Shown here: one piece after another, positions 1 through 64,000 of the stretch | Layout of the letters: each line of letters starts with the position of its first letter | Numbering within the stretch: the stretch's first letter is position 1 | Assembly: GCA_019239775.1 (NCBI GenBank) | Contig: JAFAZN010000098.1 | Location: 19,594 to 83,593 of the forward strand | DNA from: Chloroflexota bacterium | GTDB lineage: Bacteria; Chloroflexota; UBA6077; CF-72 | Direction: 5' to 3' | Length of the DNA stretch: 64,000 nucleotides | Translations under genes and position numbers: made by a program | The notes under the pieces: model-generated | The model's input: only the letters and a program-made list of their open reading frames with translations | Told to the model about the DNA's origin: nothing | Databases searched by the model: none

Positions 1-77
1 CTGACGACGACCATCCCGAGCAGGAGCACCAGAAACCAGCGTTTCAGGTGCAGGCCCGGGCGCAGCAGCTTGAGCAT
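1..77 (-). CDS. N-terminal fragment of a membrane-anchored protein, possibly YvcK/CofD-like (runs off left edge)
   Basis: Reverse strand reads MLKLLRPGLHLKRWFLVLLLGMVVV, a start codon followed by a basic stretch and a TM helix. The YvcK-like assignment is from memory of 'LRPGLxxKRW' N-termini. Only 25 codons are visible. Confidence 0.35.
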   Translation of the reverse strand, partial: MLKLLRPGLHLKRWFLVLLLGMVVV

Positions 78-93
78 CTATCTATCTGTCTAC

Positions 94-489
94 TCAGGTA
101 ATAACGCGCGATGCCACGAAGCTCACTACGCTCACCAGCAGCGCGCCGAGAAAGGCTGCGCCGAAATCGGCAACCTGCACACCGCCCTGGATGAGGCTGG
201 CAAACCAGAAGACGATCGCGTTGACGACAAGGGTGAACAGGCCGAGGGTGAGCAGGTTGAGGGGCAGAGTCAGCAGCAGCAGGATCGGACGCAGGAACGC
301 GTTGAGCACGCCGAGGATAACAGCGAACACCAGCACCGTGACCAGTGGCTCGGCGGAGTTGATGCTGAAGAGGTTGGGCGCCGCGTCGTTCAGCAGCAGC
401 ACCGCCACAGCCGTCGCGAGGACGCGGAGGACAAAGCGGCGCACGCCAGTGCACCGTACGTTACCCTCGTAGTCCGTGATCGGCAACAT
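94..489 (-). CDS. Phage holin family IV-like small membrane protein (4 TM)
   Basis: C-terminal 131 aa of the 94..1110 ORF: MLPITDYEGN...VLVFAVILGVLNAFLRPILLLLTLPLNLLTLGLFTLVVNAIVFW. This is the typical mycobacterial 4-TM holin-superfamily pattern. The upstream part of the ORF is antisense to the next gene. Confidence 0.75.
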   Translation of the reverse strand: MLPITDYEGNVRCTGVRRFVLRVLATAVAVLLLNDAAPNLFSINSAEPLVTVLVFAVILGVLNAFLRPILLLLTLPLNLLTLGLFTLVVNAIVFWFASLIQGGVQVADFGAAFLGALLVSVVSFVASRVIT

Positions 490-1414
490 CACGCAGTTCT
501 GGCGGCTCACCCGCGAGCTAGACATTGGTTCGCTGCGCGAGGCGTTCGAACGGCCTGTCAGCTTGCGCGTCCTGGGCTCCGATGGGCGCATTGCTGACCG
601 CGTGGCGCGGTTGATCGAGCCCGACCCGCAGGCGGGCGAAGTGACGACAGGTCTACTGGGGGTCGATCGTGGCGAACGCGCCGACGCGTACATCGCCGCC
701 ATCGCCAGTCCCCTCGAAGCTGAGGCCAGGCGCCACGTCAGCGACCTCAGCGTGAGTGAGGCGCCGCTTCTGGTGGTCCAGGCCGAAGAGGCCAGTGGCA
801 TGTTGGTCCTGGGGATCCCCGACGACCGCCTCGTCACCCTCGGCGCGTTCGAGTCCGACGAGGAGGTGCGCGACCGTCTGTTCAAGTCGCTAGTCGCGGC
901 TGCGCCTGAGGTGATGCTTTCGGCTGGCCGGCGGCATCCGCTGCTCAGAGAACCAGTGGCCCAGCACCTTATCCGAGACACCTCGCGGGTAAACGCGCAG
1001 TTCGCGGCGCTCTCGAGCCTGCCAGCCAACCTGCCGATCGTGGGTGGCCTTGTTGGCGATGTGGCCGACCTGCTTGTCCTCACCAAAAACCAGGTGCTGC
1101 TGCTGTTCAAACTTGCGGGGCTCTACGGCCGTGACGTTCAACTCGGACCAGAGTTAGTGGCCGAGGTCCTACCGGTTGTGGGTGGTGCGTTCGTGTGGCG
1201 TACGGCCGCGAGGGCGCTGGTTGGCCTGCTGCCGAGCATGCTCGGTCTTCTGCCGAAGACATTGGTGGCCTACACCGGTACGTACGTGGTCGGAAATACG
1301 GCGCGTTACTACTACCGCTTCGGCCGCAAACCACCACCCGAGATGCTGCGCGAGCTGCGCGAAGAAGCCGCCCGCCTCGCGAGTGCGACCCTAGGCCGTC
1401 TCCCCGGTCGCTAA
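476..1414 (+). CDS. Conserved hypothetical protein, DUF697/YcjF-like with C-terminal hydrophobic region
   Basis: 312 aa ORF; 'LPIVGGLVGDVADLLVLTKNQVLLLFKLAGLYGRD' and 'VLPVVGGAFVWRTAARALVGLLP'. Confidence 0.65.
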   Translation: MIGNITQFWRLTRELDIGSLREAFERPVSLRVLGSDGRIADRVARLIEPDPQAGEVTTGLLGVDRGERADAYIAAIASPLEAEARRHVSDLSVSEAPLLVVQAEEASGMLVLGIPDDRLVTLGAFESDEEVRDRLFKSLVAAAPEVMLSAGRRHPLLREPVAQHLIRDTSRVNAQFAALSSLPANLPIVGGLVGDVADLLVLTKNQVLLLFKLAGLYGRDVQLGPELVAEVLPVVGGAFVWRTAARALVGLLPSMLGLLPKTLVAYTGTYVVGNTARYYYRFGRKPPPEMLRELREEAARLASATLGRLPGR

Positions 1415-2404
1415 TTCGACGGTCGCTTCGCGGCTCATCAGCTCGGCGAGCGCCTCATGCACAGACAGGCCGTGATTGAGCACACGGTCAACCGTTGCGC
1501 ATACCGGCATCTCCACCCTGTAGCGAGTCGCGAGCTCAATGGCGCCCCTGGTCGCCGGGATGCCTTCGATCACCTGGGGAGTGCTGGCGACTATCTCGGC
1601 CACGGTTCGACCCCGGCCAATCTGTTCACCCGCCCAGCGGTTGCGACTCAGTCGGCTGGTACAGGTCACCACCACGTCACCCAGGCCGGCCAGTCCAGCC
1701 ACGCTGCGCGCATCACCTCCGGCGGCGTGTACCAGCCTGCCGATTTCTGCGAGCGACCGCGTGATCAGCGCGGCGCGCGCATTGTCGCCGTAGCCGAGGC
1801 CGTCGGACGCGCCCGTGGCCAGAGCGATCACGTTCTTCAACGCGCCACACAATTCGACGCCGACCATGTCCGTGGACGTGTAAACACGGAAGGTTGGGCC
1901 GTGCAGCAACTGCTGAAACAACGTCGCCACGGCTTCACTCGAAGAAGCAATCACCGCGGCAGTCGGCTGCCCACGCCCGACCTCCTCTGCGTGCGTGGGA
2001 CCCGACAGCACCGCCACCGCCGCGCCCGGAAGTTCCTGCCCGAGCACCTCCGAGAGCCGCTGCAGCGTGGCAACCTCGAGCCCCTTCGAGGCGTGGATCA
2101 CGGGCGTTCCCGTCTGAATGTAGGGTGACACCTGGCGGGCGACATCGCGCATGGCACGTGAAATGGGCGCCAGCACTACCGCGTCGGCACCAGCGAGTGC
2201 TGTTTCGAGCGAAGCAGTTGGTAGGACCGATGGCGGGACCGCCACACCGGGTAAGTACGTGGGATTTTCGCCTTGTGCGGCAATCTCGGCGGCGAGTTCG
2301 GCGCGCCGGCACCACAATCGCACCACGTGCCCGGAATTGGCCAGGAGAGCGGCCAACGCGGTCCCCCACCCGCCGGCGTTGATGACCGCGACGTGCTGGG
2401 GCAT
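1391..2404 (-). CDS. gpsA: NAD(P)H-dependent glycerol-3-phosphate dehydrogenase
   Basis: 337 aa; N-terminal 'AVINAGGWGTALAALLANSGHVVRLWCRR', 'SGPTHAEEVGRGQPTAAVIAS', 'GALKNVIALATGASDGLGYGDNARAALITRSLAEIGRL'. Confidence 0.95.
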   Translation of the reverse strand: MPQHVAVINAGGWGTALAALLANSGHVVRLWCRRAELAAEIAAQGENPTYLPGVAVPPSVLPTASLETALAGADAVVLAPISRAMRDVARQVSPYIQTGTPVIHASKGLEVATLQRLSEVLGQELPGAAVAVLSGPTHAEEVGRGQPTAAVIASSSEAVATLFQQLLHGPTFRVYTSTDMVGVELCGALKNVIALATGASDGLGYGDNARAALITRSLAEIGRLVHAAGGDARSVAGLAGLGDVVVTCTSRLSRNRWAGEQIGRGRTVAEIVASTPQVIEGIPATRGAIELATRYRVEMPVCATVDRVLNHGLSVHEALAELMSREATVELATGETA

Positions 2405-2431
2405 AACCTACCTTTAAAGTAGACGTCTTAG

Positions 2432-3040
2432 ATGCCCGTACTGCTGGCGGCAGTGATTGGCTACCTGCTGGGGGCGATCCCAACGGGCATGGTTGTCGCG
2501 CGGGTCTATCGCAACGTCGACCTTACCGTGCACGGCAGCGGACGTACCGGCGCAACCAACGTGCTGCGCACGCTTGGCAGTGGCGCGGCCGCCGTCGCAT
2601 TTGGCGGCGATTTCCTCAAGGGTGTCCTGGCGGTTGCGGCGGTGAAGTTCTTCATTGCTCCCGACAACACGTGGATCGAGATGGTGGCCGCCATTGCCGC
2701 GGTCGTGGGCCACTCCTATTCGGTGTTCATCCGCTTCAAGGGCGGTCGTGGGGTCGTCACCGGCTTTGGCGCGTCGCTGGTTGCCGCGCCGGTGCTGATG
2801 CTTGTGGCCTTCGCGATCGGTGTGGCGCTGGTGCTCCTCACTCGATACGTGTCGCTCGGCAGCGTCGTCGGCGCGATCCTTGGGGGATTGTTCCTGTGCG
2901 GTCTCGCATACGCGCAAGCCGAGCCGGCCTGGGCGCTCTGGGGCGTACTGGTTGGCGGCTTCATCGTCGTCGCCCACAAGGACAACATCGAACGCTTGCT
3001 CGCGGGTAAAGAGCGCAAACTCGGCGAGCGCGCACTCTAG
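2432..3040 (+). CDS. plsY: Glycerol-3-phosphate acyltransferase PlsY
   Basis: 202 aa membrane protein; 'GYLLGAIPTGMVVARVY', 'GSGRTGATNVLRTLG', 'FKGGRGVVTGFGA'. Confidence 0.93.
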   Translation: MPVLLAAVIGYLLGAIPTGMVVARVYRNVDLTVHGSGRTGATNVLRTLGSGAAAVAFGGDFLKGVLAVAAVKFFIAPDNTWIEMVAAIAAVVGHSYSVFIRFKGGRGVVTGFGASLVAAPVLMLVAFAIGVALVLLTRYVSLGSVVGAILGGLFLCGLAYAQAEPAWALWGVLVGGFIVVAHKDNIERLLAGKERKLGERAL

Positions 3041-3916
3041 ATGCGCATTGGGTTGCAGATACCCAGGTTCCACTGGGCGGGTGGCGCGCCCGAACTCGCG
3101 CCGAAATTAGCCGCTATCGCCCGCGCTGCAGACGACGCGGGCTTCGCGTCGATCTGGCTGATGGACCACCTCTTCCAGATCCGCTCCATCGGAGCGGTTG
3201 AAGAAGAGATGCTCGAGGCGTACACGACTCTGGGTTTTCTGGCGGCGCACACCACACGTGTTCGGCTCGGCGCCATGGTGACTGGCGTGCACTATCGCCA
3301 CCCGGGTGTGCTGATCAAGCAGGTCACCACGCTCGATGTACTTTCGGGCGGCCGAGCCTACCTGGGCATTGGCGCCGGCTGGTACGAGCGCGAGTCACGC
3401 GGGCTCGGCGTCCCGTTTCCTCCACTGGGCGAACGCTTCACGCGCCTGGAAGAGACGTTGCGCATTGCTCACGCGATGTGGACCGGGGATCGATCGCCCA
3501 TTTATGGCAAACAGTTCCAGTTGGCGGAGCCGATCAATTCACCCATGCCGCTCAGCCAGCCACATCCGCCGATCCTGGTCGGCGGCGGCGGCGAGCGCAA
3601 AACCCTGCGCCTCGTCGCGCAATACGCGGACGCGTGCAACCTGTTCACGCGCTATGGCCCGCGTGACCTGACGCACAAACTCGATGTTTTGCAGCAATAC
3701 TGCGCCGATCTGGGTCGCCCGTATTCGGAAATCGACCGCACTTCACTCGGACAGTGGAACGTTGCGCGCAAGTCGGCGCAGCAGATCCTCGACGAACTGG
3801 GAGAGCTCCACGAGATGGGGTTCACCACAGCGATTGCCAGCCTCAACGGGGTGGAGACGTTGAAACCGATCGAGGTGCTGGCGCGCGACGTCATTCCTCA
3901 CGCCCAAGGCCTCTGA
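3041..3916 (+). CDS. LLM-class (F420-dependent type) oxidoreductase
   Basis: 291 aa; 'FASIWLMDHLFQI', 'GAMVTGVHYRHPGVLIKQVTTLDVLSGGRAYLGIGAGWYERE'. Confidence 0.9.
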   Translation: MRIGLQIPRFHWAGGAPELAPKLAAIARAADDAGFASIWLMDHLFQIRSIGAVEEEMLEAYTTLGFLAAHTTRVRLGAMVTGVHYRHPGVLIKQVTTLDVLSGGRAYLGIGAGWYERESRGLGVPFPPLGERFTRLEETLRIAHAMWTGDRSPIYGKQFQLAEPINSPMPLSQPHPPILVGGGGERKTLRLVAQYADACNLFTRYGPRDLTHKLDVLQQYCADLGRPYSEIDRTSLGQWNVARKSAQQILDELGELHEMGFTTAIASLNGVETLKPIEVLARDVIPHAQGL

Positions 3917-3936
3917 TTCCCTAACATCGGGTCTCG

Positions 3937-5631
3937 GTGCGGCACCCGCGACGGACCCTCGGCCTACTTGTGCTGGCCGTGGGAACAGGGTTCGCACTGC
4001 TGGTCACGGGCACGGCGGTTTCCGCTGACGCACCCAACCTCGCTTACTCCAAAGACGTGAGCTGGCACGTCGACGGTTCGCCCGAGATCTCGGCGATGGA
4101 GCCCACCATTCGCACCGTCCTGTCCAACGTGCACGTCTCGTACAGCGGCGTCGACGGGCAGCAGATCGAAGGCTTCTTCCCCGGCCCCACGTATTCCTAC
4201 ACGCTGCCTGGGTTTACACCTTTCTACCTGTACATCCGGGATACGGCCACCGATCTGCCGATGGTCCGCTACTACTACGGCGCGCAGGCGCTGCGCAGCA
4301 CGATCGAGGAGTTTCTGCGCGAGCAGTACCCCGACGGTTCGATCTCGGCAACCATCAACCCGGACCACAAGGTCGATAAAGCCACCGTCGTCTCAGACGA
4401 AGAGGCAAGCGCGATCGTCGACGCCACCGAAGCCTACGATGCGCTGCCGGATCCGGCGTGGCTCACCCAGACACTGCGCGGGCAAACTCTGATCGAGCGG
4501 CTGAACCGCGCGATGAGCTGGGTCCTCGAGGTGCGCCGCGATCCAGCGACGCAGCTAATAAAACGCGCTCACACCACGGACTGGGGTGACATCAAGTGGG
4601 AGCCGAACAGCGATCCATCACATATGGCGCCTGGCGACCAGTGGACGGTGTCCACCTACGACCAGGCGATTGCATACGCCGCGTTGCAGGGACTTGCGCG
4701 ACTGAACGCCGCCGCGGGGCGTGATGCGGACCGCGCCCGTTGGGAAACAGAGGCCGCCAATTTGAAGGCCGCCACGAACCAGGTGCTGTGGCAGGACGAT
4801 CCGCAGCACGGCTTCTATCGCATCCATCGCCACGTGCTGCCAGACCACGTGGTGCACGACTTCAACGAAGCCGACATTGTTGCCATCGGCAACGCCGCGG
4901 CGGTCTATTACGGCCTGGCCGACCCCGACAAGGTGCCGCGCATCCTTGCGGCCCTGGAGCAGGCACGGATTGACGCCGGCGCGCCCAAGCCCGGCCTGTC
5001 GCTCGATCCGCCCTACAACAACTGGTTCCAGATTGAGATGGACCAGGGGACGTACCAGAACGGCGCACTCTGGGACTGGTGGGCCGGGCGCCAGATCAGC
5101 GCCGAGTTCTGGAGCGGCTACTGGGGGTTGGCACGGGATCACCTGTCGATGGTGGCGCGCGACTGGGCGACGCACCCCGGCAAGGTGCGCGAGTGGGAGT
5201 CGCCTAACTTGAAGAAGACTGGCGCAGACCAGGCCTACGCCGGTGCGGCGGCCGTGATGGGGCAGTCGGTCATCGACGGGCTCTTTGGCGTGCGCCTGAT
5301 CGGCAAGGAGATTTCACTCACTCCACGATTGGATGGCGTTAATGGCGGCGTACGGGTCTACGAGCCGGCGACCGACGTGTATGTCGCCTACGAGTACGGG
5401 GCTTCCGAGCGCGCCGAGGCTGTGCAGTACGGTTCGAACTCGCCCACCGCCTTGAGCCTGCACCTGCCCGTGCGCTGGCATGGCGACACCCGCGCGCGGC
5501 TGGATGGCAAAGACTGGCTGCCGCTCACCTACCAGCGGGTAGGCCAAACGCTGCTAGGAAGCGTGGTGGTGCCGAGCGGCAACCACAAAGTTGACATGTT
5601 CGAAGTCCCCTCTGGAAGAAAGCGCTTCTAA
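3937..5631 (+). CDS. Secreted hypothetical protein, possible six-hairpin glycosidase-like
   Basis: GTG start; signal-peptide-like N-terminus (LGLLVLAVGTGFALLVTGTAVSADA) and an aromatic-rich core (NAALWDWWAGRQISAEFWSGYWGLARDH-like). The glycosidase call is fold-level inference. Confidence 0.5.
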   Translation: MRHPRRTLGLLVLAVGTGFALLVTGTAVSADAPNLAYSKDVSWHVDGSPEISAMEPTIRTVLSNVHVSYSGVDGQQIEGFFPGPTYSYTLPGFTPFYLYIRDTATDLPMVRYYYGAQALRSTIEEFLREQYPDGSISATINPDHKVDKATVVSDEEASAIVDATEAYDALPDPAWLTQTLRGQTLIERLNRAMSWVLEVRRDPATQLIKRAHTTDWGDIKWEPNSDPSHMAPGDQWTVSTYDQAIAYAALQGLARLNAAAGRDADRARWETEAANLKAATNQVLWQDDPQHGFYRIHRHVLPDHVVHDFNEADIVAIGNAAAVYYGLADPDKVPRILAALEQARIDAGAPKPGLSLDPPYNNWFQIEMDQGTYQNGALWDWWAGRQISAEFWSGYWGLARDHLSMVARDWATHPGKVREWESPNLKKTGADQAYAGAAAVMGQSVIDGLFGVRLIGKEISLTPRLDGVNGGVRVYEPATDVYVAYEYGASERAEAVQYGSNSPTALSLHLPVRWHGDTRARLDGKDWLPLTYQRVGQTLLGSVVVPSGNHKVDMFEVPSGRKRF

Positions 5632-5650
5632 TGAGCTTCGTAATTCCGCG

Positions 5651-7987
5651 CTATGCCCGTGTGAGGGGCGCGAATGCGGTGTCCAGCTTTTTGATGCCGG
5701 CGCCACCGGCGAAGTTCACCTCGACGATTTCGCTGCCTGGCTCCACGCGTACGCTGACCACGATGCCGAGCCCGAACGTCGGGTGGCGAACGCGGTCCCC
5801 CGCGCGATAGGTGGGTTCCGCCGAGGGCCTCGGTGGCCTGGGCGGCCGAACTCCGGTCGGCAATCGTGGTTCAGCAACCGGTTGGAAAGCGCGCGCCGCG
5901 AATTCGCGCGCCTGCTGGCGAGTGAGCTGTGGTCGATCCTCGCGCCGCGATGACCAGGCCGGTGCTCCGGGGTGCCGCGAGCCCGCGCCAGGCGCATGCG
6001 TCACCATCGCCAGCGAGGGGGGAATATCCAGGAGAAACCGTGAGGCCGTAGAAGTGGAGGAGTTTCCATACGTCGTGCGTCGAAACGCGCGCACGAGGTA
6101 AAGGCCGCGCATTGCACGCGTGACGCCGACGTAAAACAGGCGGCGTTCCTCCTCCAGCTGGCGCGGATCATCAACCGAGCGCTGATGCGGCAACACGCCT
6201 TCCTCCACACCCACCAGGAAGACGTACGGGAACTCCAGGCCTTTGGCGGCGTGCAGCGTGATCAGGGTGACGGCCTCGCCAGCCACGCCGGATTCGTCGA
6301 GCTGATCGACGTCCTGGACCAGTGAGACATCTTCGAGGAACGCCGAAAGCGCACTCTGCGTCGCCAGCTCGTCATAGTTCTGCGCCTTGGACCGCAGCTC
6401 CTGGACGTTCGCATAGCGCTCTTCACCCTCCTCGGAACCGTCACGCAGGAAACGCAGGTACCCGCTGCGCTCGAGGACGGTATCGAGAATGTCGAGCACA
6501 CTCCGGTCGGCGAGGTCCTGGCGGATCGGTTCGATGATGTCGGCGAACGCGCCGAACAGCTCTCGCGCGCGAGTGGCAAACGGAGCCTGTGCCGCGAGCG
6601 GATCGCTGCCGTCATCGGTTCGCAACGCGGCGATGCGCACCAGCGCCTCGTATGGTCCGATGTTTTCGGCGGAAGCCCAGCGCAGCAGGTCCTGCACCGT
6701 CTTCTGACCGATACCGCGTGGCGGAAGGTTGATCACCCGCTGCAAGCTGACCCCGTCGAACGGGTTCTGAATCAACCGCAGATACGCGAGGACGTCTTTG
6801 ACCTCCCTGCGCTCGTAAAACCGCACGCCACCCACGAGTCGGTAGGGCATCCCCGCGCGGACGAACGCATCTTCAATCGCCCGTGACTGGGCGTTGGTGC
6901 GATACAGGATGCCGAAGTTGCTAAGCGCAACATGCTGGCTCTTGTGGAGTCGTTCGATCTCACGCAGCACATACAGCGCTTCATCCTGCTCGTTGTAGGC
7001 CTCATGTACCGTGACCGGCGTGCCCTGATCGTTCTTGGTCCAGAGGTTCTTTTCCTTGCGGAGTTTGTTGGCTTTGATAACCGCGCGTGCAACCTGCAGG
7101 ATGGTGCTGGTCGATCGATAATTCTGCTCCAGAACGACGACCTTGAGGTCGGGAAAGTCGCTCTCGAAGTTGAGAATGTTACGAATATCGGCTGAACGCC
7201 AGGAATAGATCGACTGGTCCTCGTCGCCGACGACGCACAGGTTGCGGCTCTGATTTGTGATGAGTTTGACGATCTCGTACTGGGCGATGTTGGTGTCTTG
7301 AAACTCGTCGACCATCACGTAGCGGAAGCGGCGCTGATAGAACTCCAGCACTTCAGGAACGGCGCGGAACAGCTCCACCGTCACGCCGAGCAAATCGTCG
7401 AAATCCAGGGCGTGGTGACGATCGAGCAGGTCGTTGTAGCGGCGGTACACCCGCGCGACCGTTTCATGCCACTGGCCCTGAGCATCGCGGGTGTACGCCT
7501 CGGCGTCGATCAACTCTGACTTCGCGTGCGAAATCGCACTGAGCACCGAACGTGGGGAAGTTCGCTTCTCGTCGATCTCGAACTCTTTGAGGATCTGCTT
7601 GACCAGGTCGATCTGGTCGTTGTCGTCGTAAATGGCAAAGCCCGGATCACGCCCCAGGTGCTTGATGTCACGCCTGAGCCAACGCGCGCACAACGAATGG
7701 AACGTTCCAACCGACAGGCCTCTGGCGAGGTCTTCGCCAACGAGAACGTTGAGGCGCTCGCGCAGCTCGCGCGCGGCCTTGTTCGTGAAGGTGACGGCGA
7801 CGACGTTGTAGGGGTACAGCTTGTCTACCGTTCTGAGGAGGTAGGCAACGCGATGGACGATCACGCGAGTCTTGCCCGAGCCAGGACCCGCAAGGATCAA
7901 CAGTGGGCCGTCGGTATGCGAGACGGCTTCTCGCTGGTGAGGATTGAGGCCTTCGAGAAGTTCGTGGGCTGCCGAGGTCGTGGTCAT
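5651..7987 (-). CDS. pcrA: ATP-dependent DNA helicase UvrD/PcrA/Rep family
   Basis: 778 aa; 'LNPHQREAVSHTDGPLLILAGPGSGKTRVIVHRVAYLL', 'VGDEDQSIYSWRSADIRNI', 'VTLITLHAAKGLEFPYVFLVG', C-terminal 'GDRVRHPTFGLGIVVSV'. Confidence 0.95.
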   Translation of the reverse strand: MTTTSAAHELLEGLNPHQREAVSHTDGPLLILAGPGSGKTRVIVHRVAYLLRTVDKLYPYNVVAVTFTNKAARELRERLNVLVGEDLARGLSVGTFHSLCARWLRRDIKHLGRDPGFAIYDDNDQIDLVKQILKEFEIDEKRTSPRSVLSAISHAKSELIDAEAYTRDAQGQWHETVARVYRRYNDLLDRHHALDFDDLLGVTVELFRAVPEVLEFYQRRFRYVMVDEFQDTNIAQYEIVKLITNQSRNLCVVGDEDQSIYSWRSADIRNILNFESDFPDLKVVVLEQNYRSTSTILQVARAVIKANKLRKEKNLWTKNDQGTPVTVHEAYNEQDEALYVLREIERLHKSQHVALSNFGILYRTNAQSRAIEDAFVRAGMPYRLVGGVRFYERREVKDVLAYLRLIQNPFDGVSLQRVINLPPRGIGQKTVQDLLRWASAENIGPYEALVRIAALRTDDGSDPLAAQAPFATRARELFGAFADIIEPIRQDLADRSVLDILDTVLERSGYLRFLRDGSEEGEERYANVQELRSKAQNYDELATQSALSAFLEDVSLVQDVDQLDESGVAGEAVTLITLHAAKGLEFPYVFLVGVEEGVLPHQRSVDDPRQLEEERRLFYVGVTRAMRGLYLVRAFRRTTYGNSSTSTASRFLLDIPPSLAMVTHAPGAGSRHPGAPAWSSRREDRPQLTRQQAREFAARAFQPVAEPRLPTGVRPPRPPRPSAEPTYRAGDRVRHPTFGLGIVVSVRVEPGSEIVEVNFAGGAGIKKLDTAFAPLTRA

Positions 7988-8054
7988 CGCCTGGCGACTA
8001 TTGTCCCACGACGACCGTCACGGGAGACGCCCAATTACGCAGCGAACCCACGGG

Positions 8055-10610
8055 TCAGAGGACGCGGTAGGTTGAGCCTTGTCCGGTCTTCGTGACTTCG
8101 ATGCGTACGGGAAAGCGTTCCCGCAGGTCCTCCAGGTGCGTGATCACCAGGATCTTTTCGAACTCCGACTCGATGGCCTGGATCGCTTCCACCACGCGGT
8201 CGCGGCCCTCCTGGTCCTGGGAGCCAAAACCCTCGTCCACCACGAGCAGCTGCAACCGGGTGCCGGCGCGATGGGCCAGGAGGCGTGATAACGCAATGCG
8301 GATCGCAAAGTTCACGCGGAAGCCCTCGCCGCCGCTGAACATCTCGTAGCTGCGCGTTCCAAGTTCGTCCGAGATCTTGATGTCCAGCGTCTCAATCGTT
8401 CCGAGCCCGGAGCGCACATCCCGCTGCGTTTCGAATTTGACGTGCATCCGGCCGTCCGTCATGCGCGACAGAATGCGGTTGGCTTCCTCTTCGATCTCGG
8501 GAATGGCCGTCTCGATAATCATCGCCTGAACGCCGCGGCGGCCAAACGCATATGCCAGGTCGCCGAAGATGCTCTGCTCGCGACGGAGCGCATCCTGCCG
8601 CTCCAGGCTGTCACGCTGCTTGCGCTCCAGGAACGCGCAGTTATCGAGTTTAGTTTGTGCGAACAAGCATCGGTCGCGAGTCTCGTCTCGAAGCCGACGC
8701 GCGTCGGCGCACTCGGTGGTGAGCTCGCCAAGACGTGCGCGCTCCACGGGTAACACGCGGGTCTGTTCCTCGAGCATGGCGCAACGTTGCGAGTCGGCGG
8801 CGCACTCCGCTTCGGCGCGTTCGAGACTCGCCTGGAGCTCCAGGATCTGCGCGTCGAGATGCTCGGCTGAGAGGCGCGCCTGCTCCAGCAACTGGCGGTC
8901 GCGCTCCGCACCGGCAAACTCGGTTGCTCGCGCGCGCAGCTCGGCGTGCCGCTGTTCGTCGTATGCAAGCGCAGCGATCTGGCGATCCAGGTGCGCCAAC
9001 TCGCGTCGCGCATCCGGAGCGAACCGCGCACTGCCGAGGAGTTGTTGGCGTTCGGTAAGCTCTCGTTCCAGCGCGTTGGCCTGCCGCAGCGCCTCTTCGG
9101 CCTGGGCCAGCGCCGATTCAGTTTGCGCAAGGCGCCGAAGGACCGTCTCTCGCTGCAGCAGTGCCGCCGCAGCCTGCGCCACCAACGCCTCGTCACGCGC
9201 GATCGCGGTTTCCAGTGCGCGGCACTGCGCCTCATTTGCGCGGAAGTCGTCCCGCAGTTTCGTGCCCTGGGCGACCAACTCATCACTGAGGCGCTGCTTG
9301 TGGCGACCATCCATAGGACGTTTGCACGTCGGGCACGTGGACAGCGTCTGCAGCTCGTCCAGGCGGGCGCGCAAGTCGAACATATCGCTTTTCAAACGGG
9401 AGTTGATTGTGCGTTTTTCCGCGGCATCCTCACGCGAGCGACCGACGATCGCTTGCAATTCCGCATGTTGCGCTTCGACCTGCGAGAGCGTTGTAGCCTC
9501 GGAGTGGGCTCGCCGCAATTGCGCCTGCAGCGACGGCAGTAGCGCACTTGCTTTGCGCACCTCAGCCAGACGTTTTTCGCGCTCAACCACTTCCCCTTCG
9601 AGGCGCGCTTGCTCGGCTGCCAGGGTCCGCGCGGCCGCCGCGTGTGCACGCTCCAATGGCAGGAACGTGTGTTGCTTCTGGGTCATCTGCTCGAGATTGG
9701 CACGAACGGCGTCGAGTTCCGCCGCGCCGCGCTCAATTTCCGCGGCGCGCGCCAGGACTTTCTGCGCCTCTTCTCGCAGGAACTTGCGCTCCCGCAGTGT
9801 TGCCGCGATGCGAGTGCGCTCGACCGTGAACCGCTCCAAACGGCCCTGCGCCTCTTCCAACTGGTGTTGGAGCGCTTCCAGCCGGGTCACCTGTTCGCGG
9901 ACAACCGACAGTTCGTCGTCGAGGTGATTGAGCTGCGTTTCCTGCGAGCCAAGTTCCGCGCGCAGCCGGTCCAACTCCGCCTGATAGACGGACTTGCGAG
10001 CGATTTCGGCCTCCCATTCCTGCGACAGGCGGCGCTCATCCAGGAGCTGCGCTTCGCAGGTCTTGAAGCGCTCCTTGGCCCGACTCTCCAGCTCGTCGTA
10101 GTAACCGAGCTCGAGAATTTCCGCCAGGATGCGCTTGCGCTCGGCTGGCGAATTGGTCGTGAAGCTGTCGGCCCGACCCTGCTGGATGAAGCTGGAGTTG
10201 GTGAACGTCTCGTAGCTCATGCGGAGCGTGCGCTCGATGAGTCGCTCCGTTTCGCTGACGGATCGCTCCGTCAGCGGGCGGAAGCCTTCTCCGGCCAGCA
10301 CCGCGAACTGGAGGTCTGAGACGCCGCCGCGGCCGCGACGCTGGCGTTTGCGGATAACCCGATAGTGCTGTTCGTCGAGCGCGAATTCGAACTCCACTTC
10401 CATCTCGGCGGCGCCGGAGTGGATCAGCTCGTCGACGGAGCGACCGCGCGCGCGCCCCCACAGCGCCCACGTGATGGCATCCAGCAGGGCGGACTTGCCG
10501 TGGCCGTTGTCGCCGGTCAGCACGGCGACGTGAATGCCATCGAAGCGCAACGGCTCGTGCGCCTCCGTGTACGACATGAAGTTGCGGATGTTCAGCGCGA
10601 TCGGGATCAT
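8055..10610 (-). CDS. sbcC: SMC-family nuclease ATPase subunit SbcC/Rad50
   Basis: 851 aa; 'MIPIALNIRNFMSYTE', Walker A 'GDNGHGKSALLDAITWALWG', zinc hook 'CPTCKRPM', long coiled coil, signature 'EMFSGGEGFRVNFAIRIALSRLL', Walker B 'LLVVDEGFGSQD'. Confidence 0.95.
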   Translation of the reverse strand: MIPIALNIRNFMSYTEAHEPLRFDGIHVAVLTGDNGHGKSALLDAITWALWGRARGRSVDELIHSGAAEMEVEFEFALDEQHYRVIRKRQRRGRGGVSDLQFAVLAGEGFRPLTERSVSETERLIERTLRMSYETFTNSSFIQQGRADSFTTNSPAERKRILAEILELGYYDELESRAKERFKTCEAQLLDERRLSQEWEAEIARKSVYQAELDRLRAELGSQETQLNHLDDELSVVREQVTRLEALQHQLEEAQGRLERFTVERTRIAATLRERKFLREEAQKVLARAAEIERGAAELDAVRANLEQMTQKQHTFLPLERAHAAAARTLAAEQARLEGEVVEREKRLAEVRKASALLPSLQAQLRRAHSEATTLSQVEAQHAELQAIVGRSREDAAEKRTINSRLKSDMFDLRARLDELQTLSTCPTCKRPMDGRHKQRLSDELVAQGTKLRDDFRANEAQCRALETAIARDEALVAQAAAALLQRETVLRRLAQTESALAQAEEALRQANALERELTERQQLLGSARFAPDARRELAHLDRQIAALAYDEQRHAELRARATEFAGAERDRQLLEQARLSAEHLDAQILELQASLERAEAECAADSQRCAMLEEQTRVLPVERARLGELTTECADARRLRDETRDRCLFAQTKLDNCAFLERKQRDSLERQDALRREQSIFGDLAYAFGRRGVQAMIIETAIPEIEEEANRILSRMTDGRMHVKFETQRDVRSGLGTIETLDIKISDELGTRSYEMFSGGEGFRVNFAIRIALSRLLAHRAGTRLQLLVVDEGFGSQDQEGRDRVVEAIQAIESEFEKILVITHLEDLRERFPVRIEVTKTGQGSTYRVL

Positions 10611-11935
10611 TGACGCGCCGCGGGATACGAGACGTCGGCACCGGTTGTGACGGAGTCCTCCGGCTTCAACGGAAGATGTGACCGCCGCACAATGTCACCA
10701 GGCTCATCTTCAGTCATCAGCGCACGCGCGTACCGCAGCAAGACCTCGCGCCGTGCAGACTCCACCTTCTGGTACTCGAGGTACAGTGCGAGCGCTTCGA
10801 GTGGGCCAGCGCGCTGGATTTCCGCGCCGGCGCTGCCCCACCGGTTGCGTGGATTCTGGCGGTTGGTGCGCTCAATCGGCGCCACATAATAGGCGGACTT
10901 CAACTGCGCCCGGATGTCGTCCTCGCGCAGCTCGCTGAATCTCTCTGGCGGGATGTCAAGACGCAGGCGCACGACGGCGTCGTTGAGTGCGTTCGCGTGA
11001 CGCACAATGGCACGCACAACATCCTCGGTCGCGTTTTCCGACTCCACTCGCGCATCGATCGTGAGGAACGGGCGAGCCCGAACTGTTCGAAAGTCGAACT
11101 CGGCCCGACCTTTTTCGGGAATCTCCACGTAGACCCAGCCCTTCGGCTCGTCCTGCTCGCCGAAGTCCACCCGATCGATGCTGCCGGCGTACACCATTTG
11201 TGGTGCGGCATAGTGCACCACCTGGTGCTTGTGGATATGCCCCAGCGCGACGTAATCGATGCCTGGCAGGTCGAAGGTTTGAAGGTCGTACATGGGATCG
11301 CTGCCCATCGTCAGCAGTCTTTCGGCGCCCACGCGCGCACCGAATACGTGGACATGGCCGACCACAATCGCGGGTACGCGCGGATCGAGCGCTTCGGCCT
11401 CGGACCTCAGCCGCGCACGCGTGAGCTCGATCATCGCCTCATTCAGCTCGGCGATGGTGCAGTTCTTGTACTCCGGCTGCGCAAGCACCAGGCTGCGCAC
11501 CGCCCACGGGAACGCGATTACCTGGACTGGACCACTCCGCGTTTCCAGACGGTGGGTGCCGATGGTTCTGGCAACGGTCACGCCCGGGACTTCGAGCGCA
11601 CGGAAGATGTCCACGCTCGTTGCGCGGCCCGCTGACATCGGCACGTCGTGGTTGCCGGCTACCAGGATCGCCTGGATGCCGTGTGAAGTCAGCCGCTGGA
11701 TGCGGCGTGCGAACTCGCGCTGGTGGGTTGGTGTTGGATCACGCGTCTTGTAGATGTCGCCGGCGAACACCACCAGGTCCACCTGCTGCTCGATGGCGCC
11801 ATCGACCGCTTGATCGAGTGAGTTGAGAAAATCGTGCAGGCGCTGGTTCAGGCCGGTCTCGGGGTTGAGACGGCCGTAGTTTTCCATCCCGATGTGCGTA
11901 TCCGCAATGTGCGCAATTCGCAGTAACTGAGCCAT
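10607..11935 (-). CDS. sbcD: DNA repair exonuclease SbcD/Mre11
   Basis: 442 aa; phosphoesterase motifs 'IADTHIG', 'VFAGDIY', 'VAGNHDVP', 'VVGHVHVFGA', 'ALGHIHKHQ'. 4-bp overlap with sbcC. Confidence 0.95.
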   Translation of the reverse strand: MAQLLRIAHIADTHIGMENYGRLNPETGLNQRLHDFLNSLDQAVDGAIEQQVDLVVFAGDIYKTRDPTPTHQREFARRIQRLTSHGIQAILVAGNHDVPMSAGRATSVDIFRALEVPGVTVARTIGTHRLETRSGPVQVIAFPWAVRSLVLAQPEYKNCTIAELNEAMIELTRARLRSEAEALDPRVPAIVVGHVHVFGARVGAERLLTMGSDPMYDLQTFDLPGIDYVALGHIHKHQVVHYAAPQMVYAGSIDRVDFGEQDEPKGWVYVEIPEKGRAEFDFRTVRARPFLTIDARVESENATEDVVRAIVRHANALNDAVVRLRLDIPPERFSELREDDIRAQLKSAYYVAPIERTNRQNPRNRWGSAGAEIQRAGPLEALALYLEYQKVESARREVLLRYARALMTEDEPGDIVRRSHLPLKPEDSVTTGADVSYPAARQ

Positions 11936-12028
11936 CAGGCCTCCACCACGAGCTTCGTGGTTCTTCGGCCCGTACTGCTCAAACCCAGTAGGAAGGGTCC
12001 AGGACCTCGTTGTGGGAAGTTGCTGCGA

Positions 12029-13669
12029 CTACTCATCGCCGAAAATCTCTTCGTATCTGCGGGACCTGGCAAGGACTACCTCGGCGCTGTCGCCACCGAT
12101 TGCGGCGTAGAACAGCGGGTCGTACTTGCGCGTGCGCACCATCATCGGCATCGGTACGGCGTGTCCGAGCACCAGCGCCTGCTCACGTGAGTCCAATGTG
12201 GCCAGGACGGTCCGCAAGTGCGATCCCCCGCTCACCCCGGTGAAGATTGCGTCAATGTCCCGCTCGTCGTTCAACTGGCAGGTGATCCGCGTACCAATTT
12301 GCGAAAGCACCTCCGCGTCAATCCCCGAAGGACGTTGGTCCACCACCAGGAGCGTAACGTAGAACTTGCGTAGCTCGCGCGCGATGGTGCCGAAGGTTGT
12401 CTGCCGTGCGGCCTCAGAGTTGAGAAACTTGTGCGCCTCTTCGATGGTGATCATCAGCGGCCGCGGGCGGTCGGCTTCGTCTTTGGTATTCCAGTAGCGT
12501 TCCGTCTTTTTCACCCACAGCTCGTGCAGGCGGCGAGTGATGACATTGGTCGCCAGAATGTAGGCGAGCAGGTTACGCTGGCGACCGAACTCCAGCACCA
12601 CGTGCTGACCTCGCTCCAGTTGGGCGATGACCTGGTCCAGTGTGGACCGCTCCAGCGAGCGTTCCACGAAGGGCAAGCGGTCGATCAGCCGAAGCTTGCT
12701 GCGCAACGCGCTCAGCGACGCGTGGTTGCCTCCCTCCAGGTTGGCAAAGTCCGTCAACTCCTCGCCGTTCATGTCGAGCAAGCGCGCAACCCAATCGTCG
12801 CCGAGCTTGTCCTCGCACAACGCGGCGGATTCGACCGCGGTCCGGTGCAATCGCAATTCGTCTTGCAGCAGCGCAATATCGGCGACGGAGATCTCGCGCA
12901 ACGCGATCTTGATTTCACCCGCCGGTTTGACACCTCGACCACGGGATGACTCCATGTCGAGCGTGTAGACGGCGACACGTCCACCGAATAGCTGTGAAAG
13001 GCCTTTGACCTCGGTGCCCTCTTCGTTTTTCGCGCTCCAGCCGTACTCGGAGTGCATGTCGAAGATCAGGTTGACTGCCGCGCTCGCCTTGATCACACCG
13101 CACAAGATGAGGCGCGTCAGAAAACTCTTGCCCGTTCCAGATTTCCCGAATATCCCGTTGGACCGTTCGACGAACCGACGCAGGTCCACACAGACTGGGA
13201 CGTCCATGTCAATGGGCTGACCAATCTGAAAGTGGTTCTTGCCGTCATCACGTCCGAATACACGCTCGAAATCCGCCAGGGTGGCATCTGAGACATTCGA
13301 AAAATGCGGTGGAATCGTGCGCGCTGGACGCGGAACCATATCGGCGTCCTCGAACTGCATATCAGCCGCGAGATTGGCGAGCATCAGCTCAGGCTTGAGC
13401 TTCACCAGCGCATATGTGGTGGTGCCGCTCAGAACCTGGCGCAGGAACGCGTCGATCTTGTTCGGATCGCCGGGTGGATCGCGCAGCACGTCGTTGTTTG
13501 CGGAGTCCAACTGGACATCTGTGACCAGGCAGAAATATTCGTATTTCTGGCCAACGATTTTGACGAATTTGCCGAGGCGTACGTCTTCGATCGGAACCGC
13601 CGGATCCAGTCGCGCGGACAGTCCCTCGGCCACTGAACCCGCGACCAGCAGGCCCAACCGACCGGTCAT
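12029..13669 (-). CDS. herA: HerA-like DNA translocase/helicase (HAS-barrel + FtsK/VirB4-like ATPase)
   Basis: 546 aa; 'GIFGKSGTGKSFLTRLILCGVIKA', 'LMITIEEAHKFLNSEAARQTTFGTIARELRKFYVTLLVVDQRPSGIDAEVLSQIGTRI'. Confidence 0.9.
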   Translation of the reverse strand: MTGRLGLLVAGSVAEGLSARLDPAVPIEDVRLGKFVKIVGQKYEYFCLVTDVQLDSANNDVLRDPPGDPNKIDAFLRQVLSGTTTYALVKLKPELMLANLAADMQFEDADMVPRPARTIPPHFSNVSDATLADFERVFGRDDGKNHFQIGQPIDMDVPVCVDLRRFVERSNGIFGKSGTGKSFLTRLILCGVIKASAAVNLIFDMHSEYGWSAKNEEGTEVKGLSQLFGGRVAVYTLDMESSRGRGVKPAGEIKIALREISVADIALLQDELRLHRTAVESAALCEDKLGDDWVARLLDMNGEELTDFANLEGGNHASLSALRSKLRLIDRLPFVERSLERSTLDQVIAQLERGQHVVLEFGRQRNLLAYILATNVITRRLHELWVKKTERYWNTKDEADRPRPLMITIEEAHKFLNSEAARQTTFGTIARELRKFYVTLLVVDQRPSGIDAEVLSQIGTRITCQLNDERDIDAIFTGVSGGSHLRTVLATLDSREQALVLGHAVPMPMMVRTRKYDPLFYAAIGGDSAEVVLARSRRYEEIFGDE

Positions 13670-14298
13670 ACCGTCTCACCAGGTGCGAGGCATCGCCGCA
13701 ATATCGCCGTCAGCCGCGCGTAGTCCGCGCGTAGCAGCTGCGCGAGCTCACGCCCGGCGCGCTCCAGAAACGCCTGTCCCTCACCCGTTTCGGCCGCGAT
13801 GTAGCGCAAGTTGGCTGCCAGCAATTCGTCATTCGGCACCTCCGAGGCCGTAAGAAGCGCCTGAAAGAACTCCAGCCCCTCACGTGTGAACCTGCGAACC
13901 GTGAGAGGTGGACACGTAAAGACGGAATAGTGGAGGCGGGCGGGGCGCGGTGGGAGGAACTGATGTATCTCTTGACCTTCAGTGAAACCCACGACCAGTG
14001 CGCGGAATGTCGTGCGGAGCACCAGCGGTAGGTCGGGATTCTCCTGGTAGATACGCTCGTCGCGGACGTCGCCGTGACCCCGCATGATCGCGCGTGAGCC
14101 GGGGTCGATCCCCGCGGTCTGCACGTGGGCGACGACGCCGTACACGGTGAGCGCGTCGTCGGCGGCGACTTCCACGAACGCGCCGAACGGCGGCGCGGCG
14201 TCAAGCTCGAGCGCTTGCGCGAGAAACTCCGAGGTGGAAGCCTCCACCACCTCGCCGGTGAGCCCCGGCTCCACGTGTGCAATGCCGTTGTGGCTCAT
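13666..14298 (-). CDS. Conserved hypothetical protein, HAS-barrel-like, between HerA and NurA
   Basis: ORF trimmed to MSHNGIAHVEPGLTGEVVEASTSEFLAQALELDAAPPFGAFVEVAADDALTVYGVVAHVQT...; overlaps neighbours by 4 bp on both sides. Confidence 0.7.
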   Translation of the reverse strand: MSHNGIAHVEPGLTGEVVEASTSEFLAQALELDAAPPFGAFVEVAADDALTVYGVVAHVQTAGIDPGSRAIMRGHGDVRDERIYQENPDLPLVLRTTFRALVVGFTEGQEIHQFLPPRPARLHYSVFTCPPLTVRRFTREGLEFFQALLTASEVPNDELLAANLRYIAAETGEGQAFLERAGRELAQLLRADYARLTAILRRCLAPGETV

Positions 14299-15539
14299 AC
14301 GGTGCGCACCTGCTTGCGCGAGAGCTTGGCGGACGGTCTCGCAACGACGCCCTGGCGGGCCAGCTCCTGCTGTACGAGCGTGTCGAGGACGTCGCGATCG
14401 CCGAGGGAAATGACTGCGCGGTCGTCGGCGCGGGCAAGTACGGCCGGGTAGCCGAAACCTTTGGCGCACTGGTCAACCAGGATGGCGTGGACGAGGGCGA
14501 CTGACGCCTGGTCTCTTGCCACCCACTCGGGAATTTCGACGCGAGCAATCTCATCGCCGGTGTTGACCAAAAAGAAGTACACGCGGTGGCCGCCGTAATA
14601 CGGGTCGTGGACGTTGGAGCGGACTCGGAAGAGTCCGGTACGATCCCAGCGGTCCAGCCAGCGGCCGAGCAGCTGCGCGTCGTTGAGGCCGCGCATTGCA
14701 CACGCGTGCGCCCCGCTGCAGACCTCGCAGACCAGTGGCGTGCTGCCGCAGACCGCCCGAAACAGATGGATGAGATCGATCCCGCGTGATCGACTCGCAT
14801 ACGCCGCAACCGGGACGTGCGCTCTGCGCAAGCGCTCGAGCTGGTGGACGAAGTCCGTATAGAACCGCGTTCGCAGAAAGTCGCGTGGTCGCTCCTCCAG
14901 CACCGAGAACAACAGGGTGCCATCCACGAGTGCAATGGCCGGAGCCGACTGCGCGGCTGTCGCCTTGCGAACCGAAACTTCCTGGCCAGAAGAGGCGTCT
15001 TCGGCGCGAATATTGCGAGCGCCGACTTCGGATTCGGCCAGGTCCGCCAGGGCGCGCAGCTCTTCGACGGTACGCAGCGCGTCGAGGTGCCGGTCGCGCA
15101 TCGGCACCTGCCGGCGCGGATCGCGCGGGTCCACGATGAACAGGTCCTCGTCCGTATACCCCAGCGAGGAAACGCTGCGCAGCTCCACGTCGCGTTCTGG
15201 CTGCCCGTACGGGATGCGTACGCGGCCAACGTTGATCAGGTAGAACTCGCCGCTGCCACCGTGGCGGTCGGGGTCGATCTCCGCCCCGTCGGTCGCAAGG
15301 GCCGTATAGCGTGGCGGCCGCACGTCCGGCGGCACCCGCTCGTCGAGCGGCCCGGTCGGCACCGCCACCCGTTCGGTGACCGTCTCGGCGAGATCGGCCA
15401 GTTCCTCCCAGCGATCCCGATAGTCGGCCAGCATCGCATCCAGCAGTTCCAGCCGATGCTGTTCGTCCGCGCGGCGGCGGGCCAGCTGCTCGCCCATCTG
15501 CCGCACCTGCGTGCTGAGGTCCAACAAATCCAGGGGCAT
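14295..15539 (-). CDS. nurA: NurA-type 5'-3' nuclease
   Basis: 414 aa; 'YTALATDGAEIDPDRHGGSGEFYLINVGRVRIPYG', 'PAIALVDGTLLFSVLEE'; operonic with HerA/Mre11/Rad50. Confidence 0.85.
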   Translation of the reverse strand: MPLDLLDLSTQVRQMGEQLARRRADEQHRLELLDAMLADYRDRWEELADLAETVTERVAVPTGPLDERVPPDVRPPRYTALATDGAEIDPDRHGGSGEFYLINVGRVRIPYGQPERDVELRSVSSLGYTDEDLFIVDPRDPRRQVPMRDRHLDALRTVEELRALADLAESEVGARNIRAEDASSGQEVSVRKATAAQSAPAIALVDGTLLFSVLEERPRDFLRTRFYTDFVHQLERLRRAHVPVAAYASRSRGIDLIHLFRAVCGSTPLVCEVCSGAHACAMRGLNDAQLLGRWLDRWDRTGLFRVRSNVHDPYYGGHRVYFFLVNTGDEIARVEIPEWVARDQASVALVHAILVDQCAKGFGYPAVLARADDRAVISLGDRDVLDTLVQQELARQGVVARPSAKLSRKQVRTV

Positions 15540-15550
15540 AGACGAGTGGG

Positions 15551-16225
15551 TCAGGCGCGCTGTTCGCGATCCGTCGTGCGCCAGCCGCGCAGCGAGCCGA
15601 CCTCCTCCAGGTGGCGCACGTCAGAAAGCTCGATCAGCTCGAGGCCGCGTTCGGTGGACCACTCCAGCCGCGAGATCTGAGTATTGTCCATGCGCTGTTT
15701 GAGCCACAGATGCTCGACGGTGAGGCCCATGGCCTCGACCAGGATCGCCTGGCCGATCGCGCCATGTGTGATCAGGACGACGGTCTGGCCCAGGTGGTCG
15801 GGCATGCGCTCGGCGAAGAACGCCAGCGCCCGGGCTTGCGCCTCGGCGAGGTCTTCACCGCCAGGCATGCGATACCGACTCGGCGTTGAGGCCCATGCCG
15901 CCAGTCCGTCCGGCCATTGCGCCGCGATCTCAGGCCGGCCCAACCCCGTCCACTTGCCAACGTCGATCTCGCGGACGCGGACATCGGCGATGACCGGCAG
16001 GCTGTGCACATGGGCGACTTCGGCCGCGGTGTCCGCGGCGCGGCCCAGGTCGCTGCTGTAGACCGCTACGATCGGCTCATCGGACAGCGCGCGCGCCAGC
16101 TCACGCGCCTGCGCTTTGCCGCGCTCGGTGAGAGGCGAGTCGGACTGCCCCTGCCAGCGGCCTTCGACGTTGAAAACGGTCTCTCCGTGTCTGGCCAGCA
16201 AGATACGAACAGGTGTTCCACCCAT
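15551..16225 (-). CDS. Histidine phosphatase family protein
   Basis: 224 aa; 'RILLARHGETVFNVEGRWQGQSDSPLTERGKAQA', 'VYSSDLGRAADTA', 'VVLITHGAIGQAI'. Confidence 0.93.
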   Translation of the reverse strand: MGGTPVRILLARHGETVFNVEGRWQGQSDSPLTERGKAQARELARALSDEPIVAVYSSDLGRAADTAAEVAHVHSLPVIADVRVREIDVGKWTGLGRPEIAAQWPDGLAAWASTPSRYRMPGGEDLAEAQARALAFFAERMPDHLGQTVVLITHGAIGQAILVEAMGLTVEHLWLKQRMDNTQISRLEWSTERGLELIELSDVRHLEEVGSLRGWRTTDREQRA

Positions 16226-16367
16226 CGCTCTGCCAGTATAGGGCCACGCCGGGTCCGCTGTGGAGCCCTGGACGCCAGGTCTTCTGATGCTCTACGCAGA
16301 GACGCGGAGTTCCTTCTCAAGAGTGAAACTATCCGCTGCTCACAAAGGGACGCAGAACGGGTGGCGC

Positions 16368-17309
16368 CTAACGCGACAGTCGCGGGTCGAGCGCGTCGCG
16401 CAGGCCGTCGGAGACCAGGAATACGCAGAGCACGGTTACGAAGATCATGACGCCGGGCGGGTACACCAGCCACGGCGCTGAGCGAAACATCTCTTGTGAC
16501 AGGCTCAGCATGTTGCCCCAGCTGGAGAGCGGCACCGGCACGCCGAACCCCAGAAAGCTCAGACTCGATTCGGCCAGAATCGCCGCGGCCATATCCAGGC
16601 CAGCCACCACGATGGCGACGGATGCGACGTTCGGCAGGATATGCCGCGCCATGATGCGCCCATCGCCAGCGCCGAGCACCCGCGCCGCATCCACATAGTC
16701 TCGATTGCGCGCTGAAAGCACCACCGCGCGCACCTGGCGGGCCGTGCCAGGCCAGAAGAACAGGCCGAAGATCAACGCGAGCTCAATGACGTTCGGCGTC
16801 AGGAAAATCGAGAGCACGATGAGCACGAACAGCGCAGGGATGTTCAGCATGAATTGCACGACGGCGTTGATGACGTCGTCGACCGATCCGCCGAAATACG
16901 CCGCGAGCAGGCCCATTGGGGCGCCCAGCCCCAGCGAGACGAGGGCCACCAGGAACCCGACCGAGAGTGAAACCTGGCCGGCGTACAGCAGCCGCGTGAG
17001 CACGTCGCGACCGACATCGTCGGTGCCGAGGGGATAGTTCGGGCCGGGCGGCTGCAGCGTGGCGATGCGTCCGGCAGGCGTGCGCATGAACTGCGCTGGG
17101 TCGGTATGCAGGATCAATCCCGAGATGAGCGGAGCAGCCGCGCTCAGCACGACGATCGCTAGTAGCACGGCAAGGGCGATGAGGCTGACACGGTCATGTC
17201 GAAAGCGCCACCAGGCGGAGCTCCAGAAGCCGCGGGCCGTCGAGGCCCGACGTGAAGTGGGTTGCTCGATCGGTAGTGGCGTTGCCGCCGGCGCTGCGAC
17301 AGCCATCAA
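16368..17309 (-). CDS. ABC transporter permease, DppC/OppC family
   Basis: 313 aa; 'PPGPNYPLGTDDVGRDVLTRLLYAGQVSLSVGFL', 'ILAESSLSFLGFGVPVPLSSWGNML'. Confidence 0.93.
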   Translation of the reverse strand: MMAVAAPAATPLPIEQPTSRRASTARGFWSSAWWRFRHDRVSLIALAVLLAIVVLSAAAPLISGLILHTDPAQFMRTPAGRIATLQPPGPNYPLGTDDVGRDVLTRLLYAGQVSLSVGFLVALVSLGLGAPMGLLAAYFGGSVDDVINAVVQFMLNIPALFVLIVLSIFLTPNVIELALIFGLFFWPGTARQVRAVVLSARNRDYVDAARVLGAGDGRIMARHILPNVASVAIVVAGLDMAAAILAESSLSFLGFGVPVPLSSWGNMLSLSQEMFRSAPWLVYPPGVMIFVTVLCVFLVSDGLRDALDPRLSR

Positions 17310-17315
17310 TCAGGC

Positions 17316-18251
17316 CTAGCTGTAGCGCACGCGCGGATCCACGATGCCGTAGCTGAGGTCTGCCACCAGCGTGCCGACAATCGTCGCCGCGGTCGTCATG
17401 GTCAGGATGGCCAGGAGGATCGGGTAATCCCTGGCTACGGCTGCCTCGTAAAACAGGCGTCCAACGCCTGGCCAGGAGAACACGTACTCGGTGATCAGGG
17501 CGCCCGAGACGACCGCCGGCAGGACGTACCCGAGCTGCGTCACGACGGGTAGCAGGGCGTTGCGGAGCACATGCCGGCTGGTGACCAACGTTCGCGGCAG
17601 GCCCTTCGCATCCGCCGTTCGGACGTAATCCTGATTGAGCACCTCTAGCACTTCCGAGCGCACGAAGCGCGTGAACGTCACCAGCGCGGCCAATCCCAGC
17701 ACCAGGGCTGGAAAGATGATGTAGCTGAACCACTGCCACGGTCCGCCGCGGCCCTGGCCGTTCGGGAACCAGCCCAGCACGCTGTTCAGCACCACGATCA
17801 GCGTGAGTCCGAACCACCAGGTCGGCAGGGCGTGACCGAGCGTGGTCACGAGCCTTGTCAGGTTGTCGGCGAGTTTTCCGCGGTGGGTGGCGGCGAGCAC
17901 GCCGAGAGGCACGCCGAGGAGCGCAACTAAGTAGCTCATGATGCCGAGCTGGATCGACGGCCACAGGCGCTCGGCCACGACGTCTGTGGCCGGACGCGAA
18001 TAGAAGTACGACCGACCGAAGTCCAGGTGCGCCGCGTTGCCAAGCCAGTGCAGGTACTGGATTGGCAATGGGTCGGTGAGGCCGAACTGCTGCTTGACGC
18101 GGGCGATGTCTTCAGCGCTGGTGCGCGGGTTATTTGCCAGCGCGGCCTCGGGGCCGCCCGGGGTCAGGTGGATCAAAAAGAAGATGGCGGTGATGACCAC
18201 CAACAGCAACAGCACCGACTGCAACAGCCGGCGGACCAAAAAGCGCCTCAC
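17316..18251 (-). CDS. ABC transporter permease, DppB/OppB family
   Basis: 311 aa; 'MRRFLVRRLLQSVLLLLVVITAIFFLIHLTPGGP', 'YVLPAVVSGALITEYVFSWPGVGRLFYEAAVARDYP'. Confidence 0.93.
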   Translation of the reverse strand: MRRFLVRRLLQSVLLLLVVITAIFFLIHLTPGGPEAALANNPRTSAEDIARVKQQFGLTDPLPIQYLHWLGNAAHLDFGRSYFYSRPATDVVAERLWPSIQLGIMSYLVALLGVPLGVLAATHRGKLADNLTRLVTTLGHALPTWWFGLTLIVVLNSVLGWFPNGQGRGGPWQWFSYIIFPALVLGLAALVTFTRFVRSEVLEVLNQDYVRTADAKGLPRTLVTSRHVLRNALLPVVTQLGYVLPAVVSGALITEYVFSWPGVGRLFYEAAVARDYPILLAILTMTTAATIVGTLVADLSYGIVDPRVRYS

Positions 18252-18299
18252 GCGGCCGCGCGCCTCACGTCACCACGCGCCAGGGCTGCGCACCCAGTG

Positions 18300-18500
18300 T
18301 TGGTGTCTCCACGAAGGTCCTCCCCAAGGGCGCCCGCACCGCAGAGGTCCATCCCCATGGAGGTGCCGATACCCGGAGGTCATCCCCACGGACGCCCCAC
18401 CACACGGACGTTCATCACCACGGGTGCAAACCCACGACCGTGCCAACCCACGGACGTGCCAACCCACGGACGTGCCAACCCACGGACGTCCACCCACTGG
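18300..18500. repeat. Degenerate 16-bp tandem repeat array between SBP and OppB-type permease genes
   Basis: Unit acccacggacgtgcca repeats with exact 16-bp spacing at 18446 and 18462, with a third near-copy at 18478 (last bases diverge). More degenerate upstream units extend to about 18300 (atccccatggaggtgcc, acccggaggtc, atccccacggacgcccc, accacacggacgttc). Confidence 0.85.
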
Positions 18501-18518
18501 AGGGCTGCGTGCAGCGGG

Positions 18519-20276
18519 CTACTGGGCCACGCTCCATGACAGCAGCGCGTCGTCATAGTCGAGGCGATCGCCTTTGTGCGCCACCACACCCTGGATCTTC
18601 TTCGAGACCGGGCTAAAGGCCTTCAGCGCATAGAGATAATGTGACGGCAGGTCCGCATTGACCAGCTGTTGCACCTGGTCATAGATCTGTTTGCGCTTGG
18701 CGTCGTCGAGCTCGGTTGATCCCTGCTTGAACAGCTGATCCACCTGGGGGTTGGAGTACCCGGTCACATTCTGCTGGCCGCCAGTAATGAGCTGGGCCCG
18801 CGGCCCGAGCTCCGGGTCGAGCGAGCCGCCGCCGTACGTCGCCAGCGAGATATCGAAGTCGCGTTGGTGCGAAACCTGGTCGGTGTACGCGTTGAAGTCC
18901 AGGCCCTTGACCTCAATCTCGATGCCGAGCTGCTTGTACTGCTGCTGCAAGTACGTGGCGATCTTGGCGCGCGGAGCGCTCGAGGTGGGGTAGAGCACCT
19001 GCAGTTTGACGGGCTGTCCATCTTTGCCCATGAGCGAAGACCCTGAAAGCGTGTACCCGGCATCCGCCAGCAACTGCTTTGCGCGATTCATGTCCAGGTC
19101 GTATGGCTCGACGTTGGGGTTGACCCACTTGGTGTTGGTTGGCTGAATGAAGCTGTCCTGGGGCGTGGCCAGCCCACCTTCGGCGACGTCGAGAACGTCC
19201 TGTCGGCTGACAGCTCGCGCAAGCGCCTCGCGCACTCGCTTGTCGCTGAGGAAGGGCCTGGCGGTGTTGAACTCGAGAGCGCGGTAGCTGGCGTTCGCCG
19301 CGGTCCACTCGACCATGTTCAGGTCGGGGTTGGCTTTGGCTTCCGCATACTGCGCGGGCGGAATGTTCGGCGCGTAGTTAGCGCGTCCGCTCTTCAGTTC
19401 TTCATAAGCGACTGTTGGCTGCTGGCCAGGCAGGATCTCGAGTTGCGGAATCTTCGGCTGGCCGCCTGGATACGTGCTGACCGGCGTGAACGTGGCGCCC
19501 TCGGCGATCTTGAAGTCCTGGACCTTGTACGGGCCGAGCACCACGCTTGGGTTCAGAATCTCGGGGTTCGCGCTGGTGTCATTCCATGCCTTGCCGTCCC
19601 AGACCTTCTTCGGAATCGGACTGACCGTTGAGGCGATGCCGAGCGCCACGTCGCGTGCCTTCTGTTCGTTGAGCGTGACCTCGATCGTGCGCGTATCGGC
19701 CGCGGTCTTGAACGATGCGATCTCGGTGAGGTCGTCGAGGCCAACGAAGTTGTTCTCGGGCTTGCTGGCGTTGTCCCAGGCGAACTGGAAATCGTCCACG
19801 GTAATCGGCGAGCCATCCGACCACTTCAAGTCATTCCGCAGGGTGAACGTGTACGTCTTGCCGTCGGCCGAGACCTTCGGCATGTCGGTCGCCATCGCGG
19901 GCTTGTACTCGAGGTTGTCCCAGTCGAATGCGAGCAGCCCGCCGGCGCCATGGCCACCCCAGAGCAAGATCGCGATGTCGGTCCAGGATTGTGTGTAGGA
20001 GGCCGCATCGGGGTACGGGTGCAGCGTCTTACTCAGGTTGGCCAGTGAGGCAATGGTCAGGGTCTGGCCAGACGCAGCCGGCGCGGGCGCGCTCGTCGCC
20101 GCGGCGGCTGGCGCGGCTGTCGATGTAGCGCCGCCGGCCGGCGCGGACGTCGGCGGCGGCGCTGGGGTGGCCTGAGAGGCCGGCGCACCTGACGGCCCTG
20201 GTGCCGTACATGCTCCGAGAACGAGACTCAGGCCCGCGAGTCCACGCAAGACGCGGGGGCGAATGGCGCCGAACAT
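18519..20276 (-). CDS. ABC transporter substrate-binding protein, peptide/Opp family (lipoprotein)
   Basis: Start moved to MFGAIRPRVLRGLAGLSLVLGACTAPGPS (lipobox LGAC). SBP_bac_5 features such as 'DGKTYTFTLRNDLKWSDGSPITVDDFQFAWDN', 'LSDKRVREALARAVSRQDVLD'. Confidence 0.93.
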   Translation of the reverse strand: MFGAIRPRVLRGLAGLSLVLGACTAPGPSGAPASQATPAPPPTSAPAGGATSTAAPAAAATSAPAPAASGQTLTIASLANLSKTLHPYPDAASYTQSWTDIAILLWGGHGAGGLLAFDWDNLEYKPAMATDMPKVSADGKTYTFTLRNDLKWSDGSPITVDDFQFAWDNASKPENNFVGLDDLTEIASFKTAADTRTIEVTLNEQKARDVALGIASTVSPIPKKVWDGKAWNDTSANPEILNPSVVLGPYKVQDFKIAEGATFTPVSTYPGGQPKIPQLEILPGQQPTVAYEELKSGRANYAPNIPPAQYAEAKANPDLNMVEWTAANASYRALEFNTARPFLSDKRVREALARAVSRQDVLDVAEGGLATPQDSFIQPTNTKWVNPNVEPYDLDMNRAKQLLADAGYTLSGSSLMGKDGQPVKLQVLYPTSSAPRAKIATYLQQQYKQLGIEIEVKGLDFNAYTDQVSHQRDFDISLATYGGGSLDPELGPRAQLITGGQQNVTGYSNPQVDQLFKQGSTELDDAKRKQIYDQVQQLVNADLPSHYLYALKAFSPVSKKIQGVVAHKGDRLDYDDALLSWSVAQ

Positions 20277-20286
20277 GGCATCTACC

Positions 20287-22182
20287 TTAGTACAGGACGC
20301 GCTCGTCGCCGACCCGGCGGGTGATCTTGTGCTCGTCGGTATAGCTGACCAGCGCCAGGGTGTACTTGCGCGACGCGTCAAGCAAGTCGCGAATCTGCGC
20401 CACCGTCCTTGGGCCATTGGCCGCAATATCAGCCCGAATGCGCGTCACGATGCCGTCGAGCGTTTCGCGGTCATAGACCAGGCCTGCTGCGACTTCGACG
20501 ACGCGTCCCTGCGCGATCAGCGCATCCACCAGCTCGGAGGAGATGCGCAACTCCGCTTCGAGGTCCGCTCGGTCGGGCGGCGACACCCCCGCCTCGCGCA
20601 GGACGTCGAGCAGTCCCGCGACCTGGCGTTCTTCGACGTCCGAAAAGTTGACCGTGTGCGAAACCAGGCGCACGTACGGGCCGTCCTCCGTGGCGACACC
20701 GTCGGCCTTGAGTCGCTCCAGCTCGCGCACGAACAGCCGTGGCTCGGCGCCGAGTCGTGTGCGCAGCTCCTCTTTGGACAGCCCTCGGCGGAGCGGGTAC
20801 CTCCGGTGAAACGCGCCGAGCGCGTCGTTGACCAGCCCGCTGAGCTGCTGCCAACCTGAGGTTGTCGCCACGAACGAGCGACCATCCACACGCGCCGACC
20901 CATTCGAAGCGTCGAGCAGCAGGACCTCATGTGCTTCCAGCAATCGGGTGATCGCAGCACGAACCTCAGTGGCAGGCATCCCCGAGCGGGCCGCGAGCGC
21001 GTCGACGTCAGACGGTTCGTGTGCCCGCAAACGTTCCAGGACGATCTCCTCAGGCGAACCCTGCGCCAGGACCTCGAGCTGCTGGAGCACGTTCGCCTGG
21101 CGTCGACGGTGCCGCCGCGCATGCGCTTCGACAATGGTGCCGCCGCCGATGGTCATGCTCGGAGAGGGCAACCGCAGCACGAACAGGTCGCCGCGCGCCA
21201 GCGCCACGTCGTCCTGCAGTCGCACCTGGACCCAGGCCTCGTCGCCAGGTTGGAGCTCGTCGCGATCCAGCAGTGACAGCTTGGCTAGCGTCTCAGCCGC
21301 GCCAGTGTGGAAGCTGACTTCGGTGTTGTGCTTGATCGCGTGTGCGTCGCGGATGAGGCGCAGGCGGGCATCGACCGCGCGGGTGGGCCGCAAACTCCCT
21401 GGCGCCGCGAGCACCTGGCCGCGGCGCAGGTCTTCGACGGCGACACCGCTGAGATTGACTGCCGTCCGCGTCCCGGCCGGGATCATTTCGAGCTTCTTGC
21501 GATGGCTCTGCAGGCCACGAACGCGCGAGCGCAGTCCACCTGGTTGCAGCTCCACCTCCATGCCCAGGTGAAGCTCGCCATCGATCAGCGTGCCGGTCAC
21601 CACCGTACCGAACCCCGCGACGGTGAACACGCGGTCTACCGGCAGGCGCGGGCGCCCACTGTTCGGGCGTGAGCGCTCCTTCTCCAAGAGGCGCTGGATC
21701 TCGGCGGTTAGTGCATCAAGACCCAGGCGCGTCGTGGAAGAACACGGGATGATCGATGCGCCGCCGAGGCATGTGCTGCTGAGGAACTCCTCCACATCGG
21801 CCTGGACGAGGTCCAGCCATTCGTCGTCCACCAGGTCGCGCTTGGTAAGGGCGACAACGCCGTTGGAGATGCCGAGTAGATCGAGAATTGCCACATGCTC
21901 ACGGGTCTGCGGCATGACGCCCTCGTCGGCGGCGATCACCAGCAGCGCGATATCGATGCCGCCGACGCCGGCCAGCATGTTGTGGATGAAGCGCTCGTGG
22001 CCGGGGACGTCCACGATCGAGACCTCCTGGCCATTCGGCAATTGGAGCCAGGCAAAGCCGAGATCGATGGTCATGCCGCGCTCCTTTTCTTCCTGGAGGC
22101 GGTCAGGATCGATGCCCGTGAGCGCGCGAATCAGCGTGGACTTGCCGTGATCGACATGGCCCGCAGTCCCGATGACTCTCAT
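20287..22182 (-). CDS. selB: Selenocysteine-specific translation elongation factor
   Basis: Start moved to MRVIGTAGHVDHGKSTLIRALTGIDPDRLQEEKERGMTIDLGFAWL; GTPase motifs, 'VDVPGHERFIHNMLAG', C-terminal winged-helix region. Confidence 0.95.
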   Translation of the reverse strand: MRVIGTAGHVDHGKSTLIRALTGIDPDRLQEEKERGMTIDLGFAWLQLPNGQEVSIVDVPGHERFIHNMLAGVGGIDIALLVIAADEGVMPQTREHVAILDLLGISNGVVALTKRDLVDDEWLDLVQADVEEFLSSTCLGGASIIPCSSTTRLGLDALTAEIQRLLEKERSRPNSGRPRLPVDRVFTVAGFGTVVTGTLIDGELHLGMEVELQPGGLRSRVRGLQSHRKKLEMIPAGTRTAVNLSGVAVEDLRRGQVLAAPGSLRPTRAVDARLRLIRDAHAIKHNTEVSFHTGAAETLAKLSLLDRDELQPGDEAWVQVRLQDDVALARGDLFVLRLPSPSMTIGGGTIVEAHARRHRRRQANVLQQLEVLAQGSPEEIVLERLRAHEPSDVDALAARSGMPATEVRAAITRLLEAHEVLLLDASNGSARVDGRSFVATTSGWQQLSGLVNDALGAFHRRYPLRRGLSKEELRTRLGAEPRLFVRELERLKADGVATEDGPYVRLVSHTVNFSDVEERQVAGLLDVLREAGVSPPDRADLEAELRISSELVDALIAQGRVVEVAAGLVYDRETLDGIVTRIRADIAANGPRTVAQIRDLLDASRKYTLALVSYTDEHKITRRVGDERVLY

Positions 22183-23594
22183 CGTGTGCTGGCCACCGCA
22201 CGCTCTAACTGACCGTCTTGCTCCGGGAGGATTGCCCTCAGGTCCAGGAGGACACGGTCGTCTTCGATGCGCGCAATCACCGGTGGGTCTGCTTGGCGGA
22301 GGCTTGCCGCGAGTGCCTTGGCTGAGTTGGCCTCCAGGGCGACGGCCCAACTGGATTGCGTTTGCCCTGGCAGCGAGCCGCCGCCAACCGCGGACCGCGT
22401 CTCTACGACCTCTGCACCCAGCCCGTGCGCGATGGCCTCCGCGCGAGAGCGCAGAACGTCCGATGGCGTTGCGATCATGCGCCACACCGGAATCTCACGC
22501 TCGGCGTCGCCGCGCACGTAGGCTGCCAGCGTTGCGCCCAGCGCAGCCAGGGTGAGCTTGTCAGGACGTATCGCCCGCATCAGCGGATGGCGTCGGAGCT
22601 GGCCGATTTCCGCGGCGCGACCCACGATGATGCCCGCTTGTGGTCCGCCCAGCAGCTTGTCCCCGGAAAAAGCCACCAGCGTTGTACCCGCGGCGATGCT
22701 GGTCTGCACCATCGGCTCGTGCGTCAGGCCGAATCGCGTGGTGTCCAGCAGTGCGCCTGAGCCGAGGTCATCTACCAGCGGGAGCCCGTGCCGGCTGGCG
22801 ACATCCACAAGTTCCTGGCCGGTGGGCTGGTGGATGAACCCGACCTGGAGAAAGTTCGAGGCGTGGACCTTGAGCAAGACGGCGGTGTTCGGCGTGATGG
22901 CGTTTTCGAAGTCCGCCGCGTAGGTTCGGTTGGTGGTGCCCACCTCGACGAGACTGACACCGGACTGGCGCATGACGTCCGGGATGCGGAAACCACCGCC
23001 AATCTCTACCAGCTGGCCGCGCGAGATGATCGCCTCTCGGCCCTGTGCCAGCGCCGAAAGCACCAGCAGCACCGCGGCCGCGTTGTTGTTGGTCACCAGG
23101 CCGTCCTCAGCGCCGGTGAGACGCTTCAGTAGATCGGTAACCAGGTTGTGGCGGGAGCCGCGCTCACCTTCGCCGAGGTCATACTCGAGGTTCGAGTAGC
23201 CCAGCCCCGCGTCCTGGGCCGCCTGCATCGCTGCGCGGCTCAGCGGTGCACGCCCGAGGTTCGTGTGAATGACCACGCCCGACGCGTTCAGGACTGCCTT
23301 GAGCCGCGGCGCGGTTTCGCGCACAACGCGCTCGTGGACAAGGCGTGGCAAGTCATCGAGGGCATGTGGCCAGCCGCCGTTTTTGGTCGCCTGGCGGGCC
23401 TCGTCCAGCACCTCGCGCGCAGCATGCACCACCAGGTCATGCGGCAGCGTTTTGAGGCTGTCGTCCTGGAGGAGTCTGTCGACGGAAGGAAGTTCCCGTG
23501 GCGTGAGGGCGGCCACGGACAGCGATTCTAGAACTTCAGGTTTGTGAGCCTGATTTGTGGCGGCCGCGTTCGATGAGCCACAGGCCTGCGCCAA
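22179..23594 (-). CDS. selA: L-seryl-tRNA(Sec) selenium transferase (start uncertain)
   Basis: 471 aa; 'INTNLGRAPLS'-type 'VIHTNLGRAPLSRAAM', 'FSGDKLLGGPQAGIIVGR', 'MRAIRPDKLTLAALGATL'. ATGA overlap with selB. The annotated start overlaps the upstream gene, so a later start is possible. Confidence 0.93.
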   Translation of the reverse strand: MAQACGSSNAAATNQAHKPEVLESLSVAALTPRELPSVDRLLQDDSLKTLPHDLVVHAAREVLDEARQATKNGGWPHALDDLPRLVHERVVRETAPRLKAVLNASGVVIHTNLGRAPLSRAAMQAAQDAGLGYSNLEYDLGEGERGSRHNLVTDLLKRLTGAEDGLVTNNNAAAVLLVLSALAQGREAIISRGQLVEIGGGFRIPDVMRQSGVSLVEVGTTNRTYAADFENAITPNTAVLLKVHASNFLQVGFIHQPTGQELVDVASRHGLPLVDDLGSGALLDTTRFGLTHEPMVQTSIAAGTTLVAFSGDKLLGGPQAGIIVGRAAEIGQLRRHPLMRAIRPDKLTLAALGATLAAYVRGDAEREIPVWRMIATPSDVLRSRAEAIAHGLGAEVVETRSAVGGGSLPGQTQSSWAVALEANSAKALAASLRQADPPVIARIEDDRVLLDLRAILPEQDGQLERAVASTR

Positions 23595-24072
23595 CCAGCA
23601 GCAGCGGCCAGGTGAGGTGAAAGATTGCGCCGAAGGTGTCCTTCAGCCAGGGTGCCTGCATCACGAAGCTGAGCCATGCGATGACGGCCAGGGCGGCGGC
23701 TGGCCAGATCGCCCAGCGATGCCTGAACGGATCGCCGAAAAGGTAGATGACGCCGAAGCCTGTGGCCAGGCTGCCGGCCAGGAGCGCGCCGTGGATGTAG
23801 TCAGGGGTGAGGTCGTGCGAAGACAGCAGGGTGCCGAGGCCGAGGCCGCCCAACACGCCCGCGGCGACCACCAGGTTGGACGCCCGATGTGGCTGATTGA
23901 AGTAGGCAAAGAACAGCGCGGCGGCGAAGGCCACAAAGAACAGGCCCGGGTTGGTTAGGTGGAGAACTTGCCCGATCAGAATCGTCAACCCAATGCCGAT
24001 CAGCGCCGCAGCGGCGACAGAGCCCGAGCGCCCGCGCAAAGCCGAGGTGGTGGACACACACCTTTGACGCAC
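23536..24072 (-). CDS. Hypothetical multi-TM membrane protein
   Basis: 178 aa ORF with about 5 hydrophobic segments; same strand and overlapping selA. Confidence 0.6.
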   Translation of the reverse strand: MRQRCVSTTSALRGRSGSVAAAALIGIGLTILIGQVLHLTNPGLFFVAFAAALFFAYFNQPHRASNLVVAAGVLGGLGLGTLLSSHDLTPDYIHGALLAGSLATGFGVIYLFGDPFRHRWAIWPAAALAVIAWLSFVMQAPWLKDTFGAIFHLTWPLLLVGAGLWLIERGRHKSGSQT

Positions 24073-24096
24073 CGCCAGTCGTTTTGGTTGCGCCGA

Positions 24097-24431
24097 CTCC
24101 GCGCACCACCGCCCGGGCTCAGAGGTTTAGTGCGCGGCAGCTTCGCCTGCGCCGGCTTCGCTTCGCGGCGACCCACCCGGCGGACACCTCGACGGTTTCG
24201 CGGTTGGACCCTGGGCCAACGCACTGCCACTGGGCAATGTCGCTGGGTGCCGACTGGTATCTGTGCCGTGCGGCGAAACATCATTGGGGCCAATCTGCAG
24301 GGCACTGCGTGACACGAACCGTTGGTGCGCTGGCGCGCGGGCGGCGCCTGCGCGGTCGCCGCCGCGAAGCGGAGCGGTTATATGCGGAGCTACCGCGCAC
24401 TAAACCTTCAACCCCGGGCGGTGGTGCGCGG
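24097..24431. repeat. Long imperfect inverted repeat (MITE-like or fold-back element)
   Basis: Left arm ccgcgcaccaccgcccgggctcagaggtttagtgcgcggcagct (from 24099) matches the reverse complement of the right arm agctaccgcgcactaaaccttcaaccccgggcggtggtgcgcgg (to 24431). Weaker similarity extends inward (cgcttcgcggcgac), giving arms of about 75-80 bp. Confidence 0.75.
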
Positions 24432-24440
24432 AGGCGGGGG

Positions 24441-25334
24441 TTAGCCTTTGATGCCGGTGGTGGCAACTCCTGGGCGGAAGTATTGCTGTAGGGCCAAGAA
24501 GACGAGCACGACGGGTAAGACCAGGATCGTCGAGCCTGCCATCAGCAGGCCATAGTCCGTTGCGTTTTGGCCTACCGCGAAGGTCGCTACGGCGACTGGC
24601 AGGGTGTACATGCGCTCTGAGCTACTCACCACCAGCGGCCAGAGGAAGTTGTTCCAGGACGCCAGGAACGTCAGGATGCCCAGCGTCGCCAGCGGCGCGT
24701 AGCTGATCGGGAACACCACCCTGAAAAAGATGCCGAGCTCACTGGCGCCGTCGATCCGCGCGGCCTCGAGCAGGTCGTCGGGAATGCCCAGCATGAACTG
24801 GCGCATCAGGAAGACGCCGAACGGACCTGCCGCGAACGGCAGGATCAACGCGGGATAGCTGTTGACCAGCCCCAACGTGCTCATCAACACGAACAGTGGC
24901 ACCAGCGTGACGGTGCTCGGCACCATCAACGTGGCCATCACAATCAGGAAGATCTGCTCGCGCCCCGCAAAGTGCAGCTTCGCCAGCGCGTAGCCGAGCA
25001 TCGAGCAGAACAGCAGGTTGGCGCCCACCACGAACACGGCCACCACCAGTGAGTTGAAGAAGAACAGCGGGAAATTGAGCTTCTGAAACAGCGTGGTGTA
25101 GTTGTCGAGCGTTGGCCTGACCGGCAGCAGCGTGGGCGGGAACGCGTGAAGCTCCTGGGCATCTTTGAACGACGAGGCCACCATCCACAGGAACGGTCCC
25201 GCGACCAGCACCAGGCCCAGCGCGAAGACGATGAAGACCCACCAGTTACGCGGCAGCAGCGCCGGCGCGCGATGCGTTTGCGCATCCTTGACGCCAACAC
25301 GTGAGAAAGTTGCGCTATGCGCCGAGACGCTCAT
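24441..25334 (-). CDS. Carbohydrate ABC transporter permease (MalG/UgpE family)
   Basis: Likely start MSVSAHSATF; 'ARIDGASELGIFFRVVFPISYAPLATLGILTFLASWNNFLWPLV' (EAA motif). Confidence 0.92.
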   Translation of the reverse strand: MSVSAHSATFSRVGVKDAQTHRAPALLPRNWWVFIVFALGLVLVAGPFLWMVASSFKDAQELHAFPPTLLPVRPTLDNYTTLFQKLNFPLFFFNSLVVAVFVVGANLLFCSMLGYALAKLHFAGREQIFLIVMATLMVPSTVTLVPLFVLMSTLGLVNSYPALILPFAAGPFGVFLMRQFMLGIPDDLLEAARIDGASELGIFFRVVFPISYAPLATLGILTFLASWNNFLWPLVVSSSERMYTLPVAVATFAVGQNATDYGLLMAGSTILVLPVVLVFLALQQYFRPGVATTGIKG

Positions 25335-25370
25335 GCCTGTCGCCCACACGCGGTCACGCCACACACTGTG

Positions 25371-25562
25371 TTGGCGTTCGACGCCAATGCCCGGCGCAGC
25401 GCGTCAGCAGGGGGGACGCCGCGGGAAGGAGCGACGGAACGGAGCGACTGGCGGCGGGGGCGGCACGCCCCCTGACCAGTGCGAAGCACGCCAGCCGAGC
25501 ATGCTCGGCTGGCCACCGTGGCGCATGCGCCACGGTGCGGAGCCCGCTCATGAGCGGGCTCC
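25371..25562. repeat. Cluster of palindromes/hairpins, including three perfect 24-bp palindromes
   Basis: 25490-25513 GCCAGCCGAGCATGCTCGGCTGGC; 25514-25537 CACCGTGGCGCATGCGCCACGGTG; 25539-25562 GGAGCCCGCTCATGAGCGGGCTCC. Each equals its reverse complement. Additional hairpins at 25456-25472 (GGGGGCG-GCA-CGCCCCC) and 25371-25387 (TTGGCG-TTCGA-CGCCAA). Confidence 0.95.
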
Positions 25563-25574
25563 CTCCAAATGACT

Positions 25575-26474
25575 TCATGTTTCGTTCCTCAACAGGCGGA
25601 ACTGGACCACCGTCACCGCCGCGATCACTACGAACATCGTGTACGCGATTGCGCTGGCGTAGCCCAGGTGAAAAAAGTTGAAGCCCTGCTGGTACATGTA
25701 GATCGACACCGAGAGCGTGCGGTTCAGTGGACCACCCTGGGTCATCACGAAGGGCTCCTCGAAGATTTGCAAGTAGCCGATCGTGGTCATCACCGCCGCG
25801 AACAAGGTGGTCGCGTGCAGCAGGGGCCAGGTGATGCTGCGGAACTCACGCCAGCGCCCGGCGCCGTCGATGCTGGCCGCCTCGTACACCTCGTTGGGAA
25901 TGCCCTGCAGACCAGCCAGGAACAACACCATGGCGTTGCCGAGGTTGCGCCAGACGACGATCGCGGTGATCGTCGGTAGGGCAAGGTTCGGGTCGCCAAG
26001 CCAGTTGACTGGCTGTACGCCAATCATGCGCAGCAGATCGTTCAGGAGGCCGTAGTCCGGGTCCAGCAGAAAACGCCAGATCACCGCGATGGCGACGATG
26101 CTCGTCACCACCGGCAGGTAGTAGCCAACGCGGAAAATGGCACGCAGCCGACCGAGAGCGCGGTTAACGCCGATGGCGGCCGCCAGACCAATAGCGAGCG
26201 TGGCAATGACGCCAAAGACCGTGAACAGGACGGTATTGACCGCGGCCTGGCGAAAGGTTTGATCGGCAAAGAGGGCGCCGTAGTTGGCAAGGCCGACGAA
26301 GCTCGCGCCGAGCGGACTGGCCAGGTCGGCCAGCCCAAAGCTCGTGAAGCTCATCACGAAGGACGCCACTATGGGCAGCGCCATGAATAGCGTGAAGATC
26401 ACCAGGAAGGGCGCGGCGAAGACGTAACCCGCGCTCGTGGTCCTGTGCCTCGCGGCAGCTGTGCTCACAGCCAC
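25575..26474 (-). CDS. Sugar ABC transporter permease (MalF/UgpA family)
   Basis: 299 aa, GTG start; 'AASIDGAGRWREFRSITWPLLHATTLFAAVMTTIGYLQIFEEPFVMTQGGPLNRTLS'. Confidence 0.92.
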   Translation of the reverse strand: MAVSTAAARHRTTSAGYVFAAPFLVIFTLFMALPIVASFVMSFTSFGLADLASPLGASFVGLANYGALFADQTFRQAAVNTVLFTVFGVIATLAIGLAAAIGVNRALGRLRAIFRVGYYLPVVTSIVAIAVIWRFLLDPDYGLLNDLLRMIGVQPVNWLGDPNLALPTITAIVVWRNLGNAMVLFLAGLQGIPNEVYEAASIDGAGRWREFRSITWPLLHATTLFAAVMTTIGYLQIFEEPFVMTQGGPLNRTLSVSIYMYQQGFNFFHLGYASAIAYTMFVVIAAVTVVQFRLLRNET

Positions 26475-26554
26475 GAGCGCACCTGTGCGGAGAGAGGTTC
26501 TCCACTCCGTGAGGGACCACGGTCTGCCGTGTGAGTTACGCCAGGTTGTTGCAC

Positions 26555-26855
26555 CACGGAGGTCCAGGAGCCTTCCTGGTTCTCTGTGCAGGGTTTGGGG
26601 CGCTCAACCCGGTGGGTCACGCCAAGACGATCACCCATGAAGGTCCAGGAGCCTTCCTGGTTCTCTGTCCGAGGTCTGGGGCGCTCAAACCGGTGGGTCA
26701 CGCCAAGGCGTTCACCCATGAAGGTCCAGGAGCCTTCCTGGTTCTCTGTGCAGGGTTTGGAGCGCTCAAACCGGTCGGTCACGCCAAGGCGTTCACCCAC
26801 GGAGGTCCAGCAGCCTTCCTGGTTCTCTGTCCGAGGTCTGGAGCGCTCAACACCA
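26555..26855. repeat. 81-bp tandem repeat array with alternating A/B subtypes, between SBP and permease genes
   Basis: 'ggtccagNagccttcctggttctctgt' recurs at 26561, 26642, 26723 and 26804 (81-bp spacing). Copies 1 and 3 carry gtgcagggtttgg; copies 2 and 4 carry gtccgaggtctgg. Confidence 0.95.
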
Positions 26856-26892
26856 TTGGGCGCCGGCGCAAACAGGAACAGCATGACCAGAC

Positions 26893-28155
26893 CTACGGCT
26901 TGTAGATGCTGGTGGCGGCCTGCTGCATGCCCTTGGCGGCATCCTGTGGAGACACCTGGCCCAGGCACGCCTTCTGGAGCCAATCGTTCAGCTGATTGGC
27001 GATCTCTTCCCACTGGGGAATCGATGGCGGCGCCTTCGAGCTGTTGAGCTGATCGCCGAAGACCTTCAACGACTGGTCGCTGGAGATGGTCTGGTCATCC
27101 CAGGCCGACTTCACGGCCGGAAGGTCGTTGATGTCCTTGTACCAGGCGACCTGCGTCGCGGGCTGGGTCATGTACTGCACGAACTTCCAGGCCGCGTCGC
27201 GATTCGGCGAGTTCTTGAACACCGCGAACTCGGCGCCACCGACGAACGAGGTCGAGCTCTGGTCCTTGGGAACCATGGCGGTAGCCCATTTGCCCTCGAG
27301 GTTCGGTGCCGCCTTCTGAATCAGGCTGCGATGCCAGGGTCCCGAGAAGAACATGGGCGTATCGCCAGACACAAAGGTCTGCGTCACGTCGAAACCTTGC
27401 GGCTCGGTCTGCGGCGTCAAGTTCTGCTGGAAGAAGGTGACGTATTCGGTGAGCGCCTTGACGGCCGCGTCACTGTCCAGGGTGAACTGACCGTTCTGCA
27501 TGATGTCGCCGCCGGCTGAGTACAGGAACGGCACGTACTCCTCCCAGTTGTTGCTGGAAAGAGCGATGCCGTACTTGGCACCGGCGCCGTGATATGCCTG
27601 CGCGAGTTTGTTCAGGTCGTCCCAGGTCTGCGGCGACCCGGCTATACCAGCCTGCTGGGCGAGATCGGTGCGGTAGTACAGGACGCGGGTATCGACGTAC
27701 CACGGCACGCCCACGAGCTTGCCGTTGTACGAGCCAGCATCGATGGCGGCTTTGTAGAAGTCGTTCTGGTTGATCGCGCCGGGCACGTCGTCCATGGCGT
27801 TGAGCTTCGAGAACTCGCCGGCCCAGGTCGTGCCGAGCTGCGTGACGTCTGGCGTCTGTTTGCCCGCGACGGCGGTGATCAGCTTGTCATGCGCGACGTT
27901 CCACGGGATCGCGGTCACGTTGACCTTGATGTTCGGATTGGCCTGCTGGAACTGTTGAATGACGTCGCTGTTGCCGAGCTTGTCACCCTCGTCGCCCATG
28001 GCCCACACGGACAACGTCACATTGCCGGTCGTCGCGTTCGAGCCAGACGAAGATGACGACGTCGTACCGCTCGATGCGCCGTTGGAAGAACACGCCACGG
28101 AGAAGACGAGCGCGGCCGCGGCTGCCAACCGCGCAAGATCCGAGATGCGCTGCAT
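26893..28155 (-). CDS. Extracellular sugar-binding protein of ABC transporter (SBP_bac_1 type lipoprotein)
   Basis: 420 aa; N-terminus 'LVFSVACSSNGASSG' lipobox, 'VTLSVWAMGDEGDK', 'AFVGGAEFAVFKNSPNRDAAWKFVQYMTQP'-type C-terminal region. Confidence 0.92.
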   Translation of the reverse strand: MQRISDLARLAAAAALVFSVACSSNGASSGTTSSSSSGSNATTGNVTLSVWAMGDEGDKLGNSDVIQQFQQANPNIKVNVTAIPWNVAHDKLITAVAGKQTPDVTQLGTTWAGEFSKLNAMDDVPGAINQNDFYKAAIDAGSYNGKLVGVPWYVDTRVLYYRTDLAQQAGIAGSPQTWDDLNKLAQAYHGAGAKYGIALSSNNWEEYVPFLYSAGGDIMQNGQFTLDSDAAVKALTEYVTFFQQNLTPQTEPQGFDVTQTFVSGDTPMFFSGPWHRSLIQKAAPNLEGKWATAMVPKDQSSTSFVGGAEFAVFKNSPNRDAAWKFVQYMTQPATQVAWYKDINDLPAVKSAWDDQTISSDQSLKVFGDQLNSSKAPPSIPQWEEIANQLNDWLQKACLGQVSPQDAAKGMQQAATSIYKP

Positions 28156-28275
28156 TCACATCACCTCTTGGTCGGACCGGTACGTCCGTGGTCCACCCCC
28201 GCGGCGGCTCCCGTCCGAGATGTCGTGATACGGGCGGCAGCAGAATGCGTGCCCGCGCGAGCCTGTCGGCCGAAC

Positions 28276-28545
28276 CTAGGCGTTGCAGGCGGCGAGCACG
28301 GCCGCCACGGCGCGATCGTACGCATCGCGCTGCTCAGCGCTCGCCGTTGCTGCGCTGCCGTCACCCGCCGACACGAGATTTCGCGTCGCGCGCGTGCAGG
28401 TGGCGGAGCCGAGTTGGCCCAAAGGCAGCATCGCGTATTCGGAGCGCTGGAAGGCATCCGACGCGACCAGTGAATTGGTGCCGATGTAGCTGGCGAAGGT
28501 GAGGGAAACGATCAGCGCCAACCAGCAAACGGTCCAGCGAGCCAC
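28276..28545 (-). CDS. Small secreted/membrane hypothetical protein
   Basis: 89 aa with hydrophobic N-terminus MARWTVCWLALIVSLTFASYIGTNSLVAS; no recognised family. Confidence 0.4.
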   Translation of the reverse strand: MARWTVCWLALIVSLTFASYIGTNSLVASDAFQRSEYAMLPLGQLGSATCTRATRNLVSAGDGSAATASAEQRDAYDRAVAAVLAACNA

Positions 28546-28587
28546 GGCGCGCGGACTCTAACCACGCCAGCGGCAAAACTCTATGGT

Positions 28588-30681
28588 TTGTGCGTGACGG
28601 GAACGTCTCAGTCGACCATTGCGCGCCTGGAAGACCTGGTTGGCCGCATGACACTGGCGGAAAAGGTTGGTCAGTTGAATCTGCTCCAACCGCATCGGTT
28701 CACGGATCTAGAAGAGAAAATCCGCAACGGGCAGGTGGGCGGCGTCTTCGGCGTGCTCAATCCGGCTGACATCGAGCGCTATCAGCGGGTGGCCCGCCAT
28801 GAGAGCCGCTTGGGCATCCCATTACTGGTCGGCAACGACGTCATCCATGGGTACCGCACGGTGTTTCCGATTCCTCTCGCCGAAGCCTGCACCTGGGATC
28901 CGGGGCTGCTCGAGCAAGCAGCGCAGGTTGCGGCGCGCGAAGCCGCGGCCAACGGCACCGATTGGATCTTTGCGCCGATGGTCGATATCTGTCGCGAGCC
29001 ACGCTGGGGGCGCGTCGCGGAAGGCGCGGGCGAGGATCCCTATCTTGGCAGCGTCATTGCCGCTGCGCGCGTGCGCGGGTTTCAGTCGATTGAGGGCATT
29101 GCGGCGTGCCCCAAGCATTACGTCGCGTACGGCGCCGTGGAGGCAGGCCGCGACTACAACAGCGTGGACGTCTCCGAACGCGCGCTCCGCGATGTCTACC
29201 TGCCGCCGTTCAAAGCCGCGTTCGATGCGGGCGCCGAGACCGTAATGAGCTCGTTCAACGACATCGCCGGCGTAGCCGCGACGATCAATCACTTCACCTT
29301 GCGCACCATCCTGCGCGAAGAGTGGGGCTGGCCCGGCGTGGTGGTAAGCGACTACACCGCCATCGCGGAGCTGATCGAGCACGGCGTCGCGGCCGACCTC
29401 AGGGACGCCGCGCGGCTCAGTTTGCTGGCCGGGGTCGACATGGACATGCAGAGCGAGGCTTATGACCGGCACCTGGTCGCGCTGGTTTCCGAAGGGGCGG
29501 TGCCTCTTGACCTGGTTGACGAGGCCGTCCGACGCGTTCTGCGGCTGAAGTTCCAACTGGGCTTGTTCGAGCGCGAGCGCCTGGACCAGGGTCGTGCCGA
29601 GTCGGCGCTTCTGACGGAGGAAGCTCGAGAGGTTGCGCTGCGTGTGGCGCATGAATCGCTGGTGCTGCTCAAAAACGACGGAGATGCGCTGCCGCTTACG
29701 CCGAATGCGCGGGTGGCTTTGGTGGGCGAGCTTGCCGATTCGCGCAAGGACATGCTGGGCTGCTGGTCGCATACCGGTCGCGCCGAAGACGCCGAAACCA
29801 TCCTGGACGGGCTATCGGCGCGCCTTGGCTCGCGACTGGAGTACGTGGCCTCGGAGGTGACGGCGGCCGTCGCGGCTGCACGTACCGCGGATGCCGTAGT
29901 TAGTGTTGTCGGCGAGACCGCGGACCTGAGCGGCGAAGCACATTGTCGGGCGCACCTCGGTCTGCCAGGTCAGCAGGCGGCGCTGCTGGAGGCGCTCGCC
30001 GAGACTGGCAAGCCGCTCGTAGTCGTGCTTGCAACAGGTCGACCCCTGGCTATTCCGCGAGTGGTGGAGCAAGCCACCGCGCTGGTGCTCGCCTGGCATC
30101 CAGGCATTCGGGCTGGCCGCGCCGTGGCCGACGTGCTGTTCGGCGACGTCAACCCTTCTGGCCGGCTGGCGATCACCTTCCCGCGCACCGAGGGACAGAT
30201 CCCGATCTATTACGCGCACAAAAGCACCGGCCGCCCAGCCGAAGGGCAGGGCACGTTGCAGTTCGACGTGCCGTTCCGTTCGACATACCTCGATGAGCCC
30301 AACGCGCCGCTGTTCCCGTTCGGGTTCGGCTTGAGTTACACGCGTTTTGCGTACAGCGATCTCGAGATCGAAAGCCCCATCACCGACAGGGTGGTTGCCT
30401 GCGCCAACGTGCGGAATGTCGGCGGGCGGGCTGCAACGGAGGTGGCGCAGCTGTACGTGCGCGACCTGGTCGCCAGCATTACCCGCCCGGTCCGCGAGCT
30501 GAAAGCCTTCGAGCGGATCACGCTGCAGCCGGGCGAGTCGCGCCAGGTGCGCTTCGACGTGCCCGTTGCGAGCCTGGGCTTCACGGGACTCGACATGCGC
30601 TATCAGGTTGAGCCTGGCGAGTTCCGTCTATGGATCGGCTCCGACTCGGCCAGCGGCCTGGAGGGCAGCTTCCGCATCTAA
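28588..30681 (+). CDS. Glycoside hydrolase family 3 beta-glucosidase-like
   Basis: 697 aa; 'MTLAEKVGQLNLL', 'GIPLLVGNDVIHGYRTVFPIPLAEACTWDPGLLEQAA', 'VVSDYTAIAELIEHG', C-terminal Fn3-like region. Confidence 0.95.
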   Translation: MCVTGTSQSTIARLEDLVGRMTLAEKVGQLNLLQPHRFTDLEEKIRNGQVGGVFGVLNPADIERYQRVARHESRLGIPLLVGNDVIHGYRTVFPIPLAEACTWDPGLLEQAAQVAAREAAANGTDWIFAPMVDICREPRWGRVAEGAGEDPYLGSVIAAARVRGFQSIEGIAACPKHYVAYGAVEAGRDYNSVDVSERALRDVYLPPFKAAFDAGAETVMSSFNDIAGVAATINHFTLRTILREEWGWPGVVVSDYTAIAELIEHGVAADLRDAARLSLLAGVDMDMQSEAYDRHLVALVSEGAVPLDLVDEAVRRVLRLKFQLGLFERERLDQGRAESALLTEEAREVALRVAHESLVLLKNDGDALPLTPNARVALVGELADSRKDMLGCWSHTGRAEDAETILDGLSARLGSRLEYVASEVTAAVAAARTADAVVSVVGETADLSGEAHCRAHLGLPGQQAALLEALAETGKPLVVVLATGRPLAIPRVVEQATALVLAWHPGIRAGRAVADVLFGDVNPSGRLAITFPRTEGQIPIYYAHKSTGRPAEGQGTLQFDVPFRSTYLDEPNAPLFPFGFGLSYTRFAYSDLEIESPITDRVVACANVRNVGGRAATEVAQLYVRDLVASITRPVRELKAFERITLQPGESRQVRFDVPVASLGFTGLDMRYQVEPGEFRLWIGSDSASGLEGSFRI

Positions 30682-30765
30682 AAGTTCGGCCGCACTCTCA
30701 GGCGCTGACAGCATTTGGCAGTTTTTCGCGCCGCGGTGGCAGTTCGGCGGCGCGACGCTCAGGTC

Positions 30766-31392
30766 ATGAGCGTTCTCCCTCTCCACGCCACACGGTCGGG
30801 CTTGTACACGGTCAAGCCCCGTTTTCAAGCGCTGCTGGCGCCCCTCGCGCAGGGCATGGCCAACCAGCGTGTGAATCCGGATGTGTTGACGGTCGCCGCC
30901 GTGGGCTGCGGCCTTCTGGGCGGCGCCGCATTGGGGTTGAGCCCACAACAGCCTCTGCTGCTCTGGACCATCCCGCCACTGGTGGCCTTGCGCCTCGGTC
31001 TCAACGCGCTCGACGGCATGGTTGCCACGCGCCGCGGAGTCGCCCGCCCCTGGGGCAAAGTCCTCAACGAGCTGTGCGACCGACTGGCTGACCTGGCGTT
31101 CTTCTGGCCGCTGCTCATCCTGCCAGCTGTAAGCCCGGTTTGGGCTGTCGCGAGTATGGGGGCGATGCTGCTGGTGGCGTTCATCGGCGTGCTCAGCGAG
31201 ACGGTGACTGGCGTGCGCCAGTACGGCGGACCCATGGGCAAGGCGGACCGGATGGCCTGCCTCGGTCTCGCCGCCGCGGCCACTGCGCTACTCGGTACGT
31301 GGGCGACGATGCAGATCCTCGCCATTGTCATCGTCGGCGGCGGCCTCCTCACGGCCTACCAGCGACTGGAGCGCACCCATGCTGCTCTCTAA
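30766..31392 (+). CDS. CDP-alcohol phosphatidyltransferase family protein (YnbA-like)
   Basis: Start moved to MSVLPLHATRSGLYTVKPRFQALL; signature region 'LNALDGMVATRRGVARPWGKVLNELCDRLADLAFF' (DGxxAR...G...D...D type). Confidence 0.88.
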   Translation: MSVLPLHATRSGLYTVKPRFQALLAPLAQGMANQRVNPDVLTVAAVGCGLLGGAALGLSPQQPLLLWTIPPLVALRLGLNALDGMVATRRGVARPWGKVLNELCDRLADLAFFWPLLILPAVSPVWAVASMGAMLLVAFIGVLSETVTGVRQYGGPMGKADRMACLGLAAAATALLGTWATMQILAIVIVGGGLLTAYQRLERTHAAL

Positions 31393-32278
31393 TCCGATCG
31401 CCTCACCGATGTGGCCGACGCTGGCCTGGACGTTCGGGGGCCTTTTCGGCGGATCACTGGTGGCGCTGCTGATCACTGCGCATGGGCGTTGGCAAGAGCT
31501 GTCGGGCTCGGTGCTGTTTCGGCGCTGGCGCACCTGGATCGCCATCGCCGCGGTCTTCAGCGTTGCGACCCTCAGCGGCCCGATCGCTCTTGCGCTTTTC
31601 GTTGGCGCGGTCGCCGTGGTCGCCAGCCACGAGTACGCCCGCCTGTTCAAGCTACCTGCACCGGACGCGTGGGTTCTCCGGTGCGCGGCGGTGGCCGTGC
31701 CATTGGCGGCACTCGTCGTGGCGCCCATTTCGCTGACGCCGCTATTTCCTCTGGTCGCCGCTCTCCCGGCACTGTGTGCTCAGGACGTCAAACATGGGGC
31801 CAACCGTTTAGGGCGGCTGGCGTTTGGCCTCTGGTACGTGCCGCTCACACTTGCCATGCTCGTGTCGCTCGAAGGCGACCCGCGCGGCGGCCCGGGCCTG
31901 GTCCTCGCCCTCGCGCTGGCCACGGCGCTCTCGGACGTTGGCGCGTTCACGTTCGGAAAACTCTTCGGCCGCTACACAGCCCCGCTGGCGGCGCGGCTCA
32001 GTCCGTCGAAGACTGTGGCCGGTCTGGGCGGCAACCTCGCGGGCGCGGCCCTTGGCGTACTGCTCCTCCGACCAGCAGCGCCGGCCATGTGGCTGCTCAT
32101 TATGGTTGTGGCCGTCGGTAGCGTCTGGGGCGATCTGCTCGAGTCACTGCTGAAGCGAGCCGCCGGCGCCAAAGACGCGGGCACGTGGCTGCCCGGGTTC
32201 GGTGGAGTCCTCGACCGAGTCGATTCGCTGCTCATCGTGCTGCCGCTGGCAACCGCGGCCCTGGCGCTGTCGGCATGA
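31379..32278 (+). CDS. Phosphatidate cytidylyltransferase-like (YnbB/CdsA-like)
   Basis: Start MLLSNPIASPMW; 'DVGAFTFGKLFGRYTAPLAARLSPSKTVAGLGGNLAGAALG', 'VWGDLLESLLKRAAGAKDAGTWLPGFGGVLDRVDSLLI'. Confidence 0.92.
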   Translation: MLLSNPIASPMWPTLAWTFGGLFGGSLVALLITAHGRWQELSGSVLFRRWRTWIAIAAVFSVATLSGPIALALFVGAVAVVASHEYARLFKLPAPDAWVLRCAAVAVPLAALVVAPISLTPLFPLVAALPALCAQDVKHGANRLGRLAFGLWYVPLTLAMLVSLEGDPRGGPGLVLALALATALSDVGAFTFGKLFGRYTAPLAARLSPSKTVAGLGGNLAGAALGVLLLRPAAPAMWLLIMVVAVGSVWGDLLESLLKRAAGAKDAGTWLPGFGGVLDRVDSLLIVLPLATAALALSA

Positions 32279-32910
32279 CCGGCTGCGACTGGAGTAGATC
32301 GCGCCCCGCGTCCCTCGTGCGGTGCGCGTTTCAGGATGGCGTGCTCGTGCCGGTGGTGCGCGCGTGTTTCGGCGTCCGGACGGCCGGCGGAGAGTCGAAC
32401 CTCGAAGGGGCGCTGCTGATTGTTGCCAACCATGCGAGCCACCTGGATACGCCAGCGATTCTCGCAGCGCTGCCGCCGCACATCCGCCATCGCACAGCGG
32501 TTGCCGCGGCCGCCGACTACTTCTACCGCTCGCGTCTGGTAGGCAGCGCGGCCAGCCTCGGTATCGGCACCTTCGCCTTTGCGCGGCATGGGCGCGACGG
32601 TACGACGTGCGCCACGCGGTTGCTGGCCGACGGCTGGAACGTCCTGCTGTTTCCGCAAGGTAGCCGCGGCAGCGACCCCACCTGGCAAGCCTTCCGCGCT
32701 GGGGTTGGCCATCTCGTCGCGGATACGGGGGTAGGCGTGTTGCCGCTGGCCGTGTCCGGGACTCGGACGTTGTGGCCGCGCGGCCAGCGGTTTCCACGCC
32801 TTGGACCAATCGACATCCGTTTCGGGCAGGTGTGGCGTCCGGCTCCAGACCTTTCCCCCTGCGACATCGTCAGCCAGCTCGAAGCACAAGTGAAGGAGCT
32901 CCTCAAATGA
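32275..32910 (+). CDS. Lysophospholipid acyltransferase (PlsC family)
   Basis: Start MTGCDWSRSR; 'IVANHASHLDTPAIL' (NHxxxxD), 'LLFPQGSRGSDP'. Confidence 0.9.
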   Translation: MTGCDWSRSRPASLVRCAFQDGVLVPVVRACFGVRTAGGESNLEGALLIVANHASHLDTPAILAALPPHIRHRTAVAAAADYFYRSRLVGSAASLGIGTFAFARHGRDGTTCATRLLADGWNVLLFPQGSRGSDPTWQAFRAGVGHLVADTGVGVLPLAVSGTRTLWPRGQRFPRLGPIDIRFGQVWRPAPDLSPCDIVSQLEAQVKELLK

Positions 32911-33701
32911 TCTGGACCATTGCTCGCAATACATTTCGCTCGCTCGGCGCCGTCTCGGACGGTGTCCGCACGGGCGTGGAATTCGGTTTCAGCTCGGGCG
33001 AAATGCTCGATTACGTGTATGACAACCGGGCGCGCGGCCGCGGGTCGGTTGGCCGCCTGATCGACCGCATGTATCTGAATTCCACGGGGTGGTGCGGCAT
33101 CCGGGAACGTCGAAGCAACCTCGTCCGCACGCTGACCGCATTGGTACTCGCGCGCCGGGCGAACGGTCTCCACACGCGCATCCTGGACATCGCCGCGGGA
33201 CCTGGCCGCTACTTGCTGGACGTGGCTGCCGACCTCGGCGGTGATGACCTGTGCATCGAGTGCCGCGACGCGGATGCTGACGCGGTGACGTTGGGACGTC
33301 AACAGGCTGCGGAACGTGGACTGCACAACGTGATCTATGCGCGGCACGACGCGCTCGACGCGGAGGCGCCGGCGTCCATTCGGCCAAAACCCGACATCGT
33401 CGTCGCCTCGGGCCTGTACGAAATCCTGACCGACGAAGCCGCCATCCGGCGTTCGCTGCGCGGGCTCGCGCAACTCCTTGGGCCGGATGGCGTCCTGGTG
33501 CTGACCGGCCAGCCGCAGCACCCCCAGCTCGAGCTCATCGCGCGTTTGCTGACGCACCGCGATGGCTCCCCCTGGCGCATGCACCTGCGGTCCACCGAAA
33601 CTCTGGAGACGTGGTGCCGCGAGGCGGGCTTCGCAGACATCCACACGCTCGGCGACACTCGCGGCATCTTCACGATCTCGCTGATGCGAACTGCTGCCTA
33701 G
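32907..33701 (+). CDS. Class I SAM-dependent methyltransferase (YnbC methyltransferase-domain-like)
   Basis: 264 aa; 'ILDIAAGPGRYLLDVA', 'IVVASGLYEIL'; ATGA-type overlap with the acyltransferase gene. Confidence 0.82.
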   Translation: MIWTIARNTFRSLGAVSDGVRTGVEFGFSSGEMLDYVYDNRARGRGSVGRLIDRMYLNSTGWCGIRERRSNLVRTLTALVLARRANGLHTRILDIAAGPGRYLLDVAADLGGDDLCIECRDADADAVTLGRQQAAERGLHNVIYARHDALDAEAPASIRPKPDIVVASGLYEILTDEAAIRRSLRGLAQLLGPDGVLVLTGQPQHPQLELIARLLTHRDGSPWRMHLRSTETLETWCREAGFADIHTLGDTRGIFTISLMRTAA

Positions 33702-33762
33702 GAATGCGGCCGAAAACCCTGTTGCAGACCCTGGAAGCGCTTGCCGCGTTCCTAGGCCAATC

Positions 33763-35496
33763 TCAGGAAAGAAGCGCGGCCGACGAAGAGGCGACGTCCA
33801 GCAGCTCCATCTCCAGCCGCCAGTAACCATCGAAGCGGGTGCGCTTCAGGCGGAAGGCGGTATCCAGCAGGTCGCCGGTGTGGAATTGCGTCGCCAGCTG
33901 ACCGTGGTCGAAGAACACGGCTTCGACAGGCACCGTGTCGAAGGCGCGGAAGCGCGCCCGCCAGTGCTGGCCGCCGGCGCCCAACTGCCGGCTTTCCGTC
34001 AGGCGCAGGCCTTTCGCGGCGAATGTCGGATACTGAAAGCCGGCGCCAAAAGGAGCCAGCCGTTCCAGCGAACGAGCGAACTCATACGAGATGGTTTCGG
34101 GCCTCAGATACCCGTCGATCCACAAGATTGGCTCCAGCCGTTCGGGAGGCAAAGTCTCGCGGACGGCGTTTTGAAAGCGTTCGACGAGCTCGCCAAGGCG
34201 TGACGCGTGGAGGCTGAAGCCGGCTGCCGCCTGGTGGCCGCCGTAGCGGTCGAACACGTCGTCACACGCCTGCAGCGCTCCAAGCAGATTGAAGCCCTGA
34301 ATGCTGCGACCCGAGCCTGTGACCATACCTTCGCTCTGGCGGTACACCAGCGTCGGCCGGTTGTAGGCCTGAGCGAGCTTGCCAGCAACGAGGCCGACGA
34401 TGCCGCCCGGCCAATCATCACCACCGCACACCAGGGCGTACTCGCCCGATTCGAACTGCGCCTGAACCAGCTCGTGCGCTTCCAGCTCGAAGGTGCGCGT
34501 CAGCGCCTGGCGTTCTTCGTTGAGCCGATTGACCTCAGCGGCCAGCGCAAAAGCCTCCTCGAACGTGTCGGACATCAAGAGTCGATAGGCGATGTTCGGG
34601 TCGTCGAGGCGACCGGCTGCGTTGACTCTCGGCGCGACACGAAAGCCCAGCGCGGCGGCATCCACGTCACCTGGCTTAAGGCCCGACGTCTCGATCAGGG
34701 CCCTGACGCCCGGCCGCGGGAACGCATTCATAATGTTGAGGCCCGCCAGCACCAGGCGGCGGTTTTCGCCGAGGAGCGGCATGATGTCCGCAACCGTGGC
34801 GACGGCAACCAGGTCCAACAGCGGCTCCATCGCCGCACGACCGTCCGGCAGCAGCGCTTCGGCCAGCGCCTGCACGAGCTTGAATGCGACTCCTGCCCCG
34901 CACAGGTAATCGCACGGGTAGCCGCAGTCCGGCCGCCACGGATTGACCAGGGCGTAGGCGTTCGGCAGCTGATCGGGGCACTGGTGATGGTCGGTAATGA
35001 TGAGGTCCACGCCGCGAGCTCGCGCCAGGTCCGCGGCCTCGTGGGAGCTCGAGCCGCAGTCCGCGGTGACGATCACCTGCGCGCCGGCCTGAGCCAGCTC
35101 GTCGACGATGGCGGGAGTCAGGCCGTAGCCGTCCACGAAGCGATTCGGCAGGCGCACACGCGGCTCTATGCCGACCAGGCGCAGGCCGGTGGACAGCACC
35201 GCCGCGGAGTTCACTCCGTCGGCGTCATAGTCGGTGAAGACGGCGACGCGTTCGTTGTTCTGGCGCGCCTTTGCCAATCGCTCCACGGCTCTGGGCACGT
35301 CCTGGAGAAGGTTGGGGTCGTCGGGATCGCGGCACACGCCGGCGAGGAAGTCCTCGCACAACGCGGAGTCGGCCAGGCCTCGGGTGTACATCACCTGGAC
35401 CATTGCCGGATGCACGTCTTTCACGCGCTGGAACAGCGTGCTCGGTGCACGTGGGACCGTACGCCAGATGTACTTGAGGCCGCGGCGCTCGCTCAT
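33763..35496 (-). CDS. recJ: Single-stranded-DNA-specific exonuclease RecJ
   Basis: Start MSERRGLKYIWRTVP; DHH motifs 'VAVFTDYDADGVNSAAVL', 'VDLIITDHHQCPDQLPNAYALVNPWR', DHHA1 'GGHQAAAGFSL'. Confidence 0.93.
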   Translation of the reverse strand: MSERRGLKYIWRTVPRAPSTLFQRVKDVHPAMVQVMYTRGLADSALCEDFLAGVCRDPDDPNLLQDVPRAVERLAKARQNNERVAVFTDYDADGVNSAAVLSTGLRLVGIEPRVRLPNRFVDGYGLTPAIVDELAQAGAQVIVTADCGSSSHEAADLARARGVDLIITDHHQCPDQLPNAYALVNPWRPDCGYPCDYLCGAGVAFKLVQALAEALLPDGRAAMEPLLDLVAVATVADIMPLLGENRRLVLAGLNIMNAFPRPGVRALIETSGLKPGDVDAAALGFRVAPRVNAAGRLDDPNIAYRLLMSDTFEEAFALAAEVNRLNEERQALTRTFELEAHELVQAQFESGEYALVCGGDDWPGGIVGLVAGKLAQAYNRPTLVYRQSEGMVTGSGRSIQGFNLLGALQACDDVFDRYGGHQAAAGFSLHASRLGELVERFQNAVRETLPPERLEPILWIDGYLRPETISYEFARSLERLAPFGAGFQYPTFAAKGLRLTESRQLGAGGQHWRARFRAFDTVPVEAVFFDHGQLATQFHTGDLLDTAFRLKRTRFDGYWRLEMELLDVASSSAALLS

Positions 35497-35524
35497 TTGT
35501 TCTGGGGCGCATCTTAACCGGAAT

Positions 35525-35700
35525 CGCGTCACACCCGGTAGGACTTTTCGCCGCCACTCGCCGGTAGCACGTCCGCGCCGCATCACTCCGTAGGGACTTC
35601 AACCCGGAAAGGATTCCACCCTGGTCGGGGACCGTTACTGCGTAAGGATCACCTCCGTGAGCAGGCACGTCCGTGGCGGTCACCTCGGTGGGAAGTGCCG
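35525..35700. repeat. Degenerate ~16-bp repeat array upstream of aminotransferase gene
   Basis: Units acctccgtgagcaggc / acgtccgtggcggtc / acctcggtgggaagt, with earlier degenerate units (atcactccgtagggacttca, acccggaaaggattcc). Confidence 0.55.
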
Positions 35701-35736
35701 AACGGTGGTGCGCGGGACTGGCGCGGGTAGACTGAC

Positions 35737-36930
35737 ATGCCGATGGCAATCACTGTCGCCGAGCGGATGAACCACATCGGTCAGGAGACCGCCTTTGAGG
35801 TGCTGGTGCGCGCCAAAGCCCTCGAAGCGCAGGGACGTTCGGTCATCCACCTGGAGATCGGTGAGCCTGACTTCGACACCCCGGCGCACATCATCGCGCG
35901 TGCGCAGCAGGCGCTCGAAGAGGGCGCCACCCACTACGGCCCGGGCGCCGGCCTGCCCGAGCTGCGCCAGGCCGTCACACGCTATCTCAAAAAATGGCGC
36001 CGCCTCGATGTCGACCCCGCCAGAGTGGTGATCACACCCGGCGCCAAGCCGATCATGTTCTTCGCCATCCTGGCGCTGGTCAACCCAGGCGACGAGGTGA
36101 TGTATCCCGACCCCGGGTTCCCGATCTACGAAAGCATGGCGCGTTTCGTCGGCGGCGTGCCAGTTGCCATGCCACTACGCGAAGAGCGCAACTTCCGCTT
36201 CGACCCCGACGAATTCAAAGCCAAGGTCACCAGCAAGACGCGCTTGATCATCATCAACTCGCCGCATAACCCGACCGGCGGTGTGTTGACCCACGCCGAC
36301 CTTCAGGTCATCGCCGACGTTGCCCGCGAACGCAATATCACCGTGCTCTCCGACGAGATTTACTCAAGACTTCTGTACGCGGGCGAGCACGAGTCCATCG
36401 CCACCTTCGATGACATGCTCGATCGCACGATCATCCTCGACGGCTGGTCGAAGACCTGGGCAATGACCGGCTGGCGCCTCGGCTTCGGCGTGTTTCCACC
36501 TGAGCTGGTGCCACACGTCGAACGGCTGATCTCGAATTCGGTGAGCTGCACCACCAGCTTCGCCCAGGAAGCGGCGATCGCCGCGCTCGAAGGTCCACAG
36601 GACGGCGTAGACCGTATGCGCGAGGAATTTGCGCGACGCCGCGAGGCGATTGTGAAGGGCTTGAACGCGCTGCCAGGCGTGCGCTGCCTCGAGCCGGAGG
36701 GCGCCTTTTATGCCTTTCCCAACATCACGGACACAGGCTTCACCAGCAAAGAGCTCGCCGATCGCCTGCTTCAAGAGGCGGGCGTGGCGAGTCTGTCGGG
36801 GACCGCGTTCGGCGCCTACGGCGAGGGCTTCCTGCGCTTCAGCTACGCCAACAGCCTGGAGAACATCCACGAAGCGCTGCGCCGCGTGAACGCGCTGCTG
36901 GAGTCCGCGGCACCCGTGGCGCGACTGTAA
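35737..36930 (+). CDS. Pyridoxal-phosphate-dependent class I/II aminotransferase
   Basis: 397 aa; 'HLEIGEPDFDTPAHIIARAQQALEEGATHYGPGAGLPELRQA', 'LDGWSKTWAMTGWRLGF' (PLP lysine), 'NSPHNPTGGV'. Confidence 0.95.
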   Translation: MPMAITVAERMNHIGQETAFEVLVRAKALEAQGRSVIHLEIGEPDFDTPAHIIARAQQALEEGATHYGPGAGLPELRQAVTRYLKKWRRLDVDPARVVITPGAKPIMFFAILALVNPGDEVMYPDPGFPIYESMARFVGGVPVAMPLREERNFRFDPDEFKAKVTSKTRLIIINSPHNPTGGVLTHADLQVIADVARERNITVLSDEIYSRLLYAGEHESIATFDDMLDRTIILDGWSKTWAMTGWRLGFGVFPPELVPHVERLISNSVSCTTSFAQEAAIAALEGPQDGVDRMREEFARRREAIVKGLNALPGVRCLEPEGAFYAFPNITDTGFTSKELADRLLQEAGVASLSGTAFGAYGEGFLRFSYANSLENIHEALRRVNALLESAAPVARL

Positions 36931-36981
36931 CCCTTTCGGGCTTCAGGACATTCGTCGACCAACTCATACTCGCGCAGCCCG

Positions 36982-37275
36982 ATGTCGATTTCTCAGATCA
37001 ACTCTCAGAGCCTGCAGCTGCGCGCGATCACCGCGCTGCGCAACACTGCCGCCGCTACTTCCACCAACGCTACTGCTGCACCTGCGCGTCAGGCGGACTC
37101 AGTTGAGCTCTCCGCGTCCGCGCGTGCGCTTACGAATGCAACACAGTCCGTGGAAGCGACATCCGACGTTCGCGAGGATCGCGTAGCTGCCATCAAAGCG
37201 GCAATTGCCAACGGCACGTATTCCGTGAATAGCCGCGGCCTCGCACATGCCATGGTCCGCGCCGCGCTGAAGTAG
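36982..37275 (+). CDS. flgM: FlgM-like anti-sigma-28 factor
   Basis: 97 aa; 'DSVELSASARAL....VREDRVAAIKAAIANGTYSVNSRGLAHAMVRAAL'. Confidence 0.8.
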   Translation: MSISQINSQSLQLRAITALRNTAAATSTNATAAPARQADSVELSASARALTNATQSVEATSDVREDRVAAIKAAIANGTYSVNSRGLAHAMVRAALK

Positions 37276-37338
37276 ACGCGCCGCGTTCCCGCCTGGGAAC
37301 CTCACGCGCGGCATCCGCGTGCCGATTCTCTAAACCGC

Positions 37339-39819
37339 ATGTCCGTTCGCAAAACCGCTCAGCGGCGACCCTGGCGAATCGCCCGGCTGAACCCCGGCCA
37401 CTGGCCCGTCGCGGTGAAATTCATCGCCTTGTGCGTCGGGACCTCCGCGGCCCTGGCCATCGGCTTGAGCAGCATGGGCTACCTTCAGGCCCGCGCCGGC
37501 TTGCAGCAGCAGGCCGAAGCCGCACTCACCTCTGACGCCCTGATTGTCACCAGCGCCATCGACGACTGGCACGCCAGGCGTTGGCACGACCTGCAGCTCG
37601 TTGCCGCCATGCCGGCCGTGCAGAGGGTGGTCGCAGCAGGCAGTATCGCTGCCGCCGATCCGGCCGACGTCAAGACGGCGCAGGACGCCCTCAACAGCGT
37701 TGCGGCCGGCTCACCCGAGATCGACTCCGTCGCGCTGATCGAGCCGACGCAAGCCGAGTTCTTCATGACCACCGACAAAGCCTCGCTGGGCAACAAGTCA
37801 CCTCAGCGCGACTATGTCCAGGAAGCGCTCAAAGGCAGGCTGTTCGTCACTGGCGTCACCATCTCGACGATTACCAACAAGCCGTCGATCTTCCATTCCG
37901 CCCCGGTGAAAGACGCCAGCGGCAAGATCCTGGGAGTCATCCGGACTCGATCGAACCTCGACCAGGTCGCGGCCGCCGTCGATGCCGCGCGCGGTCGGGT
38001 TGGTTCTGGTGGGACCGGCGCGCTGCTGGACGCCAACGGTCTGGTGATTGCCAACGGCATCAACCCCGACTGGCTGCTGCGACCAGTGATGCCGATCAAG
38101 CCTGATACCGAGCAGGCGCTGCTCAAGGGCAGCCAGTGGGGCACAGCCACCACTGCGCGGAGCGCGCTCGGTGAATCCGACCTGGCCCAGGCCGTTGGCG
38201 CGAAGCAGACAACAACCTTCGCGTGGACGAGCGGTGGTGTGGCCTACCAGGCCATCGCCCAGCCACTCGGCGCCACCAACTGGACCTACGTTGCGGCCGA
38301 GCCTGTTTCTACCTTCGACGCCAGCGCACGCGACTTTCTGCGCAACGCGGCGATCGCCGGCGTGATCGGGCTGTTGCTCGCCTCGGCCCTGGCACTGGTC
38401 TTCGGTCGGCGCATCGGAGCCGCGATCAAGCGCGTCGCGCTCGCGGCGCACTCGCTGGCGCGCGGTGATCTCGACTGTGAGATCGCGACCACGTCTCGGG
38501 ATGAGATCGGCCAGATGGCCGAAGCCTTCCGTACCATGGTCATCTACCAGCAAGGCATGGCCGCGGTGGCAGAGGCAATGGCTCGCGGCGACCTGTCAAA
38601 GGACGTGCAGCCGCTGTCCGACCGCGATCGCCTCGGGAACGCGTTCGCCAGTATGGTGGTGAACCTGCGCCAGCTCGTGGGCGAAGTGAGCGTGGCCGCC
38701 GTGGCCGTCGCCGAGCGCTCGGCGCAATTGGGACTGAACTCACAGTCCACCGGCGCCGCCGCCGAGCAGGTTGCGGCCGGCATGGGCACGGTCGCCGAGG
38801 GCCTGCTCAGCACGCATCACAACGTCGAAAACACCAGTAGCACGGTGAGCCAGCTGGGTCAGGCCATCTCGAGTGTGGCGAGCGGCGCGACCGACCAGGC
38901 TCAACAGACGCAGTCCGCGTCGACTGGCGCCATGAACCTGGCAACCCAGATCGAGGACGTCGCCGAACGCGCCGATCACGTGGCCGCGACCAGCCAACAG
39001 ACTCGCACGGCTGCCGAGGATGGCGCCCGCGCCGTCGACCAGACGACGACCGCGATGTCGAACATTCGCGTGGTGGTCGAGTCGGCGGCGAGCAAAGTCA
39101 AGGAGTTGGGCGGCCTCGGTGAGAAGATCGGCGCCGTTGTCGAAACAATCGACGACATCGCCGAGCAGACCAACCTCCTTGCGCTGAACGCGGCGATCGA
39201 GGCCGCGCGTGCGGGTGAGCAGGGTCGCGGGTTCGCCGTGGTGGCGGATGAGGTCCGCAAGCTGGCGGAACGCTCGTCGCGCGAGACCAAGCAGATCGCT
39301 CAACTCATCGGCCAGGTGCAGGCTGGTACGCGGGAAGCCGTTGTCGCCGCCGAAGAAGGCAGCACCCAGGTGGGCGTTGGGACCGCCAAAGCGGAGCAGG
39401 CTGCTTCGGCGCTCGCCCAGATTCGCGCCGCGGTTGACGCCAGCGCGGGACAGGTCCAGGAGATTGCCGTTGCGGCTCGCCAGATGGCGGACGGCGCGCG
39501 CGCGGTCACCGACGCCATGAACTCCATCTCAGCGGTGGTTGAAGAAAACACCGCGGCGACCGAGGAGATGGCGGCGCAGGCCGCGGAGGTGGACTCCGCG
39601 ATCCAGTCGATCGCGACGGTCAGTCAGAAGCAAAGCGCCGCGATCGAAGAGATCACCGCGGGGGCCGAGGAGATGAGTGCGCAGATCCAGCAGATCAGCG
39701 CCGACGCGCAGGAGATGGCCAACGTGGCCGTCAGCCTGCGCGAGCTGGTGGCGCAATTCCAGCTCACCGGCAGTGAGCCAGTGGCGCTCCAGGGCGCCTT
39801 TGCGCGCAAGGCCGCATAG
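37339..39819 (+). CDS. Methyl-accepting chemotaxis protein (dCache-like sensor, HAMP, MCP signal domain)
   Basis: 826 aa; two TM regions, HAMP-like, hairpin tip '[43 protein letters not shown]'. Confidence 0.95.
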
Positions 39820-39897
39820 CCACCTCGCACGGTCGTCACTAACGCAGTGATGTCCCTACGGAGGGCGGTTCCGCTGAGGACCTCTGCGCTCGAGGCG

Positions 39898-41322
39898 TTA
39901 TGCGGCTACGGCGGCCAGCGGCGGGCGCATTGTGTGCCACGCTGTGGCGGCCTCGTAGGCTGCGGCCACGCGCAGGGCCAGGGCTTCGCTGAAGGCTGGG
40001 GTCATCACCTGCAGGCCTACTGGCAGGCCGTTTGCAGTGAAGCCGCAGGGCACGCTGATCGCCGGCATGCCCGTCAGGTTGCACGGCACCGTCGCGCGGT
40101 TCGCAATGGTTCGCGGTGCCACTCCAAGTGGTCCGGCCACCTCCAGCGTCCGACCGATCGCCGGCGCTGGCAGCGGCACCGTTGGGCCAACCACCACGTC
40201 AACCTCTCCAAAGGCAGCCGCAAAGTCCTGCTGAATCAGCCGGCGCATCTGCTGCGCCGCCAGGTACTCGACCGCACGCACCAGCAATCCCCCGCGAATG
40301 CGCGCCAGCACGTCGGCGCCGTAGTCCGAAGGACGTTCGCGCAGCCAGGCAGCGTGCCAGGAGGCAGCCTCACTGCTCATGATGACGTTGCCTGCGACCT
40401 GGGCGTGAGCAACATGCGGCAGCGACACCTCCTGCACCGTGGCCCCTAGGCCCTCCAGCACAGAGATCGCCGCGCGCACCAGGCGATCCGTCTCGGGCTC
40501 GATCACCTCGAAAAAGTACTCACGCGGGACGCCAATGCGTAGCCCTTCGACCCCGCGCTCGAGGTCGACTGAGAAGTCGGGCACCGCGTCGGAAGCGCTG
40601 GCTTCATCGCGGGGATCGTGACCAGCGATGGCCTGGAGCAGCAACGCACAATCGGCCACCGTGCGGGCGATCGGCCCGATATGGTCCAGCGACCAAGCCA
40701 GCGGGAGTGCGCCCGCACGACTCACACGACCGTACGTTGGCTTCAGCCCGACCACGCCGCACCAGGCGGCTGGTGCGCGAATGGAGGCGCCGGTGTCGCT
40801 GCCCAGGCCACCTGCGCACAGGCCGGCCGCGACAGCCGCCGCGGTGCCGCCGCTGGAGCCTCCTGGCACACGTTCGGTGTCCCACGGGTTGCGGACCGCA
40901 CCGAAGTGCGGGTTCTCGCTAGTGATGCCGAAGGCAAACTCGTGCAAGTTCTGCTTGCCCATGACGATGGCGCCCTGCTGCCTCAGTTTGGCGACAGCCG
41001 CTGCATCGGCGGTCGAGACGTTGTCGCGCAGGATGCTCGAGCCCATGGTGTTGGGCACACCGGCGACATCGAGCAGGTCTTTGATGCCGAGGGGCACGCC
41101 GTGGAGTGGGCCCCGGTACTGGCCACCGGCAATCTCGGCCTCGGCGCGTTTGGCGTCCTTACACGCGGGCTCGGCCATGACGGTGATGTACGCGTTCAGG
41201 ATTGGGTTGAGTTGCTCGACGCGCGCGAGATAGGCCTCGGTGACCTCCACGGGCGAGACCTGCTTTGTGAACAGCAGCGCGCTGAGCACTGAGATCGAGA
41301 GCCAGGGCAGCTCCTCAGGCAT
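39898..41322 (-). CDS. Amidase (amidase-signature family, GatA/AtzE-like)
   Basis: Start MPEELPWLSISVLSALL; 'GVPLGIKDLLDVAGVPNTMGSSILRDN', 'TERVPGGSSGGTAAAVAAGLCAGGLGSDTGASIRAPAAWCGVVGLKPTYGRVSR'. Confidence 0.93.
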   Translation of the reverse strand: MPEELPWLSISVLSALLFTKQVSPVEVTEAYLARVEQLNPILNAYITVMAEPACKDAKRAEAEIAGGQYRGPLHGVPLGIKDLLDVAGVPNTMGSSILRDNVSTADAAAVAKLRQQGAIVMGKQNLHEFAFGITSENPHFGAVRNPWDTERVPGGSSGGTAAAVAAGLCAGGLGSDTGASIRAPAAWCGVVGLKPTYGRVSRAGALPLAWSLDHIGPIARTVADCALLLQAIAGHDPRDEASASDAVPDFSVDLERGVEGLRIGVPREYFFEVIEPETDRLVRAAISVLEGLGATVQEVSLPHVAHAQVAGNVIMSSEAASWHAAWLRERPSDYGADVLARIRGGLLVRAVEYLAAQQMRRLIQQDFAAAFGEVDVVVGPTVPLPAPAIGRTLEVAGPLGVAPRTIANRATVPCNLTGMPAISVPCGFTANGLPVGLQVMTPAFSEALALRVAAAYEAATAWHTMRPPLAAVAA

Positions 41323-41500
41323 CGGCGCGTGGCCCAGGGGTAGAGCGCAGCGGCGGCTCCGTGCCCTTGAGGTCTTGGGGCGGAAATGCCGCGACGGCCT
41401 GCGCCAGCGCGGCATACCAGTCGGCCAGCGCACTGGCTTCCATGTCAGTTAAACGCGCGCCGATCACAGGGCGAACGTCCTCCGCCGAGAGCTTCGTCAT
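41315..41500 (-). CDS. Small GatC/AtzG-like partner of the amidase
   Basis: 61 aa MTKLSAEDVRPVIGARLTDMEASALADWYAALAQAVAAFPPQDLKGTEPPLRSTPGPRADA; C-terminal 'EPPLRSTPGP' resembles GatC-type tails. Overlaps the amidase start. Confidence 0.55.
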   Translation of the reverse strand: MTKLSAEDVRPVIGARLTDMEASALADWYAALAQAVAAFPPQDLKGTEPPLRSTPGPRADA

Positions 41501-41513
41501 ACTGACAGCGTAG

Positions 41514-42224
41514 ATGGCTCCGCTTTTGGCGCAATTGCGCGTGGAACTGATTTTGACCTTGCGCCGGGCTGAGAGCCTGCTCATCACCGTGGTGGTGCCG
41601 GTGGTGCTGCTGGTGTTCTTCGGCGCGGTCGCCGCCAATCCGCCTGATTTCCTTGTGCCGGGCCTGCTGGCGCTGGCGGTGATGTCCACGAGTATGGTCA
41701 GCCTCGGCATCGCCACTGCCTATGAGCGCTACTACGGCGCGCTGAAGCGCCTGCTTGGCTCGCCGCTGCCGCGCAGCAGCCTGATCGCGGCCAAAACGCT
41801 GTCGGTCATTTTGATAGAGATCGTGCAGGTCGTCGTCCTGGCCGGCATTGCCAGGCTGATGTTCGGCTGGACCCCGACAGGCTCGCTACCAGAGGCCGTG
41901 GCGGCGCTGGTTCTGGGCAGCGCCGCGTTCGCTGGCCTCGGGCTGCTGATGGCCGGCAGCCTGCGGGCCGAGGCAACCCTGGCCATCGCCAACGGCCTGT
42001 ACCTGGTGTTCTTGCTGCTGGGCGGGTTCATCCTGCCCCTCGACAGGCTGCCAGGCCCGATCGGGATTGCCGCGCATGCGCTGCCCGCCGCGGCACTCAC
42101 CGATGCCACGCGCGGTGCGCTCAGCGATGTCTCAGCTCAGGGCGTCGTTGGCCCGTTAGCGCTGCTCGCGGCCTGGGCCGTGGTCACTCTGGGCGCCGCG
42201 GCACTGACGTTTCGCGCCGAATAA
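41514..42224 (+). CDS. ABC-2 type transporter permease
   Basis: 236 aa, 6 TM; 'AYERYYGALKRLLGSPLPRSSLIAAKTLSVILIEIVQ', 'GGFILPLDRLP...HALPAAALTDATRGAL'. Confidence 0.88.
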   Translation: MAPLLAQLRVELILTLRRAESLLITVVVPVVLLVFFGAVAANPPDFLVPGLLALAVMSTSMVSLGIATAYERYYGALKRLLGSPLPRSSLIAAKTLSVILIEIVQVVVLAGIARLMFGWTPTGSLPEAVAALVLGSAAFAGLGLLMAGSLRAEATLAIANGLYLVFLLLGGFILPLDRLPGPIGIAAHALPAAALTDATRGALSDVSAQGVVGPLALLAAWAVVTLGAAALTFRAE

Positions 42225-42337
42225 CGTCGCTGCGCTGCGAGCAGTCGCGATCGCAGGTACAGCAGGTACGCCAGCAAGACCGCGACGGTGATCCCGAACG
42301 CGGACAGCAGAAACGGCGCGTAATGATCAAGCGGCAA
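42137..42337 (-). CDS. ccmD: Probable CcmD-like small heme-exporter subunit (TTG start)
   Basis: Frame of ORF 42137..42574 from TTG at 42337: LPLDHYAPFLLSAFGITVAVLLAYLLYLRSRLLAAQRR; single TM plus basic tail, overlapping the ccmC 3' end. Confidence 0.55.
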   Translation of the reverse strand: MPLDHYAPFLLSAFGITVAVLLAYLLYLRSRLLAAQRRYSARNVSAAAPRVTTAQAASSANGPTTP

Positions 42338-42995
42338 GCGGAGCCTCGCCCAGCACCGCGGCCAACTCGTCGCGTTCGATCTCGGAGCGAACTCGAACGA
42401 GGAATGCATACAGCGCCGTGAACGCCACGAGCGAGAGCAGCAGAATCCAGACGATGGTGCTCGACGGCTGCTGGTCAGCGAGCGGGCCAATCGCCGGCGG
42501 TGGATGAAGCGTGCGCCACCAGTACGACGACATGTAGACGATCGGGACGTCGACGAACGCGATGATGCCCACAATCGCCGCGAAGTTGGCGCCGCGTGGG
42601 GGCTCGGCGTAACTGCGCACCATCAGGTAGGCCAGGTACATGAACCACAAGATCAGCGTGGTGGTGAGCTTTGGATCCCAGCTCCACCACGTGCCCCAAA
42701 TCGGGTAGCCCCAGATGGCACCGGTGATCAGCACGAGCGTGGTGAAGACCAGCCCAACCTCTGCCGAGGCGCGACCCAGGTGATCCCACCGCGGGTTGCG
42801 GGTACGCAGATACGCGATGCTCGCGCCGAAAACGACGAAGAACGCGAGGAACGCATCCCACGCCATTGGCACGTGGAAGTACACGATGCGGCCGGCGTCG
42901 CCCTCACCGCTGATCGGTCCGGCGACGAAGAAGATGCCGTAGGTCGCCACGGCCAGCATGAGGAGCGAGGCGTAGCCGAGAACGCGAGTGGCCAT
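42327..42995 (-). CDS. ccmC: Heme exporter / cytochrome c biogenesis protein CcmC
   Basis: Start MATRVLGYASLLML; 'RIVYFHVPMAWDAFL', 'GAIWGYPIWGTWWSWDPKLTTTLILWFMYLAYLMVR' (WWxWD motif). Confidence 0.92.
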   Translation of the reverse strand: MATRVLGYASLLMLAVATYGIFFVAGPISGEGDAGRIVYFHVPMAWDAFLAFFVVFGASIAYLRTRNPRWDHLGRASAEVGLVFTTLVLITGAIWGYPIWGTWWSWDPKLTTTLILWFMYLAYLMVRSYAEPPRGANFAAIVGIIAFVDVPIVYMSSYWWRTLHPPPAIGPLADQQPSSTIVWILLLSLVAFTALYAFLVRVRSEIERDELAAVLGEAPLAA

Positions 42996-43138
42996 CGTGG
43001 TGTGCGCGAGACACCGTACCGCCTTGCGCGCAACCGCTTCAAACCGAGGTCCTTGCCAAAACCGAAAACGTTGATCCAGACAAACCCGGTACGCTGATAC
43101 GTGTAAACGTGAACGCCCGACCTGACCCAACGACCGTC

Positions 43139-43163
43139 TTGACAGCCTCAGGGCGGCTGTCAA
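43139..43163. promoter_or_regulatory. Perfect 9-bp inverted repeat upstream of MarR gene, candidate operator
   Basis: TTGACAGCC-tcagggc-GGCTGTCAA, ending 12 bp before the ATG at 43175. Confidence 0.55.
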
Positions 43164-43174
43164 ACTAACCGCTA

Positions 43175-43621
43175 ATGTCGGGCCCCATGCAGAATCGCCA
43201 GCTCCGCACACCTGGGCTGCTGGCCTGGATGCGCCTTGCGCGCGTGTTCCAAAAAGTGGATCGCGCCGCCAGCGAGTCGCTGCGGTGCCGCCAGCTGTCG
43301 CCCGCGCAGGTCGACGTGCTGGCCAAGGTTGGTTCCTCCGAGGGAATCAGCCAGCAGGAGCTTGCCAACGCACTCCTGGTCACCAAGGGCAACGTCTGCC
43401 AGTTGCTGGACAAGATGGAGGGCAGCGGGCTGCTCGAGCGGCGGCCGGATGGTCGCGTGAACCGGCTGTTTCTCACCGACCAGGGGCGGCGAGTGCACGA
43501 TGAAGTTGTGCCGCGACATGACGCCATGCTCGGGGCGTACTTCAATACGCTTGCGCCAGAGGAGCAACACCAGCTGCTGCGGCTCCTGCGCCACGTCGAC
43601 AGGGCCATGGAGCGCGACTAG
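43175..43621 (+). CDS. MarR family transcriptional regulator
   Basis: 148 aa; 'ARVFQKVDRAASESLRCRQLSPAQVDVLAKVGSSEGISQQELANALLVTKGNVCQLLDKMEGSGLLERRPDGRVNRLFLTDQGR'. Confidence 0.93.
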   Translation: MSGPMQNRQLRTPGLLAWMRLARVFQKVDRAASESLRCRQLSPAQVDVLAKVGSSEGISQQELANALLVTKGNVCQLLDKMEGSGLLERRPDGRVNRLFLTDQGRRVHDEVVPRHDAMLGAYFNTLAPEEQHQLLRLLRHVDRAMERD

Positions 43622-44376
43622 GAGTCGTCGTCGTCGTCTTCGTCGCTGTCGGTGTTTGCTGCCAGTAGCGAGGCGCGCGTCAGGGCCATGGCGGTGGCGC
43701 GCAGGGCGGCTCTTGCATCGTCGCGGCTGCAACTGAGCGCGTCCGCCAACTCCGCTGAGAGCGCATCGTCGCCCTCCAGCTCGCCGGCCTCGAACAGGTC
43801 CAACTCCTCGGCGTCCGAGGAATCAGACGCGTCAGTACCGTCAGAGGCGTCCGAACCGTCAGTGTCGCCAGAGCGGTCCTCGTCCTGTGCATCGCCAACC
43901 ACCCAGTTAGCCTGCCATGGCCAGCTCGCCGGCGCCAGCGGATCAGGCCAGCCGAACAGCAACGTGGTACCTCGATCTGGCAGTTCGGGGTCCTCCACAA
44001 ACGACGCGCCGAAGAGCACCTCACCCCGCAACACCCGGGCGGCCGGCGCATCGTCTCCTTCAAGCGACTCCAGCGCGAGCTCGCGCAACAGGTCGAGCGT
44101 GGCTGCCGCGTCGCCGACTGTCCACAGCGCATCCTCGGGCACGCCGACGTCCTCGGCCCGGCTGGCCAACGTCTCAGCCGCACTGGACAGCGACGTTTGC
44201 AAGTCCTCCTCGAGGCCGGCGAGGTCACGCGCAGCCGACCGCCAGCGGCCCGAGCTGAGTCGACCAAGGCGCTGACAAGCCTCGGCGGCCGCCGAGACGT
44301 GCTGGAGAGCAGCCAGGTTGGCTGAGGCGACGATCGCGGCTTCAACCGCCTGGACGACGCGCCGGGGCGCGGCCAT
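43618..44376 (-). CDS. Hypothetical protein with highly acidic Asp/Ser-rich linker and tail
   Basis: 252 aa; 'DEDRSGDTDGSDASDGTDASDSSDAEELD' and C-terminal 'NTDSDEDDDDDS'. Confidence 0.65.
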   Translation of the reverse strand: MAAPRRVVQAVEAAIVASANLAALQHVSAAAEACQRLGRLSSGRWRSAARDLAGLEEDLQTSLSSAAETLASRAEDVGVPEDALWTVGDAAATLDLLRELALESLEGDDAPAARVLRGEVLFGASFVEDPELPDRGTTLLFGWPDPLAPASWPWQANWVVGDAQDEDRSGDTDGSDASDGTDASDSSDAEELDLFEAGELEGDDALSAELADALSCSRDDARAALRATAMALTRASLLAANTDSDEDDDDDS

Positions 44377-44411
44377 GACTCTGGCATACTACCGCCCGGC
44401 GGGATGAGCAC

Positions 44412-44879
44412 TTGAGCCTGGCGGTCGAAGAGTCGAACCGACGACTGCTGCGGGCGCGCGACGCCATCGACCGCACGTACGCCGAAGAGCTCGACGTGCT
44501 CCGACTCGCCGAGATTGCCTGCATCTCTGAGGCCCACTTCATTCGCAGCTTTCGCGCGACCTTCGGCGAAACGCCGCACCGCTATCTTCAGCGCCGGCGC
44601 GTGGAGCGGGCCATGTTCCTGCTGCGCGAAACCGACCGCAGCGTGACCGACATCAGCCTCGACGTGGGCTTCACCAGCCTGGGCACCTTTAGCCGCACGT
44701 TTCGTGAGATCGTGGGGGTGTCACCGCGCGAATACCGCGCCGGGGCCGAGCCACGCGGCGGGGTGCCGACCTGCTTCGCGATGGCCTGGACGCGGCCCGC
44801 GACCGATTTGCCGAAACTGCCGGTCGGCGCGGGCTGGGCGCTCGCACAGCAGGCAGCAGTTTCGGAGAAGACCGGTTAA
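44412..44879 (+). CDS. AraC family helix-turn-helix transcriptional regulator
   Basis: 155 aa, TTG start; 'LRLAEIACISEAHFIRSFRATFGETPHRYLQRRRVERAMFLLRETDRSVTDISLDVGFTSLGTFSRTFREIVGVSPREYR'. Confidence 0.93.
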   Translation: MSLAVEESNRRLLRARDAIDRTYAEELDVLRLAEIACISEAHFIRSFRATFGETPHRYLQRRRVERAMFLLRETDRSVTDISLDVGFTSLGTFSRTFREIVGVSPREYRAGAEPRGGVPTCFAMAWTRPATDLPKLPVGAGWALAQQAAVSEKTG

Positions 44880-44904
44880 CGATCCCAGCACTAGGATCCG
44901 GGGC

Positions 44905-45312
44905 ATGTTGAAGAACATTTCGATCTCGCACGTGTGGGTACTTGACCAGGATCAGGCAGTCGACTTTTATGTCAACAAATTAGGGCTCGAGGTCCGCTCG
45001 GACCAGAACCTCGGCTTCATGCGCTGGCTCACCGTCGGTGTACCGGGCGACATGGGCCGCGAGATTCTGCTAGAGCTGCCGGCGCCGCCTTCGGTGGATA
45101 CCCAGGCCGCGGGGCAGATTCGCGAGCTGGTCAGCAAAGGCGCAACTGGCTTTACGGTGGGCTTCACCACCGATAACTGTCAAAAGACGTACGAGGACCT
45201 GCTCAACAAAGGCGTCGAGATCACGCAGGAACCAGTTGACCGCGACTACGGCATCGACGTCGGCCTGCGGGACCCGTTTGGGAATCACATCCGCATCGTG
45301 CAGATGAAGTAG
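44905..45312 (+). CDS. VOC family (glyoxalase-like) protein
   Basis: Start MLKNISISHVWVLDQDQAVDFYVNKLGLEVR; 'YGIDVGLRDPFGNHIRIVQ'. Confidence 0.93.
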   Translation: MLKNISISHVWVLDQDQAVDFYVNKLGLEVRSDQNLGFMRWLTVGVPGDMGREILLELPAPPSVDTQAAGQIRELVSKGATGFTVGFTTDNCQKTYEDLLNKGVEITQEPVDRDYGIDVGLRDPFGNHIRIVQMK

Positions 45313-45315
45313 CCG

Positions 45316-46191
45316 TCAGATACCTAGAGTGCGAAGGTACTCGCGGCTAGCCCGCGCACTTTCGCCGGGCGCGAGCCAGGTTGAATCCTGCTCGACCATG
45401 AGCCAGCCAGCGTAGTCGATCTCGCCCAACACCGCGAGCAGGCCAGGGATGTCGAGGACACCGCGGCCAAGCTCGGTGAACACACGGCGGCGGATGCCTT
45501 CCTCGAAACCAAGGCGCTCGCGCCTCAATGCCTCGAGCGCGTCGCCGTCGACGTCTTTCAAATGGACGTACGCGATGCGCTGCGGGTGACTTCGAATGAC
45601 CTCGATGGGGTCCATTCCGCCGTAGAGCGCGTGGCCGACGTCCCAGACGAGCTTCAACTCCTGCCCTGGAATGCGCAAGAGTACTTCCTCCAGGTCCGAG
45701 CGAGTTTCAACCCAGGTCCCGGCGTGGGCATGGAAGAGTGGCTGCAGGCCGAAGATTCGTGCGGTGTTTGCGGCTCGACGGACCCGGTCCGCGAGAAGGT
45801 CCCACTCGCGCGTGCTGAGCTGTGGGCCTTCGGCGGCGCGGCCGGCGCAGGCCTTCCGTTCGGGTGTGCCCTGGTCCGCGAGGTTCACAAACGTAGCGCC
45901 GACGTCTCGCAGAAGCTCGCAGATGGTCGCCACATGCGTGAGGTCGTCTTCGGCGCTGGCGGCGAGCAGGGGCAGGCCGCACCACCCCGACGTGAGCTCG
46001 AGCCCACAGGCGTGCAGCGCACTGCGCAAAACCACAGGATCTCTGGGAAAGCCGTCTCCAAGTTCGGTGGCCGAGTATCCGCAGGAGGCGATCTCGTCGA
46101 GCACGCTTTCGTAGGGCACCGTTGGAGCGAGTTCGCCGCGGAGATCTTCGTTGTTCCAGGTGATCGGCGCGAAGCCGAGACGAAATTTCAC
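45316..46191 (-). CDS. Sugar phosphate isomerase/epimerase (IolE-like TIM barrel)
   Basis: 291 aa; 'FRLGFAPITWNNEDLRGE', 'LKLVWDVGHALYGGMDPIEVIRSHPQRIAYVHLKDVDGD'. Confidence 0.88.
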   Translation of the reverse strand: MKFRLGFAPITWNNEDLRGELAPTVPYESVLDEIASCGYSATELGDGFPRDPVVLRSALHACGLELTSGWCGLPLLAASAEDDLTHVATICELLRDVGATFVNLADQGTPERKACAGRAAEGPQLSTREWDLLADRVRRAANTARIFGLQPLFHAHAGTWVETRSDLEEVLLRIPGQELKLVWDVGHALYGGMDPIEVIRSHPQRIAYVHLKDVDGDALEALRRERLGFEEGIRRRVFTELGRGVLDIPGLLAVLGEIDYAGWLMVEQDSTWLAPGESARASREYLRTLGI

Positions 46192-47255
46192 ACAGGCGGG
46201 GGAGCAGTGGAGCCGCGCACGATGAGCTCGTTCGGCAGCAGCACGTTCGGCTGGGTACTGGCTTCAACCGGCGCCACGCCGTCTTCGATGACCCGCAACA
46301 GCAGGTCGGCGGCCTGTTCGCCCAACTGGCGGATCGGCTGGCCGACCGTCGTCAGCGGCGGATTGGCCAGCGCCGCGAAGGGAATGTTGTCGAAGCCGAT
46401 GATCGAGACGTCATCTGGCACGCGGCGGCCGCTGGCGCGCGCCGCCTCGAGCGCGCCGAGAGCCATGAGGTCGTTCAGGACGAAGATGGCGGTGAGCTGT
46501 GGAGCGTGCTCCAGCAGCTCGGTGGTTGCCTGGTGGCCACCCTCGATCTGGTGATTGCCGTACATGCTCGGGACGGCGGTGCGATCCACGCCCATCCCCG
46601 TTTCGCGCAGCACGTCGAGGAAGCCGGCCTCGCGATCGGCCATGCCCTCGTCGAGCGGAAGGGCGCTGATGATGCCAATCTGGCGGTGGCCCAGTTCGAG
46701 GATGTGCTGCGCCGCCAGCCGGCCGCCCTGGCGATTGTCTGCGCAGACCGTGGGCACACTGGCCATCGGGCTGTGCACTAGCACCACCGCCAGACCTTCC
46801 TCCACCGCTCGCTGGATATGTGCCAGGATCGGACTCATCTCGTCGCCCAGGCAATAGATCGCGCCGGCCAACTGTTGCGAGCGCACGAGCTCCAGGTAGG
46901 ACTCTTCCCGCTCCGGGTCGTATTCGCTGTTGCCGAGGACCAACGTGTAGCCGCGATCGCGGACCCGATCTTCGGCGCCCAACGCAAACGCCGGAAAGTA
47001 GGGATTGCGGATATCAGGGATGATCAGGCCAAGCGCGAAAGGTCGTCGCCAGACCAGGCTCTGAGCCACCCGATTGGGGCGATAGCCCAGCCGTTGAATG
47101 ACGTCTTCGACGCGCTGGCGGGTCGCACCGCTGGTCGGGCGTTTTCCGGAGAGCACGTGCGAGACCGTGCTGATCGAGACGCTGGCCGCACGGGCGACGT
47201 CTCGGATCGTCACGGCATTCGGACGCGGGTCTTGATCTTCGCGGTCTCGGGCCAC
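46188..47255 (-). CDS. LacI family transcriptional regulator
   Basis: 355 aa; 'VTIRDVARAASVSISTVSHVLSGKRPTSGATRQRVEDVIQRLGYRPNRVAQSL'. Confidence 0.95.
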   Translation of the reverse strand: MARDREDQDPRPNAVTIRDVARAASVSISTVSHVLSGKRPTSGATRQRVEDVIQRLGYRPNRVAQSLVWRRPFALGLIIPDIRNPYFPAFALGAEDRVRDRGYTLVLGNSEYDPEREESYLELVRSQQLAGAIYCLGDEMSPILAHIQRAVEEGLAVVLVHSPMASVPTVCADNRQGGRLAAQHILELGHRQIGIISALPLDEGMADREAGFLDVLRETGMGVDRTAVPSMYGNHQIEGGHQATTELLEHAPQLTAIFVLNDLMALGALEAARASGRRVPDDVSIIGFDNIPFAALANPPLTTVGQPIRQLGEQAADLLLRVIEDGVAPVEASTQPNVLLPNELIVRGSTAPPPV

Positions 47256-47296
47256 GGAAACTGGCCCGTAGAGTACACGTCTGACAGTCGCTTCAG

Positions 47297-49603
47297 CTAT
47301 GCAACCACTGAGCGGGCTTCGTACGCGCGGTCCAGATCTCCCAGCCGTTCGAAGAGATCCGCCGCGTCGCGCGCCAGCGATTGCGCGCGTGGTGGATCGC
47401 CGCGGCGTTGCGCGACGCGAGCCTGGCCAAGTCGTGAGTGCGCCACGATGGCGCGAGCGCCCGCCGGAGCCGCCAGCGCTTCGGCGGCCTCAAACGCGTA
47501 CTGGGCGTGCTCGAGCTCCCCGCATGAAAGCGCGATTTCGCCGAGGTCCTTCCGTACGTTGGCTTCGGTGACGGCATCGCGCAGATCCATGCCGAGTACG
47601 GCTTCATAGAGCTCACGCGCGGAGTCGAGGCGGCCGGAGAGGCGCAGGAGGTCCGCGCGGCTGGCGCGCACGATCGCCACATCGTCACCGTGTCCGTGCT
47701 CCGCCAGCAGTGCTTCGGCCTGCATGAGCAGGCGCTCGGCTTCGGCGTTGTTGCCGCGAGCGCGCGTGGCGCGGCCGAGCAACCGCAGCGCGTGCCCGCG
47801 GCCGCGCAGGTCACCCGCGTTGCCCAGGATTTCAACTGCCTCGCGGGCGCGTTGGGCGACTTCGGCGTAGCCACCACTGCCAAGCTCGTAGTGCAGTACG
47901 CCGAGGCGGTAGAGGTTCCAGCCTTCGGCGCGGGCATCGTCGAGGCGGCGGGCGGCCTCGATGGCGCGGTGGAACAGCACCAGTCCCTCCGACCAGGCGC
48001 CGCCGAGCGAAAACACGTTGCGCAGACCGTGCGCCAGCTGCAGGATGGCTCGATCGAAGACAGCGCCCGGTGGATCGGCCTCGCGCTCGCGCGCTTGGGC
48101 GCTGCTTGCTTCGAGAACCGCCATGATGTTCGGCAGCTCGCGTTCGAGGCGGCGAAACGAGCGCCAGTTGAACGCTGCGCCGCCCCATATTTCTGAGAGG
48201 CCGGCGTAGTGCTCGGCCAGGCGTGCGAGCGCGCAGCGTTGCAGCGTCGCGGGCAACGGCAAGTGCGCCATGACGAAGCTGCGCGTGACGGCGTGGAGCT
48301 CGTACTGGCGGGCCTCATCCGTTGGCGGACCACTGGCCTCCAGCAGCGAGGTCTCGAGCAGCTCGTCGAGGGCACCCTCGGCAGACTCTCCGCCGGCCGC
48401 GAGCAGGGTCGCCCGATACGCCGGTGCGACCAGCAGCGGCAGGGTGGCCAGGAGGTCGTGCGCGGGCGGTCGGAGACCGGCAATGGATGCGGCGAACATC
48501 TCGCCAAAAACCTCGCCCTCGGCGCGGGCGAGGCGTTGTCGAACGCGTTCGACGGTCTGTCCGCGGCGCAACTGGGCAACGGCCCAGCCGGCCAGGAGCG
48601 GGTAACGCGCCGCGGCCGTCAGGGGGTCCTCGGCGCCAGCCAGGGCGCGGCCCATCTCAGGGGCGCCCTGGCGTTCGGCCTCTGCCAGGACGAGCTCGCG
48701 CACGGCATCAGGGCCGAGCGGATCGGGCAGAAGGGCGCGGACTTCGCTCGGCAGGCGACGGCGACCAGTTACGAGCGCACGGCTGCGGCCCGGCAGGTCG
48801 GCCAGGAAGGCGAGGACGGCGGCGTCGCCGCGATCGACGTCGTCGACCAGGAGAAGGACAGCGCGTTTGCTCAGCAGATCGCGCACGGCCTGGCGGCGGT
48901 CTTCGAGGCCGCGTGCCAGCAGGCCCGGGTAATCCAGCGTGCGGGCGACCGCTTCCAGGACCATCGCCAGGCCGCTGCCGTCAGTGCAGGCGACCCACAC
49001 GAACGCGTCGAACAGCGGCACGCTGTGATGTGTGTCGGCGGATACCGGTTGCCAGGCCCGGCCGGCGACCTCGCACGCGTCTGCCACGGCGTGCAGCAGT
49101 GCGGTCTTGCCCGAGCCGCCCGGGCCTTCGATGCCTACGATGGTGCCGCCCGGTTCGTCGAGCAGACGCAACAGCGTGGCAATCTCGCGCTCGCGGCCAA
49201 TGAAGCGCTGGTACTCAGGGAGGGGTCGGTTACTCGGGACCGGACGGTCCTGGATTTCGGACCACAGGTGTTCCGCGAATGCCCCCATCGCGGTACGCCG
49301 GTAGCGATAGAACGTGGACTCGTTCGTAGACAGCTCCTGCCAGCGCCGCTTGGCGACCACGTGCTCGCTCAGCGTGGCGTGGAGCTTTTCATCCTCGTCG
49401 AGGTCGGCGCGGTTCAGCGGCAACTCGCTCAGCGTGGACGTGCGGAACCAGCGGTCAACGAGCACGGCCACCGCCTGACGTGCAGTTGGGCCCGCTTCGC
49501 GCAGCACACGACCAAGGCCGCCGCCCGCCGGAATTGGCGGTTCGGCGCCTGAGGCAAGCGCCGTGAGCAGCTCCCGCACGGTCTCGGCAAAGGCCATGTC
49601 CAT
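47297..49603 (-). CDS. STAND (NB-ARC-like) NTPase with TPR-type C-terminal repeats
   Basis: Likely start MDMAFAETVRELL; Walker A 'GIEGPGGSGKTALLHAVADA', Walker B 'AVLLLVDDVDRGDAAVLAFLADLPGRSRALVTGRR', helical-repeat C-terminal half. Confidence 0.85.
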   Translation of the reverse strand: MDMAFAETVRELLTALASGAEPPIPAGGGLGRVLREAGPTARQAVAVLVDRWFRTSTLSELPLNRADLDEDEKLHATLSEHVVAKRRWQELSTNESTFYRYRRTAMGAFAEHLWSEIQDRPVPSNRPLPEYQRFIGREREIATLLRLLDEPGGTIVGIEGPGGSGKTALLHAVADACEVAGRAWQPVSADTHHSVPLFDAFVWVACTDGSGLAMVLEAVARTLDYPGLLARGLEDRRQAVRDLLSKRAVLLLVDDVDRGDAAVLAFLADLPGRSRALVTGRRRLPSEVRALLPDPLGPDAVRELVLAEAERQGAPEMGRALAGAEDPLTAAARYPLLAGWAVAQLRRGQTVERVRQRLARAEGEVFGEMFAASIAGLRPPAHDLLATLPLLVAPAYRATLLAAGGESAEGALDELLETSLLEASGPPTDEARQYELHAVTRSFVMAHLPLPATLQRCALARLAEHYAGLSEIWGGAAFNWRSFRRLERELPNIMAVLEASSAQAREREADPPGAVFDRAILQLAHGLRNVFSLGGAWSEGLVLFHRAIEAARRLDDARAEGWNLYRLGVLHYELGSGGYAEVAQRAREAVEILGNAGDLRGRGHALRLLGRATRARGNNAEAERLLMQAEALLAEHGHGDDVAIVRASRADLLRLSGRLDSARELYEAVLGMDLRDAVTEANVRKDLGEIALSCGELEHAQYAFEAAEALAAPAGARAIVAHSRLGQARVAQRRGDPPRAQSLARDAADLFERLGDLDRAYEARSVVA

Positions 49604-49674
49604 CGATCTAGGGCGCAATTCTCTCACGCGAGGCGCTGCGCTGGTCCGTGCGCGTGAAAGCAATGTGGCAGCGC

Positions 49675-49692
49675 TGTGAGAGGCCTCTTACA
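49675..49692. promoter_or_regulatory. Near-perfect 18-bp palindrome in the STAND/citrate synthase divergent intergenic region
   Basis: TGTGAGAGGCCTCTTACA; symmetric except one pair. Confidence 0.4.
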
Positions 49693-49727
49693 ACCGCAGG
49701 GGCGTATGGTTTCACTTAAGGAGTGAG

Positions 49728-50945
49728 GTGCTCACAGTGACGTCAGCAACCGCGAATCAGCCCCAATCGCAGACACAACCCAAGCCGGCGCCAGGCGCGG
49801 CCGGCTCGCTCAAGGATGTCATCGCCGCCCCGACGGCGATCTGCACCATAGACGGCCTTGCCGGCAAATTGATCTACCGCGGGTACTCGATTGAAGACCT
49901 GGCGGCCAACGCCTCGTTCGAGGAAGTCGTCTACCTGCTGTGGGAAGGCGAGCTGCCCAACAAGCAGCAGCTCGAGGCGTTCACCAAGCGGCTGTCCGAG
50001 AACCGCAACGTCGACCCGGTCATCATCGAGCACCTGCGCATGATTCCCAAGGATGCGCACCCGCTCGCGGCGCTGCGTAGCGGCGTGTCGATGCTGGCTC
50101 ACAGCGACCCCGATTCGGAGTCGATGGACCCGGCCAAGACGCGGGCCAAAGCCGAGCGCCTGATCGGTCAGGTGCCGACGATCGTGACCGCCCGTGCACG
50201 ATTGCGCGACGGCAATGAGCCGATCCCGCCCAGACCTGACCTACCAGCCGCGTCGAACTTCCTGTGGATGCTCTTCGGCAAGGAGCCGGACGACATCACC
50301 GCGCATGCCATGGACGTGGCCTTCACTCTGCACGCCGAGCACGAGTTCAACGCATCGTCGTTTGCCGCGCGCGTCGCGGCAGGCACGTACGTGGACCTGC
50401 ACAGCTGCATGGTTGCTGCGTTGGCCACGTTGAAGGGCCCGCGACACGGCGGCGCCAACGAGGACGTGATCGAGATGATCGAGGAGGTCGGCTCGCCCGA
50501 CCGTGCCGACGCGTGGGCGCGCGATCGTCTGCAGCGCTACCTGTCCGCCTCACGCGAAGAGCGTGCGCGGCCAGAGCTGCGCTTCCCAGGCATGGGTCAC
50601 GCGGTCTACAAGACGTGGGATCCACGCGCGCGCATCCTCCAGAAGCTCGCCGCTTCGGTCGCCGATACGGTTGGTGAGGGGTGGATCGCGGACATCCAGG
50701 AGAAGGTCCGCACGGTGGCCGCCGAAGGCCTGGGGTTGAACCCCAACGTCGACTACTACTCGGCGGGGCTGTACCACTCGCTGCGGATTCCGACCGACAT
50801 CTTTACCAGCATCTTCGCGACGGCACGGACGGCTGGCTACGTCGCACACATCGAAGAGCAGCTCAAGGGTGGGCGGTTGATCCGGCCGCGCGGTGAGTAC
50901 ACCGGACCCGCCGAGCGGCCGTTCGTCCCAATCGAGAAGCGCTAA
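49728..50945 (+). CDS. Citrate synthase / 2-methylcitrate synthase family
   Basis: 405 aa; 'LIYRGYSIEDLAANASFEEVVYLLWEGELP', 'LKGPRHGGANEDVIEMI', 'FPGMGHAVYKTWDPRARIL', 'NVDYYSAGLYHSLRIPTDIFTSIFATARTAGYVAHIEEQL'. Confidence 0.95.
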   Translation: MLTVTSATANQPQSQTQPKPAPGAAGSLKDVIAAPTAICTIDGLAGKLIYRGYSIEDLAANASFEEVVYLLWEGELPNKQQLEAFTKRLSENRNVDPVIIEHLRMIPKDAHPLAALRSGVSMLAHSDPDSESMDPAKTRAKAERLIGQVPTIVTARARLRDGNEPIPPRPDLPAASNFLWMLFGKEPDDITAHAMDVAFTLHAEHEFNASSFAARVAAGTYVDLHSCMVAALATLKGPRHGGANEDVIEMIEEVGSPDRADAWARDRLQRYLSASREERARPELRFPGMGHAVYKTWDPRARILQKLAASVADTVGEGWIADIQEKVRTVAAEGLGLNPNVDYYSAGLYHSLRIPTDIFTSIFATARTAGYVAHIEEQLKGGRLIRPRGEYTGPAERPFVPIEKR

Positions 50946-51466
50946 CTCGGCCAGTCCTGACCGCAGGTGGGGCACACGCGGCCCTGGGTCTCGGCGCCTT
51001 CGCCTACGGGCGGCGAGACCGTCGGCTCGAAGCCGCTGGGTGTGCCGCACTTGCGGCACTGGTCGGGCGGATCTTTGCCTCGCTCGGTGTCGCCGCAGAC
51101 CTGGCAGACCCAGCTCAAGGCGATTTCGCGCACGAGGTCGGCGCGGCTGACAATGCCCACCAGTTTCTGGCCGCGCAGCACGGGAACGCGCTTGATACGG
51201 CGGTGCACCAGCAGGTAGCGCACCTCGTCGACGCTGGTGTCCTCCATGACGCTGATCACGTCGCGCGACATTGCGTCTTTGGCGATGTGGGCAGTGGGCT
51301 TGGCGATCAGGTCAAACTCGCTGATCACGCCGACGATATGGCCGGCGTCATCACAGACCGGTAGACCGCTGATGCGGTGACGATCCAGAACCTGGGCGAC
51401 TTCGCGCGTAGTCGCGTCTTCGGTGACGCTGATTACGTTCGGCGTCATGATCTCGCCAACCTTCAT
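50942..51466 (-). CDS. CBS-pair domain protein with C-terminal rubredoxin-like/zinc-ribbon region
   Basis: Start MKVGEIMTPNVISVTEDATTREVAQVLDRHRISGLPVCDD; C-terminal 'WVCQVCGDTERGKDPPDQCRKCGTPSG' and 'VCPTCGQDW'. Confidence 0.9.
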   Translation of the reverse strand: MKVGEIMTPNVISVTEDATTREVAQVLDRHRISGLPVCDDAGHIVGVISEFDLIAKPTAHIAKDAMSRDVISVMEDTSVDEVRYLLVHRRIKRVPVLRGQKLVGIVSRADLVREIALSWVCQVCGDTERGKDPPDQCRKCGTPSGFEPTVSPPVGEGAETQGRVCPTCGQDWPS

Positions 51467-51539
51467 GGCCACCCCTTGCGAGCAATACAAAAGCGTACAC
51501 CTTCATGCCACTCAGGTTTCTGCGGTGAGCGCACGCACG

Positions 51540-51945
51540 CACCTGGAGGTATCCCTCACGGAGGCGGGTTCCCTGACGCAGGAGTGTTCCCTCACGGAGG
51601 TGTCGCATCACGGAGGTGTGCCTCACGGAGGTATGTCCCTCGAAGGTATGTCCCTCACGGAGTTCCAACCCACGGAGTGATGCCTCCACGCCGTAACAGG
51701 TTTGACCAAGGTATGGACCTCAAAGGTACGTCCCTCACGGAGTTCCAACCCACGGAGTGATGTCTCTAGACAGTAACGGGTTTGACCAGGGTATGGACCT
51801 CAAAGGTACGTCCCTCATGAAGTTCGAACCCACGGAGTGATGCCTCCACGCAGTAACGGGTTTCCACCAAGGTATGGACCTCGAAGGTTTCTCGTACCGA
51901 GTGCAACCCCACGGGACGGCAAACCCGCGGGAGTACAAACCACGA
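51540..51945. repeat. ~16-bp repeat array with embedded 80-bp higher-order repeat, upstream of nuo operon
   Basis: cacggagtgatg recurs at 51671, 51751 and 51831 (80-bp period). The 5' part carries cacggaggt units (tccctcacggaggtgtcgcatcacggaggtgtgcctcacggaggtatg). Confidence 0.9.
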
Positions 51946-52047
51946 GGGCATGTTTGTCAGTGGCCGGGCGGCACCTTGCCTTATACTTGCGGCACGTAAC
52001 CCTTGCGCGACTGATGCGGTTGGCCCGCATCCCCGCGCCGTCTTTTG

Positions 52048-52398
52048 ATGGCCATGCCGTCACTCGTTGTCTATCTCACCCTGGCGATCCTGCTTGTGGC
52101 TGCGCTGCTGCTGGTCACCGGCCGTCTATCGCCGCGCTTTCCGAGTCCGGCCAAGGCCCGACCGTATGAGAGCGGTGTCTCCGAGCCGATCACCACGCAG
52201 ACGCGGTGGCCGGTGCGCTTTGCGCTGTTGGGCATGTTGTTTCTGATCTTCGACGTGGAAGCCCTGTTCTTCTACCCGTGGGCGGTGGTCCTGCGCGACC
52301 TAGGCTGGAGCGGCATTCTGGCGATCCTGAGCTTCTTCGTCGTGCTGGGTGCGGGCTACATCTATGCCCGCCAGCGAGGAGCCCTGGAGTGGCGATAA
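52048..52398 (+). CDS. nuoA: NADH-quinone oxidoreductase subunit A
   Basis: '[13 protein letters not shown]...[26 protein letters not shown]'. Confidence 0.95.
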
Positions 52399-52928
52399 CC
52401 AGCCCAAGCGATAGCGACCAGAGGTCCGGCGCGCCCGGCTACATCCTGAGCCGGCTCGAGGACTGGGCGCGTGAGTCCTCGCTGTGGCCAGTGACTTTTG
52501 GCCTGGCGTGCTGTGCCATCGAGATGATGGCGATGAGCGCGTCGCGCTTCGACGTGGCCCGCTTCGGTTCCGAACTGTTCCGTGCCTCGCCCCGCCAAGC
52601 TGACCTGATGATTGTGGCCGGACGCGTCTCGCAGAAGATGGCGCCCGTCCTGCGCGAGGTGTACGACCAGATGCCCGAGCCCAAGTGGGTCATCGCCATG
52701 GGCGACTGCGCCTCGTGCAGTGGTGTCTTCAACAACTATGCGCTGATCCAGGGCGTCGACAAGATCGTGCCGGTGGATATCTACGTGCCGGGCTGTCCGC
52801 CGACGCCGGATGCGCTGCTGGATTCGATCATCAAGCTCAAAGAACGCATCGCCGCCAAGAGCAGCGGCCGACATGGCGCCCAGACCGCCCCGGGCGTGAG
52901 CATTCCGCGCAACGGCACGGCGCGCTAA
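52389..52928 (+). CDS. nuoB: NADH-quinone oxidoreductase subunit B
   Basis: GTG start; '[78 protein letters not shown]...[16 protein letters not shown]'. Confidence 0.95.
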
Positions 52929-53389
52929 TGGTGCTGGACGGTGTCTTTGCCGCGGACGCGATCAGTCTGCCCGCCGACGGCATCACCACCGTAAGCGTTC
53001 CGCTGGCCGAGCTCTCCAACAAGATCTCTCGAGTCCGGGATGACCTTGGTTACTCGCGATTCGTCGACCTCACGGCGGTAGACCGCCTGCGGCGCCAAGA
53101 TCGATTCGAGCTCGTCTATCTCTTCTATTCGCTGGATCGCCACGAGTGGCTGCGCGTCAAGAGTTGGACGGATGGTGAGGCACCGAGCATCACACCCAGC
53201 GTCCCGGCGGCGAACTGGTACGAGCGCGAACTGTTCGATCTGTTCGGCATCCAGTTCCACGGCCATCCAGGCCTGGCTCGCATCATGCTGCCAGACACCT
53301 GGCAGGGTCACCCGCTGCGCCGCACCGAACCCCTCGGCAGCGAACCGGTCGACTTCACCGTCACCCGCAAGGTCTATGGCCACGACTGA
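52928..53389 (+). CDS. nuoC: NADH-quinone oxidoreductase subunit C
   Basis: 'PSVPAANWYERELFDLFGIQFHGHPGLARIMLPDTWQGHPLRR'. Confidence 0.95.
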   Translation: MVLDGVFAADAISLPADGITTVSVPLAELSNKISRVRDDLGYSRFVDLTAVDRLRRQDRFELVYLFYSLDRHEWLRVKSWTDGEAPSITPSVPAANWYERELFDLFGIQFHGHPGLARIMLPDTWQGHPLRRTEPLGSEPVDFTVTRKVYGHD

Positions 53390-54563
53390 GACCGATCGCC
53401 GCGAGCTGCTGACCGTCAACATGGGTCCGCAGCACCCGTCCACGCACGGGGTGCTGCGCCTGGAGCTCACCCTCGACGGCGAGGTCGTCGTTCACTGCCG
53501 GCCGGTGATCGGGTACCTGCACACGGGCATCGAAAAGACGTTCGAAGCCAAGACGTACGTGCAGGGGGTGGTGCTGACCGATCGGATGGACTACCTGAAT
53601 CCGCTCGGCAACAACCTGGCGTACGCCCTCTCGATCGAAAAGCTGATGGACTGCCCGATCCCTCCACGCGCGGTCGTGCTGCGGGTGATCCTGGCCGAGC
53701 TGACGCGGCTGGCCTCGCACCTGATGTTCGTGGGCTCGATGGCGATCGACCTCGGTGCGACGTCGCCATTCCTGTACTGCTGGCGCGAGCGCGAGAAGAT
53801 CATGGACTTCTTCGAGGGCATCAGCGGCCAGCGCATGATGACCTCATTTATTCGGCCCGGCGGCGTTGCCCAAAACGTCGAACCCGCCATGCTCGACCGA
53901 ATTTCCGAATTCATCGAGGTCATGCCGGGCTACATCGATGCTTATGAGGAATTACTCACGGGAAACCCGATCTTCAGGGAACGCACCGAGGGCATTGGAC
54001 TGCTCCCCACCGATGACGCGTTGGCCTTAGGAGTCACGGGGCCAGCGCTGCGCGGCTCAGGGGTGGCTTTGGACATCCGCAAGTCGAACCCGTACTGCGG
54101 CTACGAGACGTACCAGTTCGAGGTGCCAACCGGCCGTGTCGGCGACTGTTTCGACCGCTACCTGGTGCGTGTGGCGGAGATGCGGGAGAGTGTGAAGATC
54201 TGTCGCCAGGCACTCGACCGAATGCCCGACGGCCCAGTTCACACGGAAGACCGCAAGGTCATGCCGCCGCCCAAAGAAGAGCTGGCCAAAAGCATGGAGG
54301 CGGTGATCCACCACTTCAAGCTGTGGACCGAAGGCATCCGGCCGCCAGTTGGCGAGGCGTACGTCGGCGTGGAATCACCGCGCGGCGAACTTGGCTTTTA
54401 CGTGGTCAGCGACGGATCAGGTCGGCCCATACGCGTGCACGAGCGCGCTCCCTCTTTCGCCAACCTTCAAGCACTGCCAAAGATCATCGAAGGCGGACTT
54501 GTGGCTGACGTGGTGGCGTGCATCGCCAGCATGGACCCGATCATGGGAGAGGTCGACCGTTGA
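53376..54563 (+). CDS. nuoD: NADH-quinone oxidoreductase subunit D
   Basis: Start MATTETDRRELLTVNMGPQHPSTHGVLRLELTLDGE; 'PVIGYLHTGIEKTFE', C-terminal 'ADVVACIASMDPIMGEVDR'. Confidence 0.95.
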   Translation: MATTETDRRELLTVNMGPQHPSTHGVLRLELTLDGEVVVHCRPVIGYLHTGIEKTFEAKTYVQGVVLTDRMDYLNPLGNNLAYALSIEKLMDCPIPPRAVVLRVILAELTRLASHLMFVGSMAIDLGATSPFLYCWREREKIMDFFEGISGQRMMTSFIRPGGVAQNVEPAMLDRISEFIEVMPGYIDAYEELLTGNPIFRERTEGIGLLPTDDALALGVTGPALRGSGVALDIRKSNPYCGYETYQFEVPTGRVGDCFDRYLVRVAEMRESVKICRQALDRMPDGPVHTEDRKVMPPPKEELAKSMEAVIHHFKLWTEGIRPPVGEAYVGVESPRGELGFYVVSDGSGRPIRVHERAPSFANLQALPKIIEGGLVADVVACIASMDPIMGEVDR

Positions 54564-55015
54564 GTCTGTCGGGCCGGACTCGCGACGAAATTCAGGCGCT
54601 CGTCGCGCGTTTCCCCGAACGCCGCAGCGCGCTGCTGCCCGCACTGAAGGTGGCGCAGCGGGAACAGGGCTGGCTGCCGCCGGAAACTATTGCCGAGACC
54701 GCCGACGTGGTTGGCGTGCCGCACTCCGCCGCTTTGGAGATCGCGGAGTTCTACACGATGCTGCACACCGAGCCAGGTCCGACCACGCGCGTGGTGGTGT
54801 GCGCCCAACTACCGTGCGCGCTTCGCGGCGCAGAACAGCTCATCCGCGAACTACGTTCCGAACTCCACGACCGCGACACCATTGAGGTCGAGCGGACCAG
54901 TGAATGCTTTGGTGCCTGCCACAGAGCGCCCATGGCCCGAGTTGACGACCTCTACTACGAAAACCTCGATGGTGAAGGCCGCAAGGCTCTCATCGCGGAG
55001 CTAACACGTGGTTGA
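54560..55015 (+). CDS. nuoE: NADH-quinone oxidoreductase subunit E (2Fe-2S)
   Basis: TTG start overlapping the nuoD stop; 'ALKVAQREQGWLPPETIAETADVVGVP', cysteines CAQLPC and CFGAC. Confidence 0.93.
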   Translation: MSLSGRTRDEIQALVARFPERRSALLPALKVAQREQGWLPPETIAETADVVGVPHSAALEIAEFYTMLHTEPGPTTRVVVCAQLPCALRGAEQLIRELRSELHDRDTIEVERTSECFGACHRAPMARVDDLYYENLDGEGRKALIAELTRG

Positions 55016-56288
55016 GTACCAGAGGGTGCTCCTACCCCATCCAGGTCGAACGGAACCTGTTGGGTTGGATGAGTACCGGTCTGAAGACGGCTACTCCGGT
55101 TGGAAGAAATCGCTGACCACGATGACCCCCGACCAGGTCATCGAAGAAGTTAAAGCAGCCGGCTTGCGAGGTCGCGGCGGGGCGGGCTTTCCAACCGGCA
55201 ACAAGTGGAGCTTCATTCCCAAGGCACCGGGCGCCAAGTACGTCGCGGTCAACGCGGATGAATCCGAGCCCGGTACGTTCAAAGACCGCGAGCTCATGGA
55301 GGTCGAGCCGCATCGAGTGCTCGAGGGCATCGCGCTGTGCTGCTACGCGATCGGCGCGGAGACCGCGTTCATCTACATCCGCGGCGAATACGTCTGCGCA
55401 GCCGATCGACTGGAAGCTGCGATCGCCGAAGCCGAAGCCGCGGGCGTTCTCGGAGCAGGCTGTCTGGGGACCTCGATCAACGTGCGCATCATCGTCTTTC
55501 GAGGCGCCGGCGCCTACATCTGTGGTGAAGAGACAGCGCTGTTGGAGTCGCTGGAAGGACGTCGGCCGATGCCGCGCTCGCGCCCGCCGTTCCCAGCCGT
55601 TGAAGGACTGTACCGACGGCCAACTGTGATCAACAACGTCGAGACGCTGGCGAATGTGCCAGGCATCATCGACCGCGGGAGTGCCTGGTACAACGGCATT
55701 GGCAACCCACCGCGCAACACGGGTCCCAAGATCTTCTGCCTCTCGGGCCGTGTGAACCGGCCTGGCAACTACGAACTGCCGCTCGGCGCGGTGACCGTCC
55801 GCGAGTTGATCGACTCGTATGGTGGCGGCGTCATTGGGGGTAAGGCCGTCAAGGGCGTTCTCACAGCGGGCGTTTCGGCGCCGATTCTGACGGCCGACAA
55901 GCTCGATACGAAGCTCGACTACGACTCGGTCCAGGCCGCGGGCTCGATGCTCGGATCGGCCTCTTTGATCGTGCTGGATGAGGACACGTGCATCGTGCGG
56001 GCGGCGGCGTTGATGGAAGAGTTCTTCCGCCACGAGTCGTGCGGCAAGTGCACGCCTTGTCGCGAGGGGACGTCGTGGCTTTTGAAGATTCTCAAGCGCA
56101 TCGAGGCAGGCCGAGGGGTGCCTGGCGACCTGGATTTGCTGCTGTCGCTTTCAGGCGAAATCTCAGGCAAGGTGCTGTGCGCACTGGGTGACTTCGCCAC
56201 GTCGCCCGTCGTCGCGACCGTCAAACAGTACAGGGAGGAATACGAACAGCACATCAACGACGGAAGGTGCCCATACCCCGCATGGTGA
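55008..56288 (+). CDS. nuoF: NADH-quinone oxidoreductase subunit F
   Basis: 'GLRGRGGAGFPTGNKWSFIPK...KYVAVNADESEPGTFKDRELM', 'ESCGKCTPCREGTSWLLKIL'. Confidence 0.97.
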   Translation: MVEYQRVLLPHPGRTEPVGLDEYRSEDGYSGWKKSLTTMTPDQVIEEVKAAGLRGRGGAGFPTGNKWSFIPKAPGAKYVAVNADESEPGTFKDRELMEVEPHRVLEGIALCCYAIGAETAFIYIRGEYVCAADRLEAAIAEAEAAGVLGAGCLGTSINVRIIVFRGAGAYICGEETALLESLEGRRPMPRSRPPFPAVEGLYRRPTVINNVETLANVPGIIDRGSAWYNGIGNPPRNTGPKIFCLSGRVNRPGNYELPLGAVTVRELIDSYGGGVIGGKAVKGVLTAGVSAPILTADKLDTKLDYDSVQAAGSMLGSASLIVLDEDTCIVRAAALMEEFFRHESCGKCTPCREGTSWLLKILKRIEAGRGVPGDLDLLLSLSGEISGKVLCALGDFATSPVVATVKQYREEYEQHINDGRCPYPAW

Positions 56289-58117
56289 CTACCCCCGGGG
56301 TTGAGACGGTCAAGCTCACCATCGACGGCGTCGAAGTCGAAGCGCCCAAGGGCATGCTGCTGATTGAGGCCGCCAAGCTGGTCGGCTTCGAGATTCCAGT
56401 GTTCTGCTACGAAGAGCGGCTGAAGCCGGTCGGCGCCTGCCGCATGTGCCTGGTGCAGATTGAAAAACTGCCGCGGCTCCAGACCGCGTGCACCACTCCG
56501 GTGGCGGCTGACATGGTCGTCCACACGATCACCGACGACGTCAAAGGTGCCCAGAACGGCGTGCTGGAGCTGTTGCTGGCCAACCATCCGTTGGACTGTC
56601 CGATCTGCGACAAAGGCGGCGAATGCCCGCTGCAGGACAACACGTTCCGCCATGGCCCAGGCGCCTCGCGCTTTACCGAAGAAAAGCGCCACAAGGAGAA
56701 GGCGTACCCGTTGGGACCGCAGATCGTGCTCGATCGCGAGCGCTGCATCATGTGCTACCGCTGCGTCCGCTTTCACCAGGAGATCCCCGGCGACGAAGCG
56801 CTCGCCGCCGTGCAGCGCGGGGCTGATAGCGAGATCGCCACGCTGAACGGCGAGCCGTACACGTCGATCTACGCCGGCAACACCATCGAGTTGTGCCCCG
56901 TGGGCGCGCTCACCAGCCGCAGCTATCGCTTCAAAGCGCGGCCGTGGGACCTGGTGCGAACGCCCTCCATCTGCAGCGGCTGCGCGGTTGGCTGCAACAT
57001 CGAGGTCCACAGTCGCAGCGAGACCGTGCTGCGCTTGTGGTCACGTCGCAACCGGGCGGTCGACGACGGCTGGTTGTGCGACCGTGGTCGATTCGAAACG
57101 CTGCCAACGCCGCCCGAATGCCGTCCGATGCGACCGATGGTGCGTCGCGGCGATGCCTTGGCTCCCGCCACCTGGGACGAGGCGCTGGCGCGAGCCGCCG
57201 AAACTCTCGGCAGCAGCGCAGGTGTGTTGGCCTCCCAACGGCTGTCGAACGAAGCGTTCTGGATTCTGCAGCGTCTCGGCCCTCGGCTACCCGGCGCGTT
57301 GTGGCCACCAGCTGGTGAAGCGTGGCCGGTTGACGGCAGGATCGAAAACCTGCAGCGCTGCAAGTCCATCGTCCTCATTGGATTGGACGCCTGGGAGGAC
57401 CTCCCCGTTCTAGCGCTGTGGATCCGCCGCGCAGTTCTGGCGGGCGCGAAACTGACCGTTCTCGGGGACCGGAACGGTCTGTGGCGCAACACCGCAACAT
57501 GGCTCAAGGGCGATCCGCTCGCGCACCTTTCAGACGTCCAAGCCGTTGAAGGACCAGTGGCCGTCCTGGTGCACCCGGCGTTGGTGGCAGGACACCGTTC
57601 GGACCTGGAGGCGTTCGCGACACGGCTCGGCGCCAACGGCGAAACAGGCCTGGTGGGTGCACCGCTGCTGGGCGCAAATGGGCGCGGTGCGCTGGAGCTC
57701 GCCCCCGAACTGGCAAGAGGTGACGTCGATCAAGTCCTTACCGCGAAAGGCATTCTGGCGATCGGCGACGAGGACTGGTCACAGCTGAAAGTCGGGTCCT
57801 TTGGGCGCTTGGTACTCGCCACGTCGGGGCCAGTCCCCGATAGCGAGCACATCGACGTTGTCCTGCCAATGGCGCATGCCTACGAACGGCAGGCCAGCCT
57901 GATCAACCTGGACGGTCGCATCCAGCACCAGGAAGGCGGCGCCGCGCCGCCAACCCAGGCGCGCACAGATTGGGGTCTGGCTGCCGAGATCGGCATCCGC
58001 CTGGGCATGTCCGTGCCAGGCAGTGACGACCTCGAGGCAATCCGCGGCCGCATGATCGATGAGCACCCGCATCTGAGTGAGATCGTGCGCGAGAAGGCGC
58101 TGATCGCGCGTGTTTGA
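56282..58117 (+). CDS. nuoG: NADH-quinone oxidoreductase subunit G
   Basis: '[31 protein letters not shown]', '[30 protein letters not shown]', '[14 protein letters not shown]'. Confidence 0.95.
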
Positions 58118-59108
58118 TGTCTTGATCGACGTCATTCGCTCGCTGGTGATCATCTTCGCCCTGCTGACCGGCATGGCGTACATGACCTGGTTTGAGAGAC
58201 GCGTCATCAGTCGGCTGCAAGTGCGCATCGGACCGAACCGCGTCGGCCCAACGGGCCTCCTGCAACCCCTTGCGGATGCGCTCAAGCTGTTCTTCAAAGA
58301 GGATGTCCGGCCAGCCATGGCCGATCGGTTCCTCTATCCACTCGCGCCTGGTATCTCGCTGGTGGCCGCCCTCGCGGCGTTCGTCGTCATCCCGATCGGT
58401 CCCACCATCTCGATCGCCGGTAGGTCGATTGGGCTGGTCATCCAGGACATGCCGGTGGCGCTGCTGTATCTGATCGGCGCCAGCTCACTCGGCGTCTACG
58501 GCGTCGTGCTGGGCGGCTGGTCGTCTGGCTCGAAATACTCGCTGCTCGGGTCGTTGCGGGGTGGCGCACAGGTCGTCTCGTACGAGCTGGCTCTCGGACT
58601 GGCGCTGGTTGGCGTCGTGCTGGTCAGCGGCACGCTTTCAATCAACCAGATCGTCGACGAGCAGGCGCACTCGGTGCCCTTCGTCATCCTCCAGCCGCTG
58701 GGCTTCCTGCTGTACTTCACGGCGGCCATTGCCGAAACCAACCGCGCCCCATTCGATCTTCCCGAAGCCGAACAGGAGCTTGTGGCTGGCTATCACACGG
58801 AGTACAGCGGCTTTCGCTTCGCGCTGTACTACATCGCCGAGTATGTCAACGTGCTCACCGTTTCGGCGATCGCGGCAACGCTGTTTTTCGGTGGCTGGCT
58901 GGGTCCCTTCAATCTGCTGAACGGCCCGTGGTGGCTGCTCATCAAGATGACGGTCTTTGCGTTCATCTTTGTCTGGCTGCGCGCGACGTTGCCGCGCCTG
59001 CGGTACGACCAGCTGATGCGACTGTCCTGGGGGCTGCTGCTGCCGCTGGGCCTGCTGAACGTGCTGGTGACCGCGGTGCTGGTCGTCTTCTTCTCGGGAG
59101 GTCGATAA
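58110..59108 (+). CDS. nuoH: NADH-quinone oxidoreductase subunit H
   Basis: '[40 protein letters not shown]', '[38 protein letters not shown]'. Confidence 0.97.
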
Positions 59109-59116
59109 GAAAAAGC

Positions 59117-59710
59117 ATGCTTGATGGAGCGCGTGGTCTCGCGCGCGGTTTCTGGACAGTGCTGCGTCACGCGGCACAGCCGCCGACCACGCTGCCGTAT
59201 CCCGAGGTCAAGCGGACGTTACCCCCGGCATTCCGCGGGCGACACCGCCTGTACCGCCATGCTGATGGGCTGGAGCGGTGCATCGGCTGCGAATTGTGCG
59301 CGGCGGCTTGCCCGTCGAGTGCGATCTACGTTCAGGCGGCGGACAACGATCCCGCTGCGCCTGTCTCGACTGGCGAGCGATACGCGTCGATCTACGAGAT
59401 CAACATGATCCGCTGCATCTTCTGCGGCTATTGCGAGGAAGCTTGCCCAGTTGATGCGATCAGGCTCGGTCCGGAGTACGAGCTCGCCGATTTTGCGCGG
59501 CCAGAGTTCGTCTACACCAAGCAGATGCTCCTGGATCCCGAGAAGTACGCGCCGCCACGCCAGTATCACGCGGATGTCGATGAGACGGATCCCGAGCTGC
59601 GCCGCCAGATCCCGACGGACGAGGATCTCGGCGAGGTCTACCGCGCGCACCGGCCAATTGGTGCGCCCATCGAGTCGCCCCCCGAAGAGCGACATCATCC
59701 GCTGGCCTAA
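59117..59710 (+). CDS. nuoI: NADH-quinone oxidoreductase subunit I
   Basis: Two 4Fe-4S motifs 'CIGCELCAAACP' and 'CIFCGYCEEACPVDAI'. Confidence 0.96.
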   Translation: MLDGARGLARGFWTVLRHAAQPPTTLPYPEVKRTLPPAFRGRHRLYRHADGLERCIGCELCAAACPSSAIYVQAADNDPAAPVSTGERYASIYEINMIRCIFCGYCEEACPVDAIRLGPEYELADFARPEFVYTKQMLLDPEKYAPPRQYHADVDETDPELRRQIPTDEDLGEVYRAHRPIGAPIESPPEERHHPLA

Positions 59711-59713
59711 TTG

Positions 59714-60262
59714 ATGGACGGGCTGTTTATCCCGCTGCTGCCCGGGTGCATTGTGGCGATTGCGTCTGCGCTCGGAGTGGTTTCGGCCCGCCGGCCCGTG
59801 TACGCGGCGATCTTCCTGCTCGTGCATAGCCTGTCGCTGGCCGCGCTTTTCGGCGTACTGTCCGCGGCGATGGTCGCCGTTGGCCAGATCGTCATCTATT
59901 CGGGCGCCATCGTCGTGCTGTTCCTGTTCGTGGTCACGCTGCTACCTACGGGTGGCCGTGAGCTCGCACCGACTGGAGCCCGCCTGCCGGCTGGACTGGT
60001 GGCAGCCGCGGCCGTCCTGATTGCCCTTGCCGCCTCGCTGGCCGCAGGCGCAATTCCCGTGGTAACTCCCGGGGATCTTTCGGTGGTCGCGGTGGGACAT
60101 GCGCTGTTCGGTTCGTTGCTCGTGGGCTTTGAGCTCACCGCTCCACTTCTGCTCGTGGCCATCATCGGGGCCGTGGTGATCTGGCGTCGTCACGAGCCGC
60201 GCACGCGCACAGCCGTACCTGCCAAGGCGACCGAGCCACGGACTCTGGTGATGCACCGATGA
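59714..60262 (+). CDS. nuoJ: NADH-quinone oxidoreductase subunit J
   Basis: 'VYAAIFLLVHSLSLAALFGVLSAAMVAVGQIVIYSGAIVVLFLFVVTLL'. Confidence 0.93.
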   Translation: MDGLFIPLLPGCIVAIASALGVVSARRPVYAAIFLLVHSLSLAALFGVLSAAMVAVGQIVIYSGAIVVLFLFVVTLLPTGGRELAPTGARLPAGLVAAAAVLIALAASLAAGAIPVVTPGDLSVVAVGHALFGSLLVGFELTAPLLLVAIIGAVVIWRRHEPRTRTAVPAKATEPRTLVMHR

Positions 60263-60561
60263 GCTCTGAGGTTCTCGTGCTAGGCACCAGCGCCGTGTTG
60301 TTTGCGATCGGCGGCGCGGGCGCGCTGATGCACCGCCACCCGGTGGCCCTGCTCATGGCCATCGAGGTCATGCTGAACGCGGCGAACCTGCTGATCGTGT
60401 TGGGCGCGCGCGTACATGGCGGAGCTGACGCCGAGGCCGCGGCCTTGGTCGTACTCGTACTGTCCGCCGCGGAAGCCGTCATTGGCCTCGCACTGGCATT
60501 GGCGTTGTTCCGCCGCCGTGCCATTCCAGACGTGGACGATGCCGTGGAGCTGCGCGGATGA
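60259..60561 (+). CDS. nuoK: NADH-quinone oxidoreductase subunit K
   Basis: 100 aa, 3 TM; 'LLMAIEVMLNAANLLIV...SAAEAVIGLALALALFRR'. Confidence 0.95.
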   Translation: MSSEVLVLGTSAVLFAIGGAGALMHRHPVALLMAIEVMLNAANLLIVLGARVHGGADAEAAALVVLVLSAAEAVIGLALALALFRRRAIPDVDDAVELRG

Positions 60562-62279
60562 TGCCGCTTCTGGCGTGGGCCTGGGTTTTCACACTTCCCG
60601 GCCTCCTTCTGACAGGGCTCGGAGTCCCAACCGGTCAGCGCCGAGCGGGGTACGCCAGTCTCCTTGGACCGCCGGTACTCCTGGTGGTGGCGCTGATCGC
60701 GCTCGCGCAAGGCGGCTCCTACTCGGTCACGTTCGACGGGTGGCTCCCGTTTCTGCCAGATGGCGCCTACCGTGCGCTGGCGGATCCTCTTAGCGCGCTG
60801 CTTCTCGTCATTCTCGGCGCGGTTGCGACCGTCGTCTATGTCTATTCGCTCGGCTACATGGCCGACGACCCGGGCAAGCGCCGGTTCTTCGTCTATCTCG
60901 ACCTGTTCGTGGCCGCCATGGGATTGCTGGTGCTCGCCGGGAACCTGGCCGTTCTGCTGATCGGTTGGACTGGCGTCGGTATTTCGAGCTTTTTGCTGAT
61001 CTCGTTCTGGCGAGATCGACCGGGCACGCTCGGCGCAGGCTTGCAGGCGCTCGCCGCGAACGCAGTCGGCGATGGCGCGTTGCTGCTGGCCGCCTCGATC
61101 GTCCCAACAGGCTGCGGCGCGCTGGTAAACCTGGGCACCTCGCAGTGCACTGCCGGCTTTGGCGGCGCCGAGTTCCTGGCGCTTCTGCTATTCGTCGCGG
61201 CGGCGGCGAAGTCCGCGCAAGGTCCGCTGTACTTCTGGCTGCCCAACGCGATGGCTGGCCCGACGCCGATCAGCGCGCTGATCCACGCCGCCACGATGGT
61301 TGCCGCCGGCGTTTATCTGCTGGTGCGCACGCACGCGCTCCTGACTCTGGCGCCCCAGGTCAGCCTGTGGATTGCGGCGATCGGGGTGGCTACCGCGATC
61401 GGCGCCAGCGTGGCGAGCCTCTTCCAGGCCAACTTCAAAAAGGGCATCGCCTATTCGACGGTGGCGCAGCTCGGCTACATGTTTGCCGGTGTCGGGGTAG
61501 GCGTGCCGTTCGCCGGGCTGTTTCACCTGTTCACGCATGCTTCGTTCAAGGCGCTGTTGTTCCTGGCCGCAGGTGTTGTGATCCACGGCGCCGGCGGCCG
61601 CGAAGGCCTGGCCGACCTGCGCGGGCTGGGCCGCTTCTTCGCTTTCAGTCGGTGGGGTTTTCTCATCGGCTCGCTGGCTCTGATCGGTACGCCGCTGATT
61701 ACCGCGGGTGGATTCAGCAAAGACGCGATCGTCGACGCCGCGATCAACAGCAGCACGCCGATCGTCGGCTGGCTTCTTCTGGCCGCCGTGATTCTCACGG
61801 GTGGCTACATCGGCCGCCTCTTCGCCATCGTGTACATGGCACCGGCGGTCGATCCTCACACTGTCCATCACGACCCTGGCGCGGAGCGCCCGATGAACTG
61901 GTCACTGGTACCGCTGATGGTCGGCTCGCTCGTCCTGGGTTGGGTTGGCATTCTGTGGCTGCCCTCGGTGCTGCCCGAAGCCATCGTCGGTCCCGTCGCC
62001 ACCGTTCCGATCCTGAACATCACGGGAGCCCTGGCGTTTGTGCTCGGCGCCATCGGCTTTCTTGGCGTGGCGTGGTACGTCCTGCGGCCGCAGGCTGCGC
62101 TCGCTCGTGGCGAAACCTCCTATCGGCCGGACGGCTGGGTGCGCGCGATTGCCGTGGGAGGCTATGCCGTTTCAGATGCGTTTTCGCGCGTGCAATCGGG
62201 GCTCGTCGCAAGGTACGCCTTCGGCTCGCTCATCGGCGTCGCCGTCGTCCTGCTCGTTCGGGTGGTCGCGTTCAGATGA
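60558..62279 (+). CDS. nuoL: NADH-quinone oxidoreductase subunit L
   Basis: 573 aa; 'KSAQGPLYFWLPNAMAGPTPISALIHAATMVAAGVYLLVR', 'FKKGIAYSTVAQLGYMF'. Confidence 0.95.
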   Translation: MMPLLAWAWVFTLPGLLLTGLGVPTGQRRAGYASLLGPPVLLVVALIALAQGGSYSVTFDGWLPFLPDGAYRALADPLSALLLVILGAVATVVYVYSLGYMADDPGKRRFFVYLDLFVAAMGLLVLAGNLAVLLIGWTGVGISSFLLISFWRDRPGTLGAGLQALAANAVGDGALLLAASIVPTGCGALVNLGTSQCTAGFGGAEFLALLLFVAAAAKSAQGPLYFWLPNAMAGPTPISALIHAATMVAAGVYLLVRTHALLTLAPQVSLWIAAIGVATAIGASVASLFQANFKKGIAYSTVAQLGYMFAGVGVGVPFAGLFHLFTHASFKALLFLAAGVVIHGAGGREGLADLRGLGRFFAFSRWGFLIGSLALIGTPLITAGGFSKDAIVDAAINSSTPIVGWLLLAAVILTGGYIGRLFAIVYMAPAVDPHTVHHDPGAERPMNWSLVPLMVGSLVLGWVGILWLPSVLPEAIVGPVATVPILNITGALAFVLGAIGFLGVAWYVLRPQAALARGETSYRPDGWVRAIAVGGYAVSDAFSRVQSGLVARYAFGSLIGVAVVLLVRVVAFR

Positions 62280-63580
62280 CGCCGACGTACTGGGCTGTCG
62301 TGATCCTGGTATTCGGCGCGGTTGTGCTGCTGCTGGTGGTGTCGCTGCTCTCGACGCATCCGCGTGTGGTTGCCTACGCCGGCTTGCCATTCGCTGTAAT
62401 TTCGGCGGGTTTCGGGCTGCAGACACCCCAGCCGCTGGCGTTGGCCATCGTCGCGCTCTGTGGAGTGTGCGCTATTGCGCTACTCCTCATCCCGGTCCTG
62501 GAGCCCGCGGTCCCGCAGCACGTAGCCGAAGCGGCGGCGCTGTTGCTACTGGGGACCGCTGGCGCGATCGGGCTGGCGCAGGCGACCGACCTGCTGCAGG
62601 CGGTCGTTGGTCTGGAAACGCTGGCATTGAGCGCGGTCATCCTGGTCGCGCTGGGCGCTGGCGATCGGTCGCTGGAGGCGGCGTTCAAGTACATCGTGCT
62701 CGGCGCGATTTCACTGGCGAGCCTGCTCTATGGGCTGGGCCTGGTCTACCTGGGCGGCGGCTCGCTGGCGTTTCCGACCGCGGCGCAGATTGCCGCGAGT
62801 CCGCTCGTGCTGGCGGGCATCGTGCTGGTTGGCCTGGGTATCGCCTTCGAGCTCGCGCTGGTACCGCTGCATTGGGGCGCCCTCGACGCCTATACCGCGG
62901 CTGCACCGGGGCTCGCCGGGTTTGTGATGAGCGCGAGCAAACTCGCGGCGGCGTTCGCGCTAGGTCGCATCGTGCTGGCCGCGGGGGCGTCGCTCGGTCA
63001 GGTCTTGATCTGGATCGGCTGCATCACGATCGTGTGGGGCACGTTTGGGGCGATCGCGCAGGCGAGAGATCTACGGCGCATGCTCGCCTACAGCGCGATC
63101 ACGCATGCGGGCTTCATTGGGCTTGCGCTGGGATCTGGCCCTGCAGGCGCGGTGACGGCTGGCTTCTATGCCGCGGCGTACGCCAGTATGGCCATGCTCG
63201 TGTTCGCTGGTCTGGCAGGACCCTGGAGTGTGGACTTGCGCACGATTGGCCGCTGGCGCGCGCTGGCATTGGGCCTTGGCTTGTTCTCACTGGCTGGTAT
63301 TCCGCCGACGCCAGGTTTTTGGGCCAAACTCGCCGTGCTGGTGGTGGCCTGGCAAGCCGCGGGCTGGCTGCCGACTCTGATCGCCGTCGCCGGTGGCGTG
63401 TTCAGCGTGCTGTACTACCTGCGGCCGCTGCCTGACCTGTTTGCCGCACTGCGGGCTGAGCCTTCGGTTGCCGTCGACTCGCGCCCGGTTCTTCTGCCAG
63501 GAGTGGTGCTGGCCACACTGGCCGTGGTGGTGATGAGCATCTTCCCAGGCATCGCCTGGTACCTGGTCCGCGGCGCCTGA
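62276..63580 (+). CDS. nuoN: NADH-quinone oxidoreductase subunit N
   Basis: 434 aa; 'EAAFKYIVLGAISLASLLYGLGLVYL', 'RDLRRMLAYSAITHAGFIGLAL', 'FSLAGIPPTPGFWAKLAVL'. Confidence 0.92.
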   Translation: MTPTYWAVVILVFGAVVLLLVVSLLSTHPRVVAYAGLPFAVISAGFGLQTPQPLALAIVALCGVCAIALLLIPVLEPAVPQHVAEAAALLLLGTAGAIGLAQATDLLQAVVGLETLALSAVILVALGAGDRSLEAAFKYIVLGAISLASLLYGLGLVYLGGGSLAFPTAAQIAASPLVLAGIVLVGLGIAFELALVPLHWGALDAYTAAAPGLAGFVMSASKLAAAFALGRIVLAAGASLGQVLIWIGCITIVWGTFGAIAQARDLRRMLAYSAITHAGFIGLALGSGPAGAVTAGFYAAAYASMAMLVFAGLAGPWSVDLRTIGRWRALALGLGLFSLAGIPPTPGFWAKLAVLVVAWQAAGWLPTLIAVAGGVFSVLYYLRPLPDLFAALRAEPSVAVDSRPVLLPGVVLATLAVVVMSIFPGIAWYLVRGA

Positions 63581-63599
63581 GCGGCACGCCTATTGCGTT

Positions 63600-64000
63600 A
63601 TGGCCAGCCTGAAGGACATGGCCATTCGCGCGGGACACGCCACCACTCGCTCTTCGCGCTACGTGCTAGGTCCGGGCGCGGACCTGCCCGTTGCGCGCAT
63701 CGTAGCGCTGGTGCTGATCGTGCTGGCGATCGGCGCGATCTGGATGGCGATGAATGCCGCCAAGGCAGCGCCGTCGCCGGCTGCTGAAGAGATCGCCAAC
63801 TTCAACCCGAAGTCGCTTCTGGCAGACAACACTCCGCATTTCCTGCCCACGCCGGTGGCAGCGATTGCGCCAGACGCCAATGGTGCCGCCGCCGCGGCTC
63901 CAGCAGATCAGCAAGCCGCCCCCGCGGACACGTCCGTCGAGCACGTAAAGGTAGCGAACACCGGCGGTGTCGGCGCCATCCTACGGGCGGACCCACCTCG
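63600..64000 (+). CDS. Hypothetical membrane-anchored protein with Ala-rich linker (runs off right edge)
   Basis: Open frame from ATG at 63600 (MASLKDMAIRAGHATTRSSRYVLGPGADLPVARIVALVLIVLAIGAIWMAMN...VANTGGVGAILRADPP); absent from the ORF track because it has no stop before the edge. The end resembles the start of an SH3-like domain. Confidence 0.6.
   Translation, partial: MASLKDMAIRAGHATTRSSRYVLGPGADLPVARIVALVLIVLAIGAIWMAMNAAKAAPSPAAEEIANFNPKSLLADNTPHFLPTPVAAIAPDANGAAAAAPADQQAAPADTSVEHVKVANTGGVGAILRADPP

Follow-up and report, generated by a model that had tools for sequence, protein, structure and literature searches.

Tandem CATG-centred palindromes between two permease genes of a Chloroflexota bacterium belong to a dispersed family of hairpin repeats

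REP hairpins hinder 3' exonucleases, and in the malEFG mRNA of E. coli they serve as a stabiliser or processing block. Across REP, BIME and REPIN elements, stems of 5-13 bp and loops of 2-20 nt have been reported, and a GTAG and a CGTC super-family are distinguished (PMC3733652, PMC8266576). CGTC repeats lack a dedicated transposase (PMC3733652), and REP and IS200/IS605 ends are recognised through their folded form (PMC8266576). Tandem CATG palindromes were not found described in the open-licence papers searched, and the family reported here is apparently undescribed.

The locus lies in a stretch of 64,000 nucleotides (the window) from a Chloroflexota genome, between two permease genes of a sugar transporter, both on the minus strand and downstream of a solute-binding protein gene (26893-28155); on the best reading, the array sits inside a transcribed operon gap. 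Its features are listed in Table 1. A first-pass annotation had placed three perfect 24-bp palindromes centred on CATG at 25490-25562, which proved exact in sequence and position, and two extra hairpins at 25371-25387 and 25456-25472 (the latter GGGGGCG-GCA-CGCCCCC on the plus strand), both of which can be read directly in the DNA. In the order of transcription, the stop codon (25575-25577) is followed by five bases, TTTGG, two bases, P1, one base, P2, P3, the core and the second permease gene. The core's outer stem differs on both sides between copies (GCCGC/GCGGC versus GGGGC/GCCCC), and the hairpin at the far edge is, from comparison of the copies, not clearly part of the element. P1, P2 and P3 are the sole loop-free perfect palindromes with arms of at least 9 in the window. 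At 65.2% GC, composition predicts 0.011 perfect 24-bp palindromes per 64 kb against the three seen, so that three abutting ones with a common centre are far beyond chance. The locus folds strongly, with z scores of -5.5 as DNA and -4.3 as RNA, and because the arms of side-by-side units are mutually unrelated, each unit folds only on itself. Two tandem repeats were also observed in the window, one of an 81-bp unit (3.6 copies, 90%) at 26560-26850, between the solute-binding protein and first permease genes, and one of an 80-bp unit (3.2 copies, 87%) at 51629-51888.

Table 1. Features of the array locus and its flanking genes, in window coordinates
Feature	Position	Strand	Remarks
Downstream ABC permease gene, BPD_transp_1	24441-25364	-	start 25364 (GTG), or likelier 25334 (ATG)
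Hairpin TTGGCGT-TCG-ACGCCAA	25371-25387		far edge; mostly outside the stretch common to other copies
Dispersed element copy, type A	25384-25573	-	extent drawn from homology with the G000:C245 copy (90% identical)
Core	25408-25472	-	GGGGGCG-TGC-CGCCCCC hairpin (25456-25472), then CGCCGCC..GTCGCTCC..GCGGCG
Small hairpin GTGCTTCGCAC	25479-25489	-	adjoins P3; in most type A copies
P3 palindrome GCCAGCCGAGCATGCTCGGCTGGC	25490-25513	-	perfect 24 bp, CATG centre; family GCCAGNNGAN
P2 palindrome CACCGTGGCGCATGCGCCACGGTG	25514-25537	-	perfect 24 bp, CATG centre; family CANNNNGGCG
P1, outer palindrome GGAGCCCGCTCATGAGCGGGCTCC	25539-25562	-	perfect 24 bp, CATG centre
Outer tag TTTGG (CCAAA on +)	25565-25569	-	2 bases before P1, 5 after the upstream permease stop
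Upstream ABC permease gene, BPD_transp_1	25575-26474	-	stop codon 12 nt from P1

The gap sequence is not confined to this locus. The host genome (G000) is a metagenome-assembled genome of 7.2 Mb in 507 contigs, 91% complete and with 5.09% contamination. With the 210-base gap as query (25365-25574, minus strand), the best copy, on contig C245, matched at 90% over 190 bases (query positions 2-191), and there were five further copies at 77-89% as well as many partial ones. The P1 pattern was found at 22 sites in the host genome, and a pattern for CATG triplets gave 20 matches, in 17 of which the middle unit is palindromic, the other three resembling chance background. Genome-wide counts of this kind derive from patterns together with fetched stretches. 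In 0.68 Mb of fetched host sequence, which was partly selected for containing elements, 45 perfect palindromes have arms of at least 11; CATG is the centre of every one and 41 have arms of exactly 12. Hairpins with other loops and stems of at least 10 are few and varied. The suggestion that the palindromes represent a dispersed family is thus borne out, both within the host and by an 89% identical copy in a congener. The further suggestion, of a defined architecture rather than duplication, holds in part: the arms do differ within an array, yet duplication has a share as well, each unit recurring as a module across the genome.

The arrays are of two kinds. Type A arrays, to which the window copy belongs, consist of P1 (GGA...), P2 (CANNNNGGCG) and P3 (GCCAG...) and are followed by a core; type B arrays consist of P1, CCAGGCGGAN and CGCAGSCGAW and are followed by TCGCTGCGCTTGG. 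The fullest copy, on C412, reads P1-P2'-P3' ... P3''-P2''-P1'' over about 380 bp with inverted symmetry, copies on C23 have one end of type A and the other of type B, and the core is also found at other places in the host genome, singly or in inverted pairs. Of 38 pairs of neighbouring units, 37 are spaced by 24 or 25 bases. At the outer ends, TTTGG-NN marks one side and NN-CCAAA the opposite one, this tag preceding the outer palindrome in most copies; a lone P1 between two convergent genes (L088) retains both tags, and TTTGG lies within 25 nt downstream of only 2.4% of 500 other stops. A complete element has inverted arrays at its two ends with the TTTGG tag outermost, and most begin some 11 nt past a stop codon. 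The C412 copy has the terminal inverted repeats without coding capacity that define a MITE, and the palindromes are short, extragenic, multi-copy and often in inverted pairs, as REPs are, at a moderate copy number (22 for P1). The comparison with REP and BIME elements that the annotation had drawn is supported in both shape and location.

The composition of the units suggests what is conserved in them. A tally of 82 units from two Chloroflexota genomes, sorted into five families, gave 108 compensated against 19 one-sided non-consensus stem cells, where cells count copies rather than independent events and several of the one-sided ones are truncations at array edges. In P1, 96.4% of stem positions pair; exchanging second arms at random between copies lowers this to 64% on average. 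CATG forms the loop of 78 of the 82 units, the exceptions being CGTG (twice), TATG and CAGG, and all four are one-sided changes (Fisher p 0.0008, or 0.004 with the two CGTG counted once, in statistics that ignore the relatedness of copies). Such changes break the palindrome and leave the hairpin intact, so that, from these patterns, the conserved unit is most plausibly a CATG-loop hairpin on a 10-bp stem rather than a double-stranded dyad site for a protein. It is accordingly very improbable that the palindromes are double-stranded sites for a dimeric protein; this would account for their perfect dyad symmetry and constant length, but the arms are nearly free in sequence with the symmetry kept, and the centre is asymmetric in all four loop variants. 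Mismatched stems were too few for a G-U test of RNA versus DNA selection, the internal mismatches all being wobbles or their complements.

Compensatory change need not reflect selection. Arm-to-arm copying, by template switching or hairpin repair, could keep the palindromes perfect in arrays that are otherwise neutral, and it predicts symmetric stems and one-sided loop changes equally well; the frequency of C-G to G-C swaps and the small number of mismatched intermediates are also what it would produce. It leaves the fixed 10-bp stem, the near-constant CATG loop and the tag unexplained, however, and other long hairpins are scarce in the host genome, and this explanation is improbable.

The arrays have a marked relation to gene ends. 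Eighteen stop codons, placed by a simple ORF caller, face an array within 16 nt, at a median of 11 nt and in 13 of the 18 cases at 8-16 nt; for comparison, 3% of intergenic positions fall 8-18 nt past a stop. TAG makes up nine of these 18 stops against 143 of 502 elsewhere, an excess that is suggestive only. Within the host, arrays occur inside operons in the window and in a liv-type operon on C23, and some copies sit between convergent genes. On C23, one P1 (L010:4776-4799) was seen to overlap the start of a livG-like gene, whose ATG (MSELLQAKS...) comes from the CATG loop, with GGAG at the palindrome edge at a spacing like that of a ribosome-binding site.

Bidirectional intrinsic terminators might be expected just past stop codons and between convergent genes. 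Yet in neither direction is the stem followed by a T-tract, the compiled array flanks having their T-rich part before the hairpin and their A-rich part after it whichever way they are read; a scan of the window locus likewise found no T-tract after a GC-rich stem, and the host genome has few strong hairpins whose loop is not CATG. Termination is thus an extremely improbable role, and the attenuator proposed in the first-pass annotation is not supported. A host-selected RNA element, which as a stabiliser or processing block of the malEFG kind, in a 3'-UTR or between cistrons, would tune the upstream cistron, agrees better with the stop-codon distances, with the arrays inside operons (including nusG-rplK and atpD-atpC in the actinomycete described below) and with compensatory change, which suits RNA hairpins. 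Against it stand some 29 array clusters in 0.72 Mb of host sequence (partly picked to contain arrays) beside diverse genes which, where checked, share no common function, several being transporters, a terminal inversion, tag and mixed ends that resemble an element more than a leader, and one actinomycete array in frame within a coding region. We consider this reading unlikely, if with a real chance of being correct.

The enzyme known to explain REP elements was looked for in the genomes that carry the family. The annotation had proposed the palindromes as targets of a RAYT (TnpA-REP) protein and a RAYT gene as something to seek; PF01797 (RAYT/Y1_Tnp) is absent from both carriers, the host and the congener G002, which at 91-93% completeness could conceal a missed gene, and it is present in the congener G001, which has no P1. 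The foot of the outer palindromes bears no GTAG or CGTC tag, the flanks reading TTTGG-NN instead, and the RAYT proposal is not supported by these observations. Rfam at permissive thresholds returned only sub-threshold chance matches, none above the gathering score.

Beyond the host, the P1 pattern matches at nine sites in G002 (JAFAOS01, Chloroflexota CP_BM_ER_18), where the 89% copy, of type A, also lies, and at none in G001. In 58 other Chloroflexota genomes the P1 pattern gave two matches, a single near-palindrome (G040) and one that is not palindromic, and among the matches listed in a 121-genome triplet scan, palindromic ones were found in the host only. Related inner modules were observed in G001 and G002 as symmetric non-coding elements of roughly 300-400 bp, without CATG arrays; these are GC-rich hairpins in many copies per genome (L149:9340-9880 and L150:14480-14990 in G002, L163:7900-8320 in G001). 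The P1 pattern matched eight IMG/VR contigs, none with an array, the triplet pattern matched 97 stretches there with no array of differing palindromes at the 80 loci checked, and plasmid and phage collections gave no match. Three of the IMG/VR contigs (L190, L201, L203) hold 24-bp spaced repeats with GAGACAACGCATGCGTTGTCTC or one-arm variants, a single repeated sequence rather than differing palindromes. A lone GGAGCCCGCGCATGCGCGGGCTCC palindrome was noted, in one copy, in the Acidobacteria genome FK2.bin45 (L082:4931-4954), 27 bp from a gene end.

In the genome of an unrelated actinomycete, FK1.bin107 (JAJYUP01, G061), tandem 24-bp CATG palindromes stand in groups of three to six at six loci. 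All eight of its triplet matches are palindromic, and the arms of one locus bear no relation to those of another; in nine further Actinomycetota genomes with high counts, zero triplet matches were palindromic. Three arrays could be placed by names read from translations, in a nusG-/rplK-like gap, in an atpD-/atpC-like gap and in frame inside leuS, where three palindromes (L142:3239-3310 on C117; 72 bp, 24 codons) add VAEPHAAPPRPAHVRADRTAHAPS to a leucyl-tRNA-synthetase-like ORF without a stop. The hairpin design is that of the window arrays, whether by descent or by convergence. It is a tentative and on the whole doubtful idea that arrays of CATG loops on 10-bp stems are a signature of structured-DNA or RNA recognition in at least two phyla, in which any stem that pairs will do, and that they represent new mobile arrays or enzyme-made palindromes dependent on an enzyme other than RAYT.

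The explanation that we favour, with somewhat better than even confidence, is that the window palindromes form the outer array of a repeat element akin to REP/BIME and MITE sequences, which is non-coding and non-autonomous and has spread within the genus. The inverted terminal arrays of C412, the mixed ends on C23 and the copies or modules in congeners argue that the element is probably mobile. Against mobility, no transposase or other enzyme, Y1_Tnp included, is tied to it, and the tight stop-codon distance is unlike random intergenic insertion. By eye, no target-site duplication is evident in the flanks of two-ended copies, which have no empty sites for comparison, and no autonomous copy or parent transposon with matching ends was met among the fetched loci; the congeners are too divergent at the window locus to give an empty/filled pair, so movement is only inferred. 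Some protein would recognise the folded hairpins by stem shape, CATG loop and tag, on single-stranded or extruded DNA, and would move or copy the element, with gene ends and operon gaps as tolerated sites. Transcription of the array would give the message of the permease operon three stable hairpins side by side, which may stabilise its upstream part; such a stabiliser role would fit the array's position, as 3' exonucleases should be impeded by neighbouring hairpins just past a stop.

This palindromic repeat family conserves only structure, loop and tag, while its stem sequence is nearly free and stays perfect through compensatory change; it offers a natural way to learn whether palindromes owe their perfection to selection or to copying. 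It has apparently spread without RAYT, and its 24-mers, tag and arrays are concrete substrates for an enzyme hunt. That an actinomycete has arrays of this design, with arms of unrelated sequence, points either to a broader class that has been overlooked or to lineages converging on a single structural rule.

In work on the double-hairpin elements of Allomyces mitochondria, stem pairing is reportedly kept with variable sequence. These and other repetitive hairpin-forming elements resemble the window family in looking mobile without flanking duplications and in also entering genes (cited in PMC2800124). The Allomyces elements differ in being mitochondrial and in having two hairpins and other loops, the likeness being one of description. 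Rickettsia palindromic elements (RPE) provide a parallel for the leuS array, as palindromic inserts that can keep the frame of the protein gene they occupy; the sequences of RPE families are conserved and are not known to include CATG arrays. Like MITEs and other palindromic elements with terminal inverted repeats, the window family is non-coding, about 190-400 bp long, dispersed and symmetric at its inverted ends, but those ends are arrays of separate palindromes, and neither a target duplication nor a parent transposon was found among the loci examined. With REP, BIME and REPIN elements it shares short, clustered intergenic hairpins that also occur as inverted pairs, a tag left unpaired at the hairpin base and an uneven occurrence among species; unlike them, it has a TTTGG tag with two spacer bases, an exact 10+4+10 design with a CATG loop, abutting tandem units with unrelated arms and near-free stem sequence, and carriers without a Y1 transposase. 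The feature is real and non-random, and the family, REP/MITE-like and apparently undescribed so far, has a parallel in another phylum.

What the first reader, a model, noticed from the sequence alone, without database searches (positions are those of the whole stretch)
26555..26855. 81-bp tandem array with alternating A-B-A-B higher-order (162-bp) structure
Four copies at exact 81-bp spacing (26561, 26642, 26723, 26804) alternate between two subtypes: gtgcagggtttgg in copies 1 and 3, gtccgaggtctgg in copies 2 and 4. This implies duplication of a two-unit block. Each copy contains the stem CCAGGA-gcct-TCCTGG and can be parsed into five ~16-bp subunits (16+17+16+16+16). It sits in the 419-bp gap between the sugar SBP gene and the first permease gene.
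Basis: seen in the sequence. Interest (0 to 1): 0.7.

Follow-up and report, generated by a model that had tools for sequence, protein, structure and literature searches.

The report
Locally amplified dispersed hairpin repeat
The 81-base tandem array between a sugar-binding-protein gene and its transporter gene is real, and it is a local multiplication of part of a hairpin-forming repeat scattered between genes in at least 77 places of this one bacterium's genome, much like the REP/BIME repeats of other bacteria.

Summary
The array is real: four copies spaced 81 bp, 26560-26850, with a degraded part-copy from 26531. It is intergenic (418-bp gap, SBP to first permease, both on minus) and non-coding. 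The five ~16-bp subunits are no better than chance (p=0.52). The A-B-A-B alternation rests on 4 of 13 variable columns, while 3 columns group copies 1+4 against 2+3, so one clean duplication of a two-unit block is not shown.

The unit is not unique. Its first half (hairpin CCAGGA-gcct-TCCTGG plus one arm of a longer hairpin) is a truncated copy of a dispersed ~104-nt element with three hairpins. A covariance model built without the window finds 77 copies in this genome and none in the two same-genus genomes, and it also finds the array copies. Copies are almost all intergenic and often lie 8-30 nt after a stop codon with a T-rich tail on one strand, like REPs. The REP tags GTAG and CGTC and the RAYT transposase are missing. 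A malE-malF-like role (protecting SBP mRNA) is plausible, but SBP gaps here are not more structured than other gaps (p=0.45).

Verdict: a tandemly amplified piece of a new REP/BIME-like repeat family; function unproven.

The parts
26560..26850 (.). 81-bp tandem array, 3.6 copies
   Evidence: TRF score 463
26531..26554 (.). divergent part-copy of the unit's 3' end on the left edge (15 of 24 identical)
26564..26579 (.). hairpin B of copy 1, CCAGGA-gcct-TCCTGG; terminator-like on + strand (tail TTCTCTG)
26645..26660 (.). hairpin B of copy 2
26726..26741 (.). hairpin B of copy 3
26807..26822 (.). hairpin B of copy 4, one broken pair (CCAGCA)
26665..26686 (.). copy 2 (subtype B): CTGTCCGAGGTCTGGGGCGCTC, one arm of the dispersed element's central hairpin (compare L071 and L072)
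26893..28155 (-). sugar ABC transporter solute-binding protein (PF13416, PF01547), upstream of the array on the transcript
25575..26474 (-). first permease (PF00528), downstream of the array on the transcript
24441..25364 (-). second permease (PF00528)

Best explanation
The array is a local tandem amplification of a truncated copy of a genome-specific, dispersed, hairpin-forming intergenic repeat (works like REP/BIME or BOX elements). SHOWN: the unit's first half (hairpin B plus one arm of the central hairpin) belongs to a ~104-nt three-hairpin element with at least 77 matches in this genome. Copies sit in intergenic space, often just after stop codons. Other copies have also been re-duplicated locally (17-, 23-, 26-, 29- and 35-bp units). 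INFERRED: a copy lodged in the SBP-permease gap, lost its other end, fused with ~34 bp of local sequence, and was multiplied by slippage or unequal recombination, with partial conversion between copies giving the apparent A-B-A-B tract. INFERRED, weaker (about 0.3): transcribed with the SBP gene, the row of hairpins slows 3'-5' exonucleases and makes SBP mRNA outlast permease mRNA, as the protective structure between malE and malF does. Otherwise the array is a tolerated passenger. The confidence given is for identity and origin, not for the functional step.
For: Own-genome BLAST hits of the array at 3 other loci (E 2e-6 to 5e-5), none in 40 related genomes; profile hits at further loci and 39 matches of a single-copy element at E<=1. 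Hairpin B: 66 hits against 0 for the reversed pattern. Model R1, built from 14 copies outside the window: 77 matches in G000, 0 in G001 and G002, and it finds the four array copies at E 4e-5 to 0.003. The central hairpin keeps pairing through changes: covariation score 0.201 against 0.148 (sd 0.014) shuffled and at most 0.117 slid. 59 of 61 B sites intergenic; any repeat module in 18 of 174 gaps but 2 of 702 coding segments. B sites: 18 of 32 stop-facing sites within 30 nt of the stop; 4.4 T in the 9 nt after the stem against 1.7 background. Local re-duplication in other copies. The gap's minus-strand RNA folds with z -3.5. malE precedent: PMC5927463.
Against: The second half of the unit (~34 bp) has no counterpart found elsewhere, so the unit is a chimera. 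The first 150 nt of the gap on the transcript are not unusually structured (z -0.57), and 12 SBP gaps do not differ from 155 other tandem gaps (p=0.45). The z of -3.5 for the whole gap is partly what any repeated hairpin would give. The terminator-like orientation of the array copies is antisense to the operon. No empty site and no expression data; no close SBP orthologue in the relatives, so the insertion event was not seen.
Confidence: 0.75

Rival explanations
1. Selected mRNA-stability or attenuation device: the array is kept because tandem hairpins raise SBP over permease expression (malE-malF type).
For: Exact position between SBP and permease; four hairpins; z -3.5 over the gap; repeat modules in 4 of 12 SBP-permease gaps against 12 of 114 tandem gaps (the window was pre-selected, so 3 of 11 is the fair count); precedent PMC5927463.
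Against: SBP gaps not more structured than others; the enrichment is weak without the window; most SBP gaps lack such repeats; B hairpins are more often placed as 3'-end elements facing a stop codon.
Confidence: 0.3
2. Neutral minisatellite with no link to other repeats, made by replication slippage of local sequence.
For: The unit's second half is local only; only one such 81-bp array was found.
Against: The first half matches the dispersed element well beyond chance in an independent model.
Confidence: 0.08
3. Antisense transcription terminator: B hairpins with TTCTCT tails stop plus-strand transcription.
For: Terminator-like hits at copies 1-3 on plus only; T-rich tails and stop-codon proximity of dispersed B copies.
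Against: No plus-strand gene reads into the array; six-pair stems with interrupted T tails are weak terminators.
Confidence: 0.15
4. Repeat-containing coding sequence (81 = 27 codons, open frames on both strands).
For: Open frames through the array.
Against: Codon log-odds near 0 in the open frames (0.004 and 0.021) against gene median 0.23 and 5th percentile 0.14; more nonsynonymous than synonymous codon differences in every frame; no Pfam match.
Confidence: 0.03
5. Assembly artefact of a collapsed or mis-joined repeat.
For: Draft assembly in 507 contigs; related repeats elsewhere in the genome.
Against: Copies differ from one another and from all other loci; flanks are the continuous operon on an 83.6-kb contig.
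Confidence: 0.06

Closest known systems
REP / BIME elements (GTAG- and CGTC-tagged palindromes; PMC3733652, PMC2817692)
   Same: High-copy, genome-specific, intergenic palindromes; combined in mosaics; near 3' ends of genes, often between convergent genes; tandem multiplication as in BIME-2
   Different: No GTAG or CGTC tag, no RAYT/Y1 transposase in the assembled genome, parent element ~104 nt with three different hairpins, array copies all in one orientation
malE-malF intergenic protective structure of E. coli (PMC5927463)
   Same: Hairpin-forming sequence in the gap between SBP and first permease of a sugar ABC operon
   Different: No expression data here; SBP gaps of this genome are not more structured than others
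STAR elements of staphylococci (PMC3532100)
   Same: Interspersed intergenic direct repeats that expand and contract locally, with species-specific abundance and locations
   Different: Read only in abstract here; no sequence relation; closer in style to the window's 16-bp family than to the 81-bp unit
BOX elements of Streptococcus pneumoniae (from memory, not checked here)
   Same: Modular, hairpin-forming intergenic repeat with tandem copies of one module
   Different: No sequence relation tested

Membership tests
REP (GTAG/CGTC super-families) | Unpaired GTAG or CGTC tag at one end of the palindrome | tested here: not met
   Each tag within 8 nt of hairpin B in at most 2 of 58 sites
REP (GTAG/CGTC super-families) | Cognate RAYT (Y1 transposase, PF01797) in the genome (GTAG type) | tested here: not met
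   0 matches in G000 (91% complete); family found in G001, G003, G004 and 5 control genomes
REP (GTAG/CGTC super-families) | Many dispersed palindromic copies in intergenic space | tested here: met
   66 B hairpins against 0 control; 59 of 61 intergenic; 77 full-element matches
REP (GTAG/CGTC super-families) | Preference for 3' ends of genes | tested here: met
   18 of 32 stop-facing sites within 30 nt; 17 of 52 classifiable intergenic B hits between convergent genes
BIME | REPs in alternating orientation, in regularly spaced blocks | tested here: not met
   Array copies are tandem but all in the same orientation
malE-malF-type mRNA stabiliser | Hairpin(s) in the SBP-permease gap | tested here: met
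malE-malF-type mRNA stabiliser | Longer half-life of the SBP mRNA segment | not testable with these tools
   needs RNA-seq after rifampicin
Rfam structured RNA | Match to a described family | tested here: not met
   No match in window 17000-37000 at E<=1; for 9 element loci only a miRNA model at E 0.028, far below its gathering score
Intrinsic terminator (dispersed hairpin B) | GC-rich stem followed by T-run, just after a stop codon | tested here: inconclusive
   T-rich tail and stop proximity in the dispersed set; stem only 6 pairs; no transcript ends

The most novel reading that the evidence does not exclude
The genome carries a previously undescribed class of mobile intergenic element, ~104 nt with three hairpins, spread without a RAYT or REP tag, whose copies are recruited as 3'-end or attenuation hairpins and re-amplified in tandem where stoichiometry matters, the 81-bp array between SBP and permease being one such case.
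Probability: 0.12. Interest if true: 0.6.

Novelty: new member of a known kind. Interest (0 to 1): 0.3.

Why it matters
It turns an isolated oddity into one locus of a repeat system that occupies about a tenth of the sizeable intergenic gaps of one uncultured bacterium and, apart from hairpin A, is absent from its nearest sequenced relatives. If the element spreads without a RAYT, it is a case for asking how untagged REP-like repeats multiply; if the array tunes the SBP to permease ratio, it would be a tandem version of the malE-malF device.

Tried and rejected
16-bp subunit structure of the unit: tested, not supported. Link to the CCCACGGAGGTGATGT 16-bp arrays: only the short word CACGGAGGT at the unit joints (copies 1 and 4) fits that family; the profile scores about 0 or below across a copy-2 unit. 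Coding: rejected. Extra structure in SBP-permease gaps as a class: no. RAYT: absent. Rfam: none. Orthologous empty site: the leading SBP relatives in other genomes are about 24-29% identical, so there is no orthologous gap to compare. One hairpin-A pattern had the wrong loop length and was uninformative; repeated correctly. A scan of one genome for each of 85,000 species for hairpin B gave an unrelated repeat in MAG BWSM_27 (six sites) and one chance hit in Chitinophaga. The consensus-fold program did not recover the central hairpin on the first alignment; it was found by folding copies one by one.

Full report
CHECK OF THE OBSERVATION. The four copies at 81-bp spacing are there, with TRF score 463 over 26560-26850; the register continues to a degraded part-copy at 26531-26554. 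The stem is intact in copies 1-3 and has one broken pair in copy 4. Of 13 variable columns, 4 show the A-B-A-B pattern, all within 8 bases; 3 group copies 1 and 4 against 2 and 3; the rest differ. Whole-unit identities (1-2: 74, 1-3: 74, 2-3: 73 of 81) do not favour a two-unit block. A parse into five 16-bp subunits is at chance level.

SURROUNDINGS. The array lies in a 418-bp gap of a minus-strand operon: solute-binding protein (PF13416) and two permeases (PF00528). Open frames through the array have codon scores near zero and more nonsynonymous than synonymous differences between copies, so it is not coding.

THE DISPERSED ELEMENT. BLAST of the array against the genome gave three further loci and none in 40 relatives. 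Reading these loci showed the first half of the unit, AGGTCCAGGA..TCCTGGTT..CTGTCCGAGGTCTGGAGCGCTC, as part of a longer element; a single-copy query gave 39 matches at E<=1. Aligned copies show three hairpins: A (CTTCTCTT-nn-AAGAGAAG), a long central hairpin C, and B (CCAGGA-nnnn-TCCTGG, followed by ACCTCT). Folding copies one by one puts the same central pairs in most of them; counted on the alignment, 81.8% of cells pair and the covariation score is 0.201 against 0.148 (sd 0.014) shuffled and 0.117 or less slid, with the caveat that related copies inflate such scores and that the structure was derived from these same copies. A covariance model from 14 copies, none from the window, finds 77 matches in this genome, none in the two same-genus genomes and one marginal match (E 0.0016) in the 18 others. 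It finds the four array copies on the minus strand at E 4e-5 to 0.003. Hairpin B alone: 66 hits against none for the reversed pattern, other genomes at background. Hairpin A also occurs in G002 (17 against 20 in G000), not in G001.

WHERE COPIES SIT. 59 of 61 B hits are intergenic; repeat modules occur in 18 of 174 gaps of a sample not chosen for repeats (window included) but in 2 of 702 coding segments. Read GGTCC-first, B is T-rich after the stem (4.4 of 9, background 1.7) and 18 of 32 stop-facing sites are within 30 nt of the stop codon, much as described for REPs (PMC3733652). Local tandem re-duplication of B or A pieces is seen at several other loci. Gene calls are from a simple codon-usage finder written here, so single cases may be wrong.

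HOW IT MAY WORK. On the SBP transcript the array is a row of hairpins without U-tails. The gap as a whole folds better than shuffles (z -3.5), but controls are sobering: 12 SBP gaps do not differ from 155 other tandem gaps in folding, and repeat modules in SBP gaps (3 of 11 without the window) are not clearly more frequent than elsewhere (12 of 114). The malE-malF mechanism (PMC5927463) is therefore a plausible precedent, not a result. Terminator-like matches are on the plus strand, antisense to the operon.

COMPARISON. It works like a REP/BIME element by abundance, palindromes, position and mosaic build. It fails two defining tests, the GTAG/CGTC tag and a RAYT (genome 91% complete), and the array copies do not alternate in orientation. 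I file it as a new family of REP-like intergenic repeats, and the finding as a tandemly amplified fragment of it. No description was found in the paper searches made, which cover open-access text only.

Noticed in passing
window 18243-18510, 35640-35690 (-), 51540-51960; many contigs of the same genome: A second intergenic repeat family: degenerate 16-18-bp units, consensus CCCACGGAGGTGATGT, in arrays of up to about 26 units; 49 hits of the two-unit pattern against 1 control in this genome, none in the two same-genus genomes.
   Followed up: partly
window 51629-51888: 80-bp tandem array (3.2 copies) that contains CACGCAGTAACGG, which looks like the 3' arm of the dispersed element's central hairpin; its internal 16-bp parse is only weakly above chance (p 0.10).
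   Followed up: partly
L136 2253-2444, L123 10362-10438: Third tandem repeat with CGTCACGCGAGGCAATTGG-type 20-21-bp units in the same genome.
   Followed up: no
L078, L084, L137, L145 (G001): A same-genus genome has instead short arrays of an 8-bp unit of CGCGAACG type.
   Followed up: no
L045, L049-L056 (G017): A genome of the same class has arrays of 8-bp units CACGGAGG/CACGGAGA, similar in core word to the 16-bp family.
   Followed up: no
L279, L280, L282-L285 (MAG BWSM_27): Unrelated dispersed repeat with the same inner hairpin, ACCAGGAAGTATCCTGGACCTCCGCCAACC, and flanking hairpins, mostly right after stop codons.
   Followed up: no
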